Shown: one piece after another, positions 1-64,000 of the stretch
How the letters are laid out: every line of letters starts with the position of its first letter
Numbering within the stretch: position 1 is the stretch's first letter
Assembly: GCA_036271555.1 (NCBI GenBank)
Contig: DATBAK010000026.1
Span: forward strand, 1-64,000
Direction of reading: 5' to 3'
Length of the DNA stretch: 64,000 bases
Source: Acidimicrobiia bacterium
GTDB taxonomy: Bacteria; Actinomycetota; Acidimicrobiia; IMCC26256; PALSA-610
The notes under the pieces: model-generated
What the model was told of the DNA's origin: nothing
Databases searched by the model: none
Seen by the model: the letters and a program-made list of their open reading frames with translations, nothing else
Program-made: the position numbers and the translations under genes

Positions 1-1570
1 GACCGATCGATTCGTCGCCCGAGTTCACGAACCACAGCGCGCCATCCGGCCCCGCGGTGATCGCGGTCGGCGCGTCGATCGTGGGATCGGCGACGAACGT
101 GAACGCGCCGGCGGCCGTGACGCGACCGATCGTGTCGGTGCGCGTGCTCGCGAACCAGAGCGCGCCGTCGGATCCGAGCGCGATGCCGGTCGGCTCGCCG
201 ATCCCGTCGTCGGAGAACCGCGTGATGTGGCCGGCGGTCGTGATGCAACCGATCGAGTCGTCGCCCTGGTTCGTGAACCACAGCGCGCCGTCGGGACCGC
301 TCGTGATCCCGACCGGATCGCTGACCTTCGCGCTCGAGAAGACCGTGATCGCGCCGGCGGTCGTGACCCGGTCGACCGCGTGCGTCGACGGGTCACTGTC
401 GACGAACCAGAGCGCACCATCGGGACCGGTCGTGATCGCGCCGGGCCGAGCGACGTGTCCGTCGGTGAAATGGCGGGACGAGCCGTTGCGCATGATGCGC
501 CCGACGCTGCCGTCGTTGCGGTTCGTGAACCAGACCGCGCCGTCGGGACCGGCCGTGATGCCCGCGGGATTCGTGACGTCGGGATCGGTGAAGAGCTTGA
601 ACTCGCCGACGGTCGTGACGCGGCCGACGGCGTTGAACGGGCTCGTGAACCACAGCGCGCCGTCGGTGCCGGCCGTGATCGCGCCGGGGTTCGCGAGCGC
701 GTCGTGGAAGACGGTCAGGTCCCCGTCCGCATAACGCCCGATCTGGTTCCGACCGCCCGCGATCCAGAGTGCACCGTCGGGGCCGGTCGTGATGCCGCGC
801 GGCTCGCTCAACGCGGGCGTCGTCACCAGGCTGACCGCGCCGGCCGTCGTGATCCGGCCGATACCGTTCGCGGTCGTGAACCACAGCGCGCCGTCGGGTC
901 CACTCACGATGTCGCCCACCGGCTGGTTCAACCGGAAGCGCGTGAACGTTCCCGACGTCGTCATCCGACCGATCGGGAAGTTGCCCTGCTGCGTGAACCA
1001 CAGCGCGCCGTCGGACCCCGCGGTGATGTGCTGCGGCCTGACAATGGAGTGATCGGCGAACACCGTCACCGCGCCGGCGGTCGTGATCCGGCCGATCGAG
1101 CGGCCCGTGGAGTTGGTGAACCACAGCGCGCCGTCCGACCCGCTCGTGATGCCGTGCGGCTGCTTGACGTCGCGCGACCTGAACTCCGAGACGTGGCCGC
1201 TCGTCGTCATCCGACCGATCGCGCTGCCGCCGTCGGTGAACCACAGCGCGCCGTCCGGACCGCTCGTGATGCCGGACCCGCCGCTGACGGGGTGTTGCGG
1301 CGAGCCCGTGAACATGCGCACCTTGCCGCGCGCGTCGATGCGGGCGATCGCGCCGCCGTTCGTGAACCACACGGCCCCGTCGGGTCCGCTCACGATGGCG
1401 CCGGGCAGGTTGATGCCGGGGACGAGCGTGATCCGATGTCCGCTGGGGACGCTCGCGGCGGACGCGCCCGTCGGCATCGGCGCGACGAGTGCGACCGCGA
1501 GCAACACGAAGACCGCCGCGACCAGGCGGGTGCCAGGCGCCGCGCGAACGTGCCTCGTCATCGTCTGCAT
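1..1570 (-). CDS. Secreted streptogramin-lyase (Vgb)-like beta-propeller protein, 3' end outside the window
   Basis: Read leftwards from an ATG at 1570 (a second ATG lies at 1561) and still open at the left edge, so at least 523 codons. The N-terminus is a signal peptide: a basic start, then a hydrophobic stretch LVAAVFVLLAVALVAPM and an ASAA-type cleavage region. The rest is a run of about 40-residue units with the core GPDGALWFTN followed by an IGRIT/IGCIT-type strand. I count twelve such cores at 1-1400. This is the blade signature of virginiamycin B lyase and related propellers. Vgb proper has seven blades, so this is larger than one propeller. The match is to the fold; lyase activity on streptogramins is not implied, and many secreted actinobacterial homologues have unknown substrates. 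Long open frames on the opposite strand are codon-bias shadows. Confidence 0.85.
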   Translation of the reverse strand, partial: MQTMTRHVRAAPGTRLVAAVFVLLAVALVAPMPTGASAASVPSGHRITLVPGINLPGAIVSGPDGAVWFTNGGAIARIDARGKVRMFTGSPQHPVSGGSGITSGPDGALWFTDGGSAIGRMTTSGHVSEFRSRDVKQPHGITSGSDGALWFTNSTGRSIGRITTAGAVTVFADHSIVRPQHITAGSDGALWFTQQGNFPIGRMTTSGTFTRFRLNQPVGDIVSGPDGALWFTTANGIGRITTAGAVSLVTTPALSEPRGITTGPDGALWIAGGRNQIGRYADGDLTVFHDALANPGAITAGTDGALWFTSPFNAVGRVTTVGEFKLFTDPDVTNPAGITAGPDGAVWFTNRNDGSVGRIMRNGSSRHFTDGHVARPGAITTGPDGALWFVDSDPSTHAVDRVTTAGAITVFSSAKVSDPVGITSGPDGALWFTNQGDDSIGCITTAGHITRFSDDGIGEPTGIALGSDGALWFASTRTDTIGRVTAAGAFTFVADPTIDAPTAITAGPDGALWFVNSGDESIG

Positions 1571-1620
1571 CCACCGCCCCGGACCGCCGACGGGCAGCAG
1601 GCTATCCCGGCGTCGCGGGG

Positions 1621-3141
1621 CTACGACCCGGCCCGCACCCAGACGTCGGCACGGTCGTCGGTGTGCACGCGCTTCCAGTGCGACGACTCCGCGAGCAGCT
1701 GCGTGAGCGCGCGCTCCGGCGCCCAGACGATCACCTGCACGTGGTACTCGTCGAGCACCTTCTCCCAGTTCGGGTGGCCGTCGGCGACGTCGGTGTAGTC
1801 GTCGACGATGCGCTTCGGGAACATGTCGTAGCGATCGTCGAGGAAGATGCGCTGCTGCGGCCAGAAGCGGAGGATCGTGTAGCCGGCCCACGCGTCGGTC
1901 GTGAACAGTCGCTGACCGAGCAGGTCGTGCTGCTGCATGTACGTCATCGCCGCGACCGGATAGCTCGCAGTCTGGAAGTCGGGCTCGGCCGTCGCGCTCG
2001 CAACCGAGACGCCGAACAACGAGACGACGACGAGCAGCGCGACCGTTGCGAGCAACGAGCGGCCGTCGGCACGCCGACGCGTCGTCGCGAACGCGCGCGC
2101 CGCGACCGGCAGCGTGAAGAGCACCGCGAGCCCGATGTTGCGCTCGGCCCACAGCGCGAGCAGCACGAACGGAACGGCGACGAGCACGTCGCGACGCGTC
2201 GGCCGCTTCTCCGCGAGCGCGAGGGCGACGACGAGCACGACGAGCCACGCCGCGAACGCCATGCCGACGGGCGAACGGAAGTCCGGTGAGCGCCACTCGA
2301 CCACCTGCGCGAGCACCTGGCCCCGACCCATCAGCTGGACCGGGAACATCAGCAAACCCGGCCCGTAGGGGTTGACGAGCGACACCGCGAGACCGACGAG
2401 CGTGCCCGTGACGAGCTGCCGCTCGCGGCCCTCCCACGGGCGCGCGCCGTCGAGCGCGCGGCCGACGACGTGGAGCCCGATGTAGACGACGCCGAGCGCG
2501 AAGCTGCCGTGCACGTTGGTCCAGAGCCAGAACACGACCGGCAACCAGAGCAGCGGTCGCTGTCCGACGCGCGACTCGGGCACCTCGACGATCCAGACGA
2601 CCACGAGCGCGGCGACGAGACCGAACGCGAGCGGACGCTCCGAGAAGACGACCATCGTCGCGACATAGGCCACGACGGTGATGAGCCCGGCCCGAACGCG
2701 GTCACCCGTGAGCCGGCGCGCGAGGCGGTACGACAGCAGCGTGACCGCCGCGCCCGTGCACGCGATCAAGAGACGGATGCCGATCGCACCGACACTGCGG
2801 TCGAGCGCGCCGTACGCGATCTCCGCGAGCCACGACTGCGCGACCCAACGCGTACCCGGCGCGGTGAACGAGAAGATGTCGCCGCGCGGGATGCCGTGGT
2901 CGAGGATGTAACGACCCGTGCGCAGGTGCCAGAAGAACGAGTTGTCCGACAGCTGCCGGATGCCGACCCACCAGCCCGCCAGCGCGAACAGCACCGTGAA
3001 GACGAGCTCGAGGCCGGGACCGCGCCCCGTCGGCGCGTCGTCCGGACCGTCGCCGTCGACCGCGGCGGAACCGCCGTCGGGCGCCACGGTCGCGAGACCG
3101 CGCCGAAGCGGCGATTCCACCGTCGCGACGGGAGGAGTCAT
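1621..3141 (-). CDS. Polytopic membrane protein, GT-C glycosyltransferase-like
   Basis: 506 residues from an ATG at 3141, only 7 bp after the tadC stop, so probably on the tad transcript. An in-frame extension to 3435 would run through tadC and is unlikely. After a cytoplasmic tail of about 40 residues there are around ten hydrophobic segments. The first loop holds WHLRTGRYILDHGIPRGD and then a WVAQSWLAE motif, resembling the acidic first loop of lipid-linked sugar transferases with a GT-C fold. The C-terminal 110 residues are soluble and probably extracytoplasmic (YFRF/FLDDRYDMFP region). The exact family is not recognised. Its place at the end of the tad block suggests a role in glycosylating surface or pilus components, which is inference only. 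Confidence 0.7.
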   Translation of the reverse strand: MTPPVATVESPLRRGLATVAPDGGSAAVDGDGPDDAPTGRGPGLELVFTVLFALAGWWVGIRQLSDNSFFWHLRTGRYILDHGIPRGDIFSFTAPGTRWVAQSWLAEIAYGALDRSVGAIGIRLLIACTGAAVTLLSYRLARRLTGDRVRAGLITVVAYVATMVVFSERPLAFGLVAALVVVWIVEVPESRVGQRPLLWLPVVFWLWTNVHGSFALGVVYIGLHVVGRALDGARPWEGRERQLVTGTLVGLAVSLVNPYGPGLLMFPVQLMGRGQVLAQVVEWRSPDFRSPVGMAFAAWLVVLVVALALAEKRPTRRDVLVAVPFVLLALWAERNIGLAVLFTLPVAARAFATTRRRADGRSLLATVALLVVVSLFGVSVASATAEPDFQTASYPVAAMTYMQQHDLLGQRLFTTDAWAGYTILRFWPQQRIFLDDRYDMFPKRIVDDYTDVADGHPNWEKVLDEYHVQVIVWAPERALTQLLAESSHWKRVHTDDRADVWVRAGS

Positions 3142-3148
3142 GGAGGGG

Positions 3149-4060
3149 TCAGATGTTCTTGCTGATCGAGATGAAGGCGGGGCCGAGCACCACGACGAAC
3201 ATCGCCGGGAAGATGCACAGGACCAGCGGGAAGAGCATCTTGATCGGAGCCTTCTGCGCGAGCTCCTGCGCGGCGAGACGGCGGCGGACGCGCATCTCGT
3301 CGGCCTGGGCCCGCAGGATGCGCGCGATCGACACACCGAACGTGTCGGCCTGGAGCATCGCGAGGACGAACGAGCGCAGCTCGGGGACCTCGGTGCGCTC
3401 GTCGAGCGCACGCAGCGCGTCGGCCCGGCTCGCACCGACCCGCGTCTCCTGCAGCATGCGCCGGAACTCCTCCGACAGCGGGCCGGGAACGGCCGCCGAC
3501 GTGCGGTCGATCGCCTGCTCGAAGCCGAGACCGGCTTCGACCGAGATCACGAGGAGGTCGAGGATGTCGGGCAGCTTCTGCGCGATCTCCTTGCGACGGG
3601 CCTCGATCTTCCGGTCCAGCGACAGGTCCGGGAACATGAACGAGCCGCCCCAGAGGACCGCGACCGCGAACAGCGCGGGGATGCCCTTCAGCGCGAGGCC
3701 CATGTAGACGAGCGGGACCCACGCGATGCCGGACGTGATGCCGAGCACCTTGAAGATCAGCAGCCGGTCGACCTCGACACCCGGCGGGTTGCCGGCGAGC
3801 ACGACCTTGTGCCGGAGGCCCTCGGTGTAGCCCACCGGTGTGAACCGGCGGATGAGTCCGAGCGTGCCGCTCGACAGCGGGTTGACGACGCGCGAGCCGA
3901 ACGACTTCAGCATCTCCTGGTCACGCGCACCAGTGACCTGGTAGCCCTCGAGCCGGCGCAGCGACTCGCGGATCTGCGCGCGCTCGCCGAGGATCGCGCC
4001 GACCGCGAAGACGCCGAGCGCAACTGCGGCGACGGAGATCGCGACGATGACAGAAAGCAT
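3149..4060 (-). CDS. tadC: Tad pilus inner-membrane platform protein TadC
   Basis: 303 residues. The type II secretion F (GspF) domain occupies roughly residues 135-270. An N-terminal membrane helix (VIVAISVAAVALGVFAVGAI) and further membrane segments near residues 110-140 and at the C-terminus give the usual platform topology. The motif LLVISVEAGLGFEQAI is characteristic of the TadC subfamily. The start at 4060 follows the tadB stop by 3 bp. With TadB it forms the inner-membrane platform on which the TadA ATPase drives Flp pilin extrusion. It is the last tad gene before the membrane protein at 1621-3141. Confidence 0.93.
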   Translation of the reverse strand: MLSVIVAISVAAVALGVFAVGAILGERAQIRESLRRLEGYQVTGARDQEMLKSFGSRVVNPLSSGTLGLIRRFTPVGYTEGLRHKVVLAGNPPGVEVDRLLIFKVLGITSGIAWVPLVYMGLALKGIPALFAVAVLWGGSFMFPDLSLDRKIEARRKEIAQKLPDILDLLVISVEAGLGFEQAIDRTSAAVPGPLSEEFRRMLQETRVGASRADALRALDERTEVPELRSFVLAMLQADTFGVSIARILRAQADEMRVRRRLAAQELAQKAPIKMLFPLVLCIFPAMFVVVLGPAFISISKNI

Positions 4061-4063
4061 GGG

Positions 4064-5056
4064 TCAGACCTCGATCTTGACGATCCGTGCGAGCCAGAAC
4101 CACCCGACGACCGACAGGATGCCGCCGCCCACAACGGCGACGATTCCGATCGTCTCCTGGAAGAGCAACTTCATGTAATCGGGCTGGAGCAGGAACAGCA
4201 TCAGTGCGAACGCGGGCGGGAAGATGCTCAGCACGATCGCCGACATGCGGCCCTCCGCGGTGAGCGACTTCACCTCTCGGCGCAGGCGCTCGCGGTGCGT
4301 CATCGTGTCGGCGACGGTGTCGAGGAGCTCGGCCAGGTTTCCGCCGACCTCCCGCTGGATGCGGATCGCCATGACCGCCCACGCGAGGTCGCGACTGTTC
4401 ATGCGGCGGGCCGCGTCGTCGAGCGCTTCCTCGACCGGACGGCCGAGGCGCGACTCCGTGAACGCACGCTGGAACTCGGTGCGCAGCGGCTCACTCGCCT
4501 CGTCGGCGACCGCTTCCAGGCCCTGCATGAACGAGAAGCCCGCGCGCATCGAGCCCGCGAGGAGGTTCAGCGTGTCGGGCAGCTGGGACTGGAACTTCTT
4601 GAGCCGCGAGCTGCTGCGACGCTTCAGCATCAGGAACGGCGCGGCCACGAGCGCGACCACGACGATGATCGCGAAGACCGGGCCTTCGAGGAACCACGCC
4701 AACGCCGCGGCGGCGATCGCGAACAGCGGTGCGTACACGAGGAACTCGGCGGGCCGCAGCGGCAGCTTCGCCTGCTCGAGCAGCTGCTCGACCTTCTCCA
4801 TGACGTCGGCGCCGGCGAACTTCTCCGCCGCCTCCGCCGCCTGCTGGACGAGGTGCGAGCTGTCGCTCACGGGCTCGCCGGCCTCGGTGAAGCCCGTGGT
4901 CACGCTGTAGCCCGCGAGCCGGCGCTCGAGTCGCTTCTCGCGCTTCGTGAACACGAACGCGATCGTGACGATGACGCAGCCCGTCGCCGCGAACGCGAGC
5001 GCCGCGATGACGTACCGGCTCGCCGCCGATCCGATGAAATCTGCGAGGACGATCAC
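4064..5056 (-). CDS. tadB: Tad pilus inner-membrane platform protein TadB
   Basis: 330 residues from a GTG at 5056 that overlaps the tadA stop (GTGA), implying translational coupling. Membrane helices lie near residues 12-34 and 110-140 and in the C-terminal third. Between them is the GspF domain, with the typical LPDTLNLLAGSMRAGFSF stretch and the conserved motif IQREVGGNLAELLD. It is the partner of TadC in the Tad secretion platform. Length and motif order are normal for actinobacterial TadB. Confidence 0.93.
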   Translation of the reverse strand: MIVLADFIGSAASRYVIAALAFAATGCVIVTIAFVFTKREKRLERRLAGYSVTTGFTEAGEPVSDSSHLVQQAAEAAEKFAGADVMEKVEQLLEQAKLPLRPAEFLVYAPLFAIAAAALAWFLEGPVFAIIVVVALVAAPFLMLKRRSSSRLKKFQSQLPDTLNLLAGSMRAGFSFMQGLEAVADEASEPLRTEFQRAFTESRLGRPVEEALDDAARRMNSRDLAWAVMAIRIQREVGGNLAELLDTVADTMTHRERLRREVKSLTAEGRMSAIVLSIFPPAFALMLFLLQPDYMKLLFQETIGIVAVVGGGILSVVGWFWLARIVKIEV

Positions 5057-6408
5057 CGCATCCCCACCACCTTCCGGGCAAAGGGCTGGAGTGTGAACAG
5101 CTCGGGCTCGAGGCGGATGCCATGGTCGGCGAGTCGCTCGGAGAACGTGGGACGGATGCCCGTCGACTTCAGGTGGCCGAGGAACTTGCCGTCGTCGTCG
5201 ACGCCCATGCCGTAGTCGTAGAGGTACAGGTCCTGGAGCACGATGACGTCGCCCTCCATGCCCATGACCTCGCTGATGTAGGTGACGCGACGCGTGCCGT
5301 CCCGCAGTCGGGACAAGTGCACGACGAGGTCGAGCGCGGACGCGACCTGCTCCCGGATGGCGCGGATCGGCAGGTCCATGCCGGCCATCAGCGTCATCGT
5401 CTCGATACGGGCGAGCGTGTCGCGCGGGCTGTTCGAGTGGACGGTCGTGATCGATCCGTCGTGACCGGTGTTCATGGCCTGGAGCATGTCGAGCGTCTCC
5501 GCGCCACGAACCTCACCGACGACGATGCGGTCGGGCCGCATACGCAGCGCGTTGCGGACGAGGTCGCGGATCATGACCTGGCCGACGCCCTCGATGTTCG
5601 GAGGGCGCGACTCCAGCGAGAGAACGTGGTCCTGCTTGAGCTGGAGCTCCTTCGCGTCTTCGATCGTGACGATGCGCTCGTCGGTCGGGATGAACGACGA
5701 CAGCACGTTGAGCATCGTCGTCTTACCAGTACCGGTACCCCCGCTCACCACGACGTTGAGGCGACCGCGCACGCACGCGTCGAGGAAGTGCGCCGACTGC
5801 GCGTTCAGCGTCTGGAAGTTGATGAGGTCACCGATCGTGTACGGGTCGGCGGCGAACTTCCGGATGGTGAGGAAGGGACCGCCGATCGACAGCGGGTGCA
5901 CGACCGCGTTGACACGGGAGCCGTCGGGCAGACGGGCGTCGACCATCGGCGTCGACTCGTCGATGCGCCGGCCGACCTGGCTCACGATCTTGTCGATGAT
6001 GCGCCGCAGGTGCGTCTCGTCGACGAAGCGCGTATCGGTCTTGACGAGCTTGCCCCGCTCTTCCACGTACACGGAGTCGGGGCCGTTCACCATGACCTCG
6101 GTGACGTCGTCCTGCTTGAGGTAGCGGTCGATCGGGCCGTAGCCGAGGACGTCGTCGGTGACGTCCTGGATGAGTGCGGCCTTCTCGCTCGCACCGAGCG
6201 CGACGCCCTCCTCCGTGAGCGCGTCCTGGAGCGTGTCCGCGACGCGACGGCGCATGTCGTGCTCCGCCATGCGCGAGTCGCCGAGCAGCGGTCCGAGCTG
6301 CTCGATCACGTACTGGTGGACCTTGCCGCGCAGCTCCTCGAGCTGTGCGGTGCGCGCCGAGGTCGGGCTCTTCTGGAAGTCCTGCCAGCGGGTGTACTGG
6401 TTGGTCAT
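5053..6408 (-). CDS. tadA: Tad/Flp pilus assembly ATPase TadA (CpaF family)
   Basis: 451 residues from an ATG at 6408, preceded by AAGGAGG and overlapping the cpaE stop (ATGA). A further 11 in-frame codons upstream would start inside cpaE and lack a better ribosome site. Walker A is SGGTGTGKTT with Lys229; the Asp box (IEDAKELQL), Walker B-like region (RPDRIVVGEVRG) and His box (GHDGSITTVHSNS) follow in the order of type II/IV secretion ATPases. It powers pilin assembly at the cytoplasmic face of TadB/TadC. The family normally acts as a hexamer. Confidence 0.95.
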   Translation of the reverse strand: MTNQYTRWQDFQKSPTSARTAQLEELRGKVHQYVIEQLGPLLGDSRMAEHDMRRRVADTLQDALTEEGVALGASEKAALIQDVTDDVLGYGPIDRYLKQDDVTEVMVNGPDSVYVEERGKLVKTDTRFVDETHLRRIIDKIVSQVGRRIDESTPMVDARLPDGSRVNAVVHPLSIGGPFLTIRKFAADPYTIGDLINFQTLNAQSAHFLDACVRGRLNVVVSGGTGTGKTTMLNVLSSFIPTDERIVTIEDAKELQLKQDHVLSLESRPPNIEGVGQVMIRDLVRNALRMRPDRIVVGEVRGAETLDMLQAMNTGHDGSITTVHSNSPRDTLARIETMTLMAGMDLPIRAIREQVASALDLVVHLSRLRDGTRRVTYISEVMGMEGDVIVLQDLYLYDYGMGVDDDGKFLGHLKSTGIRPTFSERLADHGIRLEPELFTLQPFARKVVGMR

Positions 6409-7625
6409 TGCCCGGAGGCCTCCTTGTCGGTACGCCGCCACGACCGGCGTCGGTGCTCCTGCTCGACCGGTTCTTCGGCCTCACGCACGTCGTTTCCGAG
6501 GATCGAGTCGGCGAGCAGGCCGAGGGCCAGCGCGGCCGGGGCCCGCGGCTTGTCGAGCACGACGGGGACACCGCGGTTGACGGCCTGGGGGACGGCGATG
6601 TCGGAGGGCACCCGGAACTGCACGGGGATCCCGATCGCGCGCTCCACGTCGGCGATGTCGAGGTTCACCTTCGAGCCGGACCGGTTCAGGATCAGGCGGA
6701 GCTTCGGCCCTGCGAGCGACAGCAGGCCCAGGGTCTGGATGCCGACCTTCAGGTTCTTGATGCTCGGGATGTCCATGCTCGCGACGAGGAGGACGTCGTC
6801 CGCCTCTTCGAGCAGCGCGAGCACGACGTCGTCGAAGTGGGGCGGCATGTCGACGATGACGTAGGCGCACGTCGCCCGCAGCATCCGGACGATGCCGAGC
6901 ATCTGCTCGGGCGAGATGGAGTCCGCAGCGGACGGTTCGACCGGCGCGGGCAGGACGCGAAGCCCCGTTGCCGGGTGCGTCGCGAGGAACGAGTCCATGA
7001 GTGACGTGTCGGCCTGGTCGATCGCGGCCGCGGCGTCGATCGTCGTGTGCGTCGGCGGTACACCGAGCAACACGGCGACGTCGCCGAACTGGAGGTCGCC
7101 GTCGACGATCACGACCTGCTTCGGGGAACGTGCGGCGAGTGCGACCGCGAGGTTCGTCGCGGTGACGCTCTTGCCGACACCGCCCTTCGTCGAGAACGTG
7201 ACGATGACGCGGCCCGGCTCGGCGGCGATGCCCGCGCTCTGCGTGCGTTCGTTCGCGAGCGAGTCTCCGACGCGCTCGATCGCGCTCCGCAGCGCGGCGT
7301 CGTCCGTGTCGAGCGACAGCGCGTCACGGACGCCGGCACGCAGCGCGTGCTGGAGCAGTGAGAGGGAGAGCTCCTGGCAGACGAGCACGACCCCCATCTC
7401 GGGGTGCTGGCGCGAGAGACGCTGCGCCTGCGCGAGCCCCGTGTCGTTCGCCAGTCCGGGACCGAACACGACCACGGTCGGCCGGTTCCCGTCGAGCGTC
7501 GCGACCAGGGACTCGATCGTGTCCGCGACGGTCGCTCCGGTCGAGGCCAACTGAATCGTCAGCCTCGTCCGGAAACGCTCGTCGGGCTCGACTGCTGCCA
7601 CTCGGTATCGCAACGGCTTGTTCAT
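6405..7625 (-). CDS. cpaE: Pilus localisation protein CpaE/TadZ: receiver-like domain plus ParA/MinD-type ATPase
   Basis: 406 residues. I choose the ATG at 7625, which has GGAG at a good distance; an ATG at 7652 adds nine residues. Residues 1-120 look like an atypical receiver domain (RVAAVEPDERFRTRL, then VVVFGPGLAND) without a clear phosphoacceptor Asp. From about residue 140 the deviant Walker A KGGVGKS (147-153) opens a MinD/ParA ATPase domain, with VDGDLQFGDVAVLLG and a later VIVDMPP Walker B. TadZ/CpaE positions the Tad machinery, often at a pole. It sits between cpaB and tadA, as in canonical tad loci. Confidence 0.9.
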   Translation of the reverse strand: MNKPLRYRVAAVEPDERFRTRLTIQLASTGATVADTIESLVATLDGNRPTVVVFGPGLANDTGLAQAQRLSRQHPEMGVVLVCQELSLSLLQHALRAGVRDALSLDTDDAALRSAIERVGDSLANERTQSAGIAAEPGRVIVTFSTKGGVGKSVTATNLAVALAARSPKQVVIVDGDLQFGDVAVLLGVPPTHTTIDAAAAIDQADTSLMDSFLATHPATGLRVLPAPVEPSAADSISPEQMLGIVRMLRATCAYVIVDMPPHFDDVVLALLEEADDVLLVASMDIPSIKNLKVGIQTLGLLSLAGPKLRLILNRSGSKVNLDIADVERAIGIPVQFRVPSDIAVPQAVNRGVPVVLDKPRAPAALALGLLADSILGNDVREAEEPVEQEHRRRSWRRTDKEASGQ

Positions 7626-7703
7626 GTCGCTCCGACTGCTCCCGCTCCCCATCGTCGTCCCGTCAATTGATCGGCTGTTCGGTTCCGGCGCTGTAACGCC
7701 GGC

Positions 7704-8558
7704 TCAGTGCGAGCCGTGGAAGCCGTCGACCACGCTGAGGTGCTGGTCGAACAGGTTCCAGGTCTCGACGACCTCGGCCGGCGGCGTGAACTTGCTCGGG
7801 TCGACACCCGGCGCGTCCAGCGTCAGGTAGAAGCTGCCCAGCGACACGCCCTGCGCGATCTGCTCGGCCTGGCGGGGCGTCACCTCGAGGGTGATGAGAC
7901 CCGAGTTGCCCGTGGCCGCGGTGCTCGAGGCGGCCGGCGCGCCGGCGGCCTGGTCACTCGTCGTGAGGCCGACCGCGGTGTTCGAGGCCGGCGCGCTGTT
8001 CGCGGTCGTCGAACCGACGGCCATGACCTTCACGCTCGGCACGAGGTACGCGGTGGTACGCGCCGCCTCACCCGAGGTCCCGCCCTGCTGGGCGGTCACC
8101 GCACCCGACCACAGCACGTTCACCGTGTCGCCCGGCTGCACGAAGCCCCCGACACCATGCGTGGAGTCGACGGTGATCGTGATCGCCTGCATGCCCTTCG
8201 GCACGTTCGCCGAGAAGCCGCTCACCTGCTGGGGCAGCACGAACGAGTCGCCCACGATGAACTGGCCCCTGGCGATCGACGACGTCGCGATCTTGTTCGT
8301 CAGGTCGGACGCGTTCTGCACGACCGTCGGCGGCAGCACGCCACGCGCGATGGCCTTGGTGGAGATCAGCCCGCCGTTGAGTGCCTGTGCCGCCGTCGTG
8401 CCCTTGGAGATGTCGCCCTTGGCGACGAGCACGTTGACGGTCTGCACGTTCTTCTCGGCACGAGTGTCCGCCTTGTGGGCGTACTCGTAGGACAGGTAGG
8501 CCGCCGCTCCCGCCAGCACGACTGCGGCGACCGCGACGAGCACACGCCAGTTCTTCAC
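7704..8558 (-). CDS. cpaB: Flp pilus assembly protein CpaB (RcpC family, SAF domain)
   Basis: 284 residues from a GTG at 8558 with AAGGGG upstream; a GTG at 8588 adds ten residues but has no ribosome site. One N-terminal membrane helix (VLVAVAAVVLAGAAAYLSYEYA) is followed by a SAF domain at roughly residues 38-105 (VNVLVAKGDISKGT, IARGVLP, IARGQFIVGDSF). The RcpC-like region comes next (ITVDSTHGVGGFVQPGDTVNVL). It is an extracytoplasmic accessory subunit of the Tad apparatus. The central Ala/Ser/Thr-rich stretch is a low-complexity linker. It is the first gene of the tad block in this window; no flp pilin or tadV peptidase is seen upstream. Confidence 0.9.
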   Translation of the reverse strand: MKNWRVLVAVAAVVLAGAAAYLSYEYAHKADTRAEKNVQTVNVLVAKGDISKGTTAAQALNGGLISTKAIARGVLPPTVVQNASDLTNKIATSSIARGQFIVGDSFVLPQQVSGFSANVPKGMQAITITVDSTHGVGGFVQPGDTVNVLWSGAVTAQQGGTSGEAARTTAYLVPSVKVMAVGSTTANSAPASNTAVGLTTSDQAAGAPAASSTAATGNSGLITLEVTPRQAEQIAQGVSLGSFYLTLDAPGVDPSKFTPPAEVVETWNLFDQHLSVVDGFHGSH

Positions 8559-8701
8559 GCCATTCCCCTTACCTCGGCCCGGGATCACTTGCCGGATTCA
8601 CTGGCATTGATCGACCGGCGCGAGCCGAAGTTCACGGTTTCGCCCACGGAGAGGCGCGCGGAACCGCAGATGGGGGCGACCGAGGGCCGCGGTGAAGGGT
8701 G

Positions 8702-10141
8702 CTAAGCGGGCGTTTCGCCCCCGGCGTCGGCGTCGTCGGCGGCATCGGTGGTGTCGGGAGCCGCGGCGGCCGCTTCCGGAGCCTCGCCGTCCGTGGCCTC
8801 GCCCTCGGTGGCCTCGCCACCCTCTGCGGCGGCGGCCTCGGCGGCCTCGGCCTCGTAGTCGGGTCCGATGTAGTTGCCGGCTTCGTCGTAGTTGTGCTCG
8901 CCGTACATCTCGCGGTACTCGGCGGCGACGGTGCCACCCTCCGCGGCCTGCTTGATGGAGAGCGAGATGCGGCGGCGCTCGAGGTCGACGTCGATGATCT
9001 TCACCCACAGCTCCTCGCCGGGGGTGACGACCTGCTCGGGCGCCTCGACGTGGTGGATCGCCATCTCGGAGATGTGGACGAGACCCTCGATGCCCTCGCC
9101 GACCTGGACGAAGGCGCCGAACGGCACGAGCTTGGTGACCCGGCCGTACACGAGCTCGCCGACCTCGTGGCCGCCCGCGAACTCCTGCCACGGGTCCTGC
9201 TGCGTCGCCTTGAGCGAGAGCGAGATGCGCTCGCGGTCGAGGTCGACATCGAGCACCTGCACGGTGACCTCGTCGCCGACCTGCACGACCGAGCTCGGGT
9301 GGTCGACGTGCTTCCACGAGAGCTCGGACACATGCACGAGTCCGTCCATGCCGCCGAGGTCGACGAACGCACCGAAGTTCACGACCGACGACACCACACC
9401 GCTGCGGACCTCGCCCGGCTTCAGGTTGGTGAGGAACTCGTCGCGCTGCTCGCGCTGCGTCTCTTCGAGATACGCGCGCCGGCTGAGCACGACGTTGTTG
9501 CGGTTCTTGTCGAGCTCGATGATCTTGGCCTCGAGCGTCTTGCCGACGAACGGGTGCAGATCGCGCACGCGCCGCAGGTCGACGAGCGACGCGGGAAGGA
9601 ACCCGCGCAGGCCGATGTCGAGGATCAGGCCGCCCTTGACGACCTCGATCACGGGACCGGAGACGACGCCTTCGCTCTCCTTGATCGCCTCGATCGTTCC
9701 CCACGCGCGCTCGTACTGCGCGCGCTTCTTCGAGAGGATGAGCCGGCCGTCCTTGTCTTCCTTGGTGAGGACGAGCGCCTCGAGCTCCTCGTCGAGCGTG
9801 ACCACCTCGTGCGGGTCGACGTCGTTGCGGATCGAGAGCTCACGCGAGGGGATGACGCCCTCGGACTTGTAGCCGATGTCGAGCAGCACCTCGTCGCTGT
9901 CGATCTTGACGACCCGGCCCTTCACGATGTCGCCGTCGTCGAACGCGACGATCGTCGCGTCGATCGCGTCGGACAGCGACTGCCCGTCGAGATCGTCGAA
10001 GACGATGGAAGTGAGGCCCTCGGCCTCGACTTCGGGCTCCTCCGGCTCCGCCGTGGCCACCGCGGTGGCGGCGCCCGGGGACTCGGGTGGTGCATCCGAC
10101 GCCGAAGCGTCGGGGGTCGACTGGTTCTCGAGGTCCGACAA
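8702..10141 (-). CDS. rpsA: 30S ribosomal protein S1
   Basis: 479 residues with four S1 RNA-binding domains, at about residues 70-140, 155-222, 243-311 and 328-397. Typical repeats are GDIVKGRVVKID, FGAFVDLGGMDGLVHVSELS and FGAFVQVGEGIEGLVHISEM. The N-terminal 45 residues and the last 60 are acidic, Ala-rich and probably disordered. The frame starts with TTG at 10141, preceded by CAGGA; no ATG lies nearby. Four domains is the short actinobacterial form; proteobacterial S1 has six. Its proximity to polA and an ANTAR regulator resembles the pdtaR-polA-rpsA neighbourhood of mycobacteria. Confidence 0.96.
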   Translation of the reverse strand: MSDLENQSTPDASASDAPPESPGAATAVATAEPEEPEVEAEGLTSIVFDDLDGQSLSDAIDATIVAFDDGDIVKGRVVKIDSDEVLLDIGYKSEGVIPSRELSIRNDVDPHEVVTLDEELEALVLTKEDKDGRLILSKKRAQYERAWGTIEAIKESEGVVSGPVIEVVKGGLILDIGLRGFLPASLVDLRRVRDLHPFVGKTLEAKIIELDKNRNNVVLSRRAYLEETQREQRDEFLTNLKPGEVRSGVVSSVVNFGAFVDLGGMDGLVHVSELSWKHVDHPSSVVQVGDEVTVQVLDVDLDRERISLSLKATQQDPWQEFAGGHEVGELVYGRVTKLVPFGAFVQVGEGIEGLVHISEMAIHHVEAPEQVVTPGEELWVKIIDVDLERRRISLSIKQAAEGGTVAAEYREMYGEHNYDEAGNYIGPDYEAEAAEAAAAEGGEATEGEATDGEAPEAAAAAPDTTDAADDADAGGETPA

Positions 10142-10318
10142 CGGTGATCCTGCTCGCTCAAATGGGAGGTGCGCCCGGCGGGCGCGACAGCCAAACCGCG
10201 GCGGCGCCGCGGCCCGGGCAGGTTACTTGGCGGTCCCCGTCTCCGACAGTGGTGGCGACACGGTCGCATGCTTGCTCGCCGCGGCATCGCGCCTCGACGG
10301 GGTCCCGGGGCCGAACGC

Positions 10319-11065
10319 TCACCTGATCCGACGGCTCGCGACCAGCAGGATCTCGGGATCCTCGAGGGTCGGCGGGTTGTCTCCGTAGCGGCCGGGCGCG
10401 ACGCCGGACACGTGGTCGACGGTGAGGCCCGCGGCGGTCGCCATCAGGCGCAGCTCACGGGGAGTGAAGCAGGTCGTCCAGAGGTCGAACGCCTGCTCGT
10501 GCCCGTGTTGGTCGCGCAGCGTCGCCCGTTCGTGGTTCACGCCGGTCGCGGGATCGAAGCGCTCGGTGTCCTCCAGGAACCTGACGGCGAACGCGACGTG
10601 GAACGCCGTGAGCGCGAGCCGGCCACCGGGCTTCAGGGCCCGTGCGAACCGTCGGAGCAGATCGACGTCCTCCCTGCCGCCGAGCAGACCGAACCCGCCC
10701 TGACACAGACAGATGACCGCGTCGAACTCCGCGCGCTTGTCGAGCGCGCGCACGTCGGCGCGTTCGAAGCGTGCGTTCGTGAGCTGCGCGTGTTGCGCGG
10801 CCTGCCGTGCGAGCGCGACGAACTCGTCGGAGTGATCGATGCCGACGACCTCGATGCCGCGACGCGCGAGCGCGAGTGCGTGGCGACCGGGACCACAGCC
10901 GAGGTCGAGCACGCGATCGCCTTCGTGCAGCGCGAGCCGCGCGACGAGATGGTCGACTTCCTGCTCCGTCCCGTACGTGAACGCGTTGCGCAGGTACGCG
11001 GGGCCGAGGAAGCGCGCCAGCGCGTCGAACCACGCGTCGTCCGGCGGCTCGGGCATCTCCGACAC
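10319..11065 (-). CDS. Class I SAM-dependent methyltransferase
   Basis: 248 residues from a GTG at 11065 (an ATG at 11056 is an alternative). Motif I is VLDLGCGPGRHALALA (near residues 53-68), followed by VVGIDHS (motif II) and a GGFGLLGG stretch after FDAVICL (motif IV), then LKPGGRLAL (post-IV). This is the Rossmann-like methyltransferase core of the ubiE/type-11 group. The substrate cannot be read from the sequence. It lies 177 bp upstream of rpsA on the same strand. The 10142-10318 gap shows no recognisable motif but should hold the rpsA promoter if rpsA is transcribed separately. The gene is divergent from the VOC gene at 11199. Confidence 0.85.
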   Translation of the reverse strand: MSEMPEPPDDAWFDALARFLGPAYLRNAFTYGTEQEVDHLVARLALHEGDRVLDLGCGPGRHALALARRGIEVVGIDHSDEFVALARQAAQHAQLTNARFERADVRALDKRAEFDAVICLCQGGFGLLGGREDVDLLRRFARALKPGGRLALTAFHVAFAVRFLEDTERFDPATGVNHERATLRDQHGHEQAFDLWTTCFTPRELRLMATAAGLTVDHVSGVAPGRYGDNPPTLEDPEILLVASRRIR

Positions 11066-11198
11066 GCGGCGAACGCTACCGAAGGCGATGCTCGAACCGG
11101 ATGCCGTTCAATGCCCGATCGCGATACGGAGGGGCATCCAAGCGCGAGGCGCCTCCGAGGCGAGACTCTCGAGGTCGGTTCCGACTAGGGAGGTCGTG

Positions 11199-11630
11199 AT
11201 GAGCGACAGCAACACGGAGATGGTGGCGGCGCACTTCATCGTCTCGGACGATGTCGAGCGGTCCCGCCGCTTCTACAGCGACGTGCTGGGCGGCAAGACC
11301 GTGATCTCCGGCGAGTCGGGAGACGACGTGACCTACGTCGCGCTCGCGAACACCTGGGTCATCATCAACGTCGGCGGCGGTCCGACGGACGACAAGCCGA
11401 CCGTCACGCTCGAGCCGCCGCGCGACCCGGATCGCGTGAGCAGCTTCCTCAACATTCGGGTCGCCGACATCCACGCCGTGTACGCCGAGTGGAAGGCGCG
11501 CGGCGCGCAGTTCCTGACCGAGCCGAAGCAGCACGAGACCGAGCTCCGCTGCTACATCCGGGACCCCGACGGCTACATCATCGAAGTCGGCCAGACCACC
11601 CTGCCGCGAGGTTGGCGTCCGCCGGCGTGA
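11199..11630 (+). CDS. VOC (glyoxalase/dioxygenase) superfamily protein
   Basis: 143 residues from the ATG at 11199, with a strong AGGGAGG ribosome site at 11187-11193. An open frame reaching upstream to 10839 is rejected because it would overlap the divergent methyltransferase. The two beta-alpha-beta-beta-beta modules are visible: AHFIVSDDVERSRRFYSDVL, and FLNIRVADIHAVYAEWKARG ending in CYIRDPDGYIIEVGQ. The final Glu is the usual metal ligand position, and the N-terminal His (AAHFIV) is another. The substrate is unknown; relatives include glyoxalases, fosfomycin-resistance enzymes and extradiol dioxygenases. Confidence 0.85.
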   Translation: MSDSNTEMVAAHFIVSDDVERSRRFYSDVLGGKTVISGESGDDVTYVALANTWVIINVGGGPTDDKPTVTLEPPRDPDRVSSFLNIRVADIHAVYAEWKARGAQFLTEPKQHETELRCYIRDPDGYIIEVGQTTLPRGWRPPA

Positions 11631-11689
11631 GCGCGATCGCCCTGGGGTGCGACGGGCGGGTGACGGCGGGCGCGCGCGACCATCTCCGC

Positions 11690-12670
11690 ATGCTGGGGCG
11701 GGGCAAGGGCCGGAAGGCGGGCGCGGGCGTGGCCGTGCTCGCGTTGGTGACGATCGGGACCGCCGGTGCGGGCGTCCCCGCGCACGCGGCGTCGGGCGGC
11801 ACCACGGTGGCGCCCTACGTCGACATGGCGGGGCCGAACCCGAGCGCGCTCGACGACGCGATCACGAAGGACGGGCTGACCGACTTCACCGCCGCGTTCG
11901 TGATCGCCAAGGGCTGCACGCCGACGTGGGACGACGGAACGAAGGTCGCGACGAACGCCGCGTTCGCGGATCGGATACAAACCGCTCGCGACGAAGGCGC
12001 GGAGCCCATCGTGTCGTTCGGCGGCCAGGCCGGGAAGGATCTCGCCCGCACGTGCACCGACCAGGCCAAGGTCACGGCGGGCTACCAAGCGGTGATCCAC
12101 CAGTTCGGCGTGAACCGCGTCGACTTCGACGTCGAGGGCAAGGCGCTCAAGGACACGGCCGGACTCGCGCGCCGCTTCGTCGCGATCCACGCGCTCGAGG
12201 CTGCGAACCCCGGGCTGGTCGTGTCGGCGACGCTGCCCGTCGGACCCTCAGGGCTGCTCGAGACCGGTGTGCAGTTCCTGCACCGGGCGCACGACGCGGA
12301 CGTTCGCCTCGACCTCGTGAACATCATGGCGATGGACTACGGCGACGCGCGCGACATGGGCGCGGCCGCGATCAGCGCGGCACGGGGCGCGCGCACCCAA
12401 CTCGATGCCGTCTGGCCCGCCGACACCTACGCCAACCTCGGCGTGACGCCGATGATCGGGGTGAACGACACCGCGGTCGAGGTGTTCAGCATGAAGAACG
12501 CGAACACGCTCGTGCGCTTCGCGCGTCAGAACGGCCTCGGCCGGCTCGGGTTCTGGTCGATCGACCGCGATCAGAAGTGCAAGCCGCCGAAGCAGAAGGC
12601 GCGCGCCGACTGCTCGGGCGTGGCTCAGAAGCCGGGCGCGTTCGCCGAGACCTTCGCGTCGGCGGGCTGA
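11690..12670 (+). CDS. Secreted glycoside hydrolase family 18 (chitinase-like) protein
   Basis: 326 residues from the ATG at 11690; GTGs at 11660 and 11627 are possible earlier starts, the latter overlapping the VOC stop. The signal peptide is MLGRGKGRKAGAGVAVLALV and continues to AHAAS. The mature chain begins with VAPYVDMAG, has SFGG in strand 3 (EPIVSFGGQAG) and the catalytic motif VDFDVEG (D-x-D-x-E, Glu as acid), then NIMAMDYGD. This is the arrangement of the single-domain bacterial GH18 group that includes chitinases and chitin-binding relatives. No separate carbohydrate-binding module is present. Its 3' end overlaps the convergent membrane-protein gene by 46 bp. Confidence 0.85.
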   Translation: MLGRGKGRKAGAGVAVLALVTIGTAGAGVPAHAASGGTTVAPYVDMAGPNPSALDDAITKDGLTDFTAAFVIAKGCTPTWDDGTKVATNAAFADRIQTARDEGAEPIVSFGGQAGKDLARTCTDQAKVTAGYQAVIHQFGVNRVDFDVEGKALKDTAGLARRFVAIHALEAANPGLVVSATLPVGPSGLLETGVQFLHRAHDADVRLDLVNIMAMDYGDARDMGAAAISAARGARTQLDAVWPADTYANLGVTPMIGVNDTAVEVFSMKNANTLVRFARQNGLGRLGFWSIDRDQKCKPPKQKARADCSGVAQKPGAFAETFASAG

Positions 12671-13686
12671 TCCGCGTCCGCGTCCGACGACGACGAGTCG
12701 CGTCGGCTGCACGCGGCGATGACGAGCAGCACCTGCACGGGCGCGAGGATGCGGAACGCCTCACCCGGATAGCGCAACACGTTCGCGCCGTAACAGAGCG
12801 AGAGTGCGGCGAGCGCAACCGCGCCGTGCGTGATCGGGTACAGCCACTTGCCCTGGATCACGAGCAACGCGACCAGTGCGACCGTTGCGAACGCGACCAG
12901 CACCGACCACTTCTGACTCGCTGCCAGCGGGCCCGTCAACGTGCGATACCACGCGACGAACGGCAGCGCGAACGCGTCGCGCCTCGTCGACGCGGGATCG
13001 GTGAGCGGGAAGTGCCCGATGCGCACGCGTACCCACACGGTCCACGCCGCGTACGGCAGCAGGACGAGTGACCACGAGCGCACGGCCGCCCAGCGCCGTC
13101 GCTTCCAGTCGCGCCACGCCAGTGGGATGAACGCGACGATCATCTGCTCGCGCGTGAGGATCGCGAGCGCGGCGGCGAAGCGCGCCGGTCGACCGCGCCC
13201 TTCGCGCTCGCAGAGGTACGCGAACAACATGAGCGCGGCGGCCATCGGTTCGGAGACGATCTCGGGGACCGCGAACCACAAGAGCATCCACGGCAGGGCG
13301 AGGATCCAGAGTGCGAGCCGCGGCCGGCGACCGCCTCGGCGCAGGTGCTCCGCGGCCAGCGCGACCCACGCGCCGAACGACGCGACGAATACGGCCGCGA
13401 GCGTGCCGCGCGCTGCCGCCGGCCGGCCGAGCGCGAGCACCCACGCGACGATCGGAAAGCCGATGCGGCCGTATCGGTACGCGACACCCTGCACGAGTGC
13501 TTGCCCGGCGTAGTGCGCGCCGTTGCCGAACGGGTTCTGCGCGACGCCGAGGAACTGCGGCGCGTCGCTCGGCCGGTAGACGCTCTGCCAGTGCGACACG
13601 ACGACGGCGAGCACGACCGCAGCCGCGACGGCCGCGACGGTCCAGCACTCCCGCGCGACGCGCGGCAGGCGGTGTCTCACCGGCAT
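12625..13686 (-). CDS. Polytopic membrane protein, possible GT-C-type mannosyltransferase
   Basis: 353 residues from an ATG at 13686, with 8-10 hydrophobic segments. After the first helix comes the loop YRPSDAPQFLGVAQNPFGNG and then YRYGRIGFPIVAWVLA. This resembles AZOBR_p60025-type cell-surface glycopolymer proteins with a GT-C fold, in which an acidic residue in the first loop is catalytic. The assignment rests on this loop and on topology, so it is tentative. The C-terminal tail is hydrophilic, and its coding sequence overlaps the end of the GH18 gene tail to tail. It lies downstream of polA on the same strand. Confidence 0.6.
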   Translation of the reverse strand: MPVRHRLPRVARECWTVAAVAAAVVLAVVVSHWQSVYRPSDAPQFLGVAQNPFGNGAHYAGQALVQGVAYRYGRIGFPIVAWVLALGRPAAARGTLAAVFVASFGAWVALAAEHLRRGGRRPRLALWILALPWMLLWFAVPEIVSEPMAAALMLFAYLCEREGRGRPARFAAALAILTREQMIVAFIPLAWRDWKRRRWAAVRSWSLVLLPYAAWTVWVRVRIGHFPLTDPASTRRDAFALPFVAWYRTLTGPLAASQKWSVLVAFATVALVALLVIQGKWLYPITHGAVALAALSLCYGANVLRYPGEAFRILAPVQVLLVIAACSRRDSSSSDADADQPADAKVSANAPGF

Positions 13687-13758
13687 GCCTCTCTATCGGC
13701 AACCCGTCGAGGCGGTTGACGGAGGCGGGGCGGGAGGGCGACAGGGCGCCCGGATCCG

Positions 13759-16425
13759 CTATTTCGCGGATGCCCAGTTGGGCCCGAAGCCCAGGTCGAC
13801 CACCAGCGGAACCTTCAGCGCGCACACCGACTCCATCGTCGTGCGCACGAGCTCCCGCACCGACTGCTCTTCGCCGGTCGGCACCTCCAGCACGATCTCG
13901 TCGTGCACGGTGAGGATCATGCTGCTCTCGGATCCCGCCTCGGCGAGTGCGGCGTCGACGTCGATCATCGCGAGCTTGAAGATGTCGGCGGCCGAGCCCT
14001 GCACCGGCGCGTTCTGCGCCATCCGCTCCCCCATCTGGCGGATACGGAAGTTGTCGGACGCGAGCTCGGGCAGCAGCCGGCGCCGGCCGAAGATCGTGGT
14101 CGTGTAACCGCGCGACTTCGCCTCGCGCACCGACTCGTCCATGTACGCGTGGACGTTCGGGAAGCTCTCGAAGTACGCGTCGAGGATCTCGCGCGCCTGA
14201 TCCGTCGGGATGTCGAGCCGCTGACCGAGGCCGTACGCCTCCATCCCGTACGCGAGCCCGTAGTTCACGACCTTCGCGAAGCGGCGTTGGAACTCGTCGA
14301 CCTTCGCCTCGTCGACACCGAACACGCGCGCCGCGGTCACGGTGTGCACGTCGAGGTTGCGCGCGAACGCGTCGATCAAGCCGGGATCCTCGGCGAGGTG
14401 TGCGAGGACGCGCAGCTCGATCTGCGAGTAGTCGGCGGTGAGGAGACCGAAGCCCTTCGCCGCGACGAACGCCTTGCGCATCTCGCGCCCGCCGGACGTG
14501 CGGACGGGGATGTTCTGCAGGTTCGGCGAGTCGCTCGAGATGCGACCGGTCGTGGTGGAGATCTGATTGAAGCTCGCGTGGATGCGACGGTCGGGACCGA
14601 CGAGCGGCGGCAGCGCGTCGGCGTAGGTGCCGCGCAGCTTCTCGACCTCGCGGTAGCGGAGGAGGTCGGCGACGATCGGGTGCGTCTCCGCCATCTTCTG
14701 CAGCGAGTCCGCGTCGGTCGACGGACCCGTCTTCGTGCGCTTCACCGGTGTGAGCCCGAGCACGTCGAACAGGATGTGGCGCACCTGCGGCGTCGAGTTG
14801 ACGTTGAACGTCTCCCCCGCGTGCGCTTGGATCTTCGCCTCGAGATCCCGGCACTGGCTCCCGAGATCCGAGCTCAGCGCTTCGAGAAACGCGAGGTCGA
14901 CGGCGACGCCCGCGTGCTCCATGCGCGCGAGCACGGGAACGAGTGGCCGTTCGAAGCGCTCGTACAACGCGGTCAGCTCACGCGCGTCCATCGCCTCGCG
15001 CAATCGGTCGACGAGCAACAACAAGGCCGCGGCCTCGCGGCCCGTGCGCTCGGACTCCTGATCGCCGCCGAAGTCGAGGGTTCCTTCGACCGCGTCGGGC
15101 GATCGCAGCTCGATCGACAGGTAGCGCAGCGCGAGGTCGTCGAGGAGGTACTTCCCCTCGGCGGGATCGAGCAGGTACGCCATGATCGCGGTGTCGGATT
15201 CGAGCCCGCTCAGGTCGAGCTCGCCGAGTCCGTGGATGAGCTCCTTCGCGCGGTGCACCACGATCGGCGGGCCCGATGCGCCGACCAAACGCGCGAGCGC
15301 CTCGCGCACCGCGGCCGCCTCGAGCGTCTCGGCGTCGAAGTAGACGGCCGCGTCGGTCGTGCGCGCGGCGGCGAGCCCCAGGAGCGCGCTGCGGCCGGCG
15401 CCGCCGGCCCAGCGCGCGTCGAGCGCGACGCGGTCGGATTGCGCGGCGAGCTCGTCGAGCGCGGCGACGGCCTCGCCCGCGTCGCGCACCGTCCGCACCT
15501 CGACCTCGAACGCGACCGCGTCGACGGGTTCCGCGTCGGGTTCGGCCGCGCCGATCGCTTCGAGGGTGCGCGGCAGCAGCGTGCGGAACTCGAGCTGGTT
15601 GAACAGCACACGAAGTTTGTCGCGGTCGATCGCGTGCATCGTGAAGTCGTCGAAGCCGACTTCCAACGGCACGTCGCGGCGCAGGATGCTCATCGCGCGG
15701 TTCTTGAACACGCGCTCCTGCGCCTCACCGAGGTTCTGACGCTGCTTCGGTGGCAACGAATCGAGGTTCTCGAAGATCTGCTCGAGCGTGTCGTAGGTCG
15801 CGACGAGCTTCGATGCGGTCTTCTCGCCGATGCCCGGGACGCCGGGCAGGTTGTCGGAGGGGTCGCCGCGCAGCGCGGCGTACTCGGGGTACTGCGTGGG
15901 CGTCACACCCGTGCGCTCGAAGATGCCCGCCTCGTCGTAGAGCGCGTAGTCGGACACACCTCGCCGGTTGTAGAGCACCTTGATGTGCGGGTCGCGCACC
16001 AGCTGGTACGAGTCGCGGTCGCCGGTGACGATGATGACGTCGATGCCGCCGTCGGCGGCCTGCGTCGCGAGCGTCGCGATCACGTCGTCGGCTTCGACGC
16101 CGCTCTCCTCGATCATCGTGATGTCGAGGACGTCGAGCACTTCGCGGATCAGCGGCAGCTGCGACTTGAACAGGTCGGGCGCGGCGGAGCGCCCCGCCTT
16201 GTACTCGGCGTCCATGTCGTCGCGGAACGTGCGGCCGGGGGTGTCGAACGCGACGGCGACCAGATCAGGGTGCTCGTCGCCGATCACCTTCGTGAGCATC
16301 GCCGTGAAGCCGTACACCGCGTTCGTCACGGTTCCCGCCGCGGTCGCGAGATCGGTCGGGAGTGCGAAGAACGCGCGGTACGCGAGCGAGTGGCCGTCGA
16401 GCAGGAGGAGCTTGCGCGCGGTCAC
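13759..16425 (-). CDS. polA: DNA polymerase I
   Basis: 888 residues from a GTG at 16425 overlapping the stop of the ANTAR gene (GTGA). N-terminal 5'-nuclease/FEN domain about 1-290 (LLLDGHSLAYRAFF, AFDTPGRTFR, GDPSDNLPGVPGIGEKTA). A 3'-5' exonuclease-like domain spans about 310-490. The polymerase domain fills the rest: motif A ADYSQIELRVLAHLAED, O-helix RRFAKVVNYGLAYG with Tyr722, motif C TVHDEIVLEVP. The exonuclease domain lacks the catalytic acids: VALDARW replaces the DxE motif, and HRAKEL stands where an LKxD motif is expected. Proofreading is therefore probably absent, as in other actinobacterial PolA. It functions in Okazaki fragment maturation and excision repair. Confidence 0.97.
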   Translation of the reverse strand: MTARKLLLLDGHSLAYRAFFALPTDLATAAGTVTNAVYGFTAMLTKVIGDEHPDLVAVAFDTPGRTFRDDMDAEYKAGRSAAPDLFKSQLPLIREVLDVLDITMIEESGVEADDVIATLATQAADGGIDVIIVTGDRDSYQLVRDPHIKVLYNRRGVSDYALYDEAGIFERTGVTPTQYPEYAALRGDPSDNLPGVPGIGEKTASKLVATYDTLEQIFENLDSLPPKQRQNLGEAQERVFKNRAMSILRRDVPLEVGFDDFTMHAIDRDKLRVLFNQLEFRTLLPRTLEAIGAAEPDAEPVDAVAFEVEVRTVRDAGEAVAALDELAAQSDRVALDARWAGGAGRSALLGLAAARTTDAAVYFDAETLEAAAVREALARLVGASGPPIVVHRAKELIHGLGELDLSGLESDTAIMAYLLDPAEGKYLLDDLALRYLSIELRSPDAVEGTLDFGGDQESERTGREAAALLLLVDRLREAMDARELTALYERFERPLVPVLARMEHAGVAVDLAFLEALSSDLGSQCRDLEAKIQAHAGETFNVNSTPQVRHILFDVLGLTPVKRTKTGPSTDADSLQKMAETHPIVADLLRYREVEKLRGTYADALPPLVGPDRRIHASFNQISTTTGRISSDSPNLQNIPVRTSGGREMRKAFVAAKGFGLLTADYSQIELRVLAHLAEDPGLIDAFARNLDVHTVTAARVFGVDEAKVDEFQRRFAKVVNYGLAYGMEAYGLGQRLDIPTDQAREILDAYFESFPNVHAYMDESVREAKSRGYTTTIFGRRRLLPELASDNFRIRQMGERMAQNAPVQGSAADIFKLAMIDVDAALAEAGSESSMILTVHDEIVLEVPTGEEQSVRELVRTTMESVCALKVPLVVDLGFGPNWASAK

Positions 16426-17003
16426 GGAGAGAGCGAACCGGCGATCACGTCGGTCGCCACGGCCGCGATCGTGCGGCGCGTGTTCATCGCCGTACGTTGC
16501 AGGAAGCGCCACGCGTCCGACTCGCTCAGGCCGTGCTCGTCCATGAGGCGACCCTTGGCGCGGTCGGTGAGCTTGCGCGCCTCGAGCCGCTCCGCGAGGT
16601 CGGCGTTCTCCTGCTCGAGCGCGACGAGCTGCTCGTGCCGACCGAGCGCCATCTCGATCGCGGGAATGAGGTCGCTCTTCTGGAACGGCTTCACGAGGTA
16701 TGCGAGCGCGCCCGCGTCGCGCGCCTGCTCGACGAGGTCGTGCTGCGAGAACGCGGTGAGGATGAGCACCGCCGCGAGCCGCTCGCTCGCGATGTGGCGC
16801 GCGGCCGTGAGGCCGTCCATGCCCGGCATCTTGATGTCGAGGATCACGAGGTCGGGCTTGAGGTCGCGCACGAGCTCGATGGCCTGGTCGCCACGACCGG
16901 TCTCGCCCACGACCTCGTAGCCGTCCTCTTCCAGGATCTCCTTGAGGTCGAGACGGATGATGGCCTCGTCCTCGGCGACGACGACACGGACCGGCTGGGT
17001 CAC
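16422..17003 (-). CDS. pdtaR: ANTAR-domain response regulator (PdtaR-like)
   Basis: 193 residues from the GTG at 17003, with AAAGG upstream. A receiver domain (about 1-120) has the acidic pair Glu11/Asp12, phosphoacceptor Asp56 (LVILDIKMPG) and Lys105. A coiled linker (HEQLVALEQENADLAERLEARK) leads to an ANTAR RNA-binding domain (about 135-190; LTDRAKGRLMDEHGLSESDA, then FLQRTAMNTRR). ANTAR regulators act by binding RNA hairpins to control antitermination; in mycobacteria PdtaR is paired with the kinase PdtaS. No cognate kinase is present here. The gene is immediately upstream of and coupled to polA. Confidence 0.92.
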   Translation of the reverse strand: MTQPVRVVVAEDEAIIRLDLKEILEEDGYEVVGETGRGDQAIELVRDLKPDLVILDIKMPGMDGLTAARHIASERLAAVLILTAFSQHDLVEQARDAGALAYLVKPFQKSDLIPAIEMALGRHEQLVALEQENADLAERLEARKLTDRAKGRLMDEHGLSESDAWRFLQRTAMNTRRTIAAVATDVIAGSLSP

Positions 17004-17040
17004 TGCGAGGGCCTTTCGGGGTTCCGGGCGGGGGCGGCGC

Positions 17041-17340
17041 TCAGTGTGAGGGCTGTTCGGCCGCCATGCGGTCGAGCAGCGCATCCTGCTCGCGTTCGAG
17101 CTCGGCAATCGAACGGACGAGGACGTCGCGCTGCCGGGCGAGGGCGTCCGCGTGCCGCCGGCTCTCGCGCGCCTCCGCGTCGGCCAGCGGCGTCTCGGAG
17201 ACGAGCGAGCGCAGACGCGCGTCGTCGGCCTCCTCCTCCATGAACAGAAGCTGCTCCTGTGCGACCGCGAGGTCGGCGCGCAACCGCTTGAGGCGATCGC
17301 TGACGTCGATGAGCCGCCGCTCGAGCAGCGAATGGGTCAC
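17041..17340 (-). CDS. Small coiled-coil protein of unknown function
   Basis: 99 residues from a GTG at 17340. The whole chain is charged and heptad-like (RLIDVSDRLKRLRADLAVA; then DVLVRSIAELEREQDALLDR), with no membrane segment or Cys, so a helical hairpin or coiled coil is likely. It lies 37 bp upstream of the ANTAR regulator gene on the same strand and may share its transcript. It is divergent from the HTH gene at 17407. I recognise no family. Confidence 0.6.
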   Translation of the reverse strand: MTHSLLERRLIDVSDRLKRLRADLAVAQEQLLFMEEEADDARLRSLVSETPLADAEARESRRHADALARQRDVLVRSIAELEREQDALLDRMAAEQPSH

Positions 17341-17406
17341 CCCGTCATTCTACGAGGCGCGTCCCACGACGGCTCGGGCGACGGCGAGGGATAGCGTCGC
17401 CCGCCA

Positions 17407-17811
17407 ATGGGGAGATCTGTGGGGCGTGCCCAGGCTCGGCGCGCGTATCTCGACGCCATCGATCAGCTCGACACTGCCGATCGAGCGTTGCGTACCGAGT
17501 TGGCCCGCGCCCGCCGGAATCGAGCGATGCTGCGGAGACACCTGGCCGAAGGAGGCGACGCGGCAGGCTGCCGAGAGCTCCTCGACCTGCGTAGCGCGAC
17601 GACCGACTTCGACGGCGCCGTGGGCCGGCTGCTCGCCGGCAGGCGACGCGCGCAGCGGGCGATGTACCAGCTCTCGGCCGCCGAAGGCATGACCGCAACC
17701 GAGATCGCCCGGACGTGGGGCGTCTCGCGACAGTTCGTCTCGCGCATCCTCAAGAACGCGCGCGCCCACAACAAGAAGGTGGGCGGGCCGGGTTCACGTG
17801 TGGGGTCGTGA
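17407..17811 (+). CDS. Small helix-turn-helix protein
   Basis: 134 residues if started at the ATG at 17407. A GTG at 17419 has a better-placed GGGGAG and would remove four residues. The N-terminal 85 residues are Arg/Ala-rich helices. The C-terminal part has a clear HTH: MTATEIARTWGVSRQFVSRI followed by a basic tail, similar to sigma region 4 or resolvase-type HTH motifs. Probably a DNA-binding regulator; the target is unknown. It lies between the divergent coiled-coil gene and the kdp locus. The 234-bp gap after it (17812-18045) contains an 8-bp inverted repeat. Confidence 0.65.
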   Translation: MGRSVGRAQARRAYLDAIDQLDTADRALRTELARARRNRAMLRRHLAEGGDAAGCRELLDLRSATTDFDGAVGRLLAGRRRAQRAMYQLSAAEGMTATEIARTWGVSRQFVSRILKNARAHNKKVGGPGSRVGS

Positions 17812-17900
17812 AGCCCGGCCCTGCCCATGCTCAGGACGCGCGCGGCTCTCTCCGCAGGCACCCCAGGACGGCGGATCGTACTGGCAGAACCCGCCTCCGT

Positions 17901-17918
17901 GCGCAACCGAGGTTGCGC
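17901..17918. repeat. 8-bp inverted repeat upstream of the kdp locus
   Basis: Arms GCGCAACC (17901-17908) and GGTTGCGC (17911-17918) are perfect complements separated by GA. It lies 90 bp after the HTH gene stop and 128 bp before the DUF4118 gene. It could be an operator or a weak transcript-end hairpin; there is no T tract. The rest of the 17812-18045 gap shows no riboswitch or promoter I can support. Confidence 0.35.
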
Positions 17919-18045
17919 GCGGGATCGCGCCGGCACACGCGGTCGGCCCGTGGGCGCGTGACGGCGCCATCAAGATTTCTCGACTCGGCGTGAGGACGGC
18001 GTAAAGACGCTGGTCGCGGCGACGCCGCGGCGCGACAACCCGAGC

Positions 18046-18813
18046 GTGGCCCCAAACGCACCGCTCGACCGCCGCATCGCCAGCATGGCGATGCTCGCCG
18101 CGCTGCTCGTCCCTCCTGCGGCCGCGGCGGCGCTCGTCCCCGTGCGCGACCACACCGACAACGCCAACCTCGCGCTCGCCCTCGTCGTCGTGGTGGTCGC
18201 AGTGGCGACGTTCGGTCACCGCGGCGCGACGGTCGTCAGCGCGGTGTCGGCGGCCGCCTGGTTCGACTTCTTCCACACGCGGCCGTACTACTCGTTCACG
18301 ATCACCGCGCACGACGACGTCGTCACGTTCGTGCTGTTGCTGCTCGTCGGCGTCGTCGTCGGCGAGCTCGCGATCCGCACCCGCCGCAGCCGGCGCGCGG
18401 CCAAGCAGGGCAGCGACGACCTCGCGCACCTGCACGCGATCGCCGAGCTCGTCGCGGGCGGCGAGCGGCCCGACATCGCGGTCGTCACGGTCGCGATCGA
18501 GCTGCGCCGCATCTTCGACCTCCAGGACTGCACGTTCGAGCCCGCGCCGTTCGAGACCATCCCGAAGATCGCGCACCTCGAGCGCAGCGGGAACGTCGTG
18601 TTCGGCGGCCTCGGCTGGGGCGTCGGGACGATGGGGCTGCCGGGCCATCGCGTCGACCTCGTCGTCGCCGGCTACGGCCGCACCTTCGGTCGCTTCCTCC
18701 TCACACCCCGGCCCGGGCGGCCGGTCTCGTTCGACCGCCGCATCGTCGCGACCGCGCTCGCCGACCAGGTCGCGGCGGCGTTCGTCGCCGACTCCGCAAC
18801 CACGGCGCCCTAG
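18046..18813 (+). CDS. DUF4118 membrane protein at the head of the kdp operon (KdpD sensor-like)
   Basis: 255 residues from a GTG at 18046. Residues 14-110 form three to four membrane helices, with the DUF4118 hallmark AAAWFDFFHTRPYYSFTITA. This matches the membrane sensor module of KdpD (compare LNWFFAPPIHTFTI in the kdpD product here). A soluble C-terminal part of about 140 residues follows (FDLQDCTFEP, then RRIVATALADQVAAAFVA) and resembles a small GAF-like domain. There is no histidine kinase or Usp domain. Thirteen bp separate it from the next small gene, so it probably belongs to the kdp transcript. A role in sensing K+ or osmotic state, or in modulating KdpD, is inference. Confidence 0.75.
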   Translation: MAPNAPLDRRIASMAMLAALLVPPAAAAALVPVRDHTDNANLALALVVVVVAVATFGHRGATVVSAVSAAAWFDFFHTRPYYSFTITAHDDVVTFVLLLLVGVVVGELAIRTRRSRRAAKQGSDDLAHLHAIAELVAGGERPDIAVVTVAIELRRIFDLQDCTFEPAPFETIPKIAHLERSGNVVFGGLGWGVGTMGLPGHRVDLVVAGYGRTFGRFLLTPRPGRPVSFDRRIVATALADQVAAAFVADSATTAP

Positions 18814-18825
18814 GAAGGAGTCCCC

Positions 18826-18969
18826 GTGCAAGATGTGATCTTCGTTGCCATCCTCGTCGCGTTCTTCGCACTCGCCGCGCTCTTCGTACGTGCGTGCGAC
18901 CGCATCATCGGCGACGAGACCGAGTCGACCGACTCACCGCGCGCGGAAGAGCTGGCGGACGCGGCATGA
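18826..18969 (+). CDS. 47-residue single-pass membrane peptide in the kdp operon
   Basis: GTG at 18826 with a strong GGAAGGAG ribosome site 5 bp upstream; stop at 18967-18969. One membrane helix (VIFVAILVAFFALAALFVRA) is followed by an acidic tail (DRIIGDETESTDSPRAEE). The ribosome site, the helix and the position between the DUF4118 gene and kdpF support a real gene. It is KdpF-sized but has no KdpF motif. It may be a regulatory or stabilising small subunit, which is inference. Confidence 0.7.
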   Translation: MQDVIFVAILVAFFALAALFVRACDRIIGDETESTDSPRAEELADAA

Positions 18970-19018
18970 GCATCAGCCGGCACGACGCGCTCGCTCACGC
19001 GGCCGAAGGCGCGAGCGA

Positions 19019-19108
19019 ATGAGCTACGACAACGGTGTCGGACTCGTGCTCGCGATCCTCGTGACCGCGTACCTCGTGTACGCGCTCGTGTTCCCGGAGA
19101 AGCTGTAG
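19019..19108 (+). CDS. kdpF: K+-transporting ATPase small subunit KdpF
   Basis: 29 residues: one membrane helix (GLVLAILVTAYLVYALVFPE) ending PEKL, the typical KdpF pattern. ATG at 19019, stop at 19106-19108, 44 bp before kdpA. KdpF is a lipid-like stabiliser of the KdpFABC complex. The size and the YLVYALVFPE motif make this secure despite the short length. Confidence 0.88.
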   Translation: MSYDNGVGLVLAILVTAYLVYALVFPEKL

Positions 19109-19152
19109 TGCCTGGGCCCGGCCGCGTCACACGATCCCGGTCGAGGTACTGA

Positions 19153-20868
19153 ATGTCGGCGTCCGCGTGGCTCCAGCTGCTCTGCCTGATCGCGCTGCTC
19201 GCGATCTCGACACCGATCCTCGGCTCCTACCTCGCCAAGATCTACGGCGACGGCACGGCACCGGGCGATCGGGTGTTCCTGCCGGTCGAGCACGCGATCT
19301 ATCGAGCGTGTCGTGTCGACCCGGACCGCGAGCAGCGGTGGAACGTCTACGCCTACTCGCTGCTCGCGTTCAGTGCGGTGTCGGTGCTGATCCTCTACGC
19401 GCAGCTCCGGCTGCAGGGACACCTGCCGGTGAACCCGACGCACGTCGTCGGACTCGGGCCCGCGCTGTCGTTCAACACCGCGGCGAGCTTCCTCACGAAC
19501 ACGAACTGGCAGAACTACGCCGGTGAGTCCGCGATGTCGTACCTCAGCCAGATGGCGGGGCTCGCGCTGCACAACTTCGTGTCGGCCGCCGCAGGCGCCG
19601 CGGTCGCGGTCGCGTTGGTGCGCGGGCTCGTACGCGGCCGCGCGAAGACGCTCGGCAACTTCTGGGTCGACCTCGTCCGCACGACGACGCGCGTCCTGAT
19701 CCCGATCGCGTTCGTGGGCGCACTCGTGCTCGTCAGCCAGGGCGTCGTGCAGAACTTCCACTCGAACCGCGTGGTGACGACGGTCAGCGGTCAGCAGCAG
19801 ACGATTCCCGGCGGGCCGATCGCGAGCCAGGAAGCGATCAAGGAGACCGGCCAGAACGGCGGCGGCCCGTACAACGCGAACTCCGCGCACCCGTTCGAGA
19901 ACCCGAACCCGATCACGAACCTGTTGGAGCTCTGGCTCATCCTCGCGATCCCGTTGGCGTTCCCGTGGATGTTCGGGAAGATGGGCGGCAACCTGCGACA
20001 AGGCATGGTCGTGCTCGCGGTGATGGTCGCGTTCTGGCTCGTCGGCGCGCTCGTCGCGATGCACTTCGACACCAATCCGAACCCGAAGCTCACGGCGCTG
20101 AACGTGAGTCAATCGCAGACGTCGACGCAGGCCGGCGGGAGCGCCGAAGGGACCGAATCCCGCTTCGGACCCGCGGGCTGCGGATTGTTCGCCGATACGA
20201 CGACGGGGACGTCGACCGGCGCGGTGGACTGCGCGCACGACAGCATGGAACCGATCGCGGGCGCGGTCCCGCTCGTGAACATCATGCTCGGCGAGGTGAG
20301 CCCCGGCGGCACGGGATCGGGTCTCTACGGAATGCTGATCTTCGCGTTGACCGCGGTGTTCATCGCGGGGCTCATGGTCGGGCGCACGCCCGAGTACCTC
20401 GGCAAGAAGATCCAGGCCGCGGAGATGAAGCTCGTCGTCGTCTACCTGCTCGCGGTGCCACTCGTGATCCTCACGTTCGCGGCCATCTCGATCGTGCTGA
20501 AGACCGCGCTGCACTCGCAGGCGAACTCGGGGCCGCACGGCCTGACCGAGATGGTCTATGCGTTCGCGTCCGCGTCGAACAACAACGGCTCGGCGTTCGG
20601 CGGGCTCAGCGGCAACACGCAGTGGTTCAACACGACGCTCGGGATCTGTTTCCTCGTCGGCCGCTTCTTCCTCATGGTGCCGGCGCTCGCGATCGCGGGA
20701 TCCCTCGGTCGGAAGCAACCGGTGCCGCCGTCGGCGGGCACGTTCCCGACCGACACTCCCCTGTTCGCGGCACTGCTCGGCGGCGTCGTGATCATCGTCG
20801 TGGGGCTCACGTTCTTCCCGGTGATCGCGCTCGGTCCGATCGTCGAGCACCTCGTGGGCAAGTTCTGA
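19153..20868 (+). CDS. kdpA: K+-transporting ATPase potassium-binding subunit KdpA
   Basis: 571 residues, ten or so membrane helices in four pseudo-repeats. The selectivity-filter loops are visible: [32 protein letters not shown] and [11 protein letters not shown]. KdpA binds K+ and passes it through the inter-subunit tunnel to KdpB. The ATG at 19153 is the only reasonable start ([12 protein letters not shown]). Length is normal. It is followed after 106 bp by kdpB. Confidence 0.97.
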
Positions 20869-20974
20869 TGGTCGCACTCGCTCACGCTCGCCGCTCCGGA
20901 CGCCTCGGCCCCCGACCGTGGCCGCGCCGCTCGCTTCGCTCGCGCGCTCGGGCGGGAACGTCGAAGGAGAGCTC

Positions 20975-23080
20975 GTGACTGCATCCGCGATCGATCCGCA
21001 GACCGAGCCCGCGCACGAGACCGTGCCGAGCCTGAGCGCGCGGCCGACGAAGCGCCGGTCGGCGTCGATGTTCGACCCCGCGCTCATGAAGCGCGCGGTC
21101 GGCGACTCGTTCCGCAAGCTCGACCCGCGGCAGATGGCGCGCAACCCGGTGATGTTCGTCGTCGAGATCGGCAGCGTCATCACCACCGTGCTGTTCCTCC
21201 GCGACGCGCACCGATCGACGGCGGCCGACAACGTGTTCGTCGGACTCGTCACCGCGTGGCTCTGGTTCACCGTGCTGTTCGCGAACTTCGCGGAGGCGGT
21301 CGCCGAAGGTCGCGGGAAGGCCCAGGCCGACACGCTGCGCAAGACGCGCTCCGAGACCGTCGCCCGCGTGCTCCAACCCGACGGCACGACCCGAGAAGTA
21401 CCGTCGAGTCGGCTCACGGTCGGCGATCGCTGCGAGGTCGTCGCCGGCGAGATCATTCCCGGCGACGGTGACGTCGTCGAAGGCATCGCGTCCGTCGACG
21501 AGTCCGCGATCACCGGCGAGTCGGCCCCCGTGATCCGAGAATCCGGTGGGGACCGCAGCTCGGTGACCGGCGGCACGCGCGTGCTGTCGGACCGAATCGT
21601 CGTCGAGATCTCGTCGAAGCCGGGCGAGAGCTTCCTCGACCGCATGATCTCGCTCGTCGAAGGCGCGTCGCGTCAGAAGACGCCGAACGAGATCGCGCTC
21701 AACATCCTGCTGGCGGGGCTCACGATCATCTTCCTGCTCGCCGTCGTGACCCTGCAGCCGTTCGCGATCTACTCGGGCGCGCCGCAGACGATCACCGTGC
21801 TCGTCGCGCTGCTCGTGTGCCTCATCCCGACGACGATCGGCGCGTTGCTCTCCGCGATCGGCATCGCGGGCATGGACCGGCTCGTGCAACGCAACGTGCT
21901 CGCGATGTCGGGCCGCGCGGTCGAGGCCGCGGGCGACTGCTCGACGCTGCTGCTCGACAAGACCGGCACGATCACGCTCGGCAACCGGCAGGCCGCGGAG
22001 TTCCTCCCGCTTCCGGGCGTGTCGGAGGATCAGCTCGCCGACGCCGCGCAGCTCTCGAGTCTCGCCGACGAGACGCCGGAAGGGCGTTCGATCGTGGTGC
22101 TCGCGAAGGACCGCTACGGGTTGCGCGAACGCGAGCTGTCGGGCGCGACGCTCGTGCCGTTCACCGCGCAGACGCGCATGAGCGGTGTCGACATCGAGGA
22201 CCGCTCCATCCGCAAGGGCGCGACCGACTCGGTCAAGCGCTGGGTGCGGGAGAACGGCGGGACGGTGCCGGCCGAGCTCGACCCGATCGTCGAAGGCATC
22301 TCCAAGCACGGCGGTACGCCCCTCGCCGTCGCCGACGGCGATCGGGTCCTGGGTGTGATCCACCTCAAGGACGTCGTGAAGGAGGGCATCGCCGAGCGCT
22401 TCGCCGAGCTCCGGCGCATGGGCATCCGCACGGTGATGATCACCGGCGACAACCCGTTGACCGCGGCCGCCATCGCGACCGAGGCGGGCGTCGACGACTT
22501 CCTCGCGGAAGCGACGCCCGAGGACAAGATGGCGCTGATCAGGAAGGAGCAGTCGGGCGGCGCGCTCGTCGCCATGACCGGCGACGGCACGAACGACGCG
22601 CCCGCGCTCGCGCAGGCCGATGTCGGCGTCGCGATGAACACCGGCACGCAGGCCGCCAAAGAGGCCGGCAACATGGTCGACCTCGACTCCAACCCGACGA
22701 AGCTCATCGAGATCGTCGAGATCGGGAAGCAGCTGCTCATCACGCGCGGCTCGCTGACGACGTTCTCGATCGCGAACGACGTCGCGAAGTACTTCGCCAT
22801 CATCCCCGCGATGTTCCAGGGCGTGTTCCCGCAGTTGCGCACGCTGAACATCATGCGGCTCGACAACCCGCACACCGCGATCCTCTCCGCGGTCATCTTC
22901 AACGCGCTGATCATCGTGGCGTTGATTCCGCTCGCGCTGCGGGGCGTGAAGTTCCGCGCGTTGGGCGCGGCCGCGGTACTGCGGCGAAACCTCTTGATCT
23001 ACGGCCTGGGCGGGCTCGTCGCGCCGTTCATCGGGATCAAGCTCATCGACCTGATCCTCTCGGCCTCGGGGGTGCACTGA
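20975..23080 (+). CDS. kdpB: K+-transporting P-type ATPase ATP-binding subunit KdpB
   Basis: 701 residues from a GTG at 20975 with GAAGGAGA just upstream; an in-frame GTG at 20918 lacks such a site. P-type ATPase hallmarks: actuator motif AITGESAPV, phosphorylation motif DKTGTIT with Asp328, and hinge [17 protein letters not shown]. The N-terminal Ser-rich segment before FDPALMKRA is unstructured. KdpB hydrolyses ATP and completes K+ transport with KdpA. One bp separates its stop from kdpC. Confidence 0.97.
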
Positions 23081-23081
23081 C

Positions 23082-23669
23082 ATGCGGCGACAGTTGGTGC
23101 CCGCGCTCATGATGACGATCGCACTCACGATCCTCACCGGACTCGCCTATCCGCTCGTCCTGACCGGAGTCGCGCAGGGCCTGTTCTCGGCGCGCGCGAA
23201 CGGCTCGCTCGTGAAGGTCGACGGCAAGGTCGTCGGCTCCTCGCTCCTGGGACAGGACTTCACCGCGACGAAGTACTTCCACCCGCGGCCGTCCGCGACC
23301 GCCGAGACGCCGTACAACGGGCTCGCGTCCGGCGCGTCGAACCTCGGCCCGTCGAACCCCGACCTCATCAGCACGGTGAAGGCGCGCGCGATCGCGTACC
23401 GGAAGCTCAACGGGCTCGCCGCGAACGCGCAGGTGCCGGTCGACGCGGTGACGGCTTCGGGCTCGGGCCTCGACCCCGACATCTCCGTCGCGAACGCGCG
23501 GTTGCAGGCTCCCCGGGTGGCGAGGGTGCGGGACCTGTCCGTCGCGACCGTGCTCGCCGCAGTCGGTCGCCACACCGAGAACCGGGCCTGGGGCTTCCTC
23601 GGCGAGAAGGTCGTGAACGTCCTCGAGCTCGACGTCGACCTCGACCGACTGTCCGTCGCGGCAAAGTAG
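23082..23669 (+). CDS. kdpC: K+-transporting ATPase subunit KdpC
   Basis: 195 residues with one N-terminal membrane helix (ALMMTIALTILTGLAYPLVL) and a periplasmic-type domain. Family motifs are GSLLGQDFT, YFHPRPSA, SGASNLGPSNP and ASGSGLDPDIS. KdpC stabilises KdpA-KdpB and aids K+ affinity. ATG at 23082 directly after the kdpB stop. Length is usual. Confidence 0.96.
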   Translation: MRRQLVPALMMTIALTILTGLAYPLVLTGVAQGLFSARANGSLVKVDGKVVGSSLLGQDFTATKYFHPRPSATAETPYNGLASGASNLGPSNPDLISTVKARAIAYRKLNGLAANAQVPVDAVTASGSGLDPDISVANARLQAPRVARVRDLSVATVLAAVGRHTENRAWGFLGEKVVNVLELDVDLDRLSVAAK

Positions 23670-23748
23670 AGCGGTGAGGAATGGGCAGAACCGCCGGAAA
23701 CGGGCCGGTCGCTTGGCGGCCCGCCCGACGCGGCGGCCGAGGCGTCGA

Positions 23749-23773
23749 GGCGGGCGAAGCTTGCGAGCCCGCC
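23749..23773 (+). promoter_or_regulatory. Hairpin directly before the kdpD start codon
   Basis: Arms GGCGGGC (23749-23755) and GCCCGCC (23767-23773) are perfect complements with an 11-nt loop, and the second arm ends one base before the kdpD ATG at 23775. No Shine-Dalgarno sequence is visible outside it. In mRNA this stem would hide the initiation region, so it may dampen kdpD translation relative to kdpFABC. It could also be a by-product of high GC. Confidence 0.4.
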
Positions 23774-23774
23774 C

Positions 23775-26300
23775 ATGAGCACGGGCTCGCTGCGGGTGTA
23801 TCTCGGGGCGGCACCGGGCGTCGGCAAGACGTTCGCGATGCTCGACGAGGGGCGCCGGCGCAGCGAGCGCGGCACCGCCGACATCGTCGTCGGGCTGGTC
23901 GAGACGCACAACCGGCCCAAGACGATCGCGCAGCTCGCGGGCCTCGAGATCGTCCCCCGCAGGGAGATCGACTACCGCGGCCAGCGCTTCGAGGAGATGG
24001 ACGTCGACGCGATCCTCGCGCGGAATCCCGAGGTCGCACTCGTCGACGAGCTCGCGCACAGCAACGTGCCCGGTTCGCGCAACCAGAAGCGTTGGCAGGA
24101 CATCGAGGAGCTGCTCGCCGCGGGCATCAACGTCATCTCGACGGTGAACATCCAGCACCTCGAGTCGCTGAACGACGTCGTCCAGCGCATCACCGGGGTT
24201 GCGCAGCGCGAGACGGTTCCCGACGCGATCGTGCGGGCGGCCGACCAGATCGAGCTCGTCGACATGAGCCCGGAGGCGCTGCGCCGCCGCATGGCGCACG
24301 GCAACATCTATTCGGCCGAGCGCATCGACACCGCGCTCGCCAACTACTTCCGCATCGGCAATCTCGCCGCGCTGCGCGAGCTCGCGCTGCTGTGGGTCGC
24401 GGACCGGGTCGACGAGAACCTGCAGGAGTACCGCGAACGCCACGGCGTCGCCGACTCGTGGGAGACGAAGGAGCGGGTCCTCGTCGCGCTGACGGGCGCG
24501 CCCGGCGGCGACGACCTCGTGCGCCGCGCGGCGCGCATCGCGATGCGCACACGCGCGCTGCTCATCGGGGTGCACGTGCAGTCGTCCGACGGACTCGCAG
24601 ACTCGGCGTTGGGCGACGTCGAGGCGCACCGCGCGCTGCTCGAGGAGTTCGGCGGGCAGTATCACGAGGTCGCGGGCGCGGATGTCGGGCGTGCGATCGT
24701 TCAGGTCGCCCGATCCGAGAACGCGACGCAGGTCCTGCTCGGTGCGAGCGCGCGCTCACGCTGGAACGAGCTCGTGCGCGGCTCCGTCATCAACGACGTC
24801 ATCCGGCAGGCGGGCGGCGCGTTCGACGTCCACGTGATCTCGACCGCCGGCGCGGAGGGCGAGGAGCGCGCGCCGTCACTGCTACCCCCGCCGCGATTGC
24901 GGCTCGCCGCGCTGTCGCGCCGACGACTCGGGATCGGATTCGCGCTCGCACTCGTCGGGCTCCCGATCCTCACGTTCGTGCTCTCGCACCTCCGCGACAA
25001 CATCGGTCTACAGAACGCGCTCCTCTGCTACCTGTTCATGGTCGTCGCGGTCGCGACCATCGGCGGCGCGCTGCCGGCCGCGGTCGCGTCGGTGCTCGCG
25101 TTCGTGCTCCTCAACTGGTTCTTCGCACCACCGATCCACACCTTCACGATCTCGAACGGGCGCGACGTGCTCGCGCTCGTCGCCTTCCTCGTCGTCGCCG
25201 CCGTGATCAGCGTGCTCGTCGACCTCGCGACGCGCCGGCGCAACGACGCGTATCGCGCGCGCGGCGAAGCGCGCTCCCTCGCGCGCATGGCCGCGGTCGT
25301 GCTGCGCGCGAGCGATCCCCTCCCCGAGCTCGTGTCCGACCTCGTGGCCACGTTCCACCTCGACGGTGGCGCCGTGCTCACGCCGTCGAAGGGCGGCTGG
25401 CACGTCGACGCGGCCGCGGGCACGCATCCACCGACATCGCCGGTCGACGCCAACATCGCGTTGCCGCTGCCGGGCGACGCGACGCTCGTGCTGAAGGGCT
25501 CGGGGCTGCGCGCGGAAGACCGTGAGGTGTTCGACGCCTTCGCGACCCAGCTCGGCGTCGCGATCGAGAGCCGGCGGTTGCAGGCCGAGGCCGCGGGCGC
25601 CGCCGCGCTGGCCAAGGCCAACGAGCTGCGCACCGCGCTGCTCGCGGCCGTGAGCCACGACCTGCGCACGCCGCTCGCGTCGATCAAGACCGCGGCGACG
25701 AGCCTGCTGTCCGAGGACGTGTCGTTCGATCCGGCCGCGGAACGCGCGCTGCTCGAGACGATCGACGACGAATCGGATCGGCTGAACCGGCTCGTCGGCA
25801 ACCTGCTCGACATGAGCCGCCTACAGACCGGCGCGCTGGTCGTGCAGGCGCGCGCCGTCGGGCTCGAGGAAGTGGTGGGCAGCGCGATCGCCGAAGTGTC
25901 CGCGAACGCGCCCGCGATCGACGTCGACGTCGACGTGCCCGACAGCCTCCCGCTCGTCGACGCCGATCCCGTGCTGCTGGAGCGCGCGCTCGTCAACATC
26001 GTCGGCAACGCGATCCGCTACTCCCCGCCCGGCGAGCGCGTGCGGGTCCACGCAGGAACCGTCGACGGGCGCGTCGAGCTGCGCGTGGTCGATCGCGGGC
26101 GCGGCATCCCGGTCGCGGAGCGCGAGCGCGCGTTCCAACCCTTCCAGCGGTTGGGCGATCACCCGAACGGCGAAGGCGTGGGGCTCGGCCTGGCCGTCGC
26201 GCGAGGCTTCGTCGAGGCGATGGCCGGTGTCGTCTCGGTCGACGACACGCCGGGAGGCGGCTGCACGGTGATCCTCGACCTGCCCGAAGCCGGCCCGTGA
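23775..26300 (+). CDS. kdpD: Osmosensitive K+ channel histidine kinase KdpD
   Basis: 841 residues in the full KdpD order. The N-terminal KdpD domain has Walker A GAAPGVGKT and the motif DELAHSNVPGSRNQKRWQD (1-210). A Usp-like domain covers about 230-350. The DUF4118 module has four membrane helices (about 380-480, with LNWFFAPPIHTFTI). A GAF-like region covers about 495-600. The HisKA H-box is AAVSHDLRTPLASIK (His628), and HATPase boxes follow (VNIVGNAIRYSP, GRGIPVAERE, GVGLGLAVA). It senses K+ limitation and ionic strength and phosphorylates KdpE. The stop overlaps the kdpE start. Confidence 0.96.
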   Translation: MSTGSLRVYLGAAPGVGKTFAMLDEGRRRSERGTADIVVGLVETHNRPKTIAQLAGLEIVPRREIDYRGQRFEEMDVDAILARNPEVALVDELAHSNVPGSRNQKRWQDIEELLAAGINVISTVNIQHLESLNDVVQRITGVAQRETVPDAIVRAADQIELVDMSPEALRRRMAHGNIYSAERIDTALANYFRIGNLAALRELALLWVADRVDENLQEYRERHGVADSWETKERVLVALTGAPGGDDLVRRAARIAMRTRALLIGVHVQSSDGLADSALGDVEAHRALLEEFGGQYHEVAGADVGRAIVQVARSENATQVLLGASARSRWNELVRGSVINDVIRQAGGAFDVHVISTAGAEGEERAPSLLPPPRLRLAALSRRRLGIGFALALVGLPILTFVLSHLRDNIGLQNALLCYLFMVVAVATIGGALPAAVASVLAFVLLNWFFAPPIHTFTISNGRDVLALVAFLVVAAVISVLVDLATRRRNDAYRARGEARSLARMAAVVLRASDPLPELVSDLVATFHLDGGAVLTPSKGGWHVDAAAGTHPPTSPVDANIALPLPGDATLVLKGSGLRAEDREVFDAFATQLGVAIESRRLQAEAAGAAALAKANELRTALLAAVSHDLRTPLASIKTAATSLLSEDVSFDPAAERALLETIDDESDRLNRLVGNLLDMSRLQTGALVVQARAVGLEEVVGSAIAEVSANAPAIDVDVDVPDSLPLVDADPVLLERALVNIVGNAIRYSPPGERVRVHAGTVDGRVELRVVDRGRGIPVAERERAFQPFQRLGDHPNGEGVGLGLAVARGFVEAMAGVVSVDDTPGGGCTVILDLPEAGP

Positions 26301-26989
26301 CGAAGCTGCTCATCGTCGACGACGAGGCCCGCTTCACGCGCGCGCTCGCGATCAGCCTCCGTGCGCGCGGCTACGAGGTCGAGACCGCGGCCACGGGCGA
26401 GGAAGGCCTCGAGCTCGCGGCGCGCGTGCATCCCGACGTCGTCGTGCTCGACCTCGGCCTGCCGACCCTCGGTGGACTCGACGTGTTGCGGGCGCTGCGC
26501 GGGTGGACGTCGGTGCCGGTGATCGTGCTGTCGGCGCGCCACGAGGAGCAGACGAAGGTCGAAGCGCTCGACCTCGGCGCCGACGACTACGTCACGAAGC
26601 CGTTCGGGATGGACGAGCTGCTCGCGCGGCTCCGCGCGACGCTGCGCCGGAGCGTCCCCGGTCAAGACGACCCCGTCGTCGAGACGGCCGACTTCTCGAT
26701 CGATCTCGCCGCGAAGCGCGCTCGGGATGCGAACGGCAACGAGGTGCGCCTCACACCGATCGAGTGGGGCATCGTCACGACCCTCGTCCGCAACCGCGGC
26801 AAGCTCGTCACGCAGCGGCAGCTGTTGCAGGAGGTATGGGGACCTGGCTACGGGACGGAGACCGAGTACCTGCGCGTCCACCTCGCCGCGATCCGGCGCA
26901 AGCTGGAACCGACACCGTCGCGTCCCCGATACTTCGTGACCGAGGCCGGCATGGGTTACCGCTTGGAGTGGATCGACTCGCCGGCGTGA
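26297..26989 (+). CDS. kdpE: Response regulator KdpE (OmpR/PhoB family)
   Basis: 230 residues from a GTG at 26297 overlapping the kdpD stop (GTGA). The receiver domain has Asp8/Asp9, phosphoacceptor Asp52 (VVLDLGLP), Ser79 and Lys101 (YVTKPFG). A winged-helix domain fills 130-225 (LTPIEWGIVTTLVRNRGKLV, then EYLRVHLAAIRRKLE). It activates kdpFABC when phosphorylated by KdpD. Here the sensor genes are downstream of and co-directional with the pump genes, so the operon is likely autoregulated. Confidence 0.95.
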   Translation: MTKLLIVDDEARFTRALAISLRARGYEVETAATGEEGLELAARVHPDVVVLDLGLPTLGGLDVLRALRGWTSVPVIVLSARHEEQTKVEALDLGADDYVTKPFGMDELLARLRATLRRSVPGQDDPVVETADFSIDLAAKRARDANGNEVRLTPIEWGIVTTLVRNRGKLVTQRQLLQEVWGPGYGTETEYLRVHLAAIRRKLEPTPSRPRYFVTEAGMGYRLEWIDSPA

Positions 26990-27014
26990 GCGGCGCGGTT
27001 CGGAGGCACGCGCA

Positions 27015-27575
27015 ATGGTCGTCCCCTCGTTACGAAACAAGCTGCTCGTCGCAGGCCCTGCGCTCGGCGACCCGAACTTCGAACGCACCGTCGTGCTCAT
27101 GCTCGACCACGGCACGGAGGGCGCGCTCGGCATCGTGCTGAACCGGCCGACCGACACGCCCCTGGCGGAAGCGGTCAGCGACTGGGCACCGCTGGCGACG
27201 CCGCCCGCCGTCGTGTATCTCGGCGGACCCGTCGGCATCGGCACGATCATCGCCCTCGGCCGCACGGCCGACGAGGACGATGCTCCGCCCGGCACCGAGC
27301 CGGTCACCGGCACGCTCGTCGCCGTCGACCTCTCGACCGATCCCGAGGCACTCGTGTCCCGACTCACCGACCTGCGGGTCTGGACCGGGTACGCGGGTTG
27401 GGCGGGCGGGCAGCTCGAGGCGGAGCTCGCGCAGGAAGCGTGGTTCGTCGTCGACGCCGATGTCGCCGACGCGACGACTTCGGATCCCGGTGCGCTCTGG
27501 CGCGCGGTGCTCGGACGGCAACCCGGCACGCTCGCGTGGTTCTCGAACTTCCCCGAGGATCCCGCGCAGAACTGA
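27015..27575 (+). CDS. YqgE/AlgH family protein
   Basis: 186 residues with the DUF179 signature: LLVAGPALGDPNFERTVVLM near the N-terminus, then GTEGALGIVLNRPT, YLGGPV and a GYAGWAGGQLEAEL motif at about 117-130. The family has unknown biochemical function and was linked historically to alginate regulation in Pseudomonas. It starts 25 bp after kdpE on the same strand but is usually unlinked to kdp. A short hairpin with a T tract overlaps its stop. Confidence 0.9.
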   Translation: MVVPSLRNKLLVAGPALGDPNFERTVVLMLDHGTEGALGIVLNRPTDTPLAEAVSDWAPLATPPAVVYLGGPVGIGTIIALGRTADEDDAPPGTEPVTGTLVAVDLSTDPEALVSRLTDLRVWTGYAGWAGGQLEAELAQEAWFVVDADVADATTSDPGALWRAVLGRQPGTLAWFSNFPEDPAQN

Positions 27576-27588
27576 CGCGCGCCTTTTT
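27563..27588 (+). terminator. Possible intrinsic terminator after the YqgE gene
   Basis: CGCGC (27563-27567) and GCGCG (27577-27581) can form a 5-bp GC stem with a 9-nt loop, followed by CC and five T residues (27584-27588). The stem covers the stop codon. Runs of five T are rare in this GC-rich sequence. The stem is short, so confidence is moderate. Confidence 0.4.
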
Positions 27589-27729
27589 CCAGATGTTGGT
27601 CGACGCGGTGTCACGGGCGCGCCGACGCATCCGCGACGCACGGTTCACATGCGCGAACGCACGCTGACGCGTGGATAGCGTGCGGTCGACGGCACTGCAC
27701 GTGGCCGCCCCCCGACACAGAGGTGGGAC

Positions 27730-28983
27730 ATGACTCGTCGGCATTCGCTTCGTTCCCGCGTCGCTCTCTGCGCGTCCGGCGCAGTGTTGATCGCGTTCGT
27801 CGCGGCCGCGCCCGCGGGCGCGACGAACCGCGTGCCGGTGCGCGCCGGCTACGGACATCCGCACGGCGCGACGACCGTGCATCCGCACGTGGTCGGCACC
27901 GTGAGCGTGACGCCGTCGAACATCGTCTTCCCCGCGCAACGCGCCGGCACCTTCAGCGGGGTCGGCAAGACCGTCACCATCACGAACACGGGCACGGTCC
28001 CGGTGACGTTCAGCGACATCGAGCCGACGAAGAACGACTTCTTCGGTCTCACGAGCTGCTTCGACGACTCGCTGCCCATCGGCGAGTCGTGCACGATCAC
28101 CAACTACTTCATGCCGAACGCGGTCGGCGCCCGATCGGGGACGCTCGAGATCTCCGACGACGCCGCGAACTCACCGCAGAAGGTCACGATGAGCGGCACC
28201 GGCGTCGAGGGCTATTACGTCGCGGGCGCGGGCGGCGAGGTCGCCGGCTTCGGTGACGCGGTCGACGAGGGCGACGCGACGAACGTCGGCCTCACGCAGC
28301 CGATCATCTCGATCAAGACGACGACGAACGGCGACGGCTACTGGCTCCTCGGCTCCGACGGCGGCATCTTCAGCTACGGCAACGCGCACTTCTACGGGTC
28401 GACCGGCGGCATCCACCTCAACCAGCCCGTCGTCGGCATGGAGCGCACGGTGACCGGCAAGGGCTACTGGCTCGTCGCGTCCGACGGCGGCATCTTCAGC
28501 TACGGCGACGCGAAGTTCTACGGCTCCACCGGCGCGATCCACCTCAACCAACCGGTCGTCGGGATGGCGCGCACACCGACCGGCCACGGCTACTGGCTCG
28601 TCGCGCGCGACGGCGGCATCTTCAGCTTCGGTGACGCGAAGTTCTACGGCTCCACCGGCGCGATCCATCTCAACCAACCCATCGTCGGCATGGTGCCGCG
28701 GCCGAACGGCAAGGGCTACTGGCTCCACGCGAAGGACGGCGGTTTGTTCGCGTTCGGCGACGCGCCGTTCTACGGCGGCGCGGCCGCGTCGGGTCTGTCG
28801 ATCTCGGGCATGGCGGCGACGCCGGACGGCGGTGGCTACTGGATGACGTCGACGACCGGCGCGGTGTTCCACTACGGAAACGCCGCGAGCTACGGCGACC
28901 TCCCGTCACACGGCGTGGCGGCGAGCGACGTCGTCGGCATCGCGCCGACCTCGCCACCCTTGCCGATCGAGTTCTTCAACTGA
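27730..28983 (+). CDS. Secreted protein: ASH (choice-of-anchor D) domain plus GYWLVASDGGIFSYG repeats
   Basis: 417 residues with a signal peptide (SLRSRVALCASGAVLIAFVA, then AAPAGA). Residues about 55-158 form an immunoglobulin-like ASPM-SPD-2-Hydin domain (VTPSNIVFPAQRAGTFSG, VTITNTGTVPVTF). From about residue 160 there are five to six units of roughly 45 residues with the core GYWLVASDGGIFSYGDAKFY, likely beta-propeller blades. Exported and probably surface-attached; no sortase motif or membrane anchor is seen. A second protein of the same design lies at 30181-32280 on the other strand. Function unknown. Confidence 0.8.
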   Translation: MTRRHSLRSRVALCASGAVLIAFVAAAPAGATNRVPVRAGYGHPHGATTVHPHVVGTVSVTPSNIVFPAQRAGTFSGVGKTVTITNTGTVPVTFSDIEPTKNDFFGLTSCFDDSLPIGESCTITNYFMPNAVGARSGTLEISDDAANSPQKVTMSGTGVEGYYVAGAGGEVAGFGDAVDEGDATNVGLTQPIISIKTTTNGDGYWLLGSDGGIFSYGNAHFYGSTGGIHLNQPVVGMERTVTGKGYWLVASDGGIFSYGDAKFYGSTGAIHLNQPVVGMARTPTGHGYWLVARDGGIFSFGDAKFYGSTGAIHLNQPIVGMVPRPNGKGYWLHAKDGGLFAFGDAPFYGGAAASGLSISGMAATPDGGGYWMTSTTGAVFHYGNAASYGDLPSHGVAASDVVGIAPTSPPLPIEFFN

Positions 28984-29033
28984 CGCGCGTCACCGGCTGA
29001 GCTCGCGAGCGGCGGGAGCGGCCGAGCACGTCG

Positions 29034-29882
29034 CTAACCGAGCGTTTCCAGGAGCTGCGGCGCGAGCCGCGGCCAGCGCTCGAAGAGTCCCGCGCCTTCG
29101 CGCGCCGCAATGCCGCGCTGCTTCCACTCGTCGTCGGGCCACGGCGGCTCGACGAGCATCGACCCGGGGATCAGCTCGTGCAGCTTCTCCGACGTCGCGC
29201 GCGTGTGGTGCGGGTCACTCATGCCGCTTCGGAACACGAGCGTCGGCACGGTGATCCCTGCGCACTTCGCGTCGGAGAGACCGGGCACCGTCGTCGAAGG
29301 ATCCGGGCAGTACGCGAGCATCCAACGCTCGAGCGTCGCGATGAGCTCGCGCGGCTGCTGCGCGAGGAAGATCGCGCGGTTGCGGGGATTGCGCTCGAGC
29401 ACCTCCGCCCATTCGGGCAGCTCCGCGACCGCGTCCATGCCGTCCATCCACGCGGCGCGGATCGACTCGCCGCAGTAATGCGTCGCGAGCAGCATCAAGC
29501 CGTACACGCCGCCCGAGATCCACACCATGCCGAGTCCGGCCGCGACGTCGGGGTGGTTCGCGACGGTGAGGAGCGAGACGCGCGCGCCGCCGGAACCACC
29601 GAAGATCACCGCGGGCGCCATGTCGAGCTCGCGCAGCAAGCCCGCGAGATGGTCGGCCTGCATGTCGGACTCCGACGGTCCGCGGAAGCACACATCCGAC
29701 GCGCCGCAGTTCGGTCGGTCCCAGATGAGCACGCGCTTGCCGCGCGCCGCGAGCTCGAGCGCGAGCTCGCGCAGTCCCGGCGTGTCCTTCGAGAACCGCC
29801 CGCCGGGCGTGAGCACCCATGGCTCACCGTCGCCGACCACTTCGTACGCGATCTGGGTGCCGTCGATCTCGACACTCGGCAT
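29034..29882 (-). CDS. Alpha/beta hydrolase
   Basis: 282 residues from the ATG at 29882, with AAGGGGAG upstream; an upstream in-frame start at 29930 adds 16 residues. Alpha/beta-hydrolase landmarks are VLTPGGRF (oxyanion region), VLIWDRPNCGASD, and the nucleophile elbow FGGSGGAR (Ser in G-x-S-x-G). LVFRSGMSDPHHTRAT probably carries the acid and PPWPDDEW is near the C-terminus. Homologues are often annotated as epoxide hydrolases or esterases. The substrate is unknown. It is divergent from the amidohydrolase relic at 29969. Confidence 0.8.
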   Translation of the reverse strand: MPSVEIDGTQIAYEVVGDGEPWVLTPGGRFSKDTPGLRELALELAARGKRVLIWDRPNCGASDVCFRGPSESDMQADHLAGLLRELDMAPAVIFGGSGGARVSLLTVANHPDVAAGLGMVWISGGVYGLMLLATHYCGESIRAAWMDGMDAVAELPEWAEVLERNPRNRAIFLAQQPRELIATLERWMLAYCPDPSTTVPGLSDAKCAGITVPTLVFRSGMSDPHHTRATSEKLHELIPGSMLVEPPWPDDEWKQRGIAAREGAGLFERWPRLAPQLLETLG

Positions 29883-29968
29883 GACGCTCCCCTTGCCGTC
29901 GGGTGTGGGACCTGGCGATTGCGACATCATGTCCGCACGAGCGCGCGGTCAGCGAGAGGACGAGATCA

Positions 29969-30193
29969 ATGACGGTCGATCTGGGTCCGGTCAAGGTCGT
30001 CGGCGCCGACACGCACCTCACCGAGCGGCGCGATCTCTGGACGTCGCGCGCGCCGGCGAAGCTCGATTTCCCGCACCCGACGCGCCTCTACCCGGACCCG
30101 CTCGCGACCGCGGCCGCGAACATGGCCGACCTCGATGCATCCACCAGGGCGAAGATCCTGGGCGGGAACGCCGTCCGGCTCTACGGCCTGTAG
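29969..30193 (+). pseudogene. Amidohydrolase (Amidohydro_2) relic with the central ~300 codons missing
   Basis: A 74-codon open frame. Its first about 30 residues match the start of actinobacterial metal-dependent amidohydrolases (VVGADTHLTERRDLWTSRAP; compare the usual DADTHLTEP.DLW). They join directly to the C-terminus of the same family (DFPHPTRLYPDPL, then LDASTRAKILGGNAVRLYGL). Intact members are about 350-400 residues, so an in-frame deletion of around 0.9 kb near 30060-30066 explains it. The remaining protein lacks most metal ligands. Its stop overlaps the convergent surface-protein gene by 13 bp. Confidence 0.75.
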
Positions 30194-32280
30194 GCGAGGC
30201 GCGTCGACGAACGCGCGGTGAGCGGAGTCAGGCCCGACGACGAGGCGCGCGCGACACCGACCAGCGCGGGTGGGATCAACGGCGCGGTGCCGGCGATGCC
30301 GATGACGTCGGTCACGCCCCGACTCGCGGCGTCGCCGTACGCGGGCGCGTCGCCGTAGCGGAAGACCTGGCCGCCGCTCGACACCATCCAGTAGCCCTTG
30401 CCCGTCGGCGTGCCCGCGAGCCCGACGATGCGCGCGCCCGAGTTCGCCGCCGAGCCGAAGAAGTGCGCATCGCCGTAGGAGAAGACGCCGCCGTCGTTCG
30501 CGACGAACTCGTAGCCGTGACCGCTCGCGGTCGGCGCCATGCCGATGATCGGCCGGGAGAGATGGATGTTGCCGGTCGAGCCGTAGAACTTCGCGTCACC
30601 GAAGCTGAAGATCCCACCGTCGGACGCGACCAACCAGTAGCCCTTGCCGGTCGGTGTCGCGGCCATGCCGACGATCGGCTTGTTCAGCTTCATCGCGCCG
30701 GTCGAGCCGTGGAACGCGGCGTTGCCGTACGAGAAGATGCCGCCGTCGCGCGCGAGCAACCAGAAGCCCGCGCCGTTCGCGGTCGGCGTGATCGAGATCA
30801 CCGGTGCGGCGAGCGCGTGCTCGGCGACGCCGAGGACGCTCGCGTCACCGAAGCCGGCCGCGCCACCGCGCGCGTCGGCGAGGTAGTACCCCTCGGTGCC
30901 GCTGCCGGTGAGCGGGGCCGATGCGCTGGAGTTCGCGCTGCGGACCACGAGATTGGCTTGGCGCGCACCGAGCTTCAGCGCGCCGAAGGCGATGGTCGCG
31001 GTGCACGAGTTGCCCGCCGCGAGCGACTTGCCGACGCGACAGGTCGTCGTGCCGAAGAAGTCGTACGAGTTGGCCCCGCCGATGCCGATCGCGGTGATCG
31101 TGGCCGCGCTCGATCCGGTGTTCGTGACCGTCACCGTGCGCGACAGGCCGTACGTGCCGACGCGCTGGAACCCGAACGACTCGGGCGAGGGCGAGAGCGT
31201 GAACGGGCTCGGCACGGTCGCGCCCGCGATCGTCAAGACGTGGAAGGTGTCCTTCGGTGCGTCGTGGCCGTGGTCGCCCGTGATCGCGAACACACGGGTT
31301 CCGTCGGGTGAGAACCGCACGCCGCCACCCTCGACCGTCTGGTCGGTCGGGCCGAAGTCGTGCGACGCGATCGGCGCGCTCGGGACGCCGAGTCGGTACA
31401 CGACGACGTCCGGGTTGTAGATGCCGTTCATGCCTCCGGCGAACAGACCGCCGGCCGCGGCCGTCGTCGCGACCGAAGTCGGGTACGGGTTCGCGGGATA
31501 CACGACGCCGGTGTCGGCGAGCGTGGTCGAGTCGAGGCCGACGAACTGATACGGCGCACCGCCCGCGGAGAAGACCGACGTGCCGTCGGGAGTCCACGCG
31601 AAGTCCTGCGAGTTCGAGACCTGCTCGGTCTCGAGCCGCTTCAGCGCGACCTTCACGGGCGTCGCGCCGGAGAGGTCCATGATCGCGACCGTCGTCGGCG
31701 AGTCACCGGGCACGAACATCGCGAGACGGTTCGGGTTCGCGGGATCGGCGGCGAGACCCACACCGTCGACGACGATCGGATTCGCGAACGCCTGCGTCGA
31801 TCCGTCGGCGAGCGAGACGCGCGTCAGCAAGCCGGTCGACGACGGCACGACCCAGAGCGCGCCCGCCGCGGATGCGAGGTAGTCCATCCCCGCGATGCCG
31901 GTCGCGAGCGTGCCCGTCTTCGCGAACGTGCCCGTGTCGAACGTGTCGATCGCGCCCGCGGTCGCGGCCGCGACATAGAGCGTGGTGCCGACGACCGCGA
32001 GGCCGCGCGCACCGGCCTCACCGGAGATCGTGTGGACGAGGTTGCCCGAGAAGTCGAGCACGGCGACCTTGCTCGTGTCGTAGAGCGACACGAAGACGTG
32101 CTTGCTCGCCGCGTCGACGACCTCGAACCGCATCAGTCCCGGCAACGCGGTCGCGTGATCGGTCATCTGCGCGCCCGCGGGCGCGGGCGTGATCCCGCCG
32201 ACTGCGGCGAACGTCGCCCCACTTGCCAATACCGCCATCAGCGCCGCGCCGACGCGCGCGCGGAGTCCGCCCGTTCCCAT
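30181..32280 (-). CDS. Large secreted protein: WD40-like N-terminal propeller, ASH domain, GYWLVASDGGIFSFG repeats
   Basis: 699 residues from the ATG at 32280 (GGAGTGGGAC upstream); an upstream start at 32313 is less likely. A signal peptide (LMAVLASGATFAAVGG) ends near AGAQ. Residues about 45-350 resemble a YVTN/NHL-type propeller (VFVSLYDTSKVAVLDFSGNL, WTPDGTSVFSAGG, VRFSPDGTRVFAITG). An ASH domain spans about 365-475. Four to five units with GYWLVASDGGIFSFGDAKFY follow, and the C-terminal 40 residues are unique. It shares the ASH-plus-repeat design of the 27730-28983 protein but has an extra N-terminal module. Function unknown. Confidence 0.8.
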   Translation of the reverse strand: MGTGGLRARVGAALMAVLASGATFAAVGGITPAPAGAQMTDHATALPGLMRFEVVDAASKHVFVSLYDTSKVAVLDFSGNLVHTISGEAGARGLAVVGTTLYVAAATAGAIDTFDTGTFAKTGTLATGIAGMDYLASAAGALWVVPSSTGLLTRVSLADGSTQAFANPIVVDGVGLAADPANPNRLAMFVPGDSPTTVAIMDLSGATPVKVALKRLETEQVSNSQDFAWTPDGTSVFSAGGAPYQFVGLDSTTLADTGVVYPANPYPTSVATTAAAGGLFAGGMNGIYNPDVVVYRLGVPSAPIASHDFGPTDQTVEGGGVRFSPDGTRVFAITGDHGHDAPKDTFHVLTIAGATVPSPFTLSPSPESFGFQRVGTYGLSRTVTVTNTGSSAATITAIGIGGANSYDFFGTTTCRVGKSLAAGNSCTATIAFGALKLGARQANLVVRSANSSASAPLTGSGTEGYYLADARGGAAGFGDASVLGVAEHALAAPVISITPTANGAGFWLLARDGGIFSYGNAAFHGSTGAMKLNKPIVGMAATPTGKGYWLVASDGGIFSFGDAKFYGSTGNIHLSRPIIGMAPTASGHGYEFVANDGGVFSYGDAHFFGSAANSGARIVGLAGTPTGKGYWMVSSGGQVFRYGDAPAYGDAASRGVTDVIGIAGTAPLIPPALVGVARASSSGLTPLTARSSTRLAYRP

Positions 32281-32326
32281 GTCCCACTCCCAGCCCGTTG
32301 CCCTACCACCCATCGTGGTCGGTTAA

Positions 32327-32722
32327 CTACGGAGTGTCAACTTCGCCCGGTTTGGCCGCGACGGCCGAGTCACGATTCGTCGAGGGCCGGAGCGCGTAGG
32401 CGGCCGCGATCCCGGCACCGAACACGAGCCAGACCGCCCACTCGTATCCGTGCGGATAGACGCGGCCGGTCAGATAGTGGTCGACGAACCCGTCGCGGTA
32501 CGGGCGTTGTCCGCCGCGGCGCCGGAACGACTGCTCCCACGACGTGAGCGGGCAGTCGAACCCGATGGTGATGCTCACGACGCCGACCGCGATCGCGACG
32601 AGGTGCACCCATACGAGTCGCGGCCGGCGCCACGCGAGGAAGCCGCCGAGCGGGATGAACGCGAGGTACGCGAGGTGCACGACGAGCACCCCGTCGGCGA
32701 GTCCGATCCACACGGTGTCCAC
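32327..32722 (-). CDS. DUF2784 membrane protein
   Basis: 131 residues from a GTG at 32722. Three to four membrane helices. The N-terminal ADGVLVVHLAYLAFIPLGGF, the WVHL motif and CPLTSWEQSFRRRGG match DUF2784, a family of small actinobacterial and proteobacterial membrane proteins of unknown function. It ends 46 bp upstream of the surface-protein start on the same strand and is divergent from the ECF sigma gene. Confidence 0.82.
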   Translation of the reverse strand: MDTVWIGLADGVLVVHLAYLAFIPLGGFLAWRRPRLVWVHLVAIAVGVVSITIGFDCPLTSWEQSFRRRGGQRPYRDGFVDHYLTGRVYPHGYEWAVWLVFGAGIAAAYALRPSTNRDSAVAAKPGEVDTP

Positions 32723-32783
32723 GCGCCACCAGCATGACGCGCGAGGTTGAGACGATTGATGCCGCTCGGAGGTTGAAAGGATC

Positions 32784-33278
32784 GTGCACGAACCGTCACG
32801 ACACGACGTCGGGCTGAGCGAGACGGAACCGTCGTTCGAGGAGTTCGTCGCGCGGCACGGCGAGGGTCTGCGCCGCGCGCTCGTCGCGGCCTACGGCGTC
32901 GACGTCGGCGGCGACGCGTGTGCGGAAGCGCTCGCGTTCGCGTGGGAGCACTGGGACCGCGTCGGCGCGATGGAACGGCCCGTCGGGTACCTGTTCCGCG
33001 TCGGGCAATCCGCGAGCCGGCGGCTGCTGCGGCCGCGCCGGCGGCGCATCGAGCTCCCCGCCGAACCCGTCGATCCCGATCTCGGCGACGTCGGCGTGCG
33101 CCTCGACGAGGCGCTGCTCACGCTCTCGCCCCGTCAACGCGCGGCCGTGTTGCTCGTACACGGGCACGGCTACTCGTACACGCAGGCCGCGGAGATGACG
33201 GGCGCGTCGGTGGGGAGCGTTCGCAACGAGCTGCACCGCGCGATGAAGCGCCTGCGCGCGCAGATGGAGGCGGGATGA
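32784..33278 (+). CDS. ECF-type RNA polymerase sigma factor
   Basis: 164 residues from a GTG at 32784. Region 2 spans about 18-85 (FEEFVARHGEGLRRALV, ACAEALAFAWEHWDRV). Region 4 spans about 108-155 (LSPRQRAAVLLVHGHGYSYT, ASVGSVRNELHRAMKRLR). The stop overlaps the start of the membrane partner at 33275, a typical sigma/anti-sigma arrangement. The -10-binding region is divergent, so the promoter target cannot be guessed. A second, unrelated pair of this kind lies at 61990-63766. Confidence 0.82.
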   Translation: MHEPSRHDVGLSETEPSFEEFVARHGEGLRRALVAAYGVDVGGDACAEALAFAWEHWDRVGAMERPVGYLFRVGQSASRRLLRPRRRRIELPAEPVDPDLGDVGVRLDEALLTLSPRQRAAVLLVHGHGYSYTQAAEMTGASVGSVRNELHRAMKRLRAQMEAG

Positions 33279-34123
33279 TGCCGACGATCGAAGAACGGCT
33301 CGCGCGCTACGGCGCGCAGCTCGACGACGCGGCGCTCGCTCGCGTGCCGGCCGCGACGACTGCCGGTGGCGGCGCGCGGCGAGGGCCGGGCCGACGCGTG
33401 TTGGTCGCCGCGCTCGGCGTCGCCGTGGCGCTCGCGATCGCGGTCGGCATTGCGGTCGCGAACCACGATGGCCGTCACGCGTCGGGCATCGCGCCCGCGT
33501 CGACGCCGACGACATTCGTTGCGACCACTCCCCCGACGCGGTCGTCGGTGTCGTCGACGACACCGACGACCGCGTCCGCGACATCGACCACGTCGACGAC
33601 CACCAGCGCGGTGCCGGTCGGAACGAGCGTCGTCGCGTACCACCCGTTCGTCGGGAACGCGATCGATCCCCGCCTGCACGTGACGACGCAGGCGTCGGGA
33701 TACTGCCTGCAGGCGGGCGTGGGCGCGCACGACTACTACCGCTGCTTCGACGCCTCCGGCAGCCAGGTCTACGACCCGTGCTTCGAGGGACCACGCGGTT
33801 CTGCGCAACCGCTGGTCTGCCCGAACGATCCGACCGCGCTCGACGTCGTCGCATTCCTCGCGAGCTCGGTCTCCGGCGGTCCCGCGAACAAGACGCCGCG
33901 ACCGTGGGCGTTCCAGCTCGAGGGCGGGCAGGTCTGCCTCTTCCTGTCCGCGGCCTGGGGCCGGCTGGGCCCGTACTCGTGCAGCGCGTCGGCCGCGCCG
34001 CCGCACCTCGCCGACTGCCACGAGCCGACCACGTCGCAGCCGTGGTGGAGCGCGTCGTGTCAGGCCCAGCTCACCGACACGAGCCCGTTCGTCACGCAAC
34101 GAATCGTCACCGTCTGGGACTGA
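33275..34123 (+). CDS. Single-pass membrane partner of the ECF sigma factor, Cys-rich extracellular domain
   Basis: 282 residues from the ATG at 33275 (ATGA overlap with the sigma gene); an ATG at 33278 is one codon in. A cytoplasmic part of about 40 residues precedes one membrane helix (VLVAALGVAVALAIAVGIAV, 42-62). A Thr/Ser/Pro-rich linker follows (about 75-115), then a domain with at least eight Cys (GYCLQ, YRCFD, DPCFEG, LVCPN, QVCLF, YSCSA, ADCHE, ASCQA), probably disulfide-bonded. The overlap with the sigma gene suggests an anti-sigma role. There is no ZAS zinc motif and the cytoplasmic part is very short, so this is uncertain. Confidence 0.65.
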   Translation: MMPTIEERLARYGAQLDDAALARVPAATTAGGGARRGPGRRVLVAALGVAVALAIAVGIAVANHDGRHASGIAPASTPTTFVATTPPTRSSVSSTTPTTASATSTTSTTTSAVPVGTSVVAYHPFVGNAIDPRLHVTTQASGYCLQAGVGAHDYYRCFDASGSQVYDPCFEGPRGSAQPLVCPNDPTALDVVAFLASSVSGGPANKTPRPWAFQLEGGQVCLFLSAAWGRLGPYSCSASAAPPHLADCHEPTTSQPWWSASCQAQLTDTSPFVTQRIVTVWD

Positions 34124-34186
34124 CGCGCAAACCGCGCGGACGCCGCGAGCGTCTGAATGGCACCCACGACGAGAGGTGCGGTTCTC

Positions 34187-34837
34187 ATGAGAGCTCGCGG
34201 TCTGTGTGTGCTCGGTGTCGGTGCGATCGCGTTCGCCGCGTGCGGACACTCGACGGCGAAGGCGGCGAGCCCACCGTCGTCGCATCCGCGCGCGACGACC
34301 ACGACGACGACCACCATCCCCGCGCCGACGGCGACCGCGCGCCCGATGCCCACGACGACCATCACCACCGCGGTGCCGTTGCCGCCGCCCGCGGCGTCGG
34401 CCGCGTGCACGTCGGGCCAGATCGCGACGACGGCGACCGACAACTCGGGCATGGGCCACATCGGCGTGGTGCTCCGGTTCCGCAACTCGAGCGGCACGAC
34501 CTGTCATCTCGAGGGTTATCCCGGTGCCGCCGCGCTCGACGCGCAGGGCCACCAGGTCGTGCAGGCGGTGCGCACCGTGAACGGGTTCTGGCACGCGCTC
34601 CCGCCCGGCGAAGGTCCGCCGGTCGTCACGCTGGCGCCGGGACAGATCGCGTCGGCGTTCATGGAGGGAACCGACGTCCCGGTGAACGGAGCCACCAGCT
34701 GCCCGACCTACCCGAAGCTGCTCGTCACCCCGCCGAACACGACGGTCTCGGTGCCGATCGCCAAGGCGATGCCCGGCTGCACGCCGATCCAGATCCACCC
34801 CGTCGTTCCGGGCACGACCGGCACGATCGTGCACTGA
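34187..34837 (+). CDS. DUF4232 domain lipoprotein
   Basis: 216 residues from the ATG at 34187; an in-frame ATG at 34157 gives ten more. The signal peptide MRARGLCVLGVGAIAFAACG carries a lipobox-like FAAC, so it is probably lipid-anchored. A Thr/Pro linker (about 35-70) leads to a domain with CTSGQIATTATDNSGMGHIG and LRFRNSSGTTCHLEGYPGA. This is the DUF4232 pattern found in actinobacterial lipoproteins. Function unknown. It starts 63 bp after the sigma partner gene. Confidence 0.8.
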   Translation: MRARGLCVLGVGAIAFAACGHSTAKAASPPSSHPRATTTTTTTIPAPTATARPMPTTTITTAVPLPPPAASAACTSGQIATTATDNSGMGHIGVVLRFRNSSGTTCHLEGYPGAAALDAQGHQVVQAVRTVNGFWHALPPGEGPPVVTLAPGQIASAFMEGTDVPVNGATSCPTYPKLLVTPPNTTVSVPIAKAMPGCTPIQIHPVVPGTTGTIVH

Positions 34838-34891
34838 GTGTCGTAGGCCGGCGCGATCATCTCCCCAGGCTCGAAGGAACGGAGGGCGGAC

Positions 34892-35035
34892 ATGAATCGT
34901 GGGGGTTGGAGCTGGAAGCGCCAGTTCGGCATCACGGCGGCGAAGCGACGGGTGTCGCGTGCGACGGGCATCCCGTGGACGAAGTCGGGACGTCAGCGCA
35001 AGGTCGGCGGCATGATCTGGAAGCTGTTCAAGTAA
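34892..35035 (+). CDS. 47-residue basic Trp-rich protein
   Basis: ATG at 34892 with GGAGG at a good distance; stop at 35033-35035. The sequence starts MNRGGWSWKRQFGITAAKRR and contains TGIPWTKSGRQRKVGG, with thirteen Lys/Arg and four Trp in 47 residues. Short proteins with this GWSWKR...SGRQRK pattern occur in other Gram-positive genomes, to my recollection without known function. The ribosome site supports translation. It is convergent with the SGNH hydrolase gene, 21 bp apart. Confidence 0.65.
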   Translation: MNRGGWSWKRQFGITAAKRRVSRATGIPWTKSGRQRKVGGMIWKLFK

Positions 35036-35056
35036 CCCACGACCGGCGCGATCCGG

Positions 35057-36700
35057 CTACCAGTTCCACCCGGCCGCGTACGTGCCGAGCGCGAGCATCG
35101 TCTGGCCCTGCTGGCTCGGGTGGAAGTAGTCGATCGACGAGATGTCCGGCAGCTCGAACGGGAAGCTGAACACCGTGTTGTCGTCGAAGCGGCAGTTGGC
35201 CCACTGCGCGCACACCGTCGCGAGCGCGGTGTCGAAGTCGACCACGCGCTGACGGACGCGTGCGCGGCGGTCGATGTCGGCCTGCGCCATCGACGTCGGG
35301 TTCACGAGCATCGCCTGGCAGATCGCGAACTGCGTCCAGCGACTCACCGCGTCGGCGTCGACGTGCCCGACCTGCCAGAGGCGCTCGAGGTCGGGGATGC
35401 TCGCCACGAGCACGTGTGCGTTCGGCAGACCGTTCTTCAGCGTGTTCATCGCGCTCTGGAACTGGCTCTGGAACGTCGCGACCGACGTCATCGCCGACTC
35501 GGTCGACGTGCACGCGTCGTTCGCACCCATCTCGATCGTCACGTAGTCGACGCCCTGGCCGACCGCGCTCGCCGCCTGGCCATTCAGCGCGTTCATCTGC
35601 GCGCCCGACACCGCGTCGTTGTGCGCGTGCCCGTTCATCGCGGGATTCACGAGCAGCAGGCGCGAGTACTGACTGTCGATGTCGACCTGCGTGCCGGTGG
35701 ACCACGAGACGGCCGGACACTCCTGCAGGACGTCGCAGGCGTCGAAGGCCTTCGTCATCGAATCGCCGAGCGCGGCCATCGAGCTCGGCGCCGGCGTGCT
35801 CGTGGGTGTGGCGTCGTCGTCGATGATCGTGCCGGTGCCGGTCGCACGCGTGATCGACACACCCGGCGGGAGCGACGCCGCGCTGATCGCGACCGTGAGC
35901 GTCTCGTCGTTCTCGAGCAGCGCGTCCGGCCACACCGTGACCGCGAGCTTCTTCACCACGGGGGTCGTGCCGTTGCGTCCGGGCTTGATCACGATCGTGC
36001 CCGCGGTCTTGCCGCCGAAGTCGCCGCCGCCGGTCGCGGTCTTGCTCCACTGCGCGTCGACGCCCGCGATCGCATACTGCAAGGTGAGCGCGCTCGTCAG
36101 TGGCGACGAGAGCGTCACCGGGAACATGAGCTTGCGCCCCGTTCCGGAGCTCCCTTCGACGACGCTCGAGTCGCCGATCGCGACCCGCACGTCGGGCGAC
36201 GCGTCGTCGTCGAGGATCGTCCCGATACCGAGGGCGCGCGACAGGCGCGCCCCACCGGTCGGGTTCGAGAGGATGACGCGGAACGTCTCGTCACCCTCGG
36301 CCGCGGTATCCGCGAACACCGGCACGGACACGGACGCGGCGACTTTCGTGAGGCCGTTGCTGCCGACCTTGAACGTGAGCGTGTGCTCGGTGCCGCTCTT
36401 GTCGTTGAAGTCGATGCCCGGCGCGGCCTTCTTCCCACCGGTCGCCGACGCCGACGCGATCCGGTACTGCACCGTGATCTGAGTGCTCGACGGCTGCGAC
36501 AGGGTCACGGGAAGCGAGATCGTGCGGCTGCCGGTGTCGCCCTCGACCATCGTCGTGTCACCGATCGAGATGCACGGCACCGAGCACGCGGGCCACGGTC
36601 CGGTCGTAGGCGGGCTCGCGTGCGCGGCCGTCATCGCCGGCACGATCATCCCCGCCCCGAGCAGCGCGCTCGTCACCAGCGCCGCCAGTCCCCTCCGCAT
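35057..36700 (-). CDS. Secreted SGNH/GDSL hydrolase with two N-terminal Calx-beta domains
   Basis: 547 residues. The signal peptide MRRGLAALVTSALLGAGMIV ends near AHAS. Two Calx-beta domains follow at about 40-165 and 168-290 (ISIGDTTMVEGDTGSRTISL; VAIGDSSVVEGSSGTGRKL; each ending GTIxDDD). From about 305 comes an SGNH hydrolase: block I AALGDSMT with the nucleophile Ser, block III EMGANDAC, and C-terminal IDYFHPSQQGQ (Asp-x-x-His). It probably acts on an extracellular ester or acyl group, such as in polysaccharide or lipid deacylation. Calx-beta domains bind Ca2+ and suit a surface protein. Confidence 0.88.
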   Translation of the reverse strand: MRRGLAALVTSALLGAGMIVPAMTAAHASPPTTGPWPACSVPCISIGDTTMVEGDTGSRTISLPVTLSQPSSTQITVQYRIASASATGGKKAAPGIDFNDKSGTEHTLTFKVGSNGLTKVAASVSVPVFADTAAEGDETFRVILSNPTGGARLSRALGIGTILDDDASPDVRVAIGDSSVVEGSSGTGRKLMFPVTLSSPLTSALTLQYAIAGVDAQWSKTATGGGDFGGKTAGTIVIKPGRNGTTPVVKKLAVTVWPDALLENDETLTVAISAASLPPGVSITRATGTGTIIDDDATPTSTPAPSSMAALGDSMTKAFDACDVLQECPAVSWSTGTQVDIDSQYSRLLLVNPAMNGHAHNDAVSGAQMNALNGQAASAVGQGVDYVTIEMGANDACTSTESAMTSVATFQSQFQSAMNTLKNGLPNAHVLVASIPDLERLWQVGHVDADAVSRWTQFAICQAMLVNPTSMAQADIDRRARVRQRVVDFDTALATVCAQWANCRFDDNTVFSFPFELPDISSIDYFHPSQQGQTMLALGTYAAGWNW

Positions 36701-36769
36701 ACCCCGCCCCCCGGCTCGTTCGAGCCTGCATCATGCCCGACGCCACGCCCGCGCCGGCAAGATCAGGCA

Positions 36770-36968
36770 ATGGAACGTGTGCTCGGCATCGGCGGCCACT
36801 TCGTGCCGCGCCGCCGACCCGGCGGCTCTGGGTGCGTGGTACCGCGAGCGCCTCGGCCTGAACGCCGACGTCGCCGAGGACACGCAGGAGATGGAGGGCG
36901 TCGGTCGCTTCGGTTGGGTCACCGACCCCGAAGGCAACCGCATCGAGCTCTGGCAACCGCCTGACGGC
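36770..36968 (+). pseudogene. VOC/glyoxalase gene relic: frameshift plus internal deletion
   Basis: The ATG at 36770 opens MERVLGIGGHFV, a normal VOC start. One extra base near 36807 then shifts the frame; the continuation is in the frame of codons starting at multiples of three (CRAADPAALGAWYRERLGLN). This runs straight into the C-terminal strand (DTQEMEGVGRFGWVTDPEGN, then RIELWQPP). Intact homologues have about 55-60 more residues between these parts. Two independent lesions make it a pseudogene. It is divergent from the SGNH gene. Confidence 0.75.
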
Positions 36969-37116
36969 GCCGTCGCACGCGATTCGTGTTCCACCCGTTC
37001 GGGTGTATCGCCGCACCATGCGCGGGAAGCAACCTTGTTCGTCGGCGCCGACCACGGGGTAGCAGACCTCGAACGCGCTGACCGCCGACCCAGCCTTCGA
37101 AATCGAGAGGACGACC

Positions 37117-37311
37117 ATGGACGCGAACACCGATGACCTCAAGGGCCGCGCGAAGGAAGCTGCCGGTGATCTCACCGACAATCCGGACCTGAAGCGTGAA
37201 GGCAAGGCGGACCGCGCGAGCGGCAAGCTCAAGGACGCGGTCGACAAGGTGGAAGAGAAGGCCAAGGACGTCATCGACGACGTCAAGGACAAGCTCCACC
37301 ACAAGGACTGA
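37117..37311 (+). CDS. CsbD family stress-response protein
   Basis: 64 residues, highly charged: DDLKGRAKEAAGDLTDNPDL, then a Lys/Asp-rich helix ending KDKLHHKD. This is the CsbD signature (LKGRAKEAAGxLT). The family is induced by general stress in Bacillus and is natively disordered. GAGAGG precedes the ATG at 37117. It follows the VOC relic after about 150 bp in which I see nothing else. Confidence 0.88.
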   Translation: MDANTDDLKGRAKEAAGDLTDNPDLKREGKADRASGKLKDAVDKVEEKAKDVIDDVKDKLHHKD

Positions 37312-37322
37312 GCGCCGAAGCG

Positions 37323-37616
37323 TCACGAACTCGCTCGGCCACCGCGCATCCAACGCGCGACGAGAACCGAGCCCACTCCGCTCACGACGAACGTCGTGAC
37401 GGCCGACGCGAATCCTCGCCTTTGGATGGACATGACGAGGACGAGCGCGGCGGTGGCGAGCATCAGCGTCATGAAGATCCAGCCGTGCCCGCCCATCGGT
37501 CGGGCGCGTCGCTCGCGCGCTGAGGATTCGTAGAACCCGCTCCGGCGCAACCGAACGCCGAGGATCAACACTGCCGCGATCAGCAGCAGCGGCAGGACGA
37601 TCGCAAGCACGTGCAC
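37323..37616 (-). CDS. Small membrane protein of unknown function
   Basis: 97 residues from a GTG at 37616. Three hydrophobic segments (VLAIVLPLLLIAAVLILGV; WIFMTLMLATAALVLVMSI; VTTFVVSGVGSVLVARWM) separated by an Arg-rich loop. No family recognised. The membrane pattern is strong but no good ribosome site is seen, so it is less certain than its neighbours. It is convergent with the CsbD gene. Confidence 0.5.
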   Translation of the reverse strand: MHVLAIVLPLLLIAAVLILGVRLRRSGFYESSARERRARPMGGHGWIFMTLMLATAALVLVMSIQRRGFASAVTTFVVSGVGSVLVARWMRGGRASS

Positions 37617-37717
37617 GCAGCGGGGCTCTACCCGTCACTGGCCCTCACGACCTTCACCGTTCATGTGGCTCGTGCGGGCCCGGAGGATCCCGGTCCACGT
37701 TTCCTCGACGCGGCTGC

Positions 37718-37748
37718 TTGACCTTGACCTTGGGGGAAGCCGCAGACT
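37718..37748 (+). promoter_or_regulatory. MerR-type promoter with 19-bp spacer
   Basis: A -35 TTGACC at 37718-37723 is followed after exactly 19 bp by CAGACT at 37743-37748, a plausible -10. TTGACC recurs at 37724-37729, and GCGGCT (37710-37715) with AGCCGC (37737-37742) forms an inverted repeat filling the spacer region. Over-long 19-bp spacers with symmetric sequence inside them are the hallmark of MerR-family promoters. It lies just upstream of the merR gene, so autoregulation of the merR-ABC operon is likely. Confidence 0.55.
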
Positions 37749-37784
37749 CGTCGGGCAACGGTCGCATCCATGAGGAGCGAGCAC

Positions 37785-38624
37785 GTGGAGCTGATGAGCA
37801 TCGGAGCGTTCGCCGGACGCTCGCGGCTTTCCGCCAAGGCGCTGCGGCGGTATGACGAGCTGGGTCTGCTGCCGCCGGCACGCGTGGACGAGGACTCCGG
37901 CTATCGCCTGTACGAGCCCGGCCAGCTCGAGCAGGCACGCCTGATCGCGGCCCTGCGCCAGCTGCGGATCCCGCTGGCGGAGATCAAGGTGATCCTGGCG
38001 CTCGAGCCGATCCAGGCGGCAGACCGCATCCGCGAGGTCTGGGCCGCAACCGAGGCCGAGCACACGACCCGCCGCGCGCTCGCTACCTACCTGATCGACG
38101 AGTTGAGCGGCAGGCGGTCCGTGACGTACGAGGCCTGGACGAGGGAGATACCCGATCGCAGCCTGCTGTGCGTGAAGCGCAACATCGCCGGGGTGGATCG
38201 GGCGTGGGCGTTCGGCAAGGAGTTCATCGCCCTGCTTCGGCGCTACCAGCTGCCGTGGATCGAGGGCCGCGCCGGCGCGTTCTTTTGTATCTACTGGGGC
38301 GAGGTCAGCGAGGACAGCGACGGTCCGATGGAGTGGTGCCGGCCCGTCCCACCCGACGAGGCGGAAGCACTCGCCGCCCGCTGCCCGGAGCTGACCCTGC
38401 GTACCGAGCCCGCCCACCACGAGGCGTTCGTGAAGATCAGCGATGGGCAGATCGACGGCGCCGAGTGGCAGCTGGTCGAGCAATCGCTGCACTCGTGGAG
38501 CGACCAGCAACCAGGCCTGCTCCCGACGGATCTGGGTTTGCGGATCACGTATCTGCCCAGCGAAGTGGGGCGCGATACGTACCAAGACTTCGCAGTGCCG
38601 TTCAACGTTGGGCCACGCGGATGA
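37785..38624 (+). CDS. MerR-family regulator with GyrI-like effector domain
   Basis: 279 residues from a GTG at 37785, preceded by GAGGAG; an ATG at 37770 would add five residues. N-terminal MerR HTH: MSIGAFAGRSRLSAKALRRY, then DELGLLPPARVDEDSGYRLY. A coiled dimerisation helix follows (about 75-110). The C-terminal 150 residues look like a GyrI/SOUL-type ligand-binding domain (EIPDRSLLCVKRNIAG, DTYQDFAVPF at the end). BmrR-type regulators with this layout sense drugs and activate efflux genes. Its stop overlaps the ABC ATPase start. Confidence 0.9.
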   Translation: MELMSIGAFAGRSRLSAKALRRYDELGLLPPARVDEDSGYRLYEPGQLEQARLIAALRQLRIPLAEIKVILALEPIQAADRIREVWAATEAEHTTRRALATYLIDELSGRRSVTYEAWTREIPDRSLLCVKRNIAGVDRAWAFGKEFIALLRRYQLPWIEGRAGAFFCIYWGEVSEDSDGPMEWCRPVPPDEAEALAARCPELTLRTEPAHHEAFVKISDGQIDGAEWQLVEQSLHSWSDQQPGLLPTDLGLRITYLPSEVGRDTYQDFAVPFNVGPRG

Positions 38625-39517
38625 CGACGGTCGTCGAAGCCGAGTCATTGACCAAGCGCTTCGCTGAGATCACCGCGGTCAGCGACCTGTCGTTTGCGCT
38701 GGAGGCCGGGACGATCACCGGTTTTCTCGGACCGAACGGCGCCGGCAAGACCACGGCACTGCGGATGATCCTCGGTCTCGCGGCGCCGACGAGTGGACGG
38801 GCACTGGTGTTCGATCATCCGTACGCGGCGTTGCCGCGTGCGGCGTTGCGGGTCGGCGCCGTGCTCGAGGCGACCGATTTCCATCCCGGCCGAACCGGTC
38901 GCGACCACCTGCGGATGCTCGGGCAGGCCGTCGACCTTCCCGACTCGCGTGCGGACGAGGTGCTGCGCTTGGTGGAGCTCGGTGACGCCGCCCGGCGACG
39001 GGTGAAGGGATACTCGCTCGGGATGCGTCAGCGACTCGGGCTCGCGGCGGCACTGCTCGGCGACCCGGAGCTGCTGATCCTCGACGAGCCGGCCAACGGG
39101 CTCGACCCGGAGGGCGTTCGCTGGCTGCGCGACTTCCTGCACAGCCTGGCCGCAGAGGGTCGCACGGTGCTGATCTCGAGTCATGTGCTCGCCGAGGTCG
39201 CGCAGACCGTCGACCGAGTGCTGATCATCAGTCGCGGGCGGCTGGTGATCTCGTCCTCGCTGGCCGAGCTCACCGCGCGTGCCGGAGGCCCGGTGCGCGT
39301 CCGCAGCGGCGATCCGCAGCGACTCGCGACGGCGCTGCGCGACGCGGCGCTGCCGGTGACGACGAGTACCGACCACGCGCTGCTCGTCCAAGGAGCATCG
39401 AGCGAGCGGGTCGGAGAGATCGCCTTCGCCGCCGGCGTCCCGGTTCACGAGCTGGTCAACGACGGAGGCGGGCTCGAGGAGATCTTCCTCGAACTGACCG
39501 CCGAGGCACCGGCGTGA
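38621..39517 (+). CDS. ABC transporter ATP-binding protein (multidrug/DrrA type)
   Basis: 298 residues from the ATG at 38621 (ATGA overlap with merR). Walker A GPNGAGKTT, Q-loop region, signature SLGMRQRLGLA, Walker B LLILDEPANGLDP and H-loop SSHVLAEV are all intact. The C-terminal extension (GDPQRLATALRDAALPVT, then LEEIFLELT) is typical of the DrrA/BcrA drug and lipid exporter group. It pairs with the permease at 39514. With the MerR regulator this is probably an inducible efflux module. Confidence 0.93.
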   Translation: MTTVVEAESLTKRFAEITAVSDLSFALEAGTITGFLGPNGAGKTTALRMILGLAAPTSGRALVFDHPYAALPRAALRVGAVLEATDFHPGRTGRDHLRMLGQAVDLPDSRADEVLRLVELGDAARRRVKGYSLGMRQRLGLAAALLGDPELLILDEPANGLDPEGVRWLRDFLHSLAAEGRTVLISSHVLAEVAQTVDRVLIISRGRLVISSSLAELTARAGGPVRVRSGDPQRLATALRDAALPVTTSTDHALLVQGASSERVGEIAFAAGVPVHELVNDGGGLEEIFLELTAEAPA

Positions 39518-40248
39518 TCGCGCAGATCAGGGCCGAGCTGCTGAAGATTCGCTCGACCCGCACCACGATCGGGCTGATCATCGGGATGGTCGCGCTCGTC
39601 CTGCTCTTCGCGCTGCTCAGCGGGCTGCTCAGCCACTCGAGCGCGCTGGCGAGCCGAGAGGATCAGCGTGAGCTGCTGAGCGTGAGCAGTCTCGCCGGCG
39701 TGTTCTCGGCACTGGCCGGGGTGTTGCTCGTCACCAGTGAGTACCGCTTCGGCACGATCCGTCCGACGAGCCTGTTCAACCCCGGGCGCACACGCGTCCT
39801 CGCGGCCAAGGTCGTCGTCGGCGCGCTCGCCGGACTCGCGTTCGGGATCGTGGGCGAGGGGATCGCCTGGGCGATCGGCTACGCAAGCCTCGACGGGCGG
39901 GGCATCACGGTCGTGCTCACCAGCAGCGACGTCCTGCTCCTCACCCTTGGGGGGCTGGCCGGCGTCGTGCTGTGGGGCGCGATCGGCGTCGGGGTCGGCG
40001 CGATCATCCACAACCAGGTCGGCGCGATCATCACCCTGCTCGCCGGGGGTCTCATCGTCGACAACATCGTGTTCGGCCTTGTCCCCTCAGTGGGGCGGCT
40101 CGCGCCGACCCGGGCTTCGGACGCGCTGATGGGCCTCAGGGTCCACCATCTCCTCTCGCCCGGCGCCGGCGCGATCACGCTGATCGCGTGGGCCGCCGCA
40201 CTCGCAGCGCTCGGCATCGCGCTGTCGGTTCGGCAGGACATCAACTGA
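39514..40248 (+). CDS. ABC transporter permease (ABC-2 type)
   Basis: 244 residues from a GTG at 39514 overlapping the ATPase stop (GTGA). Six hydrophobic segments, starting with IAQIRAELLKIRSTRTTIGL (the amphipathic N-terminal helix of ABC-2 permeases) and including TSEYRFGTIRPTSLFNPGR. Forms the membrane half of the exporter with the ATPase. Substrate unknown; the MerR/GyrI regulator points to a hydrophobic compound. Confidence 0.85.
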   Translation: MIAQIRAELLKIRSTRTTIGLIIGMVALVLLFALLSGLLSHSSALASREDQRELLSVSSLAGVFSALAGVLLVTSEYRFGTIRPTSLFNPGRTRVLAAKVVVGALAGLAFGIVGEGIAWAIGYASLDGRGITVVLTSSDVLLLTLGGLAGVVLWGAIGVGVGAIIHNQVGAIITLLAGGLIVDNIVFGLVPSVGRLAPTRASDALMGLRVHHLLSPGAGAITLIAWAAALAALGIALSVRQDIN

Positions 40249-40287
40249 CTCCCTGCGTGGAAGTCGGACTCCTTGTTTTTTGCAAGG

Positions 40288-40370
40288 TGCCCGAGGGGGG
40301 ATTCGAACCCCCACGCCCTTGCGAGCAGCGGATTTTGAGTCCGCCGTGTCTGCCATTCCACCACTCGGGC
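40288..40370 (-). tRNA. tRNA-Leu (anticodon CAA)
   Basis: Read leftwards from 40370: acceptor GCCCGAG pairs with CTCGGGC (40289-40295), discriminator A at 40288. The anticodon stem is GCGGA/TCCGC with loop CTCAAAA, giving anticodon CAA (reads UUG). A long variable arm (about 14 nt) makes it a class II tRNA, and the T-loop GGTTCGAATC is standard. The 3' CC is followed by T, so CCA is not fully encoded and must be added enzymatically. It lies 39 bp after the ABC permease, on the opposite strand. Confidence 0.95.
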
Positions 40371-40422
40371 CGCGGTGCGCATCATGCCAGGGCATGTGAG
40401 GGTGCCGGGTACGATTGACCGA

Positions 40423-40692
40423 ATGGCGTTCTTCGCGGGTGTGATCGCCGGCGTCGCCGCGGTGGGGCTGCTGCTCATCGTGCTCACTCCTTCGCGGCGT
40501 GTCCGCCAGGAGGCGCGCATCGATCGCGAGATCGAGACCCGCGTGCTGTTGGGCGTCGATCCCGAACCGGGCGACGCAGCCAGCGCCGAGCGCGAGCACG
40601 CGCCCGCCGAGCTCACTGCGAAGGAGCTCCAGGAGCTGCGCCGCATCGGTACCGAACGCAGCAGCGGCCGGCGCACGTCGCGCCGCAGCTGA
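40423..40692 (+). CDS. Small single-pass membrane protein
   Basis: 89 residues from the ATG at 40423 (MAFFAGVIAGVAAVGLLLIV). An N-terminal membrane helix is followed by a charged cytoplasmic helix with REIETRVLLGVDPEPG, then AELTAKELQELRRIG. An upstream in-frame start at 40375 would overlap the tRNA region and is unlikely. No family recognised. It is convergent with fabZ, 1 bp between stops. Confidence 0.6.
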   Translation: MAFFAGVIAGVAAVGLLLIVLTPSRRVRQEARIDREIETRVLLGVDPEPGDAASAEREHAPAELTAKELQELRRIGTERSSGRRTSRRS

Positions 40693-40693
40693 G

Positions 40694-41131
40694 CTACTGC
40701 GCAGACTCGGCCGGCGCCAGCGCGAACAGCAGTCGCGCCCGACAGGTCACCGTGCCGTCGACGGTTGCCTCGCCGCGTCCCCAACCACCACGCGCACTCA
40801 GGCGCTCCATCTCGACGCGCAGCACGAGCTCGTCACCGGGCCGCACGACGCGGCGGAAGCGCACGTCCTCGACGCCGCCGAACAGGGGCAGCGAACCCGC
40901 GTAGCGAGCGTCCGAGAGGATCGCGATGCCGCCGGTCTGGGCGAGCGCCTCGAGCTGGAGCACGCCCGGAACGACCGGATTGCCCGGGAAGTGGCCGGTC
41001 AGGAAGTCCTCGTCCCCGGTGATGCGCCACCGAGCCACGGCCAGGGAACCGGGCACCAGCTCGTCGACTTCGTCCACGAACCGGAACGGCGGCCGATGAG
41101 GAAGGAGTGCGATCGGGTCGGAGGTCGCCAT
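40694..41131 (-). CDS. fabZ: 3-hydroxyacyl-[acyl-carrier-protein] dehydratase FabZ
   Basis: 145 residues from the ATG at 41131, with GGAAGG upstream. A hot-dog fold with the FabZ signature GHFPGNPVVPGVLQLEALAQ: catalytic His47 and Glu61. It dehydrates 3-hydroxyacyl-ACP in each elongation cycle. The gene is divergent from fabD, and the 160-bp gap between them probably holds promoters for both. It supplies the dehydratase step missing from the plus-strand FAS-II genes. Confidence 0.92.
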   Translation of the reverse strand: MATSDPIALLPHRPPFRFVDEVDELVPGSLAVARWRITGDEDFLTGHFPGNPVVPGVLQLEALAQTGGIAILSDARYAGSLPLFGGVEDVRFRRVVRPGDELVLRVEMERLSARGGWGRGEATVDGTVTCRARLLFALAPAESAQ

Positions 41132-41291
41132 GGGCGGCCTTCCTACCACCGCACCCGCCGCGATCGTCGCCTTCGCGCTCCGTTCACGAAGCGGTGACGC
41201 ATCGGTCATCGAGGGTGGGGACGGTTGTAACCCAGACCCGCCGCAACGGGTCCGAGCCCTTACCCGTCCAGCCCCCGGAGGTCGTCAGCTC

Positions 41292-42224
41292 GTGCGCGTC
41301 GCAGTGGTGTTCCCCGGCCAGGGAACCCAAGCCCCCGCGATGGGCCGCCCGTGGAAGGGCGAGCCTTCGTGGTCAGTGGTCGACCGCGCCGAGGACGCGC
41401 TCGGCGAGCCGCTCGCTCCCCTCCTCCTCGACGCCGACGCCGACGACCTCGGACGCACCCGTAACTCGCAGCTGTCGGTACTCCTCACCTCGCTCATGGC
41501 GTGGGACGCGCTCGGCCCTCGCCTCGCCGCCGCGCCCGATGTCGAGATCGTCGCCTTCGCCGGTCACTCACTCGGCCAGGTGACGGCCCTCGTCGCGGCG
41601 GGCACCATCTCGCTCGACGACGGCATCCGCTTCGCCGCTCGCCGCGCCGACCTCACCCAGGCCGCGGCCGACGCGCACCCGGGCCGCATGGCCGCGCTCC
41701 TCGGCGCGACCGAGGAGCAGGCGAACGAAGCGTGCGCCGCGGCACCCGACGCGTGCTGGCTCGCGAACGACAACGCGCCCGGACAGATCGTGATCGCGGG
41801 CACGCCCGACGGCGTCGACATCGCGAGCGCGCGCGCGAAAGACCTCGGCGTCAAGCGCGCGATGTCGCTGCCGGTAGGCGGCGCCTTTCACACGCCTCTC
41901 ATGCACGAGGCGGTCGCGGGCCTCGAGTCCGCGCTCTCCGAACTGTCACTCCACGCGCCCTCGGCACCCATCGTCTCGAACGCCGACGCGACCGCGTACA
42001 ACGACGCCGACGGCTGGCGCGAACGCCTCGCCGTGCACGTCACTCGCCCCGTCCGCTGGCGCGCCTCGATGCAAGCGCTGCAGGCCCTGGATGCGAGCAT
42101 GTTCCTCGAAGTCGGGCACGGATCGATGATCGCCGGCGTTGCGAAACGCACGGTTCCCGACGTTCCCGTGTTCGGCATCGCCGTCCCCGATGCCGTCGAC
42201 ACCCTCGGAGGTGCCCGTTCATGA
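41292..42224 (+). CDS. fabD: Malonyl-CoA:ACP transacylase FabD
   Basis: 310 residues from a GTG at 41292 (VRVAVVFPGQGTQ). Catalytic Ser93 in GHSLGQ and His200 in GGAFHTP, with the N-terminal PGQGTQ oxyanion loop. It loads malonyl groups onto ACP. GGAGG lies about 10 bp upstream. The stop overlaps the next small gene (ATGA). It opens the plus-strand FAS-II operon. Confidence 0.95.
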   Translation: MRVAVVFPGQGTQAPAMGRPWKGEPSWSVVDRAEDALGEPLAPLLLDADADDLGRTRNSQLSVLLTSLMAWDALGPRLAAAPDVEIVAFAGHSLGQVTALVAAGTISLDDGIRFAARRADLTQAAADAHPGRMAALLGATEEQANEACAAAPDACWLANDNAPGQIVIAGTPDGVDIASARAKDLGVKRAMSLPVGGAFHTPLMHEAVAGLESALSELSLHAPSAPIVSNADATAYNDADGWRERLAVHVTRPVRWRASMQALQALDASMFLEVGHGSMIAGVAKRTVPDVPVFGIAVPDAVDTLGGARS

Positions 42225-42475
42225 GGTCGACCCATCACGGCGAGCTGCTCGACGTCCCCGAGCGCATGATCGTTGCGCCGTCGGTCGGCGTCTTCCGCCC
42301 GACCGTGGCGCCCGACATCGACGTCGACGCGGGCGAGGAGATCGGTGTCGTCGAAGGACCGGGCGTGTCGATGCCGGTGTGCAGTCCCTTCCGCGGACGG
42401 CTGTGCGGCATGCTCGCCCACCCCGGTGAGCGGCTGCGCGAAGGCCAGCCGATCGCGTGGCTGCGGGTCGCGTGA
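42221..42475 (+). CDS. Biotinyl/lipoyl-like small protein lacking the modified lysine
   Basis: 84 residues from the ATG at 42221 (ATGA overlap with fabD; its stop overlaps fabH). Residues about 15-84 follow the half-barrel pattern of biotin carboxyl carrier proteins: VAPSVGVFRP, then DVDAGEEIGVVEGPGVSMPV and CSPFRGRLCGMLAHPGERLR. Where BCCP has EAMKM, this has EGPGV: Gly replaces the biotinylated Lys, so it cannot carry biotin. Translational coupling on both sides suggests a dedicated role in FAS-II, perhaps structural. That is inference. Confidence 0.7.
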   Translation: MRSTHHGELLDVPERMIVAPSVGVFRPTVAPDIDVDAGEEIGVVEGPGVSMPVCSPFRGRLCGMLAHPGERLREGQPIAWLRVA

Positions 42476-43461
42476 CGGTCGCCGGCGCGACGATCGTCGG
42501 TTACGGAGTCGCCGTCCCCGAGGGCCGCCTCACCAATCAAGACCTCGAAGCGCGCGTCGAGACTTCGGACGCGTGGATCGTCGAGCGCACCGGCATTCGC
42601 GAGCGTCGCATCGCCGGTCCCGACGAGAGCACCGCGACGCTCGGTACCACCGCGGCCGCGGCGGCGATCAAGCACGCGGGACTCACGCCGTCCGACATCG
42701 ACCTCATGATCGTGGCGACGCAATCGCCCGAGCAGCCGATGCCGCACACCGGCGCGTTCATCGGTGAAGCGCTCGGATTGCGGTGCGGATCGTTCGACCT
42801 CTCCGCCGCGTGCAGCGGATTCGTGTACGAGCTCGTCGTCGGCGCGTCGATGCTCGCGACCGGCAGCCGCAACGTGCTGCTCGTCGGCGCCGAGACCGTC
42901 TCGCGACTGATGGATCCCGAGGACCGCACGACGACGATCCTCTTCGGCGACGCCGCGGGCGCCGCGGTGATCGCCCCCGCGACCGGCGACGGCGGCCTGC
43001 TCGCGTGGGACCTCGGCTGCGACGGCTCCGCCGCGGGCCTGCTCGAGATCCCCGCCGGCGGATCGCGACTGCGACCGTCGATCGAGACCGTCAAGGCCGG
43101 CAAGCACTACATGTACATGGCCGGCCAAGAGGTGTTCCGGCGCGCGGTGCGCGTCGTCGTCGAATCGAGCGCGGCGACGCTCGAGAAGGCGGGCATCACC
43201 GCGGACGACGTCGACTGGTTCGTGCCCCACCAGGCGAACCTCCGCATCATCGAGGCCGCGTCGGGTCGTGTCGGCATTCCGATGGAGCGCACGATCGTGA
43301 ACATCGAGCGCTACGGCAACACGTCGTCGGCGTCGATCCCGCTCGCGTTGTTCGAAGCCGTAGACGACGGCCGTGTCCAGCCCGGCGACCTCGTGTTGAT
43401 GTGCGGATTCGGCGCGGGCATGACCTGGGCGAGCGCACTGATGCGCTGGGGTGATCGATGA
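42472..43461 (+). CDS. fabH: 3-oxoacyl-ACP synthase III FabH
   Basis: 329 residues from a GTG at 42472 overlapping the previous stop (GTGA). Thiolase fold with the FabH triad Cys114 (SAACSGF), His253 (PHQAN) and Asn283 (YGNTSSAS). It starts fatty-acid chains by condensing an acyl-CoA with malonyl-ACP. The primer (acetyl or branched) cannot be told from sequence alone. The stop overlaps fabG. Confidence 0.95.
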   Translation: MTVAGATIVGYGVAVPEGRLTNQDLEARVETSDAWIVERTGIRERRIAGPDESTATLGTTAAAAAIKHAGLTPSDIDLMIVATQSPEQPMPHTGAFIGEALGLRCGSFDLSAACSGFVYELVVGASMLATGSRNVLLVGAETVSRLMDPEDRTTTILFGDAAGAAVIAPATGDGGLLAWDLGCDGSAAGLLEIPAGGSRLRPSIETVKAGKHYMYMAGQEVFRRAVRVVVESSAATLEKAGITADDVDWFVPHQANLRIIEAASGRVGIPMERTIVNIERYGNTSSASIPLALFEAVDDGRVQPGDLVLMCGFGAGMTWASALMRWGDR

Positions 43462-44204
43462 GCGACACGAGCCCCGCGCTCGTCACGGGCGGATCGAAAG
43501 GCATCGGCGCGGCGACGTGCGTCGCGCTCGCGCGCCAGGGTCACCCCGTCACGTTCTGCTACGGAAACGACGACGCGGGCGCGCAGGCGACGGTCGCGGC
43601 GGTCGAAGCCGCGGGCGGCAAGGCGCTCGCGGTACGCGCCGACGTCGCCGATGCAAGCGCGGTCGACCGGCTCTTCGGCGAAGCCGAGGCCGCGTTCGGC
43701 GCGCCGCTCGTGCTCGTGAACAACGCGGGCGTCACCCGCGACGGACTCGTCGTACGCATGACCGACGAGCAGTGGGACGCGGTGCTCTCGACGAACCTGA
43801 CCGGCGCGTTCCATACGATCCGGCGCGCCACGCCCGCCATGATGAAGGCGCGGTACGGACGCATCGTCAACGTGTCGTCCGCGAGCGCGCAGATCGGCGC
43901 ACCGGGGCAGGCGAACTACGCCGCTGCGAAGGCCGGACTGCTCGGTCTGACCCGTTCGGTCGCGCGCGAGCTCGCGCGTCGCAGCATCACGTGCAACGTC
44001 GTCGCGCCGGGTCCGATCGAGACCGCGATGACCGCGGACATGCCCGAGGACTGGCGCGCGACGGCCGCGCAGACGGTTCCACTCGGACGTTTCGGCACGG
44101 TCGAGGAATGCGCGAGCGCCATCGCGTTCTTGAGCTCGCAAGCCGCCGGCTACGTGACCGGCGCGCTCCTACCCGTCGACGGCGGGCTCGGGATGGGGCA
44201 CTGA
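43458..44204 (+). CDS. fabG: 3-oxoacyl-ACP reductase FabG
   Basis: 248 residues from an ATG at 43458 overlapping the fabH stop. Short-chain dehydrogenase with NADPH motif TGGSKGIG, NNAG at 88-91, and catalytic Ser141, Tyr154 and Lys158 (YAAAK). It reduces 3-oxoacyl-ACP. Short-chain dehydrogenases are versatile, but the context makes FabG the clear choice. It is followed by 91 bp before acpP, where translation restarts at a strong ribosome site. Confidence 0.95.
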   Translation: MSDTSPALVTGGSKGIGAATCVALARQGHPVTFCYGNDDAGAQATVAAVEAAGGKALAVRADVADASAVDRLFGEAEAAFGAPLVLVNNAGVTRDGLVVRMTDEQWDAVLSTNLTGAFHTIRRATPAMMKARYGRIVNVSSASAQIGAPGQANYAAAKAGLLGLTRSVARELARRSITCNVVAPGPIETAMTADMPEDWRATAAQTVPLGRFGTVEECASAIAFLSSQAAGYVTGALLPVDGGLGMGH

Positions 44205-44295
44205 TTTCGCACGCCCGTCCCGTACAGTTCGACCCAGTTCGACCCGTCCGACCGACCGTCATGCCCGAATCCCAGCCCTTTCAGGAGGACATCAC

Positions 44296-44538
44296 ATGGA
44301 GCGCACCGTGGCACTCGACGCCATTCGTGACGTTGCCGTCGAGGTGCTCAGTGTCGAGCCCGACTCCGTCACGGAGGCGGCTCGTTTCAAGGAAGATCTC
44401 GACGCCGACAGCCTCGACCTCGTCGAGCTCGTGATGGGTCTCGAGGAGCGCTTCGACATCGAAGTGCCCGAGGAGGACCTCGAAGGCGTCACCACCGTCG
44501 GTCACGCGGTCGACATGGTGCTCGCCAAGGTCGGGTGA
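44296..44538 (+). CDS. acpP: Acyl carrier protein
   Basis: 80 residues, acidic, with the phosphopantetheine site DADSLDLVELV (Ser39). CAGGAGG lies just upstream of the ATG at 44296, a stronger site than its neighbours have, as fits an abundant protein. It carries the growing chain for the operon's enzymes. Seven bp separate it from fabF. Confidence 0.97.
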   Translation: MERTVALDAIRDVAVEVLSVEPDSVTEAARFKEDLDADSLDLVELVMGLEERFDIEVPEEDLEGVTTVGHAVDMVLAKVG

Positions 44539-44545
44539 CCCACCG

Positions 44546-45796
44546 ATGAGCGCCGCCGTCGATCACCGGGGAAGAGCGCGCGTCGCGGTCACCGGGCTGG
44601 GTGTGAAGACGCCCGCCGGCTGCGACGTCGACTCGTTCTGGAGCGCGCTCACTGCCGGCGTCTCCGCCGCCGCGCCGCTCACGCTGCTCGACACCGCCGA
44701 CCTCGCGGTGAAGTTCGGCTGCGAGGTGCGCGACTTCGACGTCACCGCGTACGTGCCGCCGAAAGACGCGCGCCGGCTCGACCGTTCGTCGCAGCTCGGC
44801 GTTGCGGCCGCGGCCGACGCGCTCGCCGACGCCGGCGATCTCGCGACCGACCCCGCGCGCTGCGGCGTCGTCATGGGTGGCGGCGTCGGTGGCCTCACGA
44901 CGCTCGAGGAGCAGGTCATCATCCGCCACGACAAGGGCTCGACTCGCGTCAGCCCCTTGCTCGTGCCGATGATGATGGTGAACGCGACGGCCGGGAACAT
45001 CGCGATGCGCTTCGGCTGGACCGGGCCGAACCTCTGTGTCGCGACCGCGTGCGCCGCGAGCGCGAACGCGATCGGCGAGGCCGCGCGCATGATCCGCTAC
45101 GGCGAGGCCGACGTCGTGCTCGCGGGCGGTGCGGAGTGCTCGATCACCCCGACCGCGATGGGCGCGTTCGCACGTATGACCGCGCTGAGCACGCGCAACG
45201 ACGATCCTCTCCGCGCGTCGCGGCCGTTCGACGCCGATCGGGACGGCTTCGTGATGGGTGAGGGCGCGGCCGCGCTCGTACTCGAGTCGTGGGACCACGC
45301 GGTCGCGCGCGGCGCGCGCATCTACGGCGAGATCGTCGGCTACGGCCGGAACTCCGACGCCTACCACATCACTGCGCCGTCGCCCGGTGGTGAGGGCGCG
45401 GCTGCGTGCATGCAGCTCGCGCTCGACGACGCGGGACTCGCACCGTCCGACATCGCGCACATCAACGCGCACGGCACGTCGACGCCGCTCAACGACGCGG
45501 CCGAGGCCGAGGCGGTGCGCAAGGTGTTCGGCGACACTTCCCCACCGACGACGTCGACGAAGGGCGTCACCGGTCACCTGATCGGCGCGGCCGGCGCGAC
45601 CGAGGCGGTCGCGTGCCTGATCGCGATGGCCGAGGGTCTCGTGCCGCCGACCGCGAACTTCGAACAGCTCGGCGACGACATCCATCTCGACATCGTCGCG
45701 GGCAAGCCGCGCGCCGTCGCCGCGGGTCCTGCACTGTCGAACTCGTTCGGATTCGGCGGCCACAACGCGAGCCTGATCATCGCCCCGGCGTCGTGA
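44546..45796 (+). CDS. fabF: 3-oxoacyl-ACP synthase II FabF
   Basis: 416 residues. Beta-ketoacyl synthase fold with catalytic Cys169 (VATACAAS), His309 (NAHGTSTP) and His344 (VTGHLIGAAG). It elongates acyl-ACP with malonyl-ACP. Only one elongating KAS is present, unlike the kasA-kasB pair of mycobacteria. Its stop overlaps the carboxyltransferase gene (GTGA). Confidence 0.96.
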   Translation: MSAAVDHRGRARVAVTGLGVKTPAGCDVDSFWSALTAGVSAAAPLTLLDTADLAVKFGCEVRDFDVTAYVPPKDARRLDRSSQLGVAAAADALADAGDLATDPARCGVVMGGGVGGLTTLEEQVIIRHDKGSTRVSPLLVPMMMVNATAGNIAMRFGWTGPNLCVATACAASANAIGEAARMIRYGEADVVLAGGAECSITPTAMGAFARMTALSTRNDDPLRASRPFDADRDGFVMGEGAAALVLESWDHAVARGARIYGEIVGYGRNSDAYHITAPSPGGEGAAACMQLALDDAGLAPSDIAHINAHGTSTPLNDAAEAEAVRKVFGDTSPPTTSTKGVTGHLIGAAGATEAVACLIAMAEGLVPPTANFEQLGDDIHLDIVAGKPRAVAAGPALSNSFGFGGHNASLIIAPAS

Positions 45797-47163
45797 CCGT
45801 CGCGGTCGCGATCGGCGCGCAGGTCGACGCCGCCGCCACGGCGGGGATGCGGGAGATCGACGGACGTCCCGTCTCGTGGTTCCGCGTCGCGGGCGGCAAG
45901 CACCACGGCGCGATCGGGGCGGCCGGTGCGGGGACGATCGCGCGGGCGGTCACGCTCGGCCTCGAGTCGCACCTACCGATCGTCGGTGTGCTCGACACGT
46001 CCGGTGCGGAGCTTCGCGAGAACGTCGCCGCGCTCCACGGTTGGGGCCGCATCGCACGCGCGTTCGCGCACGCGTCGGGCGTGGTGCCGACCGTGCTCAC
46101 GGTCATCGGGCCGTGCGTCTCCGGTCCCGCGCTGCTGCTCGGGCTCGCCGATCTCGTCGTGATGACCGGCGACGCGTTCGCGTACGTGAGCGGTCCCGAC
46201 TCCGTCGTCGAGTTCACGGGCATCTCGGTGGCGCGCGGCGCCCTCGGCGGCGCGGCGATGCACGGCACGCGCAGCGGCGTCGCATCGCTCGTCGTCGACA
46301 CGCCGGAAGAAGCCGAGCAGGCGGTCGCCGCGCTGCTCTCGTACCTTCCGAGCCATCATCTCGAGGATCCGCCGCTCGTGGCCGGCGACGATGTCGCGGC
46401 CCGGCCGTGCGAGCAGGCGGCGCGGGTCGTGCCCGCGGCGCCGAACCGGCCCTACGACGTCCGCGTCGTCGTCGAGGACGTGCTCGACGCCGACACCCTC
46501 TTGGAGCTGCGCGCCGACTACGCGGCGAACATGGTGACCGCGCTCGGACGTCTCGGTGGGCGGGCGGTCGGCGTCGTCGCGAACCAGCCGTCGCACCGCG
46601 CGGGCACGCTCGACATCGAGGCGTCGCGCAAGGCGGCGCGCTTCGTCGAGTTCTGCGACTCCTTCAACCTGCCGATCCTCACCTTCGTCGACACGCCCGG
46701 CTTCGAGCCCGGGCGCGACCTCGAATGGCGCGGGATGATCCGCCACGGCGCGGAGCTCGTGCACGCATATTGCGCGGCGACCGTGCCGCGCGTCTGCATC
46801 GTGCTGCGCAAGGCGTACGGCGGCGCGTACATCGTCATGGACTCGCGTGGGGTCGGGAACGACGTCTGTCTCGCGTGGCCGGGCGCAGAGATCGCGGTGA
46901 TGGGCGGGTCCGCGGCGGTGCAGATCCTGCACGGCCGGCGGCTGCGCACCCTGTCCGACGAGGAGCGCGTGACGAGCGAGCGCGAGCTCGTCGACGAATA
47001 CGGGACCGCCTTCTCGAACCCGTACCGCGCCGCGGAGCGCGGGTACGTCGACGCCGTGATCGAGCCGTCCGAGACCCGCAGCGCGCTGCTGCGCACGCTG
47101 GAAGTACTCGCAACGAAGCGCGACACCCGACGGCCGCGGCGACACTCCAACGGGCCGCTCTGA
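45793..47163 (+). CDS. Acyl-CoA carboxylase carboxyltransferase (AccD6-like)
   Basis: 456 residues from a GTG at 45793 overlapping fabF. Two crotonase-fold halves: an N-terminal half with GPCVSGPALLLGLADLVVM and YVSGPDSVVEFTG, and a C-terminal half with VDTPGFEPGRDLEWRGMIRH and KAYGGAYIVMDSRGVGNDV. It should make malonyl-CoA (or methylmalonyl-CoA) with a biotinylated alpha subunit encoded elsewhere. The chain is about 50-70 residues shorter at the N-terminus than typical PccB/AccD5 proteins. Its position after fabF parallels mycobacterial accD6. Confidence 0.9.
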   Translation: MTVAVAIGAQVDAAATAGMREIDGRPVSWFRVAGGKHHGAIGAAGAGTIARAVTLGLESHLPIVGVLDTSGAELRENVAALHGWGRIARAFAHASGVVPTVLTVIGPCVSGPALLLGLADLVVMTGDAFAYVSGPDSVVEFTGISVARGALGGAAMHGTRSGVASLVVDTPEEAEQAVAALLSYLPSHHLEDPPLVAGDDVAARPCEQAARVVPAAPNRPYDVRVVVEDVLDADTLLELRADYAANMVTALGRLGGRAVGVVANQPSHRAGTLDIEASRKAARFVEFCDSFNLPILTFVDTPGFEPGRDLEWRGMIRHGAELVHAYCAATVPRVCIVLRKAYGGAYIVMDSRGVGNDVCLAWPGAEIAVMGGSAAVQILHGRRLRTLSDEERVTSERELVDEYGTAFSNPYRAAERGYVDAVIEPSETRSALLRTLEVLATKRDTRRPRRHSNGPL

Positions 47164-47188
47164 CCCGCGCCTTCACTCGGGGGGATCG

Positions 47189-47944
47189 ATGCTGCTGAAG
47201 GACCGACGCATTCTCGTCACGGGCGTGCTCAACACCGACTCGATCGGGTTCGGCGTCGCGCGGCGCGCGCAGGAGGAAGGCGCGGAGGTCGTGCTGACGT
47301 CGTTCGGGCGCGCGATGAGCCTCACGCAGCGCGCGGCCCGCCGGCTGCCGGAGACGGTCGAGATCGTCGAGCTCGACGTGTCGAACGACGACGATCTCGC
47401 GTCGCTCGCGGCGCGCGTCGGCGGCCGCCTCGACGGCGTGCTGCACGCGATCGCGTTTGCACCGGAGTCGTGTCTCGGCGGCGGATTTCTCACCGCGCCG
47501 TGGAGCGACGTCTCGATCGCGCTGCAGGTGTCGGCGTATTCGCTGAAGGCGTTGGCGGTCGCGTGCCGGCCGCTACTCAGCGGCGGTGGGTCGATCGTGG
47601 GCCTCGACTTCGACGCCACGCAGGCGTGGCCCGTGTACGACTGGATGGGCGTCGCCAAGGCCGCGTTCGAGTCGACTGCGCGGTACCTCGCGCGCGACTT
47701 CGGCGCCGACGGCATCCGCGTGAACCTCGTCGCCGCAGGCCCGATCCGCACGATCGCGGCGAAGAGCATCCCGGGCTTCGACCAGTTCGAAAACGTGTGG
47801 GCGACGCGTGCACCACTCGGCTGGAACGTGAAGGACAACGAGCCCGTCGCGCGCGCGTGCGTCGCGCTGCTCTCGGATCTGTTCCCGATGACGACGGGCG
47901 AGATCGTTCACGTCGATGGCGGCTTCCACGCCGTCGGCGCGTAA
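47189..47944 (+). CDS. fabI: Enoyl-ACP reductase FabI (InhA-like)
   Basis: 251 residues. NADH site LVTGVLNTDSIGFGVA, catalytic Tyr150 and Lys157 in YDWMGVAKAAFES (the Tyr-x6-Lys pattern of FabI/InhA), and AGPIRTIAAKSIPGF of the substrate loop. It performs the last reduction of the elongation cycle. As the last gene of the FAS-II operon it completes a self-contained pathway. The gene ends 20 bp before a strong hairpin. Confidence 0.95.
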   Translation: MLLKDRRILVTGVLNTDSIGFGVARRAQEEGAEVVLTSFGRAMSLTQRAARRLPETVEIVELDVSNDDDLASLAARVGGRLDGVLHAIAFAPESCLGGGFLTAPWSDVSIALQVSAYSLKALAVACRPLLSGGGSIVGLDFDATQAWPVYDWMGVAKAAFESTARYLARDFGADGIRVNLVAAGPIRTIAAKSIPGFDQFENVWATRAPLGWNVKDNEPVARACVALLSDLFPMTTGEIVHVDGGFHAVGA

Positions 47945-47963
47945 GCGCTCGTCCGCGTTCGTA

Positions 47964-48007
47964 GTGGTACTGCGTTACGGGGCTATGCCCCGATAACGCA
48001 GTACCAC
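47964..48007. terminator. Strong palindromic hairpin between convergent fabI and bcp
   Basis: Arms GTGGTACTGCGTTA (47964-47977) and TAACGCAGTACCAC (47994-48007) are perfect complements. Inside them CGGGGC (47978-47983) pairs with GCCCCG (47987-47992), leaving a TAT loop and one unpaired A at 47993. The total is 20 bp. No T tract follows on either strand. Its place between two convergent stops suggests a bidirectional terminator; the length and perfection also fit a dispersed palindromic repeat. Confidence 0.65.
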
Positions 48008-48023
48008 GGGACCGAGGCGAGGC

Positions 48024-48479
48024 TCAGAGCGCGCTCTTGACCTTCTTGACGGTGTCCTTCGGGGAGACCTTGTAGAAGACGCCGGCCAGCTTGCCCTTCT
48101 CGTCGACGACGAAGGCCGAGCGGATGATGCCCATGTACTTCTTGCCGTAGAGCGACTTCTCGCCCCACGCGTCCCACGCGGTCGCGACCGAATGGTCCTC
48201 GTCGGCGAGGAGCGGGAACTCGAGCGAGTACTTCTCGTCGAACTTCAACTGCTTCGCCGGCGCGTCCGGACTGATGCCCACGATCGCGACGCCGAGTCGC
48301 TTCAACGACGGGTGCGCGTCGCGCAACTCGCAGGACTGCGTCGTACAGCCCGGCGTGTCGGCCTTCGGGTAGAAGTACACGATCAGCTTCCGGCCCTTGA
48401 AGTCACCGAGCTTCACCTTCTTCCCGTGCTGGTCGACCAGCGAGAAGTTGGGGGCCTTGTCACCGACCGCGAGCGCCAT
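48024..48479 (-). CDS. bcp: Thioredoxin-dependent peroxiredoxin (Bcp/PrxQ)
   Basis: 151 residues from the ATG at 48479 (GGAGGAC upstream). AhpC/TSA fold with peroxidatic Cys45 in ADTPGCTTQSC and resolving Cys50 five residues later, the PrxQ pattern. It reduces hydroperoxides, including lipid peroxides, with thioredoxin. Ends with a basic helix (KVSPKDTVKKVKSAL). Convergent with fabI and divergent from the MFS gene. Confidence 0.95.
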   Translation of the reverse strand: MALAVGDKAPNFSLVDQHGKKVKLGDFKGRKLIVYFYPKADTPGCTTQSCELRDAHPSLKRLGVAIVGISPDAPAKQLKFDEKYSLEFPLLADEDHSVATAWDAWGEKSLYGKKYMGIIRSAFVVDEKGKLAGVFYKVSPKDTVKKVKSAL

Positions 48480-48526
48480 GTCGTCCTCCATCCGGCGCCG
48501 TTCGGTTGCGACGCACCGGCCGTAGC

Positions 48527-50155
48527 ATGCCGCACGTGCGCCGCCAGATGCTCGTCCGCCTCGACGAGCCGGTGGCGGACGTGGAGCAGGCCGCGCGCGC
48601 CGCGCTCGACGTCGACGGGCCGCCCGGCGGCACGCTGACGGGCACGCTTCCGAGCGCGGCCGCCGACGCGTCGCTGTCGGTGACGATCGTGAGCGACGCC
48701 GCGGGCTCGCTCGTGACCGTCGACGCGGACACCGACTTCGCGGTGCCCTTCTTCTGGTGGGCGATCGGCCCGCTCGTCGCGACGATGTTGAAGCGCAACG
48801 TGCGGTTCGCCGTCGAGAGCATCGAGGCCGCGCTCGACGGGACCGAGCCACCGCCGCCGCCGAAGGGTGTGAAGGCCCTCCCGGACGTGGCGTTCGAGCC
48901 GGAGCAGGCCGCGCTCCTCTCGGCCGCCGCGTTCGCGTGCACGATCGCGGGCTTCGGCGGCGGCCTCTTCGGTCAGAACTCGAGCTTCATCGCCGACGCG
49001 TTCCACGCGTCCGACGCGCGTCTGAGCAGCGCACTCGCGATCACGCGCGGCGGGGTGCTCGTCGCGCTCGTCGCGACCGCCCTCGCCGACCGCGTCGGCC
49101 GCCGGCGCATGCTCCTCGTGTGCGTCGCCGGAATCTGCATCACGAACATCGCGTCCGCGTTCGCACCCTCGCTCGGGTCCCTCACCGCGCTACAGACCCT
49201 CACGCGCGCGTTCGTGAACGCGACCTATGCCGTCGCTGCGGTCGCCGCCGTCGAAGAGGCGCCCGAAGGCGCGCGCGCGTTCTCGACGGCGATGCTCGGG
49301 CTCGCCGGGGGCTTCGGCTTCTCCTTCGCGGTGCTCACCCTGCCGATCGCGGACCGCGGCGTGCAGGCCTGGCGCGTGTCGTTCGCGTTGAGCTTCGTCG
49401 TGCTGCTCATGATCCCCCGTCTCGCGCGCGAGCTCGCCGAGACTCGCCGCTACCACGCGCTCGTGTCGAAGCGGATCACGCGCGGGCAGCTGCGCGAGGT
49501 GCTCGGCCCGACGTACGGTCGGCGGTTCTTCCTGCTCGCCCTCATCGCACTGCTCACGAACGTCTTCAACGCGCCCTCGTCGCAGCTCACGAACCGCTAC
49601 CTGCAGGACGTGCGCCACTTCTCGGGATCCGGGATCGTCGTGCTCCTCGCGGTGACGACGGTGGTGCCGGGAATCCTCGGCGTGATCGTCGCGAGCCGGC
49701 TCGCCGAACGGGGCCGGCGCATTCCGCTCGCGAGCGCGTCGCTCTTCGGCGCGACCGCGATCCAGATGGTGTTCTTCCTCGTCGGTGGTCCGGTGCTCTG
49801 GGTGAGCTCGGGCCTCGCCACGGTGACCGGCGCGGTCGCGGGCATCGTGCTCGCCACGCTCGGCGCCGAGCTGTTCGCGACCGAGGTGCGCGGCACCGCG
49901 AACGGATTCCTCGTGGGCATCAGCGTGATCGGGTCCGCGGGTGGCCTCGTCGCGGCGGGCCAGCTCTCCGACCACGTCGGCGGCATCGGTCGCGCGATCG
50001 CGATCTGTGGCATCGCGTCGCTCGTCGCCGCGTTCTTCGTGCCCGGGCTGCCCGAGTCGTACGGGCGCCCGCTCGACGAGTTGAGTCCCTCGACGACCGA
50101 GCGCGCCGTCGAACCGATCGACGAGACTGCGACCGAGGAGGGTGACGATGGCTGA
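48527..50155 (+). CDS. MFS transporter with an N-terminal SRPBCC-like soluble domain
   Basis: 542 residues from the ATG at 48527; starts at 48506, 48536 and 48551 are also possible. The first about 115 residues are soluble (QMLVRLDEPVADVEQAARAA, VTIVSDAAGSLVTVDADTDF, LKRNVRFAVESIEAALDG) and resemble a small START/SRPBCC-type domain. From about residue 125 there are twelve membrane helices with the MFS motif ADRVGRRRM between helices 2 and 3. The C-terminal tail is acidic. Substrate unknown. The stop overlaps the SMP-30 gene, so the two are coupled. Confidence 0.8.
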   Translation: MPHVRRQMLVRLDEPVADVEQAARAALDVDGPPGGTLTGTLPSAAADASLSVTIVSDAAGSLVTVDADTDFAVPFFWWAIGPLVATMLKRNVRFAVESIEAALDGTEPPPPPKGVKALPDVAFEPEQAALLSAAAFACTIAGFGGGLFGQNSSFIADAFHASDARLSSALAITRGGVLVALVATALADRVGRRRMLLVCVAGICITNIASAFAPSLGSLTALQTLTRAFVNATYAVAAVAAVEEAPEGARAFSTAMLGLAGGFGFSFAVLTLPIADRGVQAWRVSFALSFVVLLMIPRLARELAETRRYHALVSKRITRGQLREVLGPTYGRRFFLLALIALLTNVFNAPSSQLTNRYLQDVRHFSGSGIVVLLAVTTVVPGILGVIVASRLAERGRRIPLASASLFGATAIQMVFFLVGGPVLWVSSGLATVTGAVAGIVLATLGAELFATEVRGTANGFLVGISVIGSAGGLVAAGQLSDHVGGIGRAIAICGIASLVAAFFVPGLPESYGRPLDELSPSTTERAVEPIDETATEEGDDG

Positions 50156-51005
50156 TGCTGCCGACCTGCGAACAGTGGTCGAAGGACTCGCGTTCCCGGA
50201 AGGGCCGCGCTGGCACGACGGCCGACTGTTCTTCTCGGATCAGCACGCGCACCAGGTGCTCGCGCTCGACCCCGCGACCGGCGCGGTCGACGAGATCGTG
50301 CGGGTCGAGCAGCAACCTTCGGGTCTGGGTTGGACACCGGCCGGCGACCTGCTGATCGTGTCGATGCTCGACCAGCGACTGCTCCGACTCGAGCGCGACG
50401 GCACCCTCGCGGAGGTGGCCGATCTCTCGGGCCTCTCGATCCACAACTGCAACGACATGGTCGTGTCGGCCGACGGGCGCGCCTACGTCGGCAGCTTCGG
50501 CTTCGACCTCGATCGGGGCGAGCGCCCGCGGCCGTCGAACATCGTCGCGGTCGAGCCCGACGGCACCGCGCGCGTCTCCGCCGACGACCTGCAGTTCCCG
50601 AACGGCAGCGTCGTCACCCCCGACGGTCGCACCCTGATCGTCGGCGAGACCGTCGCCGGTCGGCTCACCGCGTTCACGATCGCGGCCGACGGGTCCCTCA
50701 CCGATCGTCGCCTATGGGCGCAGCTCGACGGCGCGCTCCCCGACGGCATCTGCCTCGACGCCGAAGGCGCGGTGTGGATCGCGTGTCCGCTGAGCCGCCG
50801 GTGCCTGCGCGTGCGGGAAGGCGGCGAGATCCTGCAGGAGATCGCGACCGAGCAGGGCGCGTTCGCGTGCATGCTCGGCGACGACGACCGCCGCACGCTC
50901 TACATCTGCACGTCGGAGATGGCATTGAACGATGAGACCGTGAAGACGCGCCCCGGCCGCATCCGCGCGACCCGCGTCGCCATCCCGGGCGCCGGTTTGC
51001 CGTAG
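50148..51005 (+). CDS. SMP-30/gluconolactonase family protein
   Basis: 285 residues from the ATG at 50148 (GAGGAGG upstream), overlapping the MFS stop; a GTG at 50142 is an alternative. A six-bladed propeller with the metal ligands expected of the family: Glu in FPEGPRW, Asn in HNCNDM and Asp in LPDGICLD. Likely a lactonase or related hydrolase. Coupling to the MFS gene suggests import and use of a lactone or sugar acid, which is inference. Confidence 0.88.
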   Translation: MADAADLRTVVEGLAFPEGPRWHDGRLFFSDQHAHQVLALDPATGAVDEIVRVEQQPSGLGWTPAGDLLIVSMLDQRLLRLERDGTLAEVADLSGLSIHNCNDMVVSADGRAYVGSFGFDLDRGERPRPSNIVAVEPDGTARVSADDLQFPNGSVVTPDGRTLIVGETVAGRLTAFTIAADGSLTDRRLWAQLDGALPDGICLDAEGAVWIACPLSRRCLRVREGGEILQEIATEQGAFACMLGDDDRRTLYICTSEMALNDETVKTRPGRIRATRVAIPGAGLP

Positions 51006-51053
51006 CGACGAGCACGGCGCCCGTGTCCGGCGTGCCGCGTGCCGTCGCAGCGG

Positions 51054-52478
51054 CTATTTCGGCCAGGTCTTCGGGTGCGTCTTCAGCGTGAGCTTCGGTG
51101 CGGGCATGGCTGCGTCGATGAACGACCGCGGCCGCTTCGAGTAGACGAAACCGGCGACACCACCGGGGAGCGTCCACGCGTACGGGAAGGCGCGCCGCTC
51201 GACCCGGTCGAACGCGGGCGTGAGGTAGAAGCCGATCGCGACGTCGCAGTCGAGCACCGCGCGCGGCGTGAGCGCCTTCACGGGCTGCGGCGTGTAGCCG
51301 ACGACTCCCACGCCCGTGTGATTGATCCCGCACACGGTGAGGTGCTCGGCGCGTGCCGCGTCGACGACCGCGGCCATCTGCGCGGTCGGCACCTCGGTCT
51401 GCGTCCAGTAGCTCTGCTCGTGCACGACCATCGCGACCACGGCAATGACGACGAGCACGACGAGGCCGGGCCGGCGCGCAACGGCGATCGCCGCCGCGAG
51501 GGCGACGCCCGGGACCAACCAGACGAGATAGCGGAACACGAGGAACTGCGGCTGCGCGACGAGCCACACGAACAGGAAGATGATCGCCATCGCGACCACG
51601 CCGCCCACTGCGCTCGGCCGACGGTGCGCCATCCACACCGCGTAGGCGACGACGAGCGCGAGCGCGACGACCGCGACGGTCGCCTGCCCCAAGAGGGACT
51701 CGGCGACGTCGCGCGGGAATGTCAGGTAGAAGGTCCGGCTGTTGCGCGTGTTCAGCACGGTGTTGATCGTCGGCAGGTAGACGACTCCGCCGATGCCCGC
51801 GCTGAGGATCCAGCGCCAGTACCACGTCGCGTCCATCTCCTTGCGCGCGACGACGATACCGATGTGCACGAGCAGCACGATGCCGCCGTAGAGGTGGGTC
51901 GCGATGCCCGCGGCGGTGAACAGCACGTAGGCCACCGGCACCCACGACGGAATCGGTCGGTTGCTGCGCTCGACGAGGCGCCACAGCAGCAGCGTCGACG
52001 ACACCGCGCAGAGGCTCAACAGGCTGTAGCCGCGAAGCTGGCGCGACAACTGGGCGAACATCGGGTTCGCGGCGACGATCGCGCCCGCGCTCAACGCGGG
52101 CACGACACCGAACGACCGCGCGCACCACGCGGTGACGATCGCGATCGTCGCGACGCCGAACAGGATCGGCGGGATGCGAAGCCACACCTCCGACCGCAGC
52201 CCGAGCGTCCACAGCACGTGCTCGATGATCGAGAACAGTGGATGGTTGTTGAGCGCGACCTGCCGTTTGAGCGGGTCGAGCAGCGAGCCGGTCTTGACGA
52301 AGATGCCGACGGTGACGCTCGAGTCGAAGTCGAGGGCGCGGCCCGCGCCGAGGAAGTAGAAGACGGCGGCGACGGCACCGACCGCGACGCCCAACGCCGT
52401 CGCCCGCGAGGTCGAGACGGCGCGCACCCGAGTCCCCGGGACGCGCACGAGTGGGCGCGTCTGCACTGCGTTGGCCAA
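51054..52478 (-). CDS. GT-C-type membrane glycosyltransferase
   Basis: 474 residues from a TTG at 52478 with GAGGGA upstream; later GTGs are possible. About ten membrane helices. The first loop has LDFDSSVTVGIFVKTGSLLD and then NNHPLFSIIEHVLW, the acidic first-loop and His pattern of the PMT/ArnT-like group. A C-terminal extracytoplasmic part of about 100 residues ends the chain. It probably transfers a sugar from a polyprenyl-phosphate donor. Downstream of and co-directional with the PIG-L and FGGY kinase genes. Confidence 0.75.
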   Translation of the reverse strand: MANAVQTRPLVRVPGTRVRAVSTSRATALGVAVGAVAAVFYFLGAGRALDFDSSVTVGIFVKTGSLLDPLKRQVALNNHPLFSIIEHVLWTLGLRSEVWLRIPPILFGVATIAIVTAWCARSFGVVPALSAGAIVAANPMFAQLSRQLRGYSLLSLCAVSSTLLLWRLVERSNRPIPSWVPVAYVLFTAAGIATHLYGGIVLLVHIGIVVARKEMDATWYWRWILSAGIGGVVYLPTINTVLNTRNSRTFYLTFPRDVAESLLGQATVAVVALALVVAYAVWMAHRRPSAVGGVVAMAIIFLFVWLVAQPQFLVFRYLVWLVPGVALAAAIAVARRPGLVVLVVIAVVAMVVHEQSYWTQTEVPTAQMAAVVDAARAEHLTVCGINHTGVGVVGYTPQPVKALTPRAVLDCDVAIGFYLTPAFDRVERRAFPYAWTLPGGVAGFVYSKRPRSFIDAAMPAPKLTLKTHPKTWPK

Positions 52479-52529
52479 GCTCGGATTCCCTCGCCCCGGC
52501 CCCTTCCGATCGGAAAGGGAAACGCAAGT

Positions 52530-53549
52530 CTAGGCGGGCAAATCGGGCCAACCGGACGGCGGCAGGGCCAGCCGCCAGTACTGCTCGGGCGCGGGCGCGT
52601 CGAGCTTCGCAAGGATCCGCCAGTCGTCCTCGAGCGCGAGCACCTGCGTCGGATAGCACTCGACCGCGGCCCGCTTGCGAGCGTGGTCGGTCGACACCGT
52701 CGGGCACGCGGGCGTCGCCCAGATCCGGCGCTTGAACAGACGCGCGACGCGCCACGCGAGCATCCCGGGGATGTGCTTGTAGCCGCAGTCTTCGTAACAG
52801 AACCAGGCGACGTCGGGCATCGCGTCGCGCACGAGCATCGCGGCATCGTGCGTCACGTCGTGATCCGGGTTCGCGAGGCCGAACGGCGCGAGCACCGCGG
52901 TCGGATCGAGCGCGCGCAGCGCGTCGCCGAGTGGGCCGGCGATGACGTCCGGCGCGACCGGACGATCGCCCGGGAGGTACGTGTGCTCGATGAAGTCGAG
53001 ATGACGCGCGGTTGCGCCGACGAGCTTCAGCGCGGCGTCGTCCTCGGCCCGGCGCACGGCCATGACGTCGTCGTCGGGTCCGAAGCCGCCCTGCACGTCC
53101 CAGTAGCGCATCGCCGTGGGGTACGCGGGCGGGTTGCCGGCGAAGACGGTGACGACGGTCGCACCGGGATGGGCAAGCATGAACAAGCCGCAGCCGAGCA
53201 CCGCGTCGTCGAGGTGCGGCGACACGATGACGACGCGCTCCACCTCCGCGTCCGTGAGCAGACCCCAATCGCGCATCGGCATCGGCGCGCCGTCGGAGGG
53301 CCGTCGGGCTACCGGTGACATCTCGCCAAAGGGAGCCGATGCCGATGTCGCAGTCATCGGCGCGCCGTCGGAGGGCCGCCGGGCTACCGGTGGCATCTCG
53401 CCAAAGGGAGCCGATGCCGATGTCGCAGGCATCGGCGCGCCGTCGGAGGGCCGTCGGGCTACCGGTGGCATCTCGCCAAAGCGAGCCGATGCCGATGTCG
53501 CAGTCATCGGCGCGCCGTCGGAGGGCCGTCGGGCTACTTCGTCGGTCAT
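52530..53549 (-). CDS. PIG-L family N-acetyl-sugar deacetylase with a repeat-expanded N-terminus
   Basis: 339 residues from the ATG at 53549, which overlaps the kinase stop (ATGA). The first about 90 residues are 3.4 copies of a 25-residue unit (ARRPSDGAPMTATSASAPFG). The catalytic domain then begins at MPMRDWG (ATGs at 53282 and 53276 could be the ancestral starts). Motif SPHLDDAVLGCG supplies the metal ligands His-x-Asp-Asp, and NPDHDVTHDAA the third His. PIG-L enzymes deacetylate GlcNAc groups on lipids or thiol precursors. The neighbours suggest a cell-surface glycan role. Confidence 0.85.
   Translation of the reverse strand: MTDEVARRPSDGAPMTATSASARFGEMPPVARRPSDGAPMPATSASAPFGEMPPVARRPSDGAPMTATSASAPFGEMSPVARRPSDGAPMPMRDWGLLTDAEVERVVIVSPHLDDAVLGCGLFMLAHPGATVVTVFAGNPPAYPTAMRYWDVQGGFGPDDDVMAVRRAEDDAALKLVGATARHLDFIEHTYLPGDRPVAPDVIAGPLGDALRALDPTAVLAPFGLANPDHDVTHDAAMLVRDAMPDVAWFCYEDCGYKHIPGMLAWRVARLFKRRIWATPACPTVSTDHARKRAAVECYPTQVLALEDDWRILAKLDAPAPEQYWRLALPPSGWPDLPA
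53281..53537. repeat. 75-bp tandem repeat, 3 full copies plus 32 bp
   Basis: Copies start at 53281, 53356 and 53431; a partial fourth runs 53506-53537. Each begins ATCGGCGCGCCGTCGGAGGG and ends TCGCAGTC or TCGCAGGC; copies differ at only a few bases. 75 is divisible by three, so the PIG-L reading frame stays open through all copies. The high identity means recent expansion. It is not a CRISPR: there are no spacers. Confidence 0.95.
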
Positions 53550-55138
53550 CCCTGTCCGCCGTTCAGCTTCCGGTACATCGCACGGTTGTGCTTGTAGGTC
53601 GCGCGGAACTCGCGATACAGGTCGTCGTAGATCGCGCGGTGCTCGCGCTGGGGCGTGAACGTCTTCGTGACCGTGACCCGGCGCCCGATGTCGTCGACGG
53701 TGACTCGCTTCAGCGCGAGCGCGCCGATCAGCGCCGCACCGCGCGCGTTCGCCCGGATCGGGTGCTCGACCTGCCGGATCGTCCGGTCGAGCACGTCGGC
53801 GTGGATCTGGCACCACAATGGCGACGCGGCGCCTCCACCGATCGCGTTGAGACCGTCGAACTGCCGCCCGGTGAACTTCTCGACGACTTCCAACAGCCAG
53901 CGCGAGTTGTACGCGACGCCTTCGAGGGTCGAGCGGATCAGGTCGGCTCGGGTCGTCGAGAGCGACTGGTTCATCCACGCGGCGCGCACCGTGTGGTCGT
54001 CGACCGGTGTGCGCTCGCCGTTGAGCCACGGCGTGAAGATCACGCGGTGGCTGCCCGCGGGCGCGGTCGCGGCGAGCGTGTCGAAGCGCTGGTACACGTC
54101 GACCGGCGCCGGTCCCGTGCCCAGGCCGTCGTCCGGGAAGAAGACGCGATCGCGCAGGTAGTTGAGGCACGCGCCCGCGGTCTCCTGCTCGTCGGCGACG
54201 TAGTACTTGCCGGGCAGCGGCGACGGCAGCGACGCGACGCCGTGCAGGATGTCGGTCTTCTTGAACGGCACGTGACACGTGAGCCACGACGACGTACCGA
54301 GGTACAGGTGGCCTTCGAAGTCGCGCACCGCACCGGAGCCGACGGCCGCGGATTGCAGATCGGGCGTACCGCCGACGACGGGGATGCCCGCGGGCACGCC
54401 GAGCTCCGCGGCCGCCGTCGCACTCAACGGCGCGAGCACGTCGGTCGCGGCGATCAGGTCGGGCAGCTGCGCGCGGTCGATACCCGCGAGCGCGAGCAGC
54501 TCGGGCACGTAGTCGATGTGCGCGAGATCGCGGTTGTCGGTGAGCCAGTGCACGACGATCGAGTCGTACGTCGCCGCGGCGCGGCCCGTGAGCTTGAGGT
54601 TCAGCCAGTCCTTCGGCTCGAGGTACTTGTAGGTGGCGCGCGCGACATCGGGACGTTCCGCCTGCAACCAGAGGATGTGCGCGATCGGATCCTTGCCCGA
54701 GTGCGCGGGCGCGCCGCCGGTGAGGCGCAGGAACTTGCGCAGCGTGCGCGGGTCGTAACCCGAGACCTTGACCGGACCGCCCACGAGGTCGCGGATCTGC
54801 GCGGCGCCGCGCGAGTCCATCCAGATGATCGCGTCGTGCAGCGGCACGCCCTCGCGGTCGACGGGCACCGTCCCCGACCACTGCGACGTGACCGAGACGG
54901 CGACGATGTCGTCGACGCGCACCGTCGAGCCGGTGCGATCGAGCAGCCGGCGCGTGCCCGCGACGATGCCGGACCACCAGTCGGCGGGTCGCTGCTCCGC
55001 GCCCCCGCCCGGCGACAGCAGGAGCTCGACGGGCTCGAACTCACCGTCGACGTACTCGCCGAGCGGTGTGAAGAGCGCGACCTTCGGCCCCGACGTGCCC
55101 AGGTCGATCGTGAGGATGTACTCCGGCCGTTCAGGCAT
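53546..55138 (-). CDS. FGGY-family carbohydrate kinase (xylulokinase-like)
   Basis: 530 residues from an ATG at 55138. N-terminal ATPase fold ILTIDLGTSGPKVALF, substrate-side IIWMDSRGAAQIRDLVG, then WLNLKLTGRAAATYDS. The C-terminal half has GGTPDLQSAAVGSGAV (catalytic Asp), GTSSWLTCH and IGGGAASPLW (adenosine site). Phosphorylates a sugar or polyol; xylulokinase is the closest named type but the substrate is not certain. First gene of a minus-strand group with PIG-L and a GT-C enzyme. Confidence 0.85.
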   Translation of the reverse strand: MPERPEYILTIDLGTSGPKVALFTPLGEYVDGEFEPVELLLSPGGGAEQRPADWWSGIVAGTRRLLDRTGSTVRVDDIVAVSVTSQWSGTVPVDREGVPLHDAIIWMDSRGAAQIRDLVGGPVKVSGYDPRTLRKFLRLTGGAPAHSGKDPIAHILWLQAERPDVARATYKYLEPKDWLNLKLTGRAAATYDSIVVHWLTDNRDLAHIDYVPELLALAGIDRAQLPDLIAATDVLAPLSATAAAELGVPAGIPVVGGTPDLQSAAVGSGAVRDFEGHLYLGTSSWLTCHVPFKKTDILHGVASLPSPLPGKYYVADEQETAGACLNYLRDRVFFPDDGLGTGPAPVDVYQRFDTLAATAPAGSHRVIFTPWLNGERTPVDDHTVRAAWMNQSLSTTRADLIRSTLEGVAYNSRWLLEVVEKFTGRQFDGLNAIGGGAASPLWCQIHADVLDRTIRQVEHPIRANARGAALIGALALKRVTVDDIGRRVTVTKTFTPQREHRAIYDDLYREFRATYKHNRAMYRKLNGGQG

Positions 55139-55232
55139 TTCCGCTCACGGCGCCGGCGGCGCCGAGCCGCTCCGGCCCACTCGCCGCACGTCGCACGCCC
55201 GCTTCGCCTCCGCGCTCGCGGTCAGGCACTGT

Positions 55233-55571
55233 TCACGAGCCGTTGGTACGGCGCATCCCGTGGCCGAAGAAGCCGCCCTTCGGGCGGGCGTGCGCGTGGT
55301 AGTGGTCGGGGATGTTCCGCATGTTGTCGTCGACGTAGTGCTCGTACGTGAAGTGCTCCGCGACCACGAGGGCGAGCTGCTCGTGCATGTGCGCAAGCTC
55401 CTCGGCCGGCGGCTCCGTGCCGTGGCCCCGCCAGACGACCATCGGCGTCGCGCAGATCTCGCACTCCGCGATCCAGCAGACGTCGTCCTCGTGGAACCAG
55501 GGCGTGATCCGTGCGGCCTCGCAGAGATCGCAGCCGTCCCGCTTCTCCCGACTGCCGGGGTCGTTCGCCAT
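55233..55571 (-). CDS. HIT-like small protein with CxxC motifs
   Basis: 112 residues from the ATG at 55571. The start DGCDLCEAARITPWFHEDDV resembles the zinc-binding N-terminus of HIT proteins; a second pair is ECEIC. The C-terminus carries DHYHAHARPKGG, matching the His-x-His-x-His histidine triad that cleaves nucleotide-linked substrates. Shorter than typical HIT hydrolases (about 130-140), so it is a variant. It is divergent from rmlA with 30 bp between starts, so the promoters must overlap. Confidence 0.6.
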   Translation of the reverse strand: MANDPGSREKRDGCDLCEAARITPWFHEDDVCWIAECEICATPMVVWRGHGTEPPAEELAHMHEQLALVVAEHFTYEHYVDDNMRNIPDHYHAHARPKGGFFGHGMRRTNGS

Positions 55572-55601
55572 CGGGCCGGCATGGTACAACTGCGCGCCGA
55601 T

Positions 55602-56708
55602 ATGAAGGGCTTGATCCTGTCCGGCGGGGCCGGCACCCGTCTGCGACCGATCACTCACACGAGCGCGAAGCAGCTCGTGCCGATCGCGAACAAGCCGATC
55701 ATCATGTACGGGCTCGAGGACATGGTCGCCGCGGGCATCACCGACATCGGCATCGTCGTCGGCGACACCGGCGCCGAGATCGAGGCCGCGCTCGGCGACG
55801 GCTCGCGCTTCGGCGCGCAGATCACCTACATCCCGCAGGACGCGCCGCTCGGCCTCGCGCACTGCGTCCTCATCGCGCGCGACTTCCTCGGCGACGACGA
55901 CTTCGTGATGTATCTCGGCGACAACATGCTCCAACAGGGCATCGCCGAGTTCATCGACCACTTCCGGCACGCGCGCGATCGCGCGCCGCAGCTCGGCGAC
56001 GCATCGGGCGCGCCGCGTCCGGCCGCGCAGATCCTCCTCGCGCACGTCGACGACCCGCGGCAGTTCGGTGTCGCCGCGGTCGACGACGACGGTCGCGTCC
56101 TCCGACTCATCGAGAAGCCGGCCGACCCGCCGTCGGATCTCGCGCTCGTCGGCGTCTACCTCTTCGACGCGACGATCCACGAGGCGGTGCGCGCGATCGA
56201 ACCGTCGCCACGCGGCGAGCTCGAGATCACCGACGCGATCCAGTGGCTCATCGATCACGATCACCACGTGCTGCACGAAGTGCTGCGCGGGTGGTGGATC
56301 GACACGGGCAAGAAGGACCCGCTGCTCGACTGCAACCGCCTCATCCTCGAGACGATCTCCCCGCGCATCGACGGCGACGTCGACGACGAGAGCCGCGTCA
56401 GCGGACGCGTCGTGATCGAGGCGGGCGCGAAGCTCGAACGGTCGACCGTTCGCGGTCCCGCGATCATCGGCGCGAACGCGAAGCTCGTGAACGCGTACGT
56501 CGGACCGTTCACGTCGATCGCGAACGACTGCGAGATCGTCGACTCCGAGATCGAGCACAGCGTCGTCCTCGAACGCAGCCGCATCGTCGGCGTCCACCGG
56601 CTGCAGGACTCCTTGCTCGGGCGCGAGGTCGAGGTCGTACGATCTCAGCTCCGGCCCCGGGCGAGCCGGCTCATGTTGGGCGACCATTCCCGCGTCGAGC
56701 TCGAATAG
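55602..56708 (+). CDS. rmlA: Glucose-1-phosphate thymidylyltransferase, long form with beta-helix C-terminus
   Basis: 368 residues from the ATG at 55602; an ATG at 55581 adds seven. Nucleotidyltransferase signature LSGGAGTRLRPITHTSAKQL, then YLGDNMLQQG, EKPADPPSDLALVGVYLF and WWIDTGKKDPLL. The C-terminal about 110 residues form a left-handed beta helix (GAKLERSTVRGPAIIGANAK). This is the long RmlA/StrD type; the short form has about 290 residues. It makes dTDP-glucose, the first step to dTDP-rhamnose. Confidence 0.9.
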   Translation: MKGLILSGGAGTRLRPITHTSAKQLVPIANKPIIMYGLEDMVAAGITDIGIVVGDTGAEIEAALGDGSRFGAQITYIPQDAPLGLAHCVLIARDFLGDDDFVMYLGDNMLQQGIAEFIDHFRHARDRAPQLGDASGAPRPAAQILLAHVDDPRQFGVAAVDDDGRVLRLIEKPADPPSDLALVGVYLFDATIHEAVRAIEPSPRGELEITDAIQWLIDHDHHVLHEVLRGWWIDTGKKDPLLDCNRLILETISPRIDGDVDDESRVSGRVVIEAGAKLERSTVRGPAIIGANAKLVNAYVGPFTSIANDCEIVDSEIEHSVVLERSRIVGVHRLQDSLLGREVEVVRSQLRPRASRLMLGDHSRVELE

Positions 56709-56721
56709 GAGACCCTCACTG

Positions 56722-57294
56722 ATGGCCACGGTCACCGAGTCGGACACGATCGCCGGCGTCTATCTCGTCGAGCCCGTCATCCACCGCGACCCGCGCGGTC
56801 TGTTCGTCGAGACCTACCGGCGCGCGTGGATCCCGAACGGGCGCGAGATGATCCAGTCGAACCGCGCCGACCGTTCCCCCGGCTGCGTCGTCGGTCTCCA
56901 CTATCACCTCCACCAGGCCGACTACTGGTACGTGCCGTTCGGGCGCGCGCGCATCGTGCTGCACGACCTGCGCCACGGCAGCCCCACCGACGGGGCGACC
57001 ATGTCGTTCGACCTCGGACTCCCCGAGGGCACCGGCGTCGAGCACGATCACCGCGGCGTGTTCATCCCGCCCGGCGTCGCGCACGGCTTCGCGTCGCTCA
57101 CCGAGATGACGATCACGTATCTCGTCGACGGCTACTACAACGCGGCCGACGAGCTCGGTGTCGCGTACAACGACCCGGAGATCAACGGCGACTGGCACGT
57201 GAAGGACCCGGTGCTCTCGAACCGCGACCGCGAGAACCCCTGGCGGCGCGACCTCGAGGCCGGCGCGCGCCCGGTGTGGCCACTGCGCACGTGA
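56722..57294 (+). CDS. rmlC: dTDP-4-dehydrorhamnose 3,5-epimerase RmlC
   Basis: 190 residues, cupin fold. RGLFVETYRR near the N-terminus, GLHYH with the catalytic-type His60, FIPPGVAHGFASL, then YYNAADELGVAYNDPEI. The usual RGLHFQ is VGLHYH here, so it belongs to a divergent branch of the family. It lies 13 bp after rmlA, and its stop overlaps rmlB (GTGA). Context supports the rhamnose pathway. Confidence 0.88.
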   Translation: MATVTESDTIAGVYLVEPVIHRDPRGLFVETYRRAWIPNGREMIQSNRADRSPGCVVGLHYHLHQADYWYVPFGRARIVLHDLRHGSPTDGATMSFDLGLPEGTGVEHDHRGVFIPPGVAHGFASLTEMTITYLVDGYYNAADELGVAYNDPEINGDWHVKDPVLSNRDRENPWRRDLEAGARPVWPLRT

Positions 57295-58250
57295 AGATCC
57301 TCGTCACCGGGGGCGCGGGCTTCATCGGCTCGAACTACGTCCGCCATGTGCTCGCGAACACCGACGACGAAGTCACGGTCTACGACGCGCTCACCTACGC
57401 GGGCAATCTCTCGACCTTGCGCGACGTCGACGACAGCCCGCGCTACGAGTTCGTCAAGGGGAACATCACCGACCCGGGCACGCTCGAGTCGGCGATGCGC
57501 GGGCACGACGCGGTCGTGCACTTCGCGGCCGAGAGCCATGTCGACCGCTCGATCGCCGGTCCGGACGACTTCATCAACACGAACTGCTTCGGCACGAACA
57601 TCGTGATGGACACCGCGCGCCGCCTCGAGATGGCGCGCGTCGTGCACATCGGCACCGACGAGGTGTACGGATCGGTCGAGGTCGGGTCGTCGAGCGAGAG
57701 CGATCCGCTCGAGCCCCGCTCCCCGTACTCCGCGTCGAAGGCGGGCAGCGACCTGATCGCGCTCTCGTATCACCACACGTACGGGCTTCCGGTCGTCGTC
57801 ACGCGCTGCACGAACAACTTCGGGGCGTTCCAGTACCCCGAGAAGGTCATCCCGCTCTTCACCACGAACCTGCTCGACGGCAAGCGCGTGCCGCTGTACG
57901 GCGACGGCCTGAACGAGCGCGACTGGATCCACGTCGACGACCACTGCGCGGGCGTGCACCTCGCGCTCGAGCGCGGCGAGCCGGGCGACATCTACAACAT
58001 CGGCGCCGGCAACGAGACGCCGAACCGCGTGCTCGTCGACAAACTGCTCACGCTGCTGGGTCGCGACGACTCGTTCGTCGAGTACGTGCCCGACCGCCTC
58101 GGCCACGACCGCCGCTACTCCGTCGACATCGCCAAGGTCACGGCGCTCGGTTGGAAGAAGCAGCGCACGCTCGACGAGGCGCTCGCCGAGACCGTCGAGT
58201 GGTACCGCGCGAACCGGTGGTGGTGGGAACCGCTGAAGGCGGGCGCGTGA
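57291..58250 (+). CDS. rmlB: dTDP-glucose 4,6-dehydratase RmlB
   Basis: 319 residues from a GTG at 57291. Extended SDR with NAD site VTGGAGFIGSNYVRH, HFAAESHVDRSI, the catalytic TDEVYG (Thr-Asp-Glu) and YSASK (Tyr-x3-Lys), and NNFGAFQYPEKVIPLF. Converts dTDP-glucose to the 4-keto-6-deoxy sugar. The stop overlaps rmlD (GTGA). Full length and all catalytic residues are present. Confidence 0.96.
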   Translation: MKILVTGGAGFIGSNYVRHVLANTDDEVTVYDALTYAGNLSTLRDVDDSPRYEFVKGNITDPGTLESAMRGHDAVVHFAAESHVDRSIAGPDDFINTNCFGTNIVMDTARRLEMARVVHIGTDEVYGSVEVGSSSESDPLEPRSPYSASKAGSDLIALSYHHTYGLPVVVTRCTNNFGAFQYPEKVIPLFTTNLLDGKRVPLYGDGLNERDWIHVDDHCAGVHLALERGEPGDIYNIGAGNETPNRVLVDKLLTLLGRDDSFVEYVPDRLGHDRRYSVDIAKVTALGWKKQRTLDEALAETVEWYRANRWWWEPLKAGA

Positions 58251-59101
58251 GGATCTTCGTCACCGGTGCCGGCGGCCAGGTCGGCCACGAGGTCGCGGCG
58301 CGCTTCCACGCGGCCGAACGCCACACCGTCGTCGCCGCCGACCACGCGACGCTCGACGTCGGTGACCGCGACGCGGTGCTCCAGGCGATCACGTCGACAC
58401 GGCCCGATGTCGTCGTGCACTGCGCGGCCTGGACCGCGGTCGACGCGTGCGAAGGCGATCCCGACCGCGCGTTCCTCGTGAACGCGCTGGGAACCCGATA
58501 CGTCGCCGAGGCGTGCGCGCGCACCGACGCGCACCTGATCACCATCTCCACCGACTACGTGTTCGACGGCGACCAGCCCGAGCCGTACGTGGAGTGGGAC
58601 CGACCGAACCCGCGCTCGGTGTACGGGCGCTCGAAGCTCGCGAGCGAGACCGAGGCGGCAGGTTGTACGAGCGCGACCGTGGTGCGCACGTCGTGGGTGT
58701 GCGGCGCGTACGGCGCCAACATGGTGAAGACGATCCTGCGGCTCGCGGCCGAGCACGACACGCTCACGTTCGTCGACGACCAGCGTGGTCACCCCTCGTT
58801 CGCCGACGACCTCGCGGTGATGCTCGAACGGTTCGCGATCGATCGCCGCCCGGGCGTGTTCCACGTCACGAACCAGGGCGCGGTCAGCTGGTACGAGTTC
58901 GCACGCGAGGTGCTTTCGGCGGCCGGCCTCGACGCCGATCGGGTGAAGCCGATCTCGACCGCCGAGCTCACGCCGCCCCGCCCCGCGCCGCGGCCCCGCA
59001 ACTCGGTGCTCGACAACGCCGCGCTCCGCCTCGGCGGCGTGCCCCTGCTCCCCGACTTCCGCGAGCCGCTGAGCCGGCTCGTGAAGCAGCTCACCGCCTG
59101 A
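58247..59101 (+). CDS. rmlD: dTDP-4-dehydrorhamnose reductase RmlD
   Basis: 284 residues from the GTG at 58247; an upstream frame starting in rmlB is not used. VTGAGGQVGHEVA for NADPH, CAAWTAVDACEGDP, STDYVFDG and YGRSKLASE (Tyr-x3-Lys), FHVTNQGAVSWYEFA. It completes dTDP-L-rhamnose. Gene order rmlA-C-B-D with 4-bp overlaps at the last two joints indicates a single operon. Confidence 0.95.
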   Translation: MRIFVTGAGGQVGHEVAARFHAAERHTVVAADHATLDVGDRDAVLQAITSTRPDVVVHCAAWTAVDACEGDPDRAFLVNALGTRYVAEACARTDAHLITISTDYVFDGDQPEPYVEWDRPNPRSVYGRSKLASETEAAGCTSATVVRTSWVCGAYGANMVKTILRLAAEHDTLTFVDDQRGHPSFADDLAVMLERFAIDRRPGVFHVTNQGAVSWYEFAREVLSAAGLDADRVKPISTAELTPPRPAPRPRNSVLDNAALRLGGVPLLPDFREPLSRLVKQLTA

Positions 59102-59170
59102 CCTGCGGACGAGCGCGGCACGCGGCGAGGTGCCGTCGGTCGCACGCGCGCGGATGCTATTTTCCGCCCG

Positions 59171-61021
59171 TTGACGACGGTTGTTGATCGCGACGCTTCG
59201 GACGCCACGACCGCGTCGAGCTCGTCGCAACCGATCCTCGAACGGCTCGCGGCCTCGCGACTAGCCGAGACGATGGCGGTCCTCGTCTCGCCGGTCGTGC
59301 TGTTCTACGTCCTGCGCATGCGCCCGATGGCGCCGAACGACCTGCCCGATCCCGGCATCCACACCGCGTACATCGTGCACTCGCGCGACATGTTCGCGCG
59401 CTACTTCGCGGTGATGTCGCCGTCGGCGCGCATGCGGGAGGCATATCGCATCGGATTCCTCGCGCCCGCACATCTCTTCTACGAGCTGTTCGGTGCGCTC
59501 CCGGGTTTCTTCGTCACTCGCTACTTCTTCGCGCTGATCGCGATCGCGCCGACGTATCTCCTGCTGCGCCGACTCTACGGCCGCCCCGCCGCCGCGCTCG
59601 GTGTGATCGTCGTGCTCAGCAACCCCGTGTTCATCACCGCGTGGGGTACCGACTACCCCGACTCCGCGCTCATCGCGTACGCAACCGGCGCGCTCGCCTG
59701 CATGGCGATGCCTTCCAAACGGCGCGGCATCTGGGTCGCACTCGGAGCTGCGCTCTACACGGCCGGAGTCTGGACCTTCGGCGTCGGGGCATTCGTGGCC
59801 GTCGCCGCCTTCGTCGGGCTCGTCGCGATCGGCCTGATCCGCGATCGCAAACGCGTGCTCGCGGGGATCATCGTCTTCGCGGGCGCAGCACTGATCGTGA
59901 CCATCGTGCTGAGCCTCGTCTTCGAGAACATGTTCGGACACCTCGACTTCATCCGGCCGACGTTCGACTCGGCCCGCTTTCTGAGCCAACCCGAGCAAAC
60001 CCGCCGTTACCACTCGACGACCTGGCGCTGGGCCCCGTACGTCGCATACCTCTTGGTGCCGCCTGCGGTCGCCGCCGCGTGGGCGATCGTGTTCGTGAAG
60101 AAGCGAGTGCGCATTCCGACGCCGCAACTCACCGTCGGCCTGATCTTCACGCTGCAACTGCTCCTCTTCATGGCCGCACAGTTCCTCGGCTCGGTGCAGG
60201 TGCTCGAGATGCACTACTTCTCGTCGGCGCTGTGGTCCGGCGTCTGCCTGACGCTCGCCATCGCCCTCGCCGAGATCGCGCAGCCGCTGTTCGCTGCGTC
60301 GCGCGCCGCGCGATGGCTACCGGCCGCGCTGTTGCTCGTGATCCCGCTCGTGTACGAGACCGATCCGCACGTGCCTGCGTTCGGTTGGGGTCCGTTCGGC
60401 TATCTGCTCGTGGCCGGGGTGATTCTCGCCGCGTGCGCGCCGCGTCTGGGCGCCCGGTTCGCGCCGGCGCGCCACGCGTGGATCGGCGCCGCGACCATCG
60501 TGGTGATCAGCGGTTGCGTGCTCGTCCTCACGGTCGCACCGATCCCGGCGCACCATCGGCTGTCGGGATCGGCCATCGCGCAGGGCCCGCCGCCGGCGTA
60601 CGCGAGCGCGCTGGGTGGCACCGCCGATCGCTCGTTCGCCGAGTATCGGATCGAGACGGAGTTGCCGAAGTTCGTCGGCCCGGCCACGTACACCGGCGAC
60701 GACCTGCTGCTGTGGTGGAACATGCCGCCGCACGCAGCACTCGACATCCCGGCCGCGCAGTACCACACGAACTTCAACTCGCTCATCGGGTCGAAGCCGC
60801 CGATGTTGACCGCCGGCGCGCGCCAGAAGCTCGCGCTGCGAAAGCCAACCGAGATCCTGCTGTTCGACCCCACCGACACGCACTTTTCGGCATCGGTCGC
60901 CGCGCTCGACCGCGCCGGCTACGACCCGGTCGTGCTCCGCAAGAAGGTGCTGCGATCCGGCGAGCTCGTGATGCACGCCTGGCTGATCCAATTGCGGGTC
61001 TTCGCGCACGGCGCGCGCTGA
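59171..61021 (+). CDS. Polytopic membrane protein, GT-C-like, downstream of the rml operon
   Basis: 616 residues from a TTG at 59171 with no clear ribosome site; an ATG at 59273 (MAVLVSPVVLFYVLRMRP) is a serious alternative. About eleven membrane helices. First loop: NDLPDPGIHTAYIVHSRDMF, then an extracytoplasmic C-terminal domain of about 150 residues (LLWWNMPPHAALDIPAAQYH). The architecture suits a lipid-linked sugar transferase that could use rhamnose or another surface sugar. No named family is certain. Confidence 0.65.
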   Translation: MTTVVDRDASDATTASSSSQPILERLAASRLAETMAVLVSPVVLFYVLRMRPMAPNDLPDPGIHTAYIVHSRDMFARYFAVMSPSARMREAYRIGFLAPAHLFYELFGALPGFFVTRYFFALIAIAPTYLLLRRLYGRPAAALGVIVVLSNPVFITAWGTDYPDSALIAYATGALACMAMPSKRRGIWVALGAALYTAGVWTFGVGAFVAVAAFVGLVAIGLIRDRKRVLAGIIVFAGAALIVTIVLSLVFENMFGHLDFIRPTFDSARFLSQPEQTRRYHSTTWRWAPYVAYLLVPPAVAAAWAIVFVKKRVRIPTPQLTVGLIFTLQLLLFMAAQFLGSVQVLEMHYFSSALWSGVCLTLAIALAEIAQPLFAASRAARWLPAALLLVIPLVYETDPHVPAFGWGPFGYLLVAGVILAACAPRLGARFAPARHAWIGAATIVVISGCVLVLTVAPIPAHHRLSGSAIAQGPPPAYASALGGTADRSFAEYRIETELPKFVGPATYTGDDLLLWWNMPPHAALDIPAAQYHTNFNSLIGSKPPMLTAGARQKLALRKPTEILLFDPTDTHFSASVAALDRAGYDPVVLRKKVLRSGELVMHAWLIQLRVFAHGAR

Positions 61022-61028
61022 CGAACGA

Positions 61029-61823
61029 CTACGAGATCGCGGGCGCGCCGGCGTGCGATCGCCCGCGCGGTTCCACCAGCCGGTCGACGTCGAGGTACGG
61101 GTAGCGCCGCACGCCCATGCGATGCAGGCGGTACTGGCACGCGGTGCGCAGCACACCGACGCCGTACCGGACGCTCGAGCGGAAGTCGATCGAAGACGAA
61201 TCGTCGGCGTACCGGGTCGGGCACGACAGCTCGCCGATCTTGGCGTCGGCCGCGAGCGCCTGCACGATCATCTGGTTGTCGAACACGAAATCGTCGGAGT
61301 TCCGTTCGAGCGGGAGCGCACGCAGCAGGTCGCCGCTGAACGCGCGCAGGCCGGTGTGGTACTCGGAGAGCTTGGCGCGCACGACGACGTTCTCGATACC
61401 GGTCAGCACGCGGTTCGCGATGTACTTCCACCACGGCATGCCCTGTTGCACCGCGCGCTGGGCGAGGATGCGCGAGCCGAGCACCATGTCGTACTCGCCG
61501 CTCACGACCATGCCGGCCATCGGCACGACCAGCTTCGGCGAGTACTGATAATCCGGATGCACCATGACGACGACGTCGCCGCCCGCTTCGAGCGCCCGCG
61601 CGTAACAGGTCTTCTGGTTCGCGCCGTAACCCCGGTTCTGCGCGTGACGGATCGGGTCGAGGCCGATCCGCTTCGCGACCTCGACGGTCTGGTCCGCGCT
61701 CGCGTCGTCGACGAGCACGACGAGGTCGATGATCTCGCGGTCCAACTCCTCGACCGCGCGCGCCAGCGTCGACTCCGCGTTGTACGCCGGCAGCACGACG
61801 ACGACCTTCTTGCCACCCAGCAC
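61029..61823 (-). CDS. Family 2 glycosyltransferase (dolichol-phosphate-mannose-synthase-like)
   Basis: 264 residues from the GTG at 61823, preceded by GGGAGGAG; an extension to 62072 would overlap the divergent sigma gene. GT-A fold: VVVVLPAYNAESTLARAVEE, VDDASADQTVEVAK, RGYGANQKTCYARAL, and VMVHPDYQYSPKLV in the DxD region. LGSRILAQRAVQQGMPWWK and the following NRVLTGIENVVV match the polyprenyl-phosphate glycosyltransferase group. It may make the lipid-linked donor used by the GT-C proteins nearby. Convergent with the gene at 59171, 7 bp apart. Confidence 0.88.
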   Translation of the reverse strand: MLGGKKVVVVLPAYNAESTLARAVEELDREIIDLVVLVDDASADQTVEVAKRIGLDPIRHAQNRGYGANQKTCYARALEAGGDVVVMVHPDYQYSPKLVVPMAGMVVSGEYDMVLGSRILAQRAVQQGMPWWKYIANRVLTGIENVVVRAKLSEYHTGLRAFSGDLLRALPLERNSDDFVFDNQMIVQALAADAKIGELSCPTRYADDSSSIDFRSSVRYGVGVLRTACQYRLHRMGVRRYPYLDVDRLVEPRGRSHAGAPAIS

Positions 61824-61989
61824 GTGAACTCCTCCCACGGACCAGTCGACGGAGCCCAACCCTCCGCGCCGATCTCGGCGTTCGAGCGCCGGTCGAACGT
61901 AGCACCGCACCCCTCCGGAATCGGGAGCGGGGCGAGCGCGGTTCCGAACGCGCTCAACCTTTCCGACGCACGACGCGTCTGGGAGATTG

Positions 61990-62562
61990 ATGGTCGCGAT
62001 GGCGGGGTCGGCGCGAGAGGTCGGGGCACAGACGTCGGCCGATGTCGCCGCGACCGAGCTCCACTCCGCCACGCCCGCCGGCTTCGACGCCCTCTTCGAC
62101 GCGCATTTCGCACGCGCTGTACGCCTCGCGTGGTTGCTCGCGCCCGGCGATCAGGGCGGCGCCGAGGACGCGGCCGCCGACGCGATCGCGCGCGTCTGGC
62201 CGAAGTGGGCGAAGGGTCGCGTCGAGGAGTTCTGGCCGTATCTGCGGCTCGCGGTCGTGAACCAGGTCCGCGGGCGCGGGCGGCGCCTCGCGATCGCGCG
62301 GCGTTACGAGCCGATCGTCGGTGGCGCCGCGACGCGCGCCGACGACTTCGAGCTCGCGATCGTCGATCGCGCCCTGCTCACCGACGCGTTGCACGCGCTC
62401 CCCGACCGCCAACGCACCGCGGTCGTGCTGCGGTTCTACGAAGACCTGTCGGAAGCCGAGTGCGCGCGCGTCATGGGCTGCTCACTCGGGACGGTCAAGA
62501 GCACGACATCACGCGGGCTCGCCGCGCTGCGTGCCCTTCTGGAGACGAGCCGAGATGACTGA
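61990..62562 (+). CDS. ECF-type RNA polymerase sigma factor (SigE/SigM-like)
   Basis: 190 residues from the ATG at 61990 (GGGAG upstream); a TTG at 61987 is possible. Region 2: FDALFDAHFARAVRLAWLLA, DAIARVWPKWAKGR. Region 4: ALPDRQRTAVVLRFYEDLSE, CSLGTVKSTTSRGLAALR. The stop overlaps its membrane partner by 8 bp. Divergent from the GT2 gene. Targets are unknown. Confidence 0.88.
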   Translation: MVAMAGSAREVGAQTSADVAATELHSATPAGFDALFDAHFARAVRLAWLLAPGDQGGAEDAAADAIARVWPKWAKGRVEEFWPYLRLAVVNQVRGRGRRLAIARRYEPIVGGAATRADDFELAIVDRALLTDALHALPDRQRTAVVLRFYEDLSEAECARVMGCSLGTVKSTTSRGLAALRALLETSRDD

Positions 62563-63766
62563 CGATCCACGTTCATTGCGCGCCGAGCTCCACGACCTCG
62601 CGTCCGACGTCGCCGCGTCATCGGGCGCGACCACGCGAGCGCGCGACCGCGCGCACCGCGGGATCGTGCGGCACCGCCGCAACCAGCGCGCCGCGGTCGC
62701 GGGCCTTGCGACCGTCGTCGTGCTCGCCGGCGTCACCGCGGCGTTTGCGCTCGGCCACGACTCCCGCCACTCCGCACCGCCGGCCCACGACACGACCACC
62801 GTCGCGCCGTCCACCACCACGACCACCGCGGTCGCGAACACCGCACCTCCGTCGACACTCCCCTTCGTGAACCGCAGCCCGTACGCAGTGCCGTCCGTCG
62901 ACCAGCTGACGCCCGCGAATGCGGTGTACTCGGCGCCGTTCGCGTGGGGCAAGGCTGACAACCAGGTGTCGTTCGCCACGACGGGTGGCGAAGGCGCCAG
63001 CGGCGGCCCGGCCGCGTTCCTCGCCGACCGCGTCGGCAACAAGGAGCTGTTCGACCACTCGAACGGGCGTCTCGTGTTCGAGCCGAAGGGCATGGCGCCG
63101 TATACCCGCACCCTCGACCTGCCGTCACCCGCGGTGACCGCGGCGGTGTTCGACGGGAACGCGCAGCACCGGTTGATCGCGGCGTTCTACAACGACCTCG
63201 TCGTCTACGACGCGTTCGACGGCTCGAAGATCGGCAGCTTCCCCGGCGCCGGACCGTCGGGACCGGAGATCACCCGGCTCGTCGTCGCCCGATCGACCGT
63301 CTACTCGGTGGCCGAGGACGGCGCCCTCACCGCCGAGCTCCACGACGACGGATCGGGTTACGTGCCAGCGTCGGACAACGCGCCGCTGGAGCCCGGCGCG
63401 ATCACGATCACCTTCCACGCTCCTGCGTCGCAGCTCGATCTGTCCGTGAGCGGGAACGGCCGGCAGTACTCCTTCACCGGCACCGACTCCGTCAGCACGA
63501 TCGACGTCCGCGCGGCGCGGGCGCTGCCCGACGGCTCGCTGGTGCTCGTGCTCACCGCGGTGCAGAGCGACGTGAGCGATCCCGACCGACCGCGGATGTA
63601 CGAGATCGTCCGCGTCGATGCGTCGGGGAACGCCACCTACACGCGAGTCGACGCGCCGGTCGGGTACCTGATCTACGGCGCCGAGTTCGTGATCGACGAC
63701 ACGGGCGTCGCCGCGATGAGCAGCACGATCACGGGCGGCGTGACCATCTCGTACTACCCGTTCTGA
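62555..63766 (+). CDS. Single-pass membrane partner of the second ECF sigma factor
   Basis: 403 residues from the ATG at 62555. A basic cytoplasmic part of about 45 residues (TTRARDRAHRGIVRHRRNQR) precedes one membrane helix (VAGLATVVVLAGVTAAFAL, about 48-66). A Thr-rich linker follows, then a 300-residue extracellular domain with propeller-like strands (LIAAFYNDLVVYDAFDGSKI; VYSVAEDGALTAELHDDG). The layout parallels the pair at 32784-34123 but the outer domains are unrelated. Anti-sigma function is inferred from the overlap only. Confidence 0.65.
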   Translation: MTDDPRSLRAELHDLASDVAASSGATTRARDRAHRGIVRHRRNQRAAVAGLATVVVLAGVTAAFALGHDSRHSAPPAHDTTTVAPSTTTTTAVANTAPPSTLPFVNRSPYAVPSVDQLTPANAVYSAPFAWGKADNQVSFATTGGEGASGGPAAFLADRVGNKELFDHSNGRLVFEPKGMAPYTRTLDLPSPAVTAAVFDGNAQHRLIAAFYNDLVVYDAFDGSKIGSFPGAGPSGPEITRLVVARSTVYSVAEDGALTAELHDDGSGYVPASDNAPLEPGAITITFHAPASQLDLSVSGNGRQYSFTGTDSVSTIDVRAARALPDGSLVLVLTAVQSDVSDPDRPRMYEIVRVDASGNATYTRVDAPVGYLIYGAEFVIDDTGVAAMSSTITGGVTISYYPF

Positions 63767-63774
63767 TCTTCTCG

Positions 63775-64000
63775 CTACAGACGATCCACGATGGCCTGCG
63801 CGAATTGCGACGTCTTGACTTCCGTCGCGCCGTCCATCAGTCGCGCGAAGTCGTACGTGACGACCTTCTCCGCGATCGTCGCCTCGAGCGCGCGCACGAC
63901 ATCGTGCGCGGCGTCGGTCCAGCCGAGGTGCTCGAACATCAGCACGCCGGACAGCAACAGCGAACCCGGGTTCACCTTGTCCTGGCCTGCGTACTTCGGC
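63775..64000 (-). CDS. icd: NADP-dependent isocitrate dehydrogenase, C-terminal 75 codons; 5' end outside the window
   Basis: The gene enters from the right edge and stops at 63775. The visible part reads [35 protein letters not shown] and [11 protein letters not shown], which matches the C-terminus of homodimeric NADP-isocitrate dehydrogenase (compare NP.A.ILS..MM..HLGW). It converts isocitrate to 2-oxoglutarate in the TCA cycle. Convergent with the sigma-partner gene, 8 bp between stops. Confidence 0.88.

Follow-up and report, generated by a model that had tools for sequence, protein, structure and literature searches.

A stand-alone KdpD-like input module and a conserved small membrane peptide at the head of a kdp operon in Acidimicrobiia

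KdpFABC and KdpDE are the textbook systems for K+ uptake and K+ sensing, and both are known mainly from Escherichia coli. As laid out in the available part of PMC11018627, K+ sensing lies in the transmembrane (TM) and GAF domains of KdpD and histidine kinase activity in its DHp/CA part, and the N-terminal domain is an inhibitory serine kinase acting on KdpB. The same part of that paper describes short KdpD/Usp chains and split KdpD, which resemble the protein treated here in having parts of KdpD on separate polypeptides. In these published splits, the KdpD/Usp domain is kept, or a KdpD/Usp serine kinase is combined with a TM/GAF/DHpCA kinase; no chain of TM/GAF alone next to a full-length KdpD is described there. 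For small peptides, the accessible text of PMC3618439 reports a two-hybrid contact between KdpF and KdpD, finds kdp regulation in BCG not importantly changed by KdpF overexpression, and covers MgrB and SafA, small membrane peptides that act on the sensor kinase PhoQ and may be a precedent for the peptide treated here. In the accessible parts of the open-access papers searched, neither a stand-alone DUF4118/GAF protein nor a second peptide before kdpF is described. The name KdpG was considered for a kdp gene and set aside, as it denotes a sugar acid in the available part of PMC12117332.

The window, that is, the whole analysed stretch of 64,000 nucleotides from an Acidimicrobiia bacterium, carries a DUF4118/GAF gene, a gene for a 47-residue peptide and kdpFABCDE in a row on one strand (Table 1). 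Open reading frames and Pfam matches agree with the coordinates and gene order given in an earlier note on this DNA, and the good ribosome site that it placed before the small peptide is present. KdpF reaches 30.3 bits with PF09604, above the gathering score of 21.2, and 24.2 bits with TIGR02115, below the cut-off of 26.85. Since KdpD is full length, the DUF4118/GAF protein is an addition to it and not a replacement. An Rfam scan of positions 14000-30000 gave one sub-threshold chance match and nothing more, and a defence-system library gave no match for the DUF4118/GAF protein or the peptide. A 134-residue helix-turn-helix protein is encoded on the same strand 5' of the DUF4118/GAF gene (17407-17811); its MarR_2 and HTH_23 matches are barely above cut-off and a sigma-r4-like match is weaker.

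Table 1. Features at the head of the kdp operon and along it
Feature	Position	Strand	Basis
Putative KdpE box, 11-bp direct repeat GCGTNARG-N3-GCGTNARG	17988..18006	+	motif match
Possible -10 element GACAAC, 6 nt 5' of GTG	18034..18039	+	by eye
DUF4118 + GAF protein, stand-alone, kinase-less KdpD input module, 255 aa, GTG start	18046..18813	+	ORF, Pfam, profile alignment, tree, model
Ribosome-binding site GAAGGAG for the 47-aa peptide	18814..18820	+	read from sequence
47-aa single-TM peptide, GTG start, unannotated family 5' of kdpF	18826..18969	+	ORF, peptide profile
kdpF, 29 aa	19019..19108	+	PF09604 3.7e-7
kdpA	19153..20868	+	domain match
kdpB	20918..23080	+	domain match; TGES motif visible
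kdpC	23082..23669	+	domain match
kdpD, full length (KdpD, Usp, DUF4118, HisKA, HATPase)	23775..26300	+	domain match
kdpE	26297..26989	+	domain match

The four-helix DUF4118 membrane module (PF13493, 1.1e-23) is the sole Pfam match above cut-off in the 255-residue protein. With Pfam searched up to E = 1, the protein has neither the N-terminal KdpD domain (PF02702, serine kinase) nor a Usp domain, nor any HisKA or HATPase_c histidine kinase match, and the KdpD-like non-kinase sensor family NF038185, a 373-position model, is not among the families matched. A profile-profile alignment of 94 relatives of the protein with 57 KdpDs pairs window residues 7-255 with residues 393-652 of E. coli KdpD (b0695) at 99.3% probability, E 1.4e-20 and 21% identity. 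The aligned region comprises the four membrane helices and the GAF domain and stops before the DHp domain. Additionally, an AlphaFold model built from 71 of 74 of these proteins (three odd or short ones were omitted) is confident, with pLDDT 88.8 and pTM 0.69, and its cytoplasmic part has a GAF fold with Z 8-9 against many GAF domains. The E. coli KdpD GAF is among them (4qpr, Z 8.2, rmsd 3.4 over 117 residues; 4y2f, Z 8.1), and non-KdpD GAF domains match as highly. Residues P80, S83, F84 and I86 align with P466, T469, L470 and V472 of E. coli KdpD, which we take to matter for sensing outer K+; in the loop corresponding to E. coli 466-472, the proline and the isoleucine are invariant in the alignment of 71. 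Profile alignment and GAF model together show that the first gene encodes, as an independent chain, the predicted K+-input module of KdpD, made up of the membrane part and GAF. It shares this architecture, and the operon, with KdpD but differs from it in having neither the KdpD/Usp serine-kinase part nor DHp/CA, and in forming a separate clade. The earlier description of a DUF4118-only sensor without kinase therefore stands for the kinase and fails for DUF4118 alone, the C-terminal half being GAF.

The genes around this module point to K+ uptake. Among 96 loci found by the stand-alone protein alone, kdpA, kdpB, kdpC or kdpD lies within 3 kb in 47, the K+ transporter gene KimA alone in 10 and neither in 39; where at least 3 kb is available on both sides (66 loci), the numbers are 38, 8 and 20, so that 46/66 have kdp or KimA. 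The duplicate loci L076, L105, L113 and L119 are excluded from these counts, and the paralog from the window's own genome (L005) was scored as neither though its 3' end overlaps a KimA gene. The position of the gene varies: it is found 5' of the peptide gene and kdpF, in the gap between kdpC and kdpD, after kdpD (Streptomyces), after kdpE, and beside KimA. That the linkage to K+ genes persists through such rearrangement speaks for function. The layout of the window recurs in relatives, where the earlier note had proposed to look for it, and does so beyond chance: the order DUF4118/GAF gene, small peptide, kdpF, kdpA is present in 9/17 kdpA-bearing genomes (among 61, own included) and in 7 further named contigs. 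One of the nine, the kdp locus of genome G003 (L042), is full of frameshifts, probably assembly errors. In five Acidimicrobiaceae kdp loci (L057, L062, L097, L098, L117) the gene lies between kdpC and kdpD, and a divergent KdpE/KdpD-like pair sits on the other side of kdpA.

The best reading of the DUF4118/GAF protein, from homology and neighbourhood, is that of a detached K+ sensor for K+ uptake systems. Its homology to the input module of KdpD, together with the linkage to K+ genes, makes the tuning of K+ sensing suggested in the earlier note a sound inference. KdpD would be the likelier partner at kdp loci, and transporters are the main rival. Under this rival explanation, the protein would belong to the transporters (KdpFABC, KimA) as a regulatory subunit that reads K+ and brakes or activates them without the need for KdpD. 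Three loci (L025, L029, L034) have the gene 5' of KimA on the same strand. Genome G014, 95% complete, has it directly 5' of KimA and carries neither kdpA nor a KdpD-domain match; a KdpD-domain match is also absent from G011 (86% complete), which makes 2/18 genomes bearing the stand-alone gene. Moreover, the own-genome paralog on contig 73 overlaps the 3' end of a gene (L005:10347-12701) whose product matches the solved KimA structure 6s3k at 1.2e-59. However, kdpD directly adjoins the gene in many loci at a distance of 69-341 bp, and the module's homology is to the input domain of a kinase and not to any known transporter subunit. A transporter subunit independent of KdpD is therefore somewhat unlikely, and it is the strongest of the alternatives. 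KdpD remains the favoured partner, yet the pairing with KdpD that the earlier note had put forward is not the whole story, because the gene also adjoins KimA and two of the 18 genomes have no detectable KdpD domain; for the same reason KdpD is not an obligatory partner.

Two of the KimA loci have further features. The KimA product at L005 continues at its C-terminus into a fused OB-fold domain (PF01336, 6.1e-7), and the fused gene faces the paralog with overlapping 3' ends; the available part of PMC13118837 describes a Streptomyces OB-fold protein whose gene is in synteny with trkA and kdpDE. At L029:3872-9193, a hybrid histidine kinase, the DUF4118/GAF protein and KimA are encoded in a tight row on one strand.

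The control region before the first gene provides another link to Kdp. A perfect match to the direct repeat of Table 1 lies 58 bp 5' of the gene and has no perfect counterpart elsewhere in the 4.68 Mb genome. It is also the sole match in the window at no more than one mismatch (expected 0.18); genome-wide, seven one-mismatch sites are at chance level, with ten in the backward control. The consensus was read by eye from the regions upstream of the DUF4118/GAF genes, the window included, and was checked by a spacing control and on 76 kdp loci without the gene. At the 11-bp spacing, a score of at least 12/14 is reached upstream of 21/92 DUF4118/GAF genes, against 0-3 at the other spacings tried; the remaining 71/92 score below 12/14. 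Upstream of kdpA in the kdp loci without the gene, the same score is reached in 22/76 at the 11-bp spacing, against 1-5 at other spacings. In operons headed by the DUF4118/GAF gene, the repeat occurs within 600 bp before kdpA in just 2/21. OmpR/PhoB-type regulators commonly use direct repeats of about 11 bp, which makes KdpE the obvious candidate binder, and from position, spacing and rarity we infer that KdpE would bind here. With a kdp-type repeat whose sole perfect genomic match lies 58 bp upstream, the DUF4118/GAF gene probably opens a putative KdpE-driven operon. The -10-like element 6 nt from the GTG suggests that the first gene may be leaderless; by eye, relatives (e.g. L028, L032, L037, L039) show TACAAC at the place of GACAAC. 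As observations that would speak against it, the earlier note had named absence of the arrangement from any relative and a separate promoter responding to unrelated signals; neither was found, given that relatives share the arrangement and that the site next to the promoter is a kdp-type one.

The product of the second gene was described in the earlier note as a second KdpF-sized peptide. Like KdpF (PF09604, TIGR02115), it is a single-TM peptide of the kdp operon encoded 5' of kdpA. Unlike KdpF, it is matched by neither of these KdpF models, is encoded 5' of kdpF itself and has an FFAL core, so that it is not a second KdpF. No solved structure matches it up to E = 10. DUF5671 and BcsF were weak Pfam matches below cut-off and were dropped as identities. 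A profile built from nine relatives, the window peptide included, was applied to 150 further loci (2.12 Mb), a set which includes Acidimicrobiaceae loci near the training set. At 12 bits or more, 42/43 hits share the strand of a kdpA and lie at most 450 bp 5' of it, a zone that makes up 1.1% of the search space; at 8 bits or more, 55/56 do. The lone exception is a second peptide copy in L148, 5' of its DUF4118/GAF gene. In that locus (11237-12214), two peptide copies flank the DUF4118/GAF gene before kdpF, a possible duplication. The profile finds the peptide just 5' of kdpF in Streptomyces, and at the same place outside Actinomycetota in Burkholderia (33.5 bits), Rhizobium (30.4), Azospirillum (26.6) and Deinococcus (20.5), with weaker matches in Phyllobacterium (17.3) and Acetobacter (11.0). 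By eye, it is also seen in Shinella, Sinorhizobium and perhaps Listeria, and is not seen at the kdp loci of E. coli, Raoultella, Enterobacter, Moraxella, Lactiplantibacillus, Enterococcus, Halobacterium, Trichormus and Synechocystis; neither the DUF4118/GAF gene nor the peptide gene was found at the E. coli locus. Furthermore, a KdpF-like peptide is recognised in 81 of 97 actinobacterial kdpA upstream regions, preceded by a second TM peptide in 77/81, compared with 2.9% at random positions. Many of the peptides have the FFAL core, the C-terminal end is often [DE]-R-[LI], and an acidic tail occurs in Acidimicrobiia. The second gene is thereby shown to encode a conserved, predicted single-TM peptide directly 5' of kdpF across phyla. 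The family is mostly without annotation: in gene tables, which are incomplete, Azospirillum, Acetobacter, Rhizobium and Deinococcus lack an entry at its place, and the Phyllobacterium entry there is a 'hypothetical protein' whose start is extended.

Instead of a working peptide, the small frame could be a leader or a translational coupler for kdpF. Its stop overlaps the kdpF start in Streptomyces, and dN/dS values of 0.44 and 0.57, from peptides of Acidimicrobiia and Streptomyces picked by hand, are only moderately low. This explanation is nevertheless improbable, as conservation extends to the peptide sequence itself, across Acidimicrobiia, Burkholderia, Rhizobium and Deinococcus, the FFAL core recurs, and the window frame does not overlap kdpF. 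A working peptide is thus preferred. The arrangement of DUF4118/GAF gene and peptide gene is confirmed as real and recurrent, and the peptide is more widespread than first thought: what had been taken for a speciality of an expanded operon lies before kdpF in the majority of the actinobacterial kdp loci examined, in several Proteobacteria and in Deinococcus.

As to the stand-alone protein, it might alternatively read K+ for another partner, such as a histidine kinase or a c-di-AMP enzyme, its neighbourhood reflecting mere co-regulation. The loci with no kdp or KimA gene within 3 kb, and the hybrid histidine kinase gene directly 5' of the L029 pair, would fit this. But when the neighbours of 28 non-kdp loci were clustered, no family was common to more than four loci (ten neighbours were named), and such a partner seems slightly less probable still than the leader peptide.

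The protein represents an old, separate family that has stayed beside genes for K+ uptake (kdp, KimA). Of 61 genomes (own plus 60 relatives), 18 have a copy, full-length or split; the best named matches are metagenome-assembled genomes of Acidimicrobiales and Acidimicrobiaceae, and the best 80 of 180 candidate loci from named genomes are mostly from Acidimicrobiia, Streptomyces, Kitasatospora and Streptosporangiaceae. A search for plasmid spread gave just two partial matches among 72,556 records. In a tree of 148 modules, for which three proteins of at most 230 residues were left out of 94 and the KdpDs are actinobacterial except that of E. coli, a branch with SH-aLRT 99 splits all 91 stand-alone proteins from all 57 KdpDs, a pattern not expected if local kdpD genes had been truncated again and again. 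That the gene is a degenerate, non-functional piece of a duplicated kdpD, as its homology to KdpD in length and position might suggest, is very improbable in view of this split and of 14 invariant columns in the alignment of 71.

Taken as a whole, the operon is best explained as combining a detached K+ sensor with a KdpFABC accessory peptide under the control of KdpE, a sequence-based reading to which a probability of about 0.5 is given. Under K+ limitation, KdpE would turn on the whole unit from the DUF4118/GAF gene to kdpE. The putative sensor, seated in the membrane, would read K+ through its outer loop, its GAF domain or both. Its four helices and GAF helix could then act on a partner. In most cases this would be KdpD, which contains a module of the same fold; joined to KdpD in a mixed oligomer, the kinase-dead protein may limit or shape the histidine-kinase and serine-kinase outputs, and such oligomers could shift the K+ level at which both switch. 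At KimA loci, the partner may be the transporter. The peptide would serve as a small accessory subunit of KdpFABC, aiding its assembly or coupling it to KdpD, much as proposed for KdpF; given the lack of an important effect of KdpF overexpression in BCG, a contact between peptide and KdpD need not be regulatory.

These findings suggest that the regulatory parts of a textbook pump are not yet fully described. More tentatively, and at less than even odds, a free K+-sensing subunit would be shared by the Kdp pump, KdpD and KimA, and a widespread KdpFABC subunit encoded before kdpF would be missing from the E. coli model. With the naturally isolated TM/GAF module, the reading of K+ by KdpD can be studied directly and apart from the two kinases. 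In rhizobia, Burkholderia, Deinococcus and the majority of the Actinomycetota loci examined, Kdp may include a subunit or assembly factor missing from purified complexes of E. coli. If true, this would be a KdpFABC subunit absent from the E. coli model, and hence from the work resting on that model.

Follow-up and report, generated by a model that had tools for sequence, protein, structure and literature searches.

The proteins nearest in kind to the one described here are plant BADC and actinobacterial AccE. BADC is a lysine-free relative of the biotin carrier BCCP that acts as an assembly glue or, in an earlier view, as an inhibitor; its mature form has been studied as the BADC3 construct A55-Q263 (PMC11926652). 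The carboxylases of actinobacteria commonly depend on a small partner protein, AccE, that is encoded beside the carboxyltransferase (CT) (PMC13118682). Here, we describe a lysine-free biotinyl-fold protein of Acidimicrobiia, hereafter X, which fails a defining feature of each of these kinds. Comparison of sequences and structure prediction establish its fold, the loss of the biotin lysine in every homologue, selection on the domain, its fusion to the malonyl-CoA:ACP transacylase FabD, and its co-loss and co-occurrence with one type of CT. Our literature search, which covered few subscription journals, found no report of a biotinyl domain linked to FabD.

A biotinyl barrel lacking the biotin lysine

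The window, i.e., the whole stretch of 64,000 nucleotides that was analyzed, contains a fatty acid synthesis operon with the order fabD-X-fabH-fabG-acpP-fabF-CT-fabI and a divergent FabZ/FabA-like gene upstream. The product of the X gene (ORF 42221-42475, plus strand) is MRSTHHGELLDVPERMIVAPSVGVFRPTVAPDIDVDAGEEIGVVEGPGVSMPVCSPFRGRLCGMLAHPGERLREGQPIAWLRVA, 84 residues in length. The features are as follows, in window coordinates:

40694..41209, minus strand: FabZ/FabA-like dehydratase, divergent from the operon and a conserved neighbor
41292..42224, plus strand: fabD, for malonyl-CoA:ACP transacylase, with an approximate start codon; most relatives outside the source genome's taxonomic order have it fused to X
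42221..42475, plus strand: X, lysine-free biotinyl-fold protein of 84 amino acids; a separate gene in the source genome's order
42359..42364, plus strand: X codons for the P47-G48 beta-turn, in the position of the BCCP Met-Lys(biotin), from the AF2 model and alignment
42425..42472, plus strand: X C-terminal motif GER(L/V)R.GQP(V/I)AWLR, residues 69-84, from conservation (Trp80 in 106/106)
42472..43461, plus strand: fabH, with a GTG start overlapping the X stop codon
43458..44204, plus strand: fabG
44296..44538, plus strand: acpP, acyl carrier protein
44546..45796, plus strand: fabF
45793..47163, plus strand: "type A" acyl-CoA carboxylase carboxyltransferase (CT), co-lost with X in relatives
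47189..47944, plus strand: fabI-type enoyl-ACP reductase

The fabD stop codon and the X start codon overlap as ATGA (42221-42224), and the X stop codon (42473-42475) overlaps the fabH GTG start at 42472, so both of the stop-start overlaps reported by an initial sequence-only reading of this DNA are present. The synteny of X is kept in more than 60 loci, which rules out a chance ORF. The dN/dS values of X lie between about 0.04 and 0.2 in most pairs, similar to those of FabD. Judged by these values, X is under purifying selection comparable with that on FabD, and it is therefore neither a chance nor a decaying gene; a pseudogene was discarded on the same ground.

X shares with BCCP (AccB, PF00364) the same barrel, the GxF and SxxxG half-motifs, and a hairpin in the same place. 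The AF2 model is a confident biotinyl/lipoyl barrel (mean pLDDT of 92.3) for which the top Foldseek matches are biotin carriers, with an rmsd of 1.0 Å to E. coli BCCP (1bdo) over 76 columns; likewise, a PDB profile search with X aligned E. coli BCCP across the entire domain (E value of 4e-5). In contrast to BCCP, the window X stays below the curated cut-off of the Pfam Biotin_lipoyl model (19.3 versus 22.1 bits), while at E ≤ 1 this model matches 40 of the 44 members of the X family. The modeled hairpin consists of strands 40-46 and 49-54, and its P47-G48 turn takes the position of the BCCP Met-Lys, so that the X tip reads EGPGV where BCCP has EAMKM. The biotin column in the X alignment was placed by means of an E. 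coli BCCP row. Lysine occupies this column in none of the 111 distinct homologous X domains aligned; 59 have Gly, 17 have another residue, and 35 have a gap because their tip loop is 4 residues shorter. A local loss of the lysine is thus ruled out. The sequence-only reading had noticed the BCCP-like pattern with EGPGV and proposed a repurposed carrier fold, and both proposals are borne out by the model, the structure matches and the conservation of the lysine-free state: none of the homologues retains the lysine of MKM, and the predicted fold is that of biotinyl domains. Gly, whose invariance at this site that reading had proposed to check, is not invariant, whereas the absence of Lys is universal. 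The source genome encodes two other domains that keep EAMKM and ESMKM; the organism therefore has normal biotin carriers.

Three side observations concern the same site. In one clade (L103, L105, L106 and L181), the tip reads GKGHS, with a Lys one residue before the lost biotin site. An X-like lysine-free domain at L177 (4525-5010) lies near efp-nusB-pyrR, a neighborhood that in some bacteria is the site of accB-accC, and is perhaps an accB remnant. Another X-like domain (L147 in genome G418; E value of about 1e-13) lies in an open frame of 521 residues with no fab genes nearby.

The best-conserved positions of X are G7, E8, E14, R15, P20, G23, F25, G59, G69, P77 and Trp80 (106/106), of which E14-R15 and the invariant Trp80 are absent from E. 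coli BCCP. In biotinyl domains, the termini and the last strand lie at the end opposite the tip. Taken with this topology, the conserved positions place the conserved face of X away from the old active tip. The former biotin tip is in fact the least conserved part of X, and its loop is deleted in 35 of the 111 domains, in fused forms.

Fusion of X to FabD

Nearly all loci that were read in the source genome's order have X as a gene of its own, placed between fabD and fabH, as the sequence-only reading had described it; across most of the class, however, X is a C-terminal FabD domain attached through a flexible linker. In the named or complete cases (L064, L125 and L128), X follows FabD in frame with no intervening stop codon, and in the further loci such in-frame fusions account for 39 of 60. 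A class-wide profile search agrees with this, since most strong X matches outside the source order fall in open frames 390-530 residues long, which matches the length of FabD plus X. The model of the L125 fusion consists of FabD, a disordered linker (residues 329-342) and the X barrel. In the fusions, the enzyme domain is recognized by fabD models (TIGR00128, ACP S-malonyltransferase), while the FabD models TIGR00128 and PF00698 stop before the additional C-terminal domain, and no NCBIfam model scored above its cut-off on the X domain. The fusion, which the earlier reading had missed, identifies FabD as the primary partner of X and explains why many FabD proteins of the class are about 100 residues too long. 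The association also extends beyond the class, where X follows FabD or is fused to it (L139-L146, L148-L151 and L154-L158).

One MAG (0813_bin7) carries a second FabD-X fusion (L128, 5984-7240) in which the GHSxG serine motif is lost (GQGAAAY) and the catalytic-histidine motif reads AAYNTPLM in place of GAFHTPLM. This protein appears to be a dead FabD that retains X.

Co-inheritance of X with a type A carboxyltransferase

The CT searches returned a well-separated group, here type A, which formed a single clade of 36 sequences in the tree (support of 100/100). The type A CTs, including the one in the window (45793-47163), differ from ordinary PccB-type CTs in two ways: roughly 70 N-terminal residues (the KLTARERI..LLD.GSF region) are lacking, and DTSGAE-like residues stand at the site of the GARIQEG-like motif found in ordinary PccB-type proteins.

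Four loci of the source order, L251 (G007), L252 (G023), L253 (G038) and L254 (G049), have an operon that is intact except that both X and CT are missing, leaving fabD-fabH-fabG-acpP-fabF-fabI. From L255, L256 and L258, X, CT and fabH are all missing, and two further X-less loci (L257 and L259) run off their contigs. The absence of fabH from the operon in several relatives without X and CT (L255-L259) is an observation in its own right, as is the lack of a close FabH match in five genomes of X-less relatives (G030, G034, G044, G047 and G051). With the exception of G049, no type A CT was found elsewhere in the genomes with X-less operons. On a FabF+FabG tree, X changed at least four times, with CT changing the same way; since four independent losses are too few, the phylogeny-aware sign test (p = 0.125) could not reach significance.

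Within the class Acidimicrobiia, our sample of 148 genomes, most of them MAGs, contained 45 with both X (presence taken as a profile match at E ≤ 1e-15) and a type A CT, 1 with X only, 2 with CT only and 100 with neither, a co-occurrence with a Fisher p value of 2e-34 when relatedness is ignored. The class is taken to be Acidimicrobiia on the ground that the close homologues bearing names come from Acidimicrobiia, Acidimicrobiales or Iamiaceae. Both CT-only genomes (G014 and G041) have truncated contigs, and these two, along with G013 and G057, were rejected as cases of CT without X because their contigs break off within the operon without reaching the position of X. The sole X-only genome, G003 (85% complete), in which no type A CT was found, groups in the tree as the sister of G007, where both are gone, as though the loss of CT had come first. 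In G049, a MAG with about 5% contamination, the fab operon lacks X and CT, and on a different contig, in a stretch free of fab genes, X stands immediately before a type A CT. An X gene adjoins a CT gene at L110 and at L152, in the latter directly before a more distant CT; elsewhere the two are four genes apart or unlinked. Collectively, the co-loss, the co-occurrence across the class and the lone X-CT pair of G049 lend support to the link with the AccD-like protein of the operon that the sequence-only reading had proposed.

The clades with fused FabD-X encode their CT at a separate place in the genome. At three loci of such genomes (L201, L085 and L206), a stand-alone type A CT is found between a LysR-type regulator and citrate synthase, a setting that suggests regulation by acetyl-CoA supply. 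Beyond the class, X occurs together with FabD but without a type A CT, so that this CT is not the sole possible partner; there, either another carboxylase may partner X or the FabD link may be older.

A possible tether between FabD and its carboxylase

X is fused to FabD and co-inherited with the CT that makes the substrate of FabD, and these two links together point to an adaptor between them. We therefore favor, with a probability of about 0.5, a non-biotinylated BCCP-fold adaptor linking FabD with the carboxylase to which the type A CT belongs. X would be an autonomous barrel, translationally coupled to FabD in the source order and joined to its C terminus by a linker in most of the class, that holds FabD near the carboxylase so that fresh malonyl-CoA could be passed straight to ACP. 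Binding would probably use the termini-side face (E8, E14-R15, R71, W80 and R82) and not the former biotin tip, and the lysine-free barrel would serve as a binding module, as in plant BADC. Contact between X and an unfused FabD, contact with the carboxylase, the subunit touched and channelling are all what we infer from these patterns.

BADC and X are both BCCP homologues without the biotinylation motif, and BADC, likewise non-catalytic, is linked to the carboxylase of fatty acid synthesis. They differ in that BADC has a long N-terminal part, whereas X is only an 84-residue barrel with a 13-residue N terminus, and in that X is a partner or domain of FabD in Actinomycetota with a PccB-type CT. 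Moreover, BADC binds biotin carboxylase and BCCP and helps assemble the carboxylase, whereas the link of X to a carboxylase is one of genomic association. AccE/PccE epsilon proteins resemble X as small non-catalytic proteins paired with one particular CT and sometimes encoded beside it; unlike them, X has a biotinyl fold and is usually encoded beside fabD. That X is AccE under another name is ruled out, as none of the 44 family members matched PF13822 at E ≤ 1, and all 20 above-cut-off PF13822 matches in these genomes adjoin type B CTs, none a type A CT. By analogy, X may fill the place of AccE for the type A CT and also tie this CT to FabD.

Part of this analogy could be the whole story. X might serve the type A carboxylase as an accessory "glue" subunit that acts in assembly or activation like AccE or BADC and sits at FabD for co-expression only, a reading that we consider unlikely but the strongest of the alternatives. 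It accommodates the co-loss of X with CT, the existence of X-CT gene pairs and the restriction of AccE to type B CTs, and plants are known to use lysine-free relatives of BCCP as assembly subunits. It does not explain why it is fabD, and not CT, that X almost always adjoins or is fused to, nor why FabD-X fusions exist in genomes without a type A CT.

Conversely, the X-FabD link that spans several classes, whether or not a type A CT is present, could mean that X serves FabD only, through stability, ACP docking or a dimer contact, and that CT is co-lost as operon parts are replaced. We regard this as improbable. The X-less relatives keep a FabD that is still 56-66% identical, next to FabH or, where fabH is missing, directly before FabG, with no compensating gene; the deletion in L251-L254 removes two separated genes and no other; and the X-CT pair of G049 has no adjoining fabD.

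Between the scaffold and the inhibitor that the sequence-only reading had left side by side, our data favor the former. A decoy that takes the place of BCCP on biotin carboxylase or CT, thereby throttling malonyl-CoA synthesis, would suit a BCCP-like fold without lysine and recalls the first model for plant BADC. It is highly improbable, however, given that the tip that would enter the active site is the part least conserved and missing from fused forms, and that an inhibitor should go first, yet X outlives CT in G003. The proposed docking by mimicry of the BCCP tip is unsupported for the same reason of tip variability and deletion. Finally, we give almost no credence to X still being a carrier whose modification lies at a different residue or involves a different cofactor, as the nearby Lys is confined to the GKGHS clade, no tip or near-tip residue is conserved family-wide and the tip loop is absent from 35 of 111 domains.

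Returning to the adaptor, its full extension, to which we assign slightly less than even odds, is that a lysine-free BCCP-fold tether joins the carboxylase and FabD in bacteria whose FAS-II enzymes are separate, that malonyl-CoA is handed over within one complex and that fusion of FabD and X is the rule for most of the class. X is a conserved domain that lies under the thresholds of family models, occurs as a covalent part of FabD across a large bacterial group and vanishes with a specific CT. The finding bears on whether malonyl-CoA passes directly from acetyl-CoA carboxylase to FabD in separate-enzyme FAS-II bacteria. X and its partners offer a concrete protein pair for testing this, together with a counterpart, in bacteria, of plant BADC, for which glue and inhibitor are both still argued as roles.
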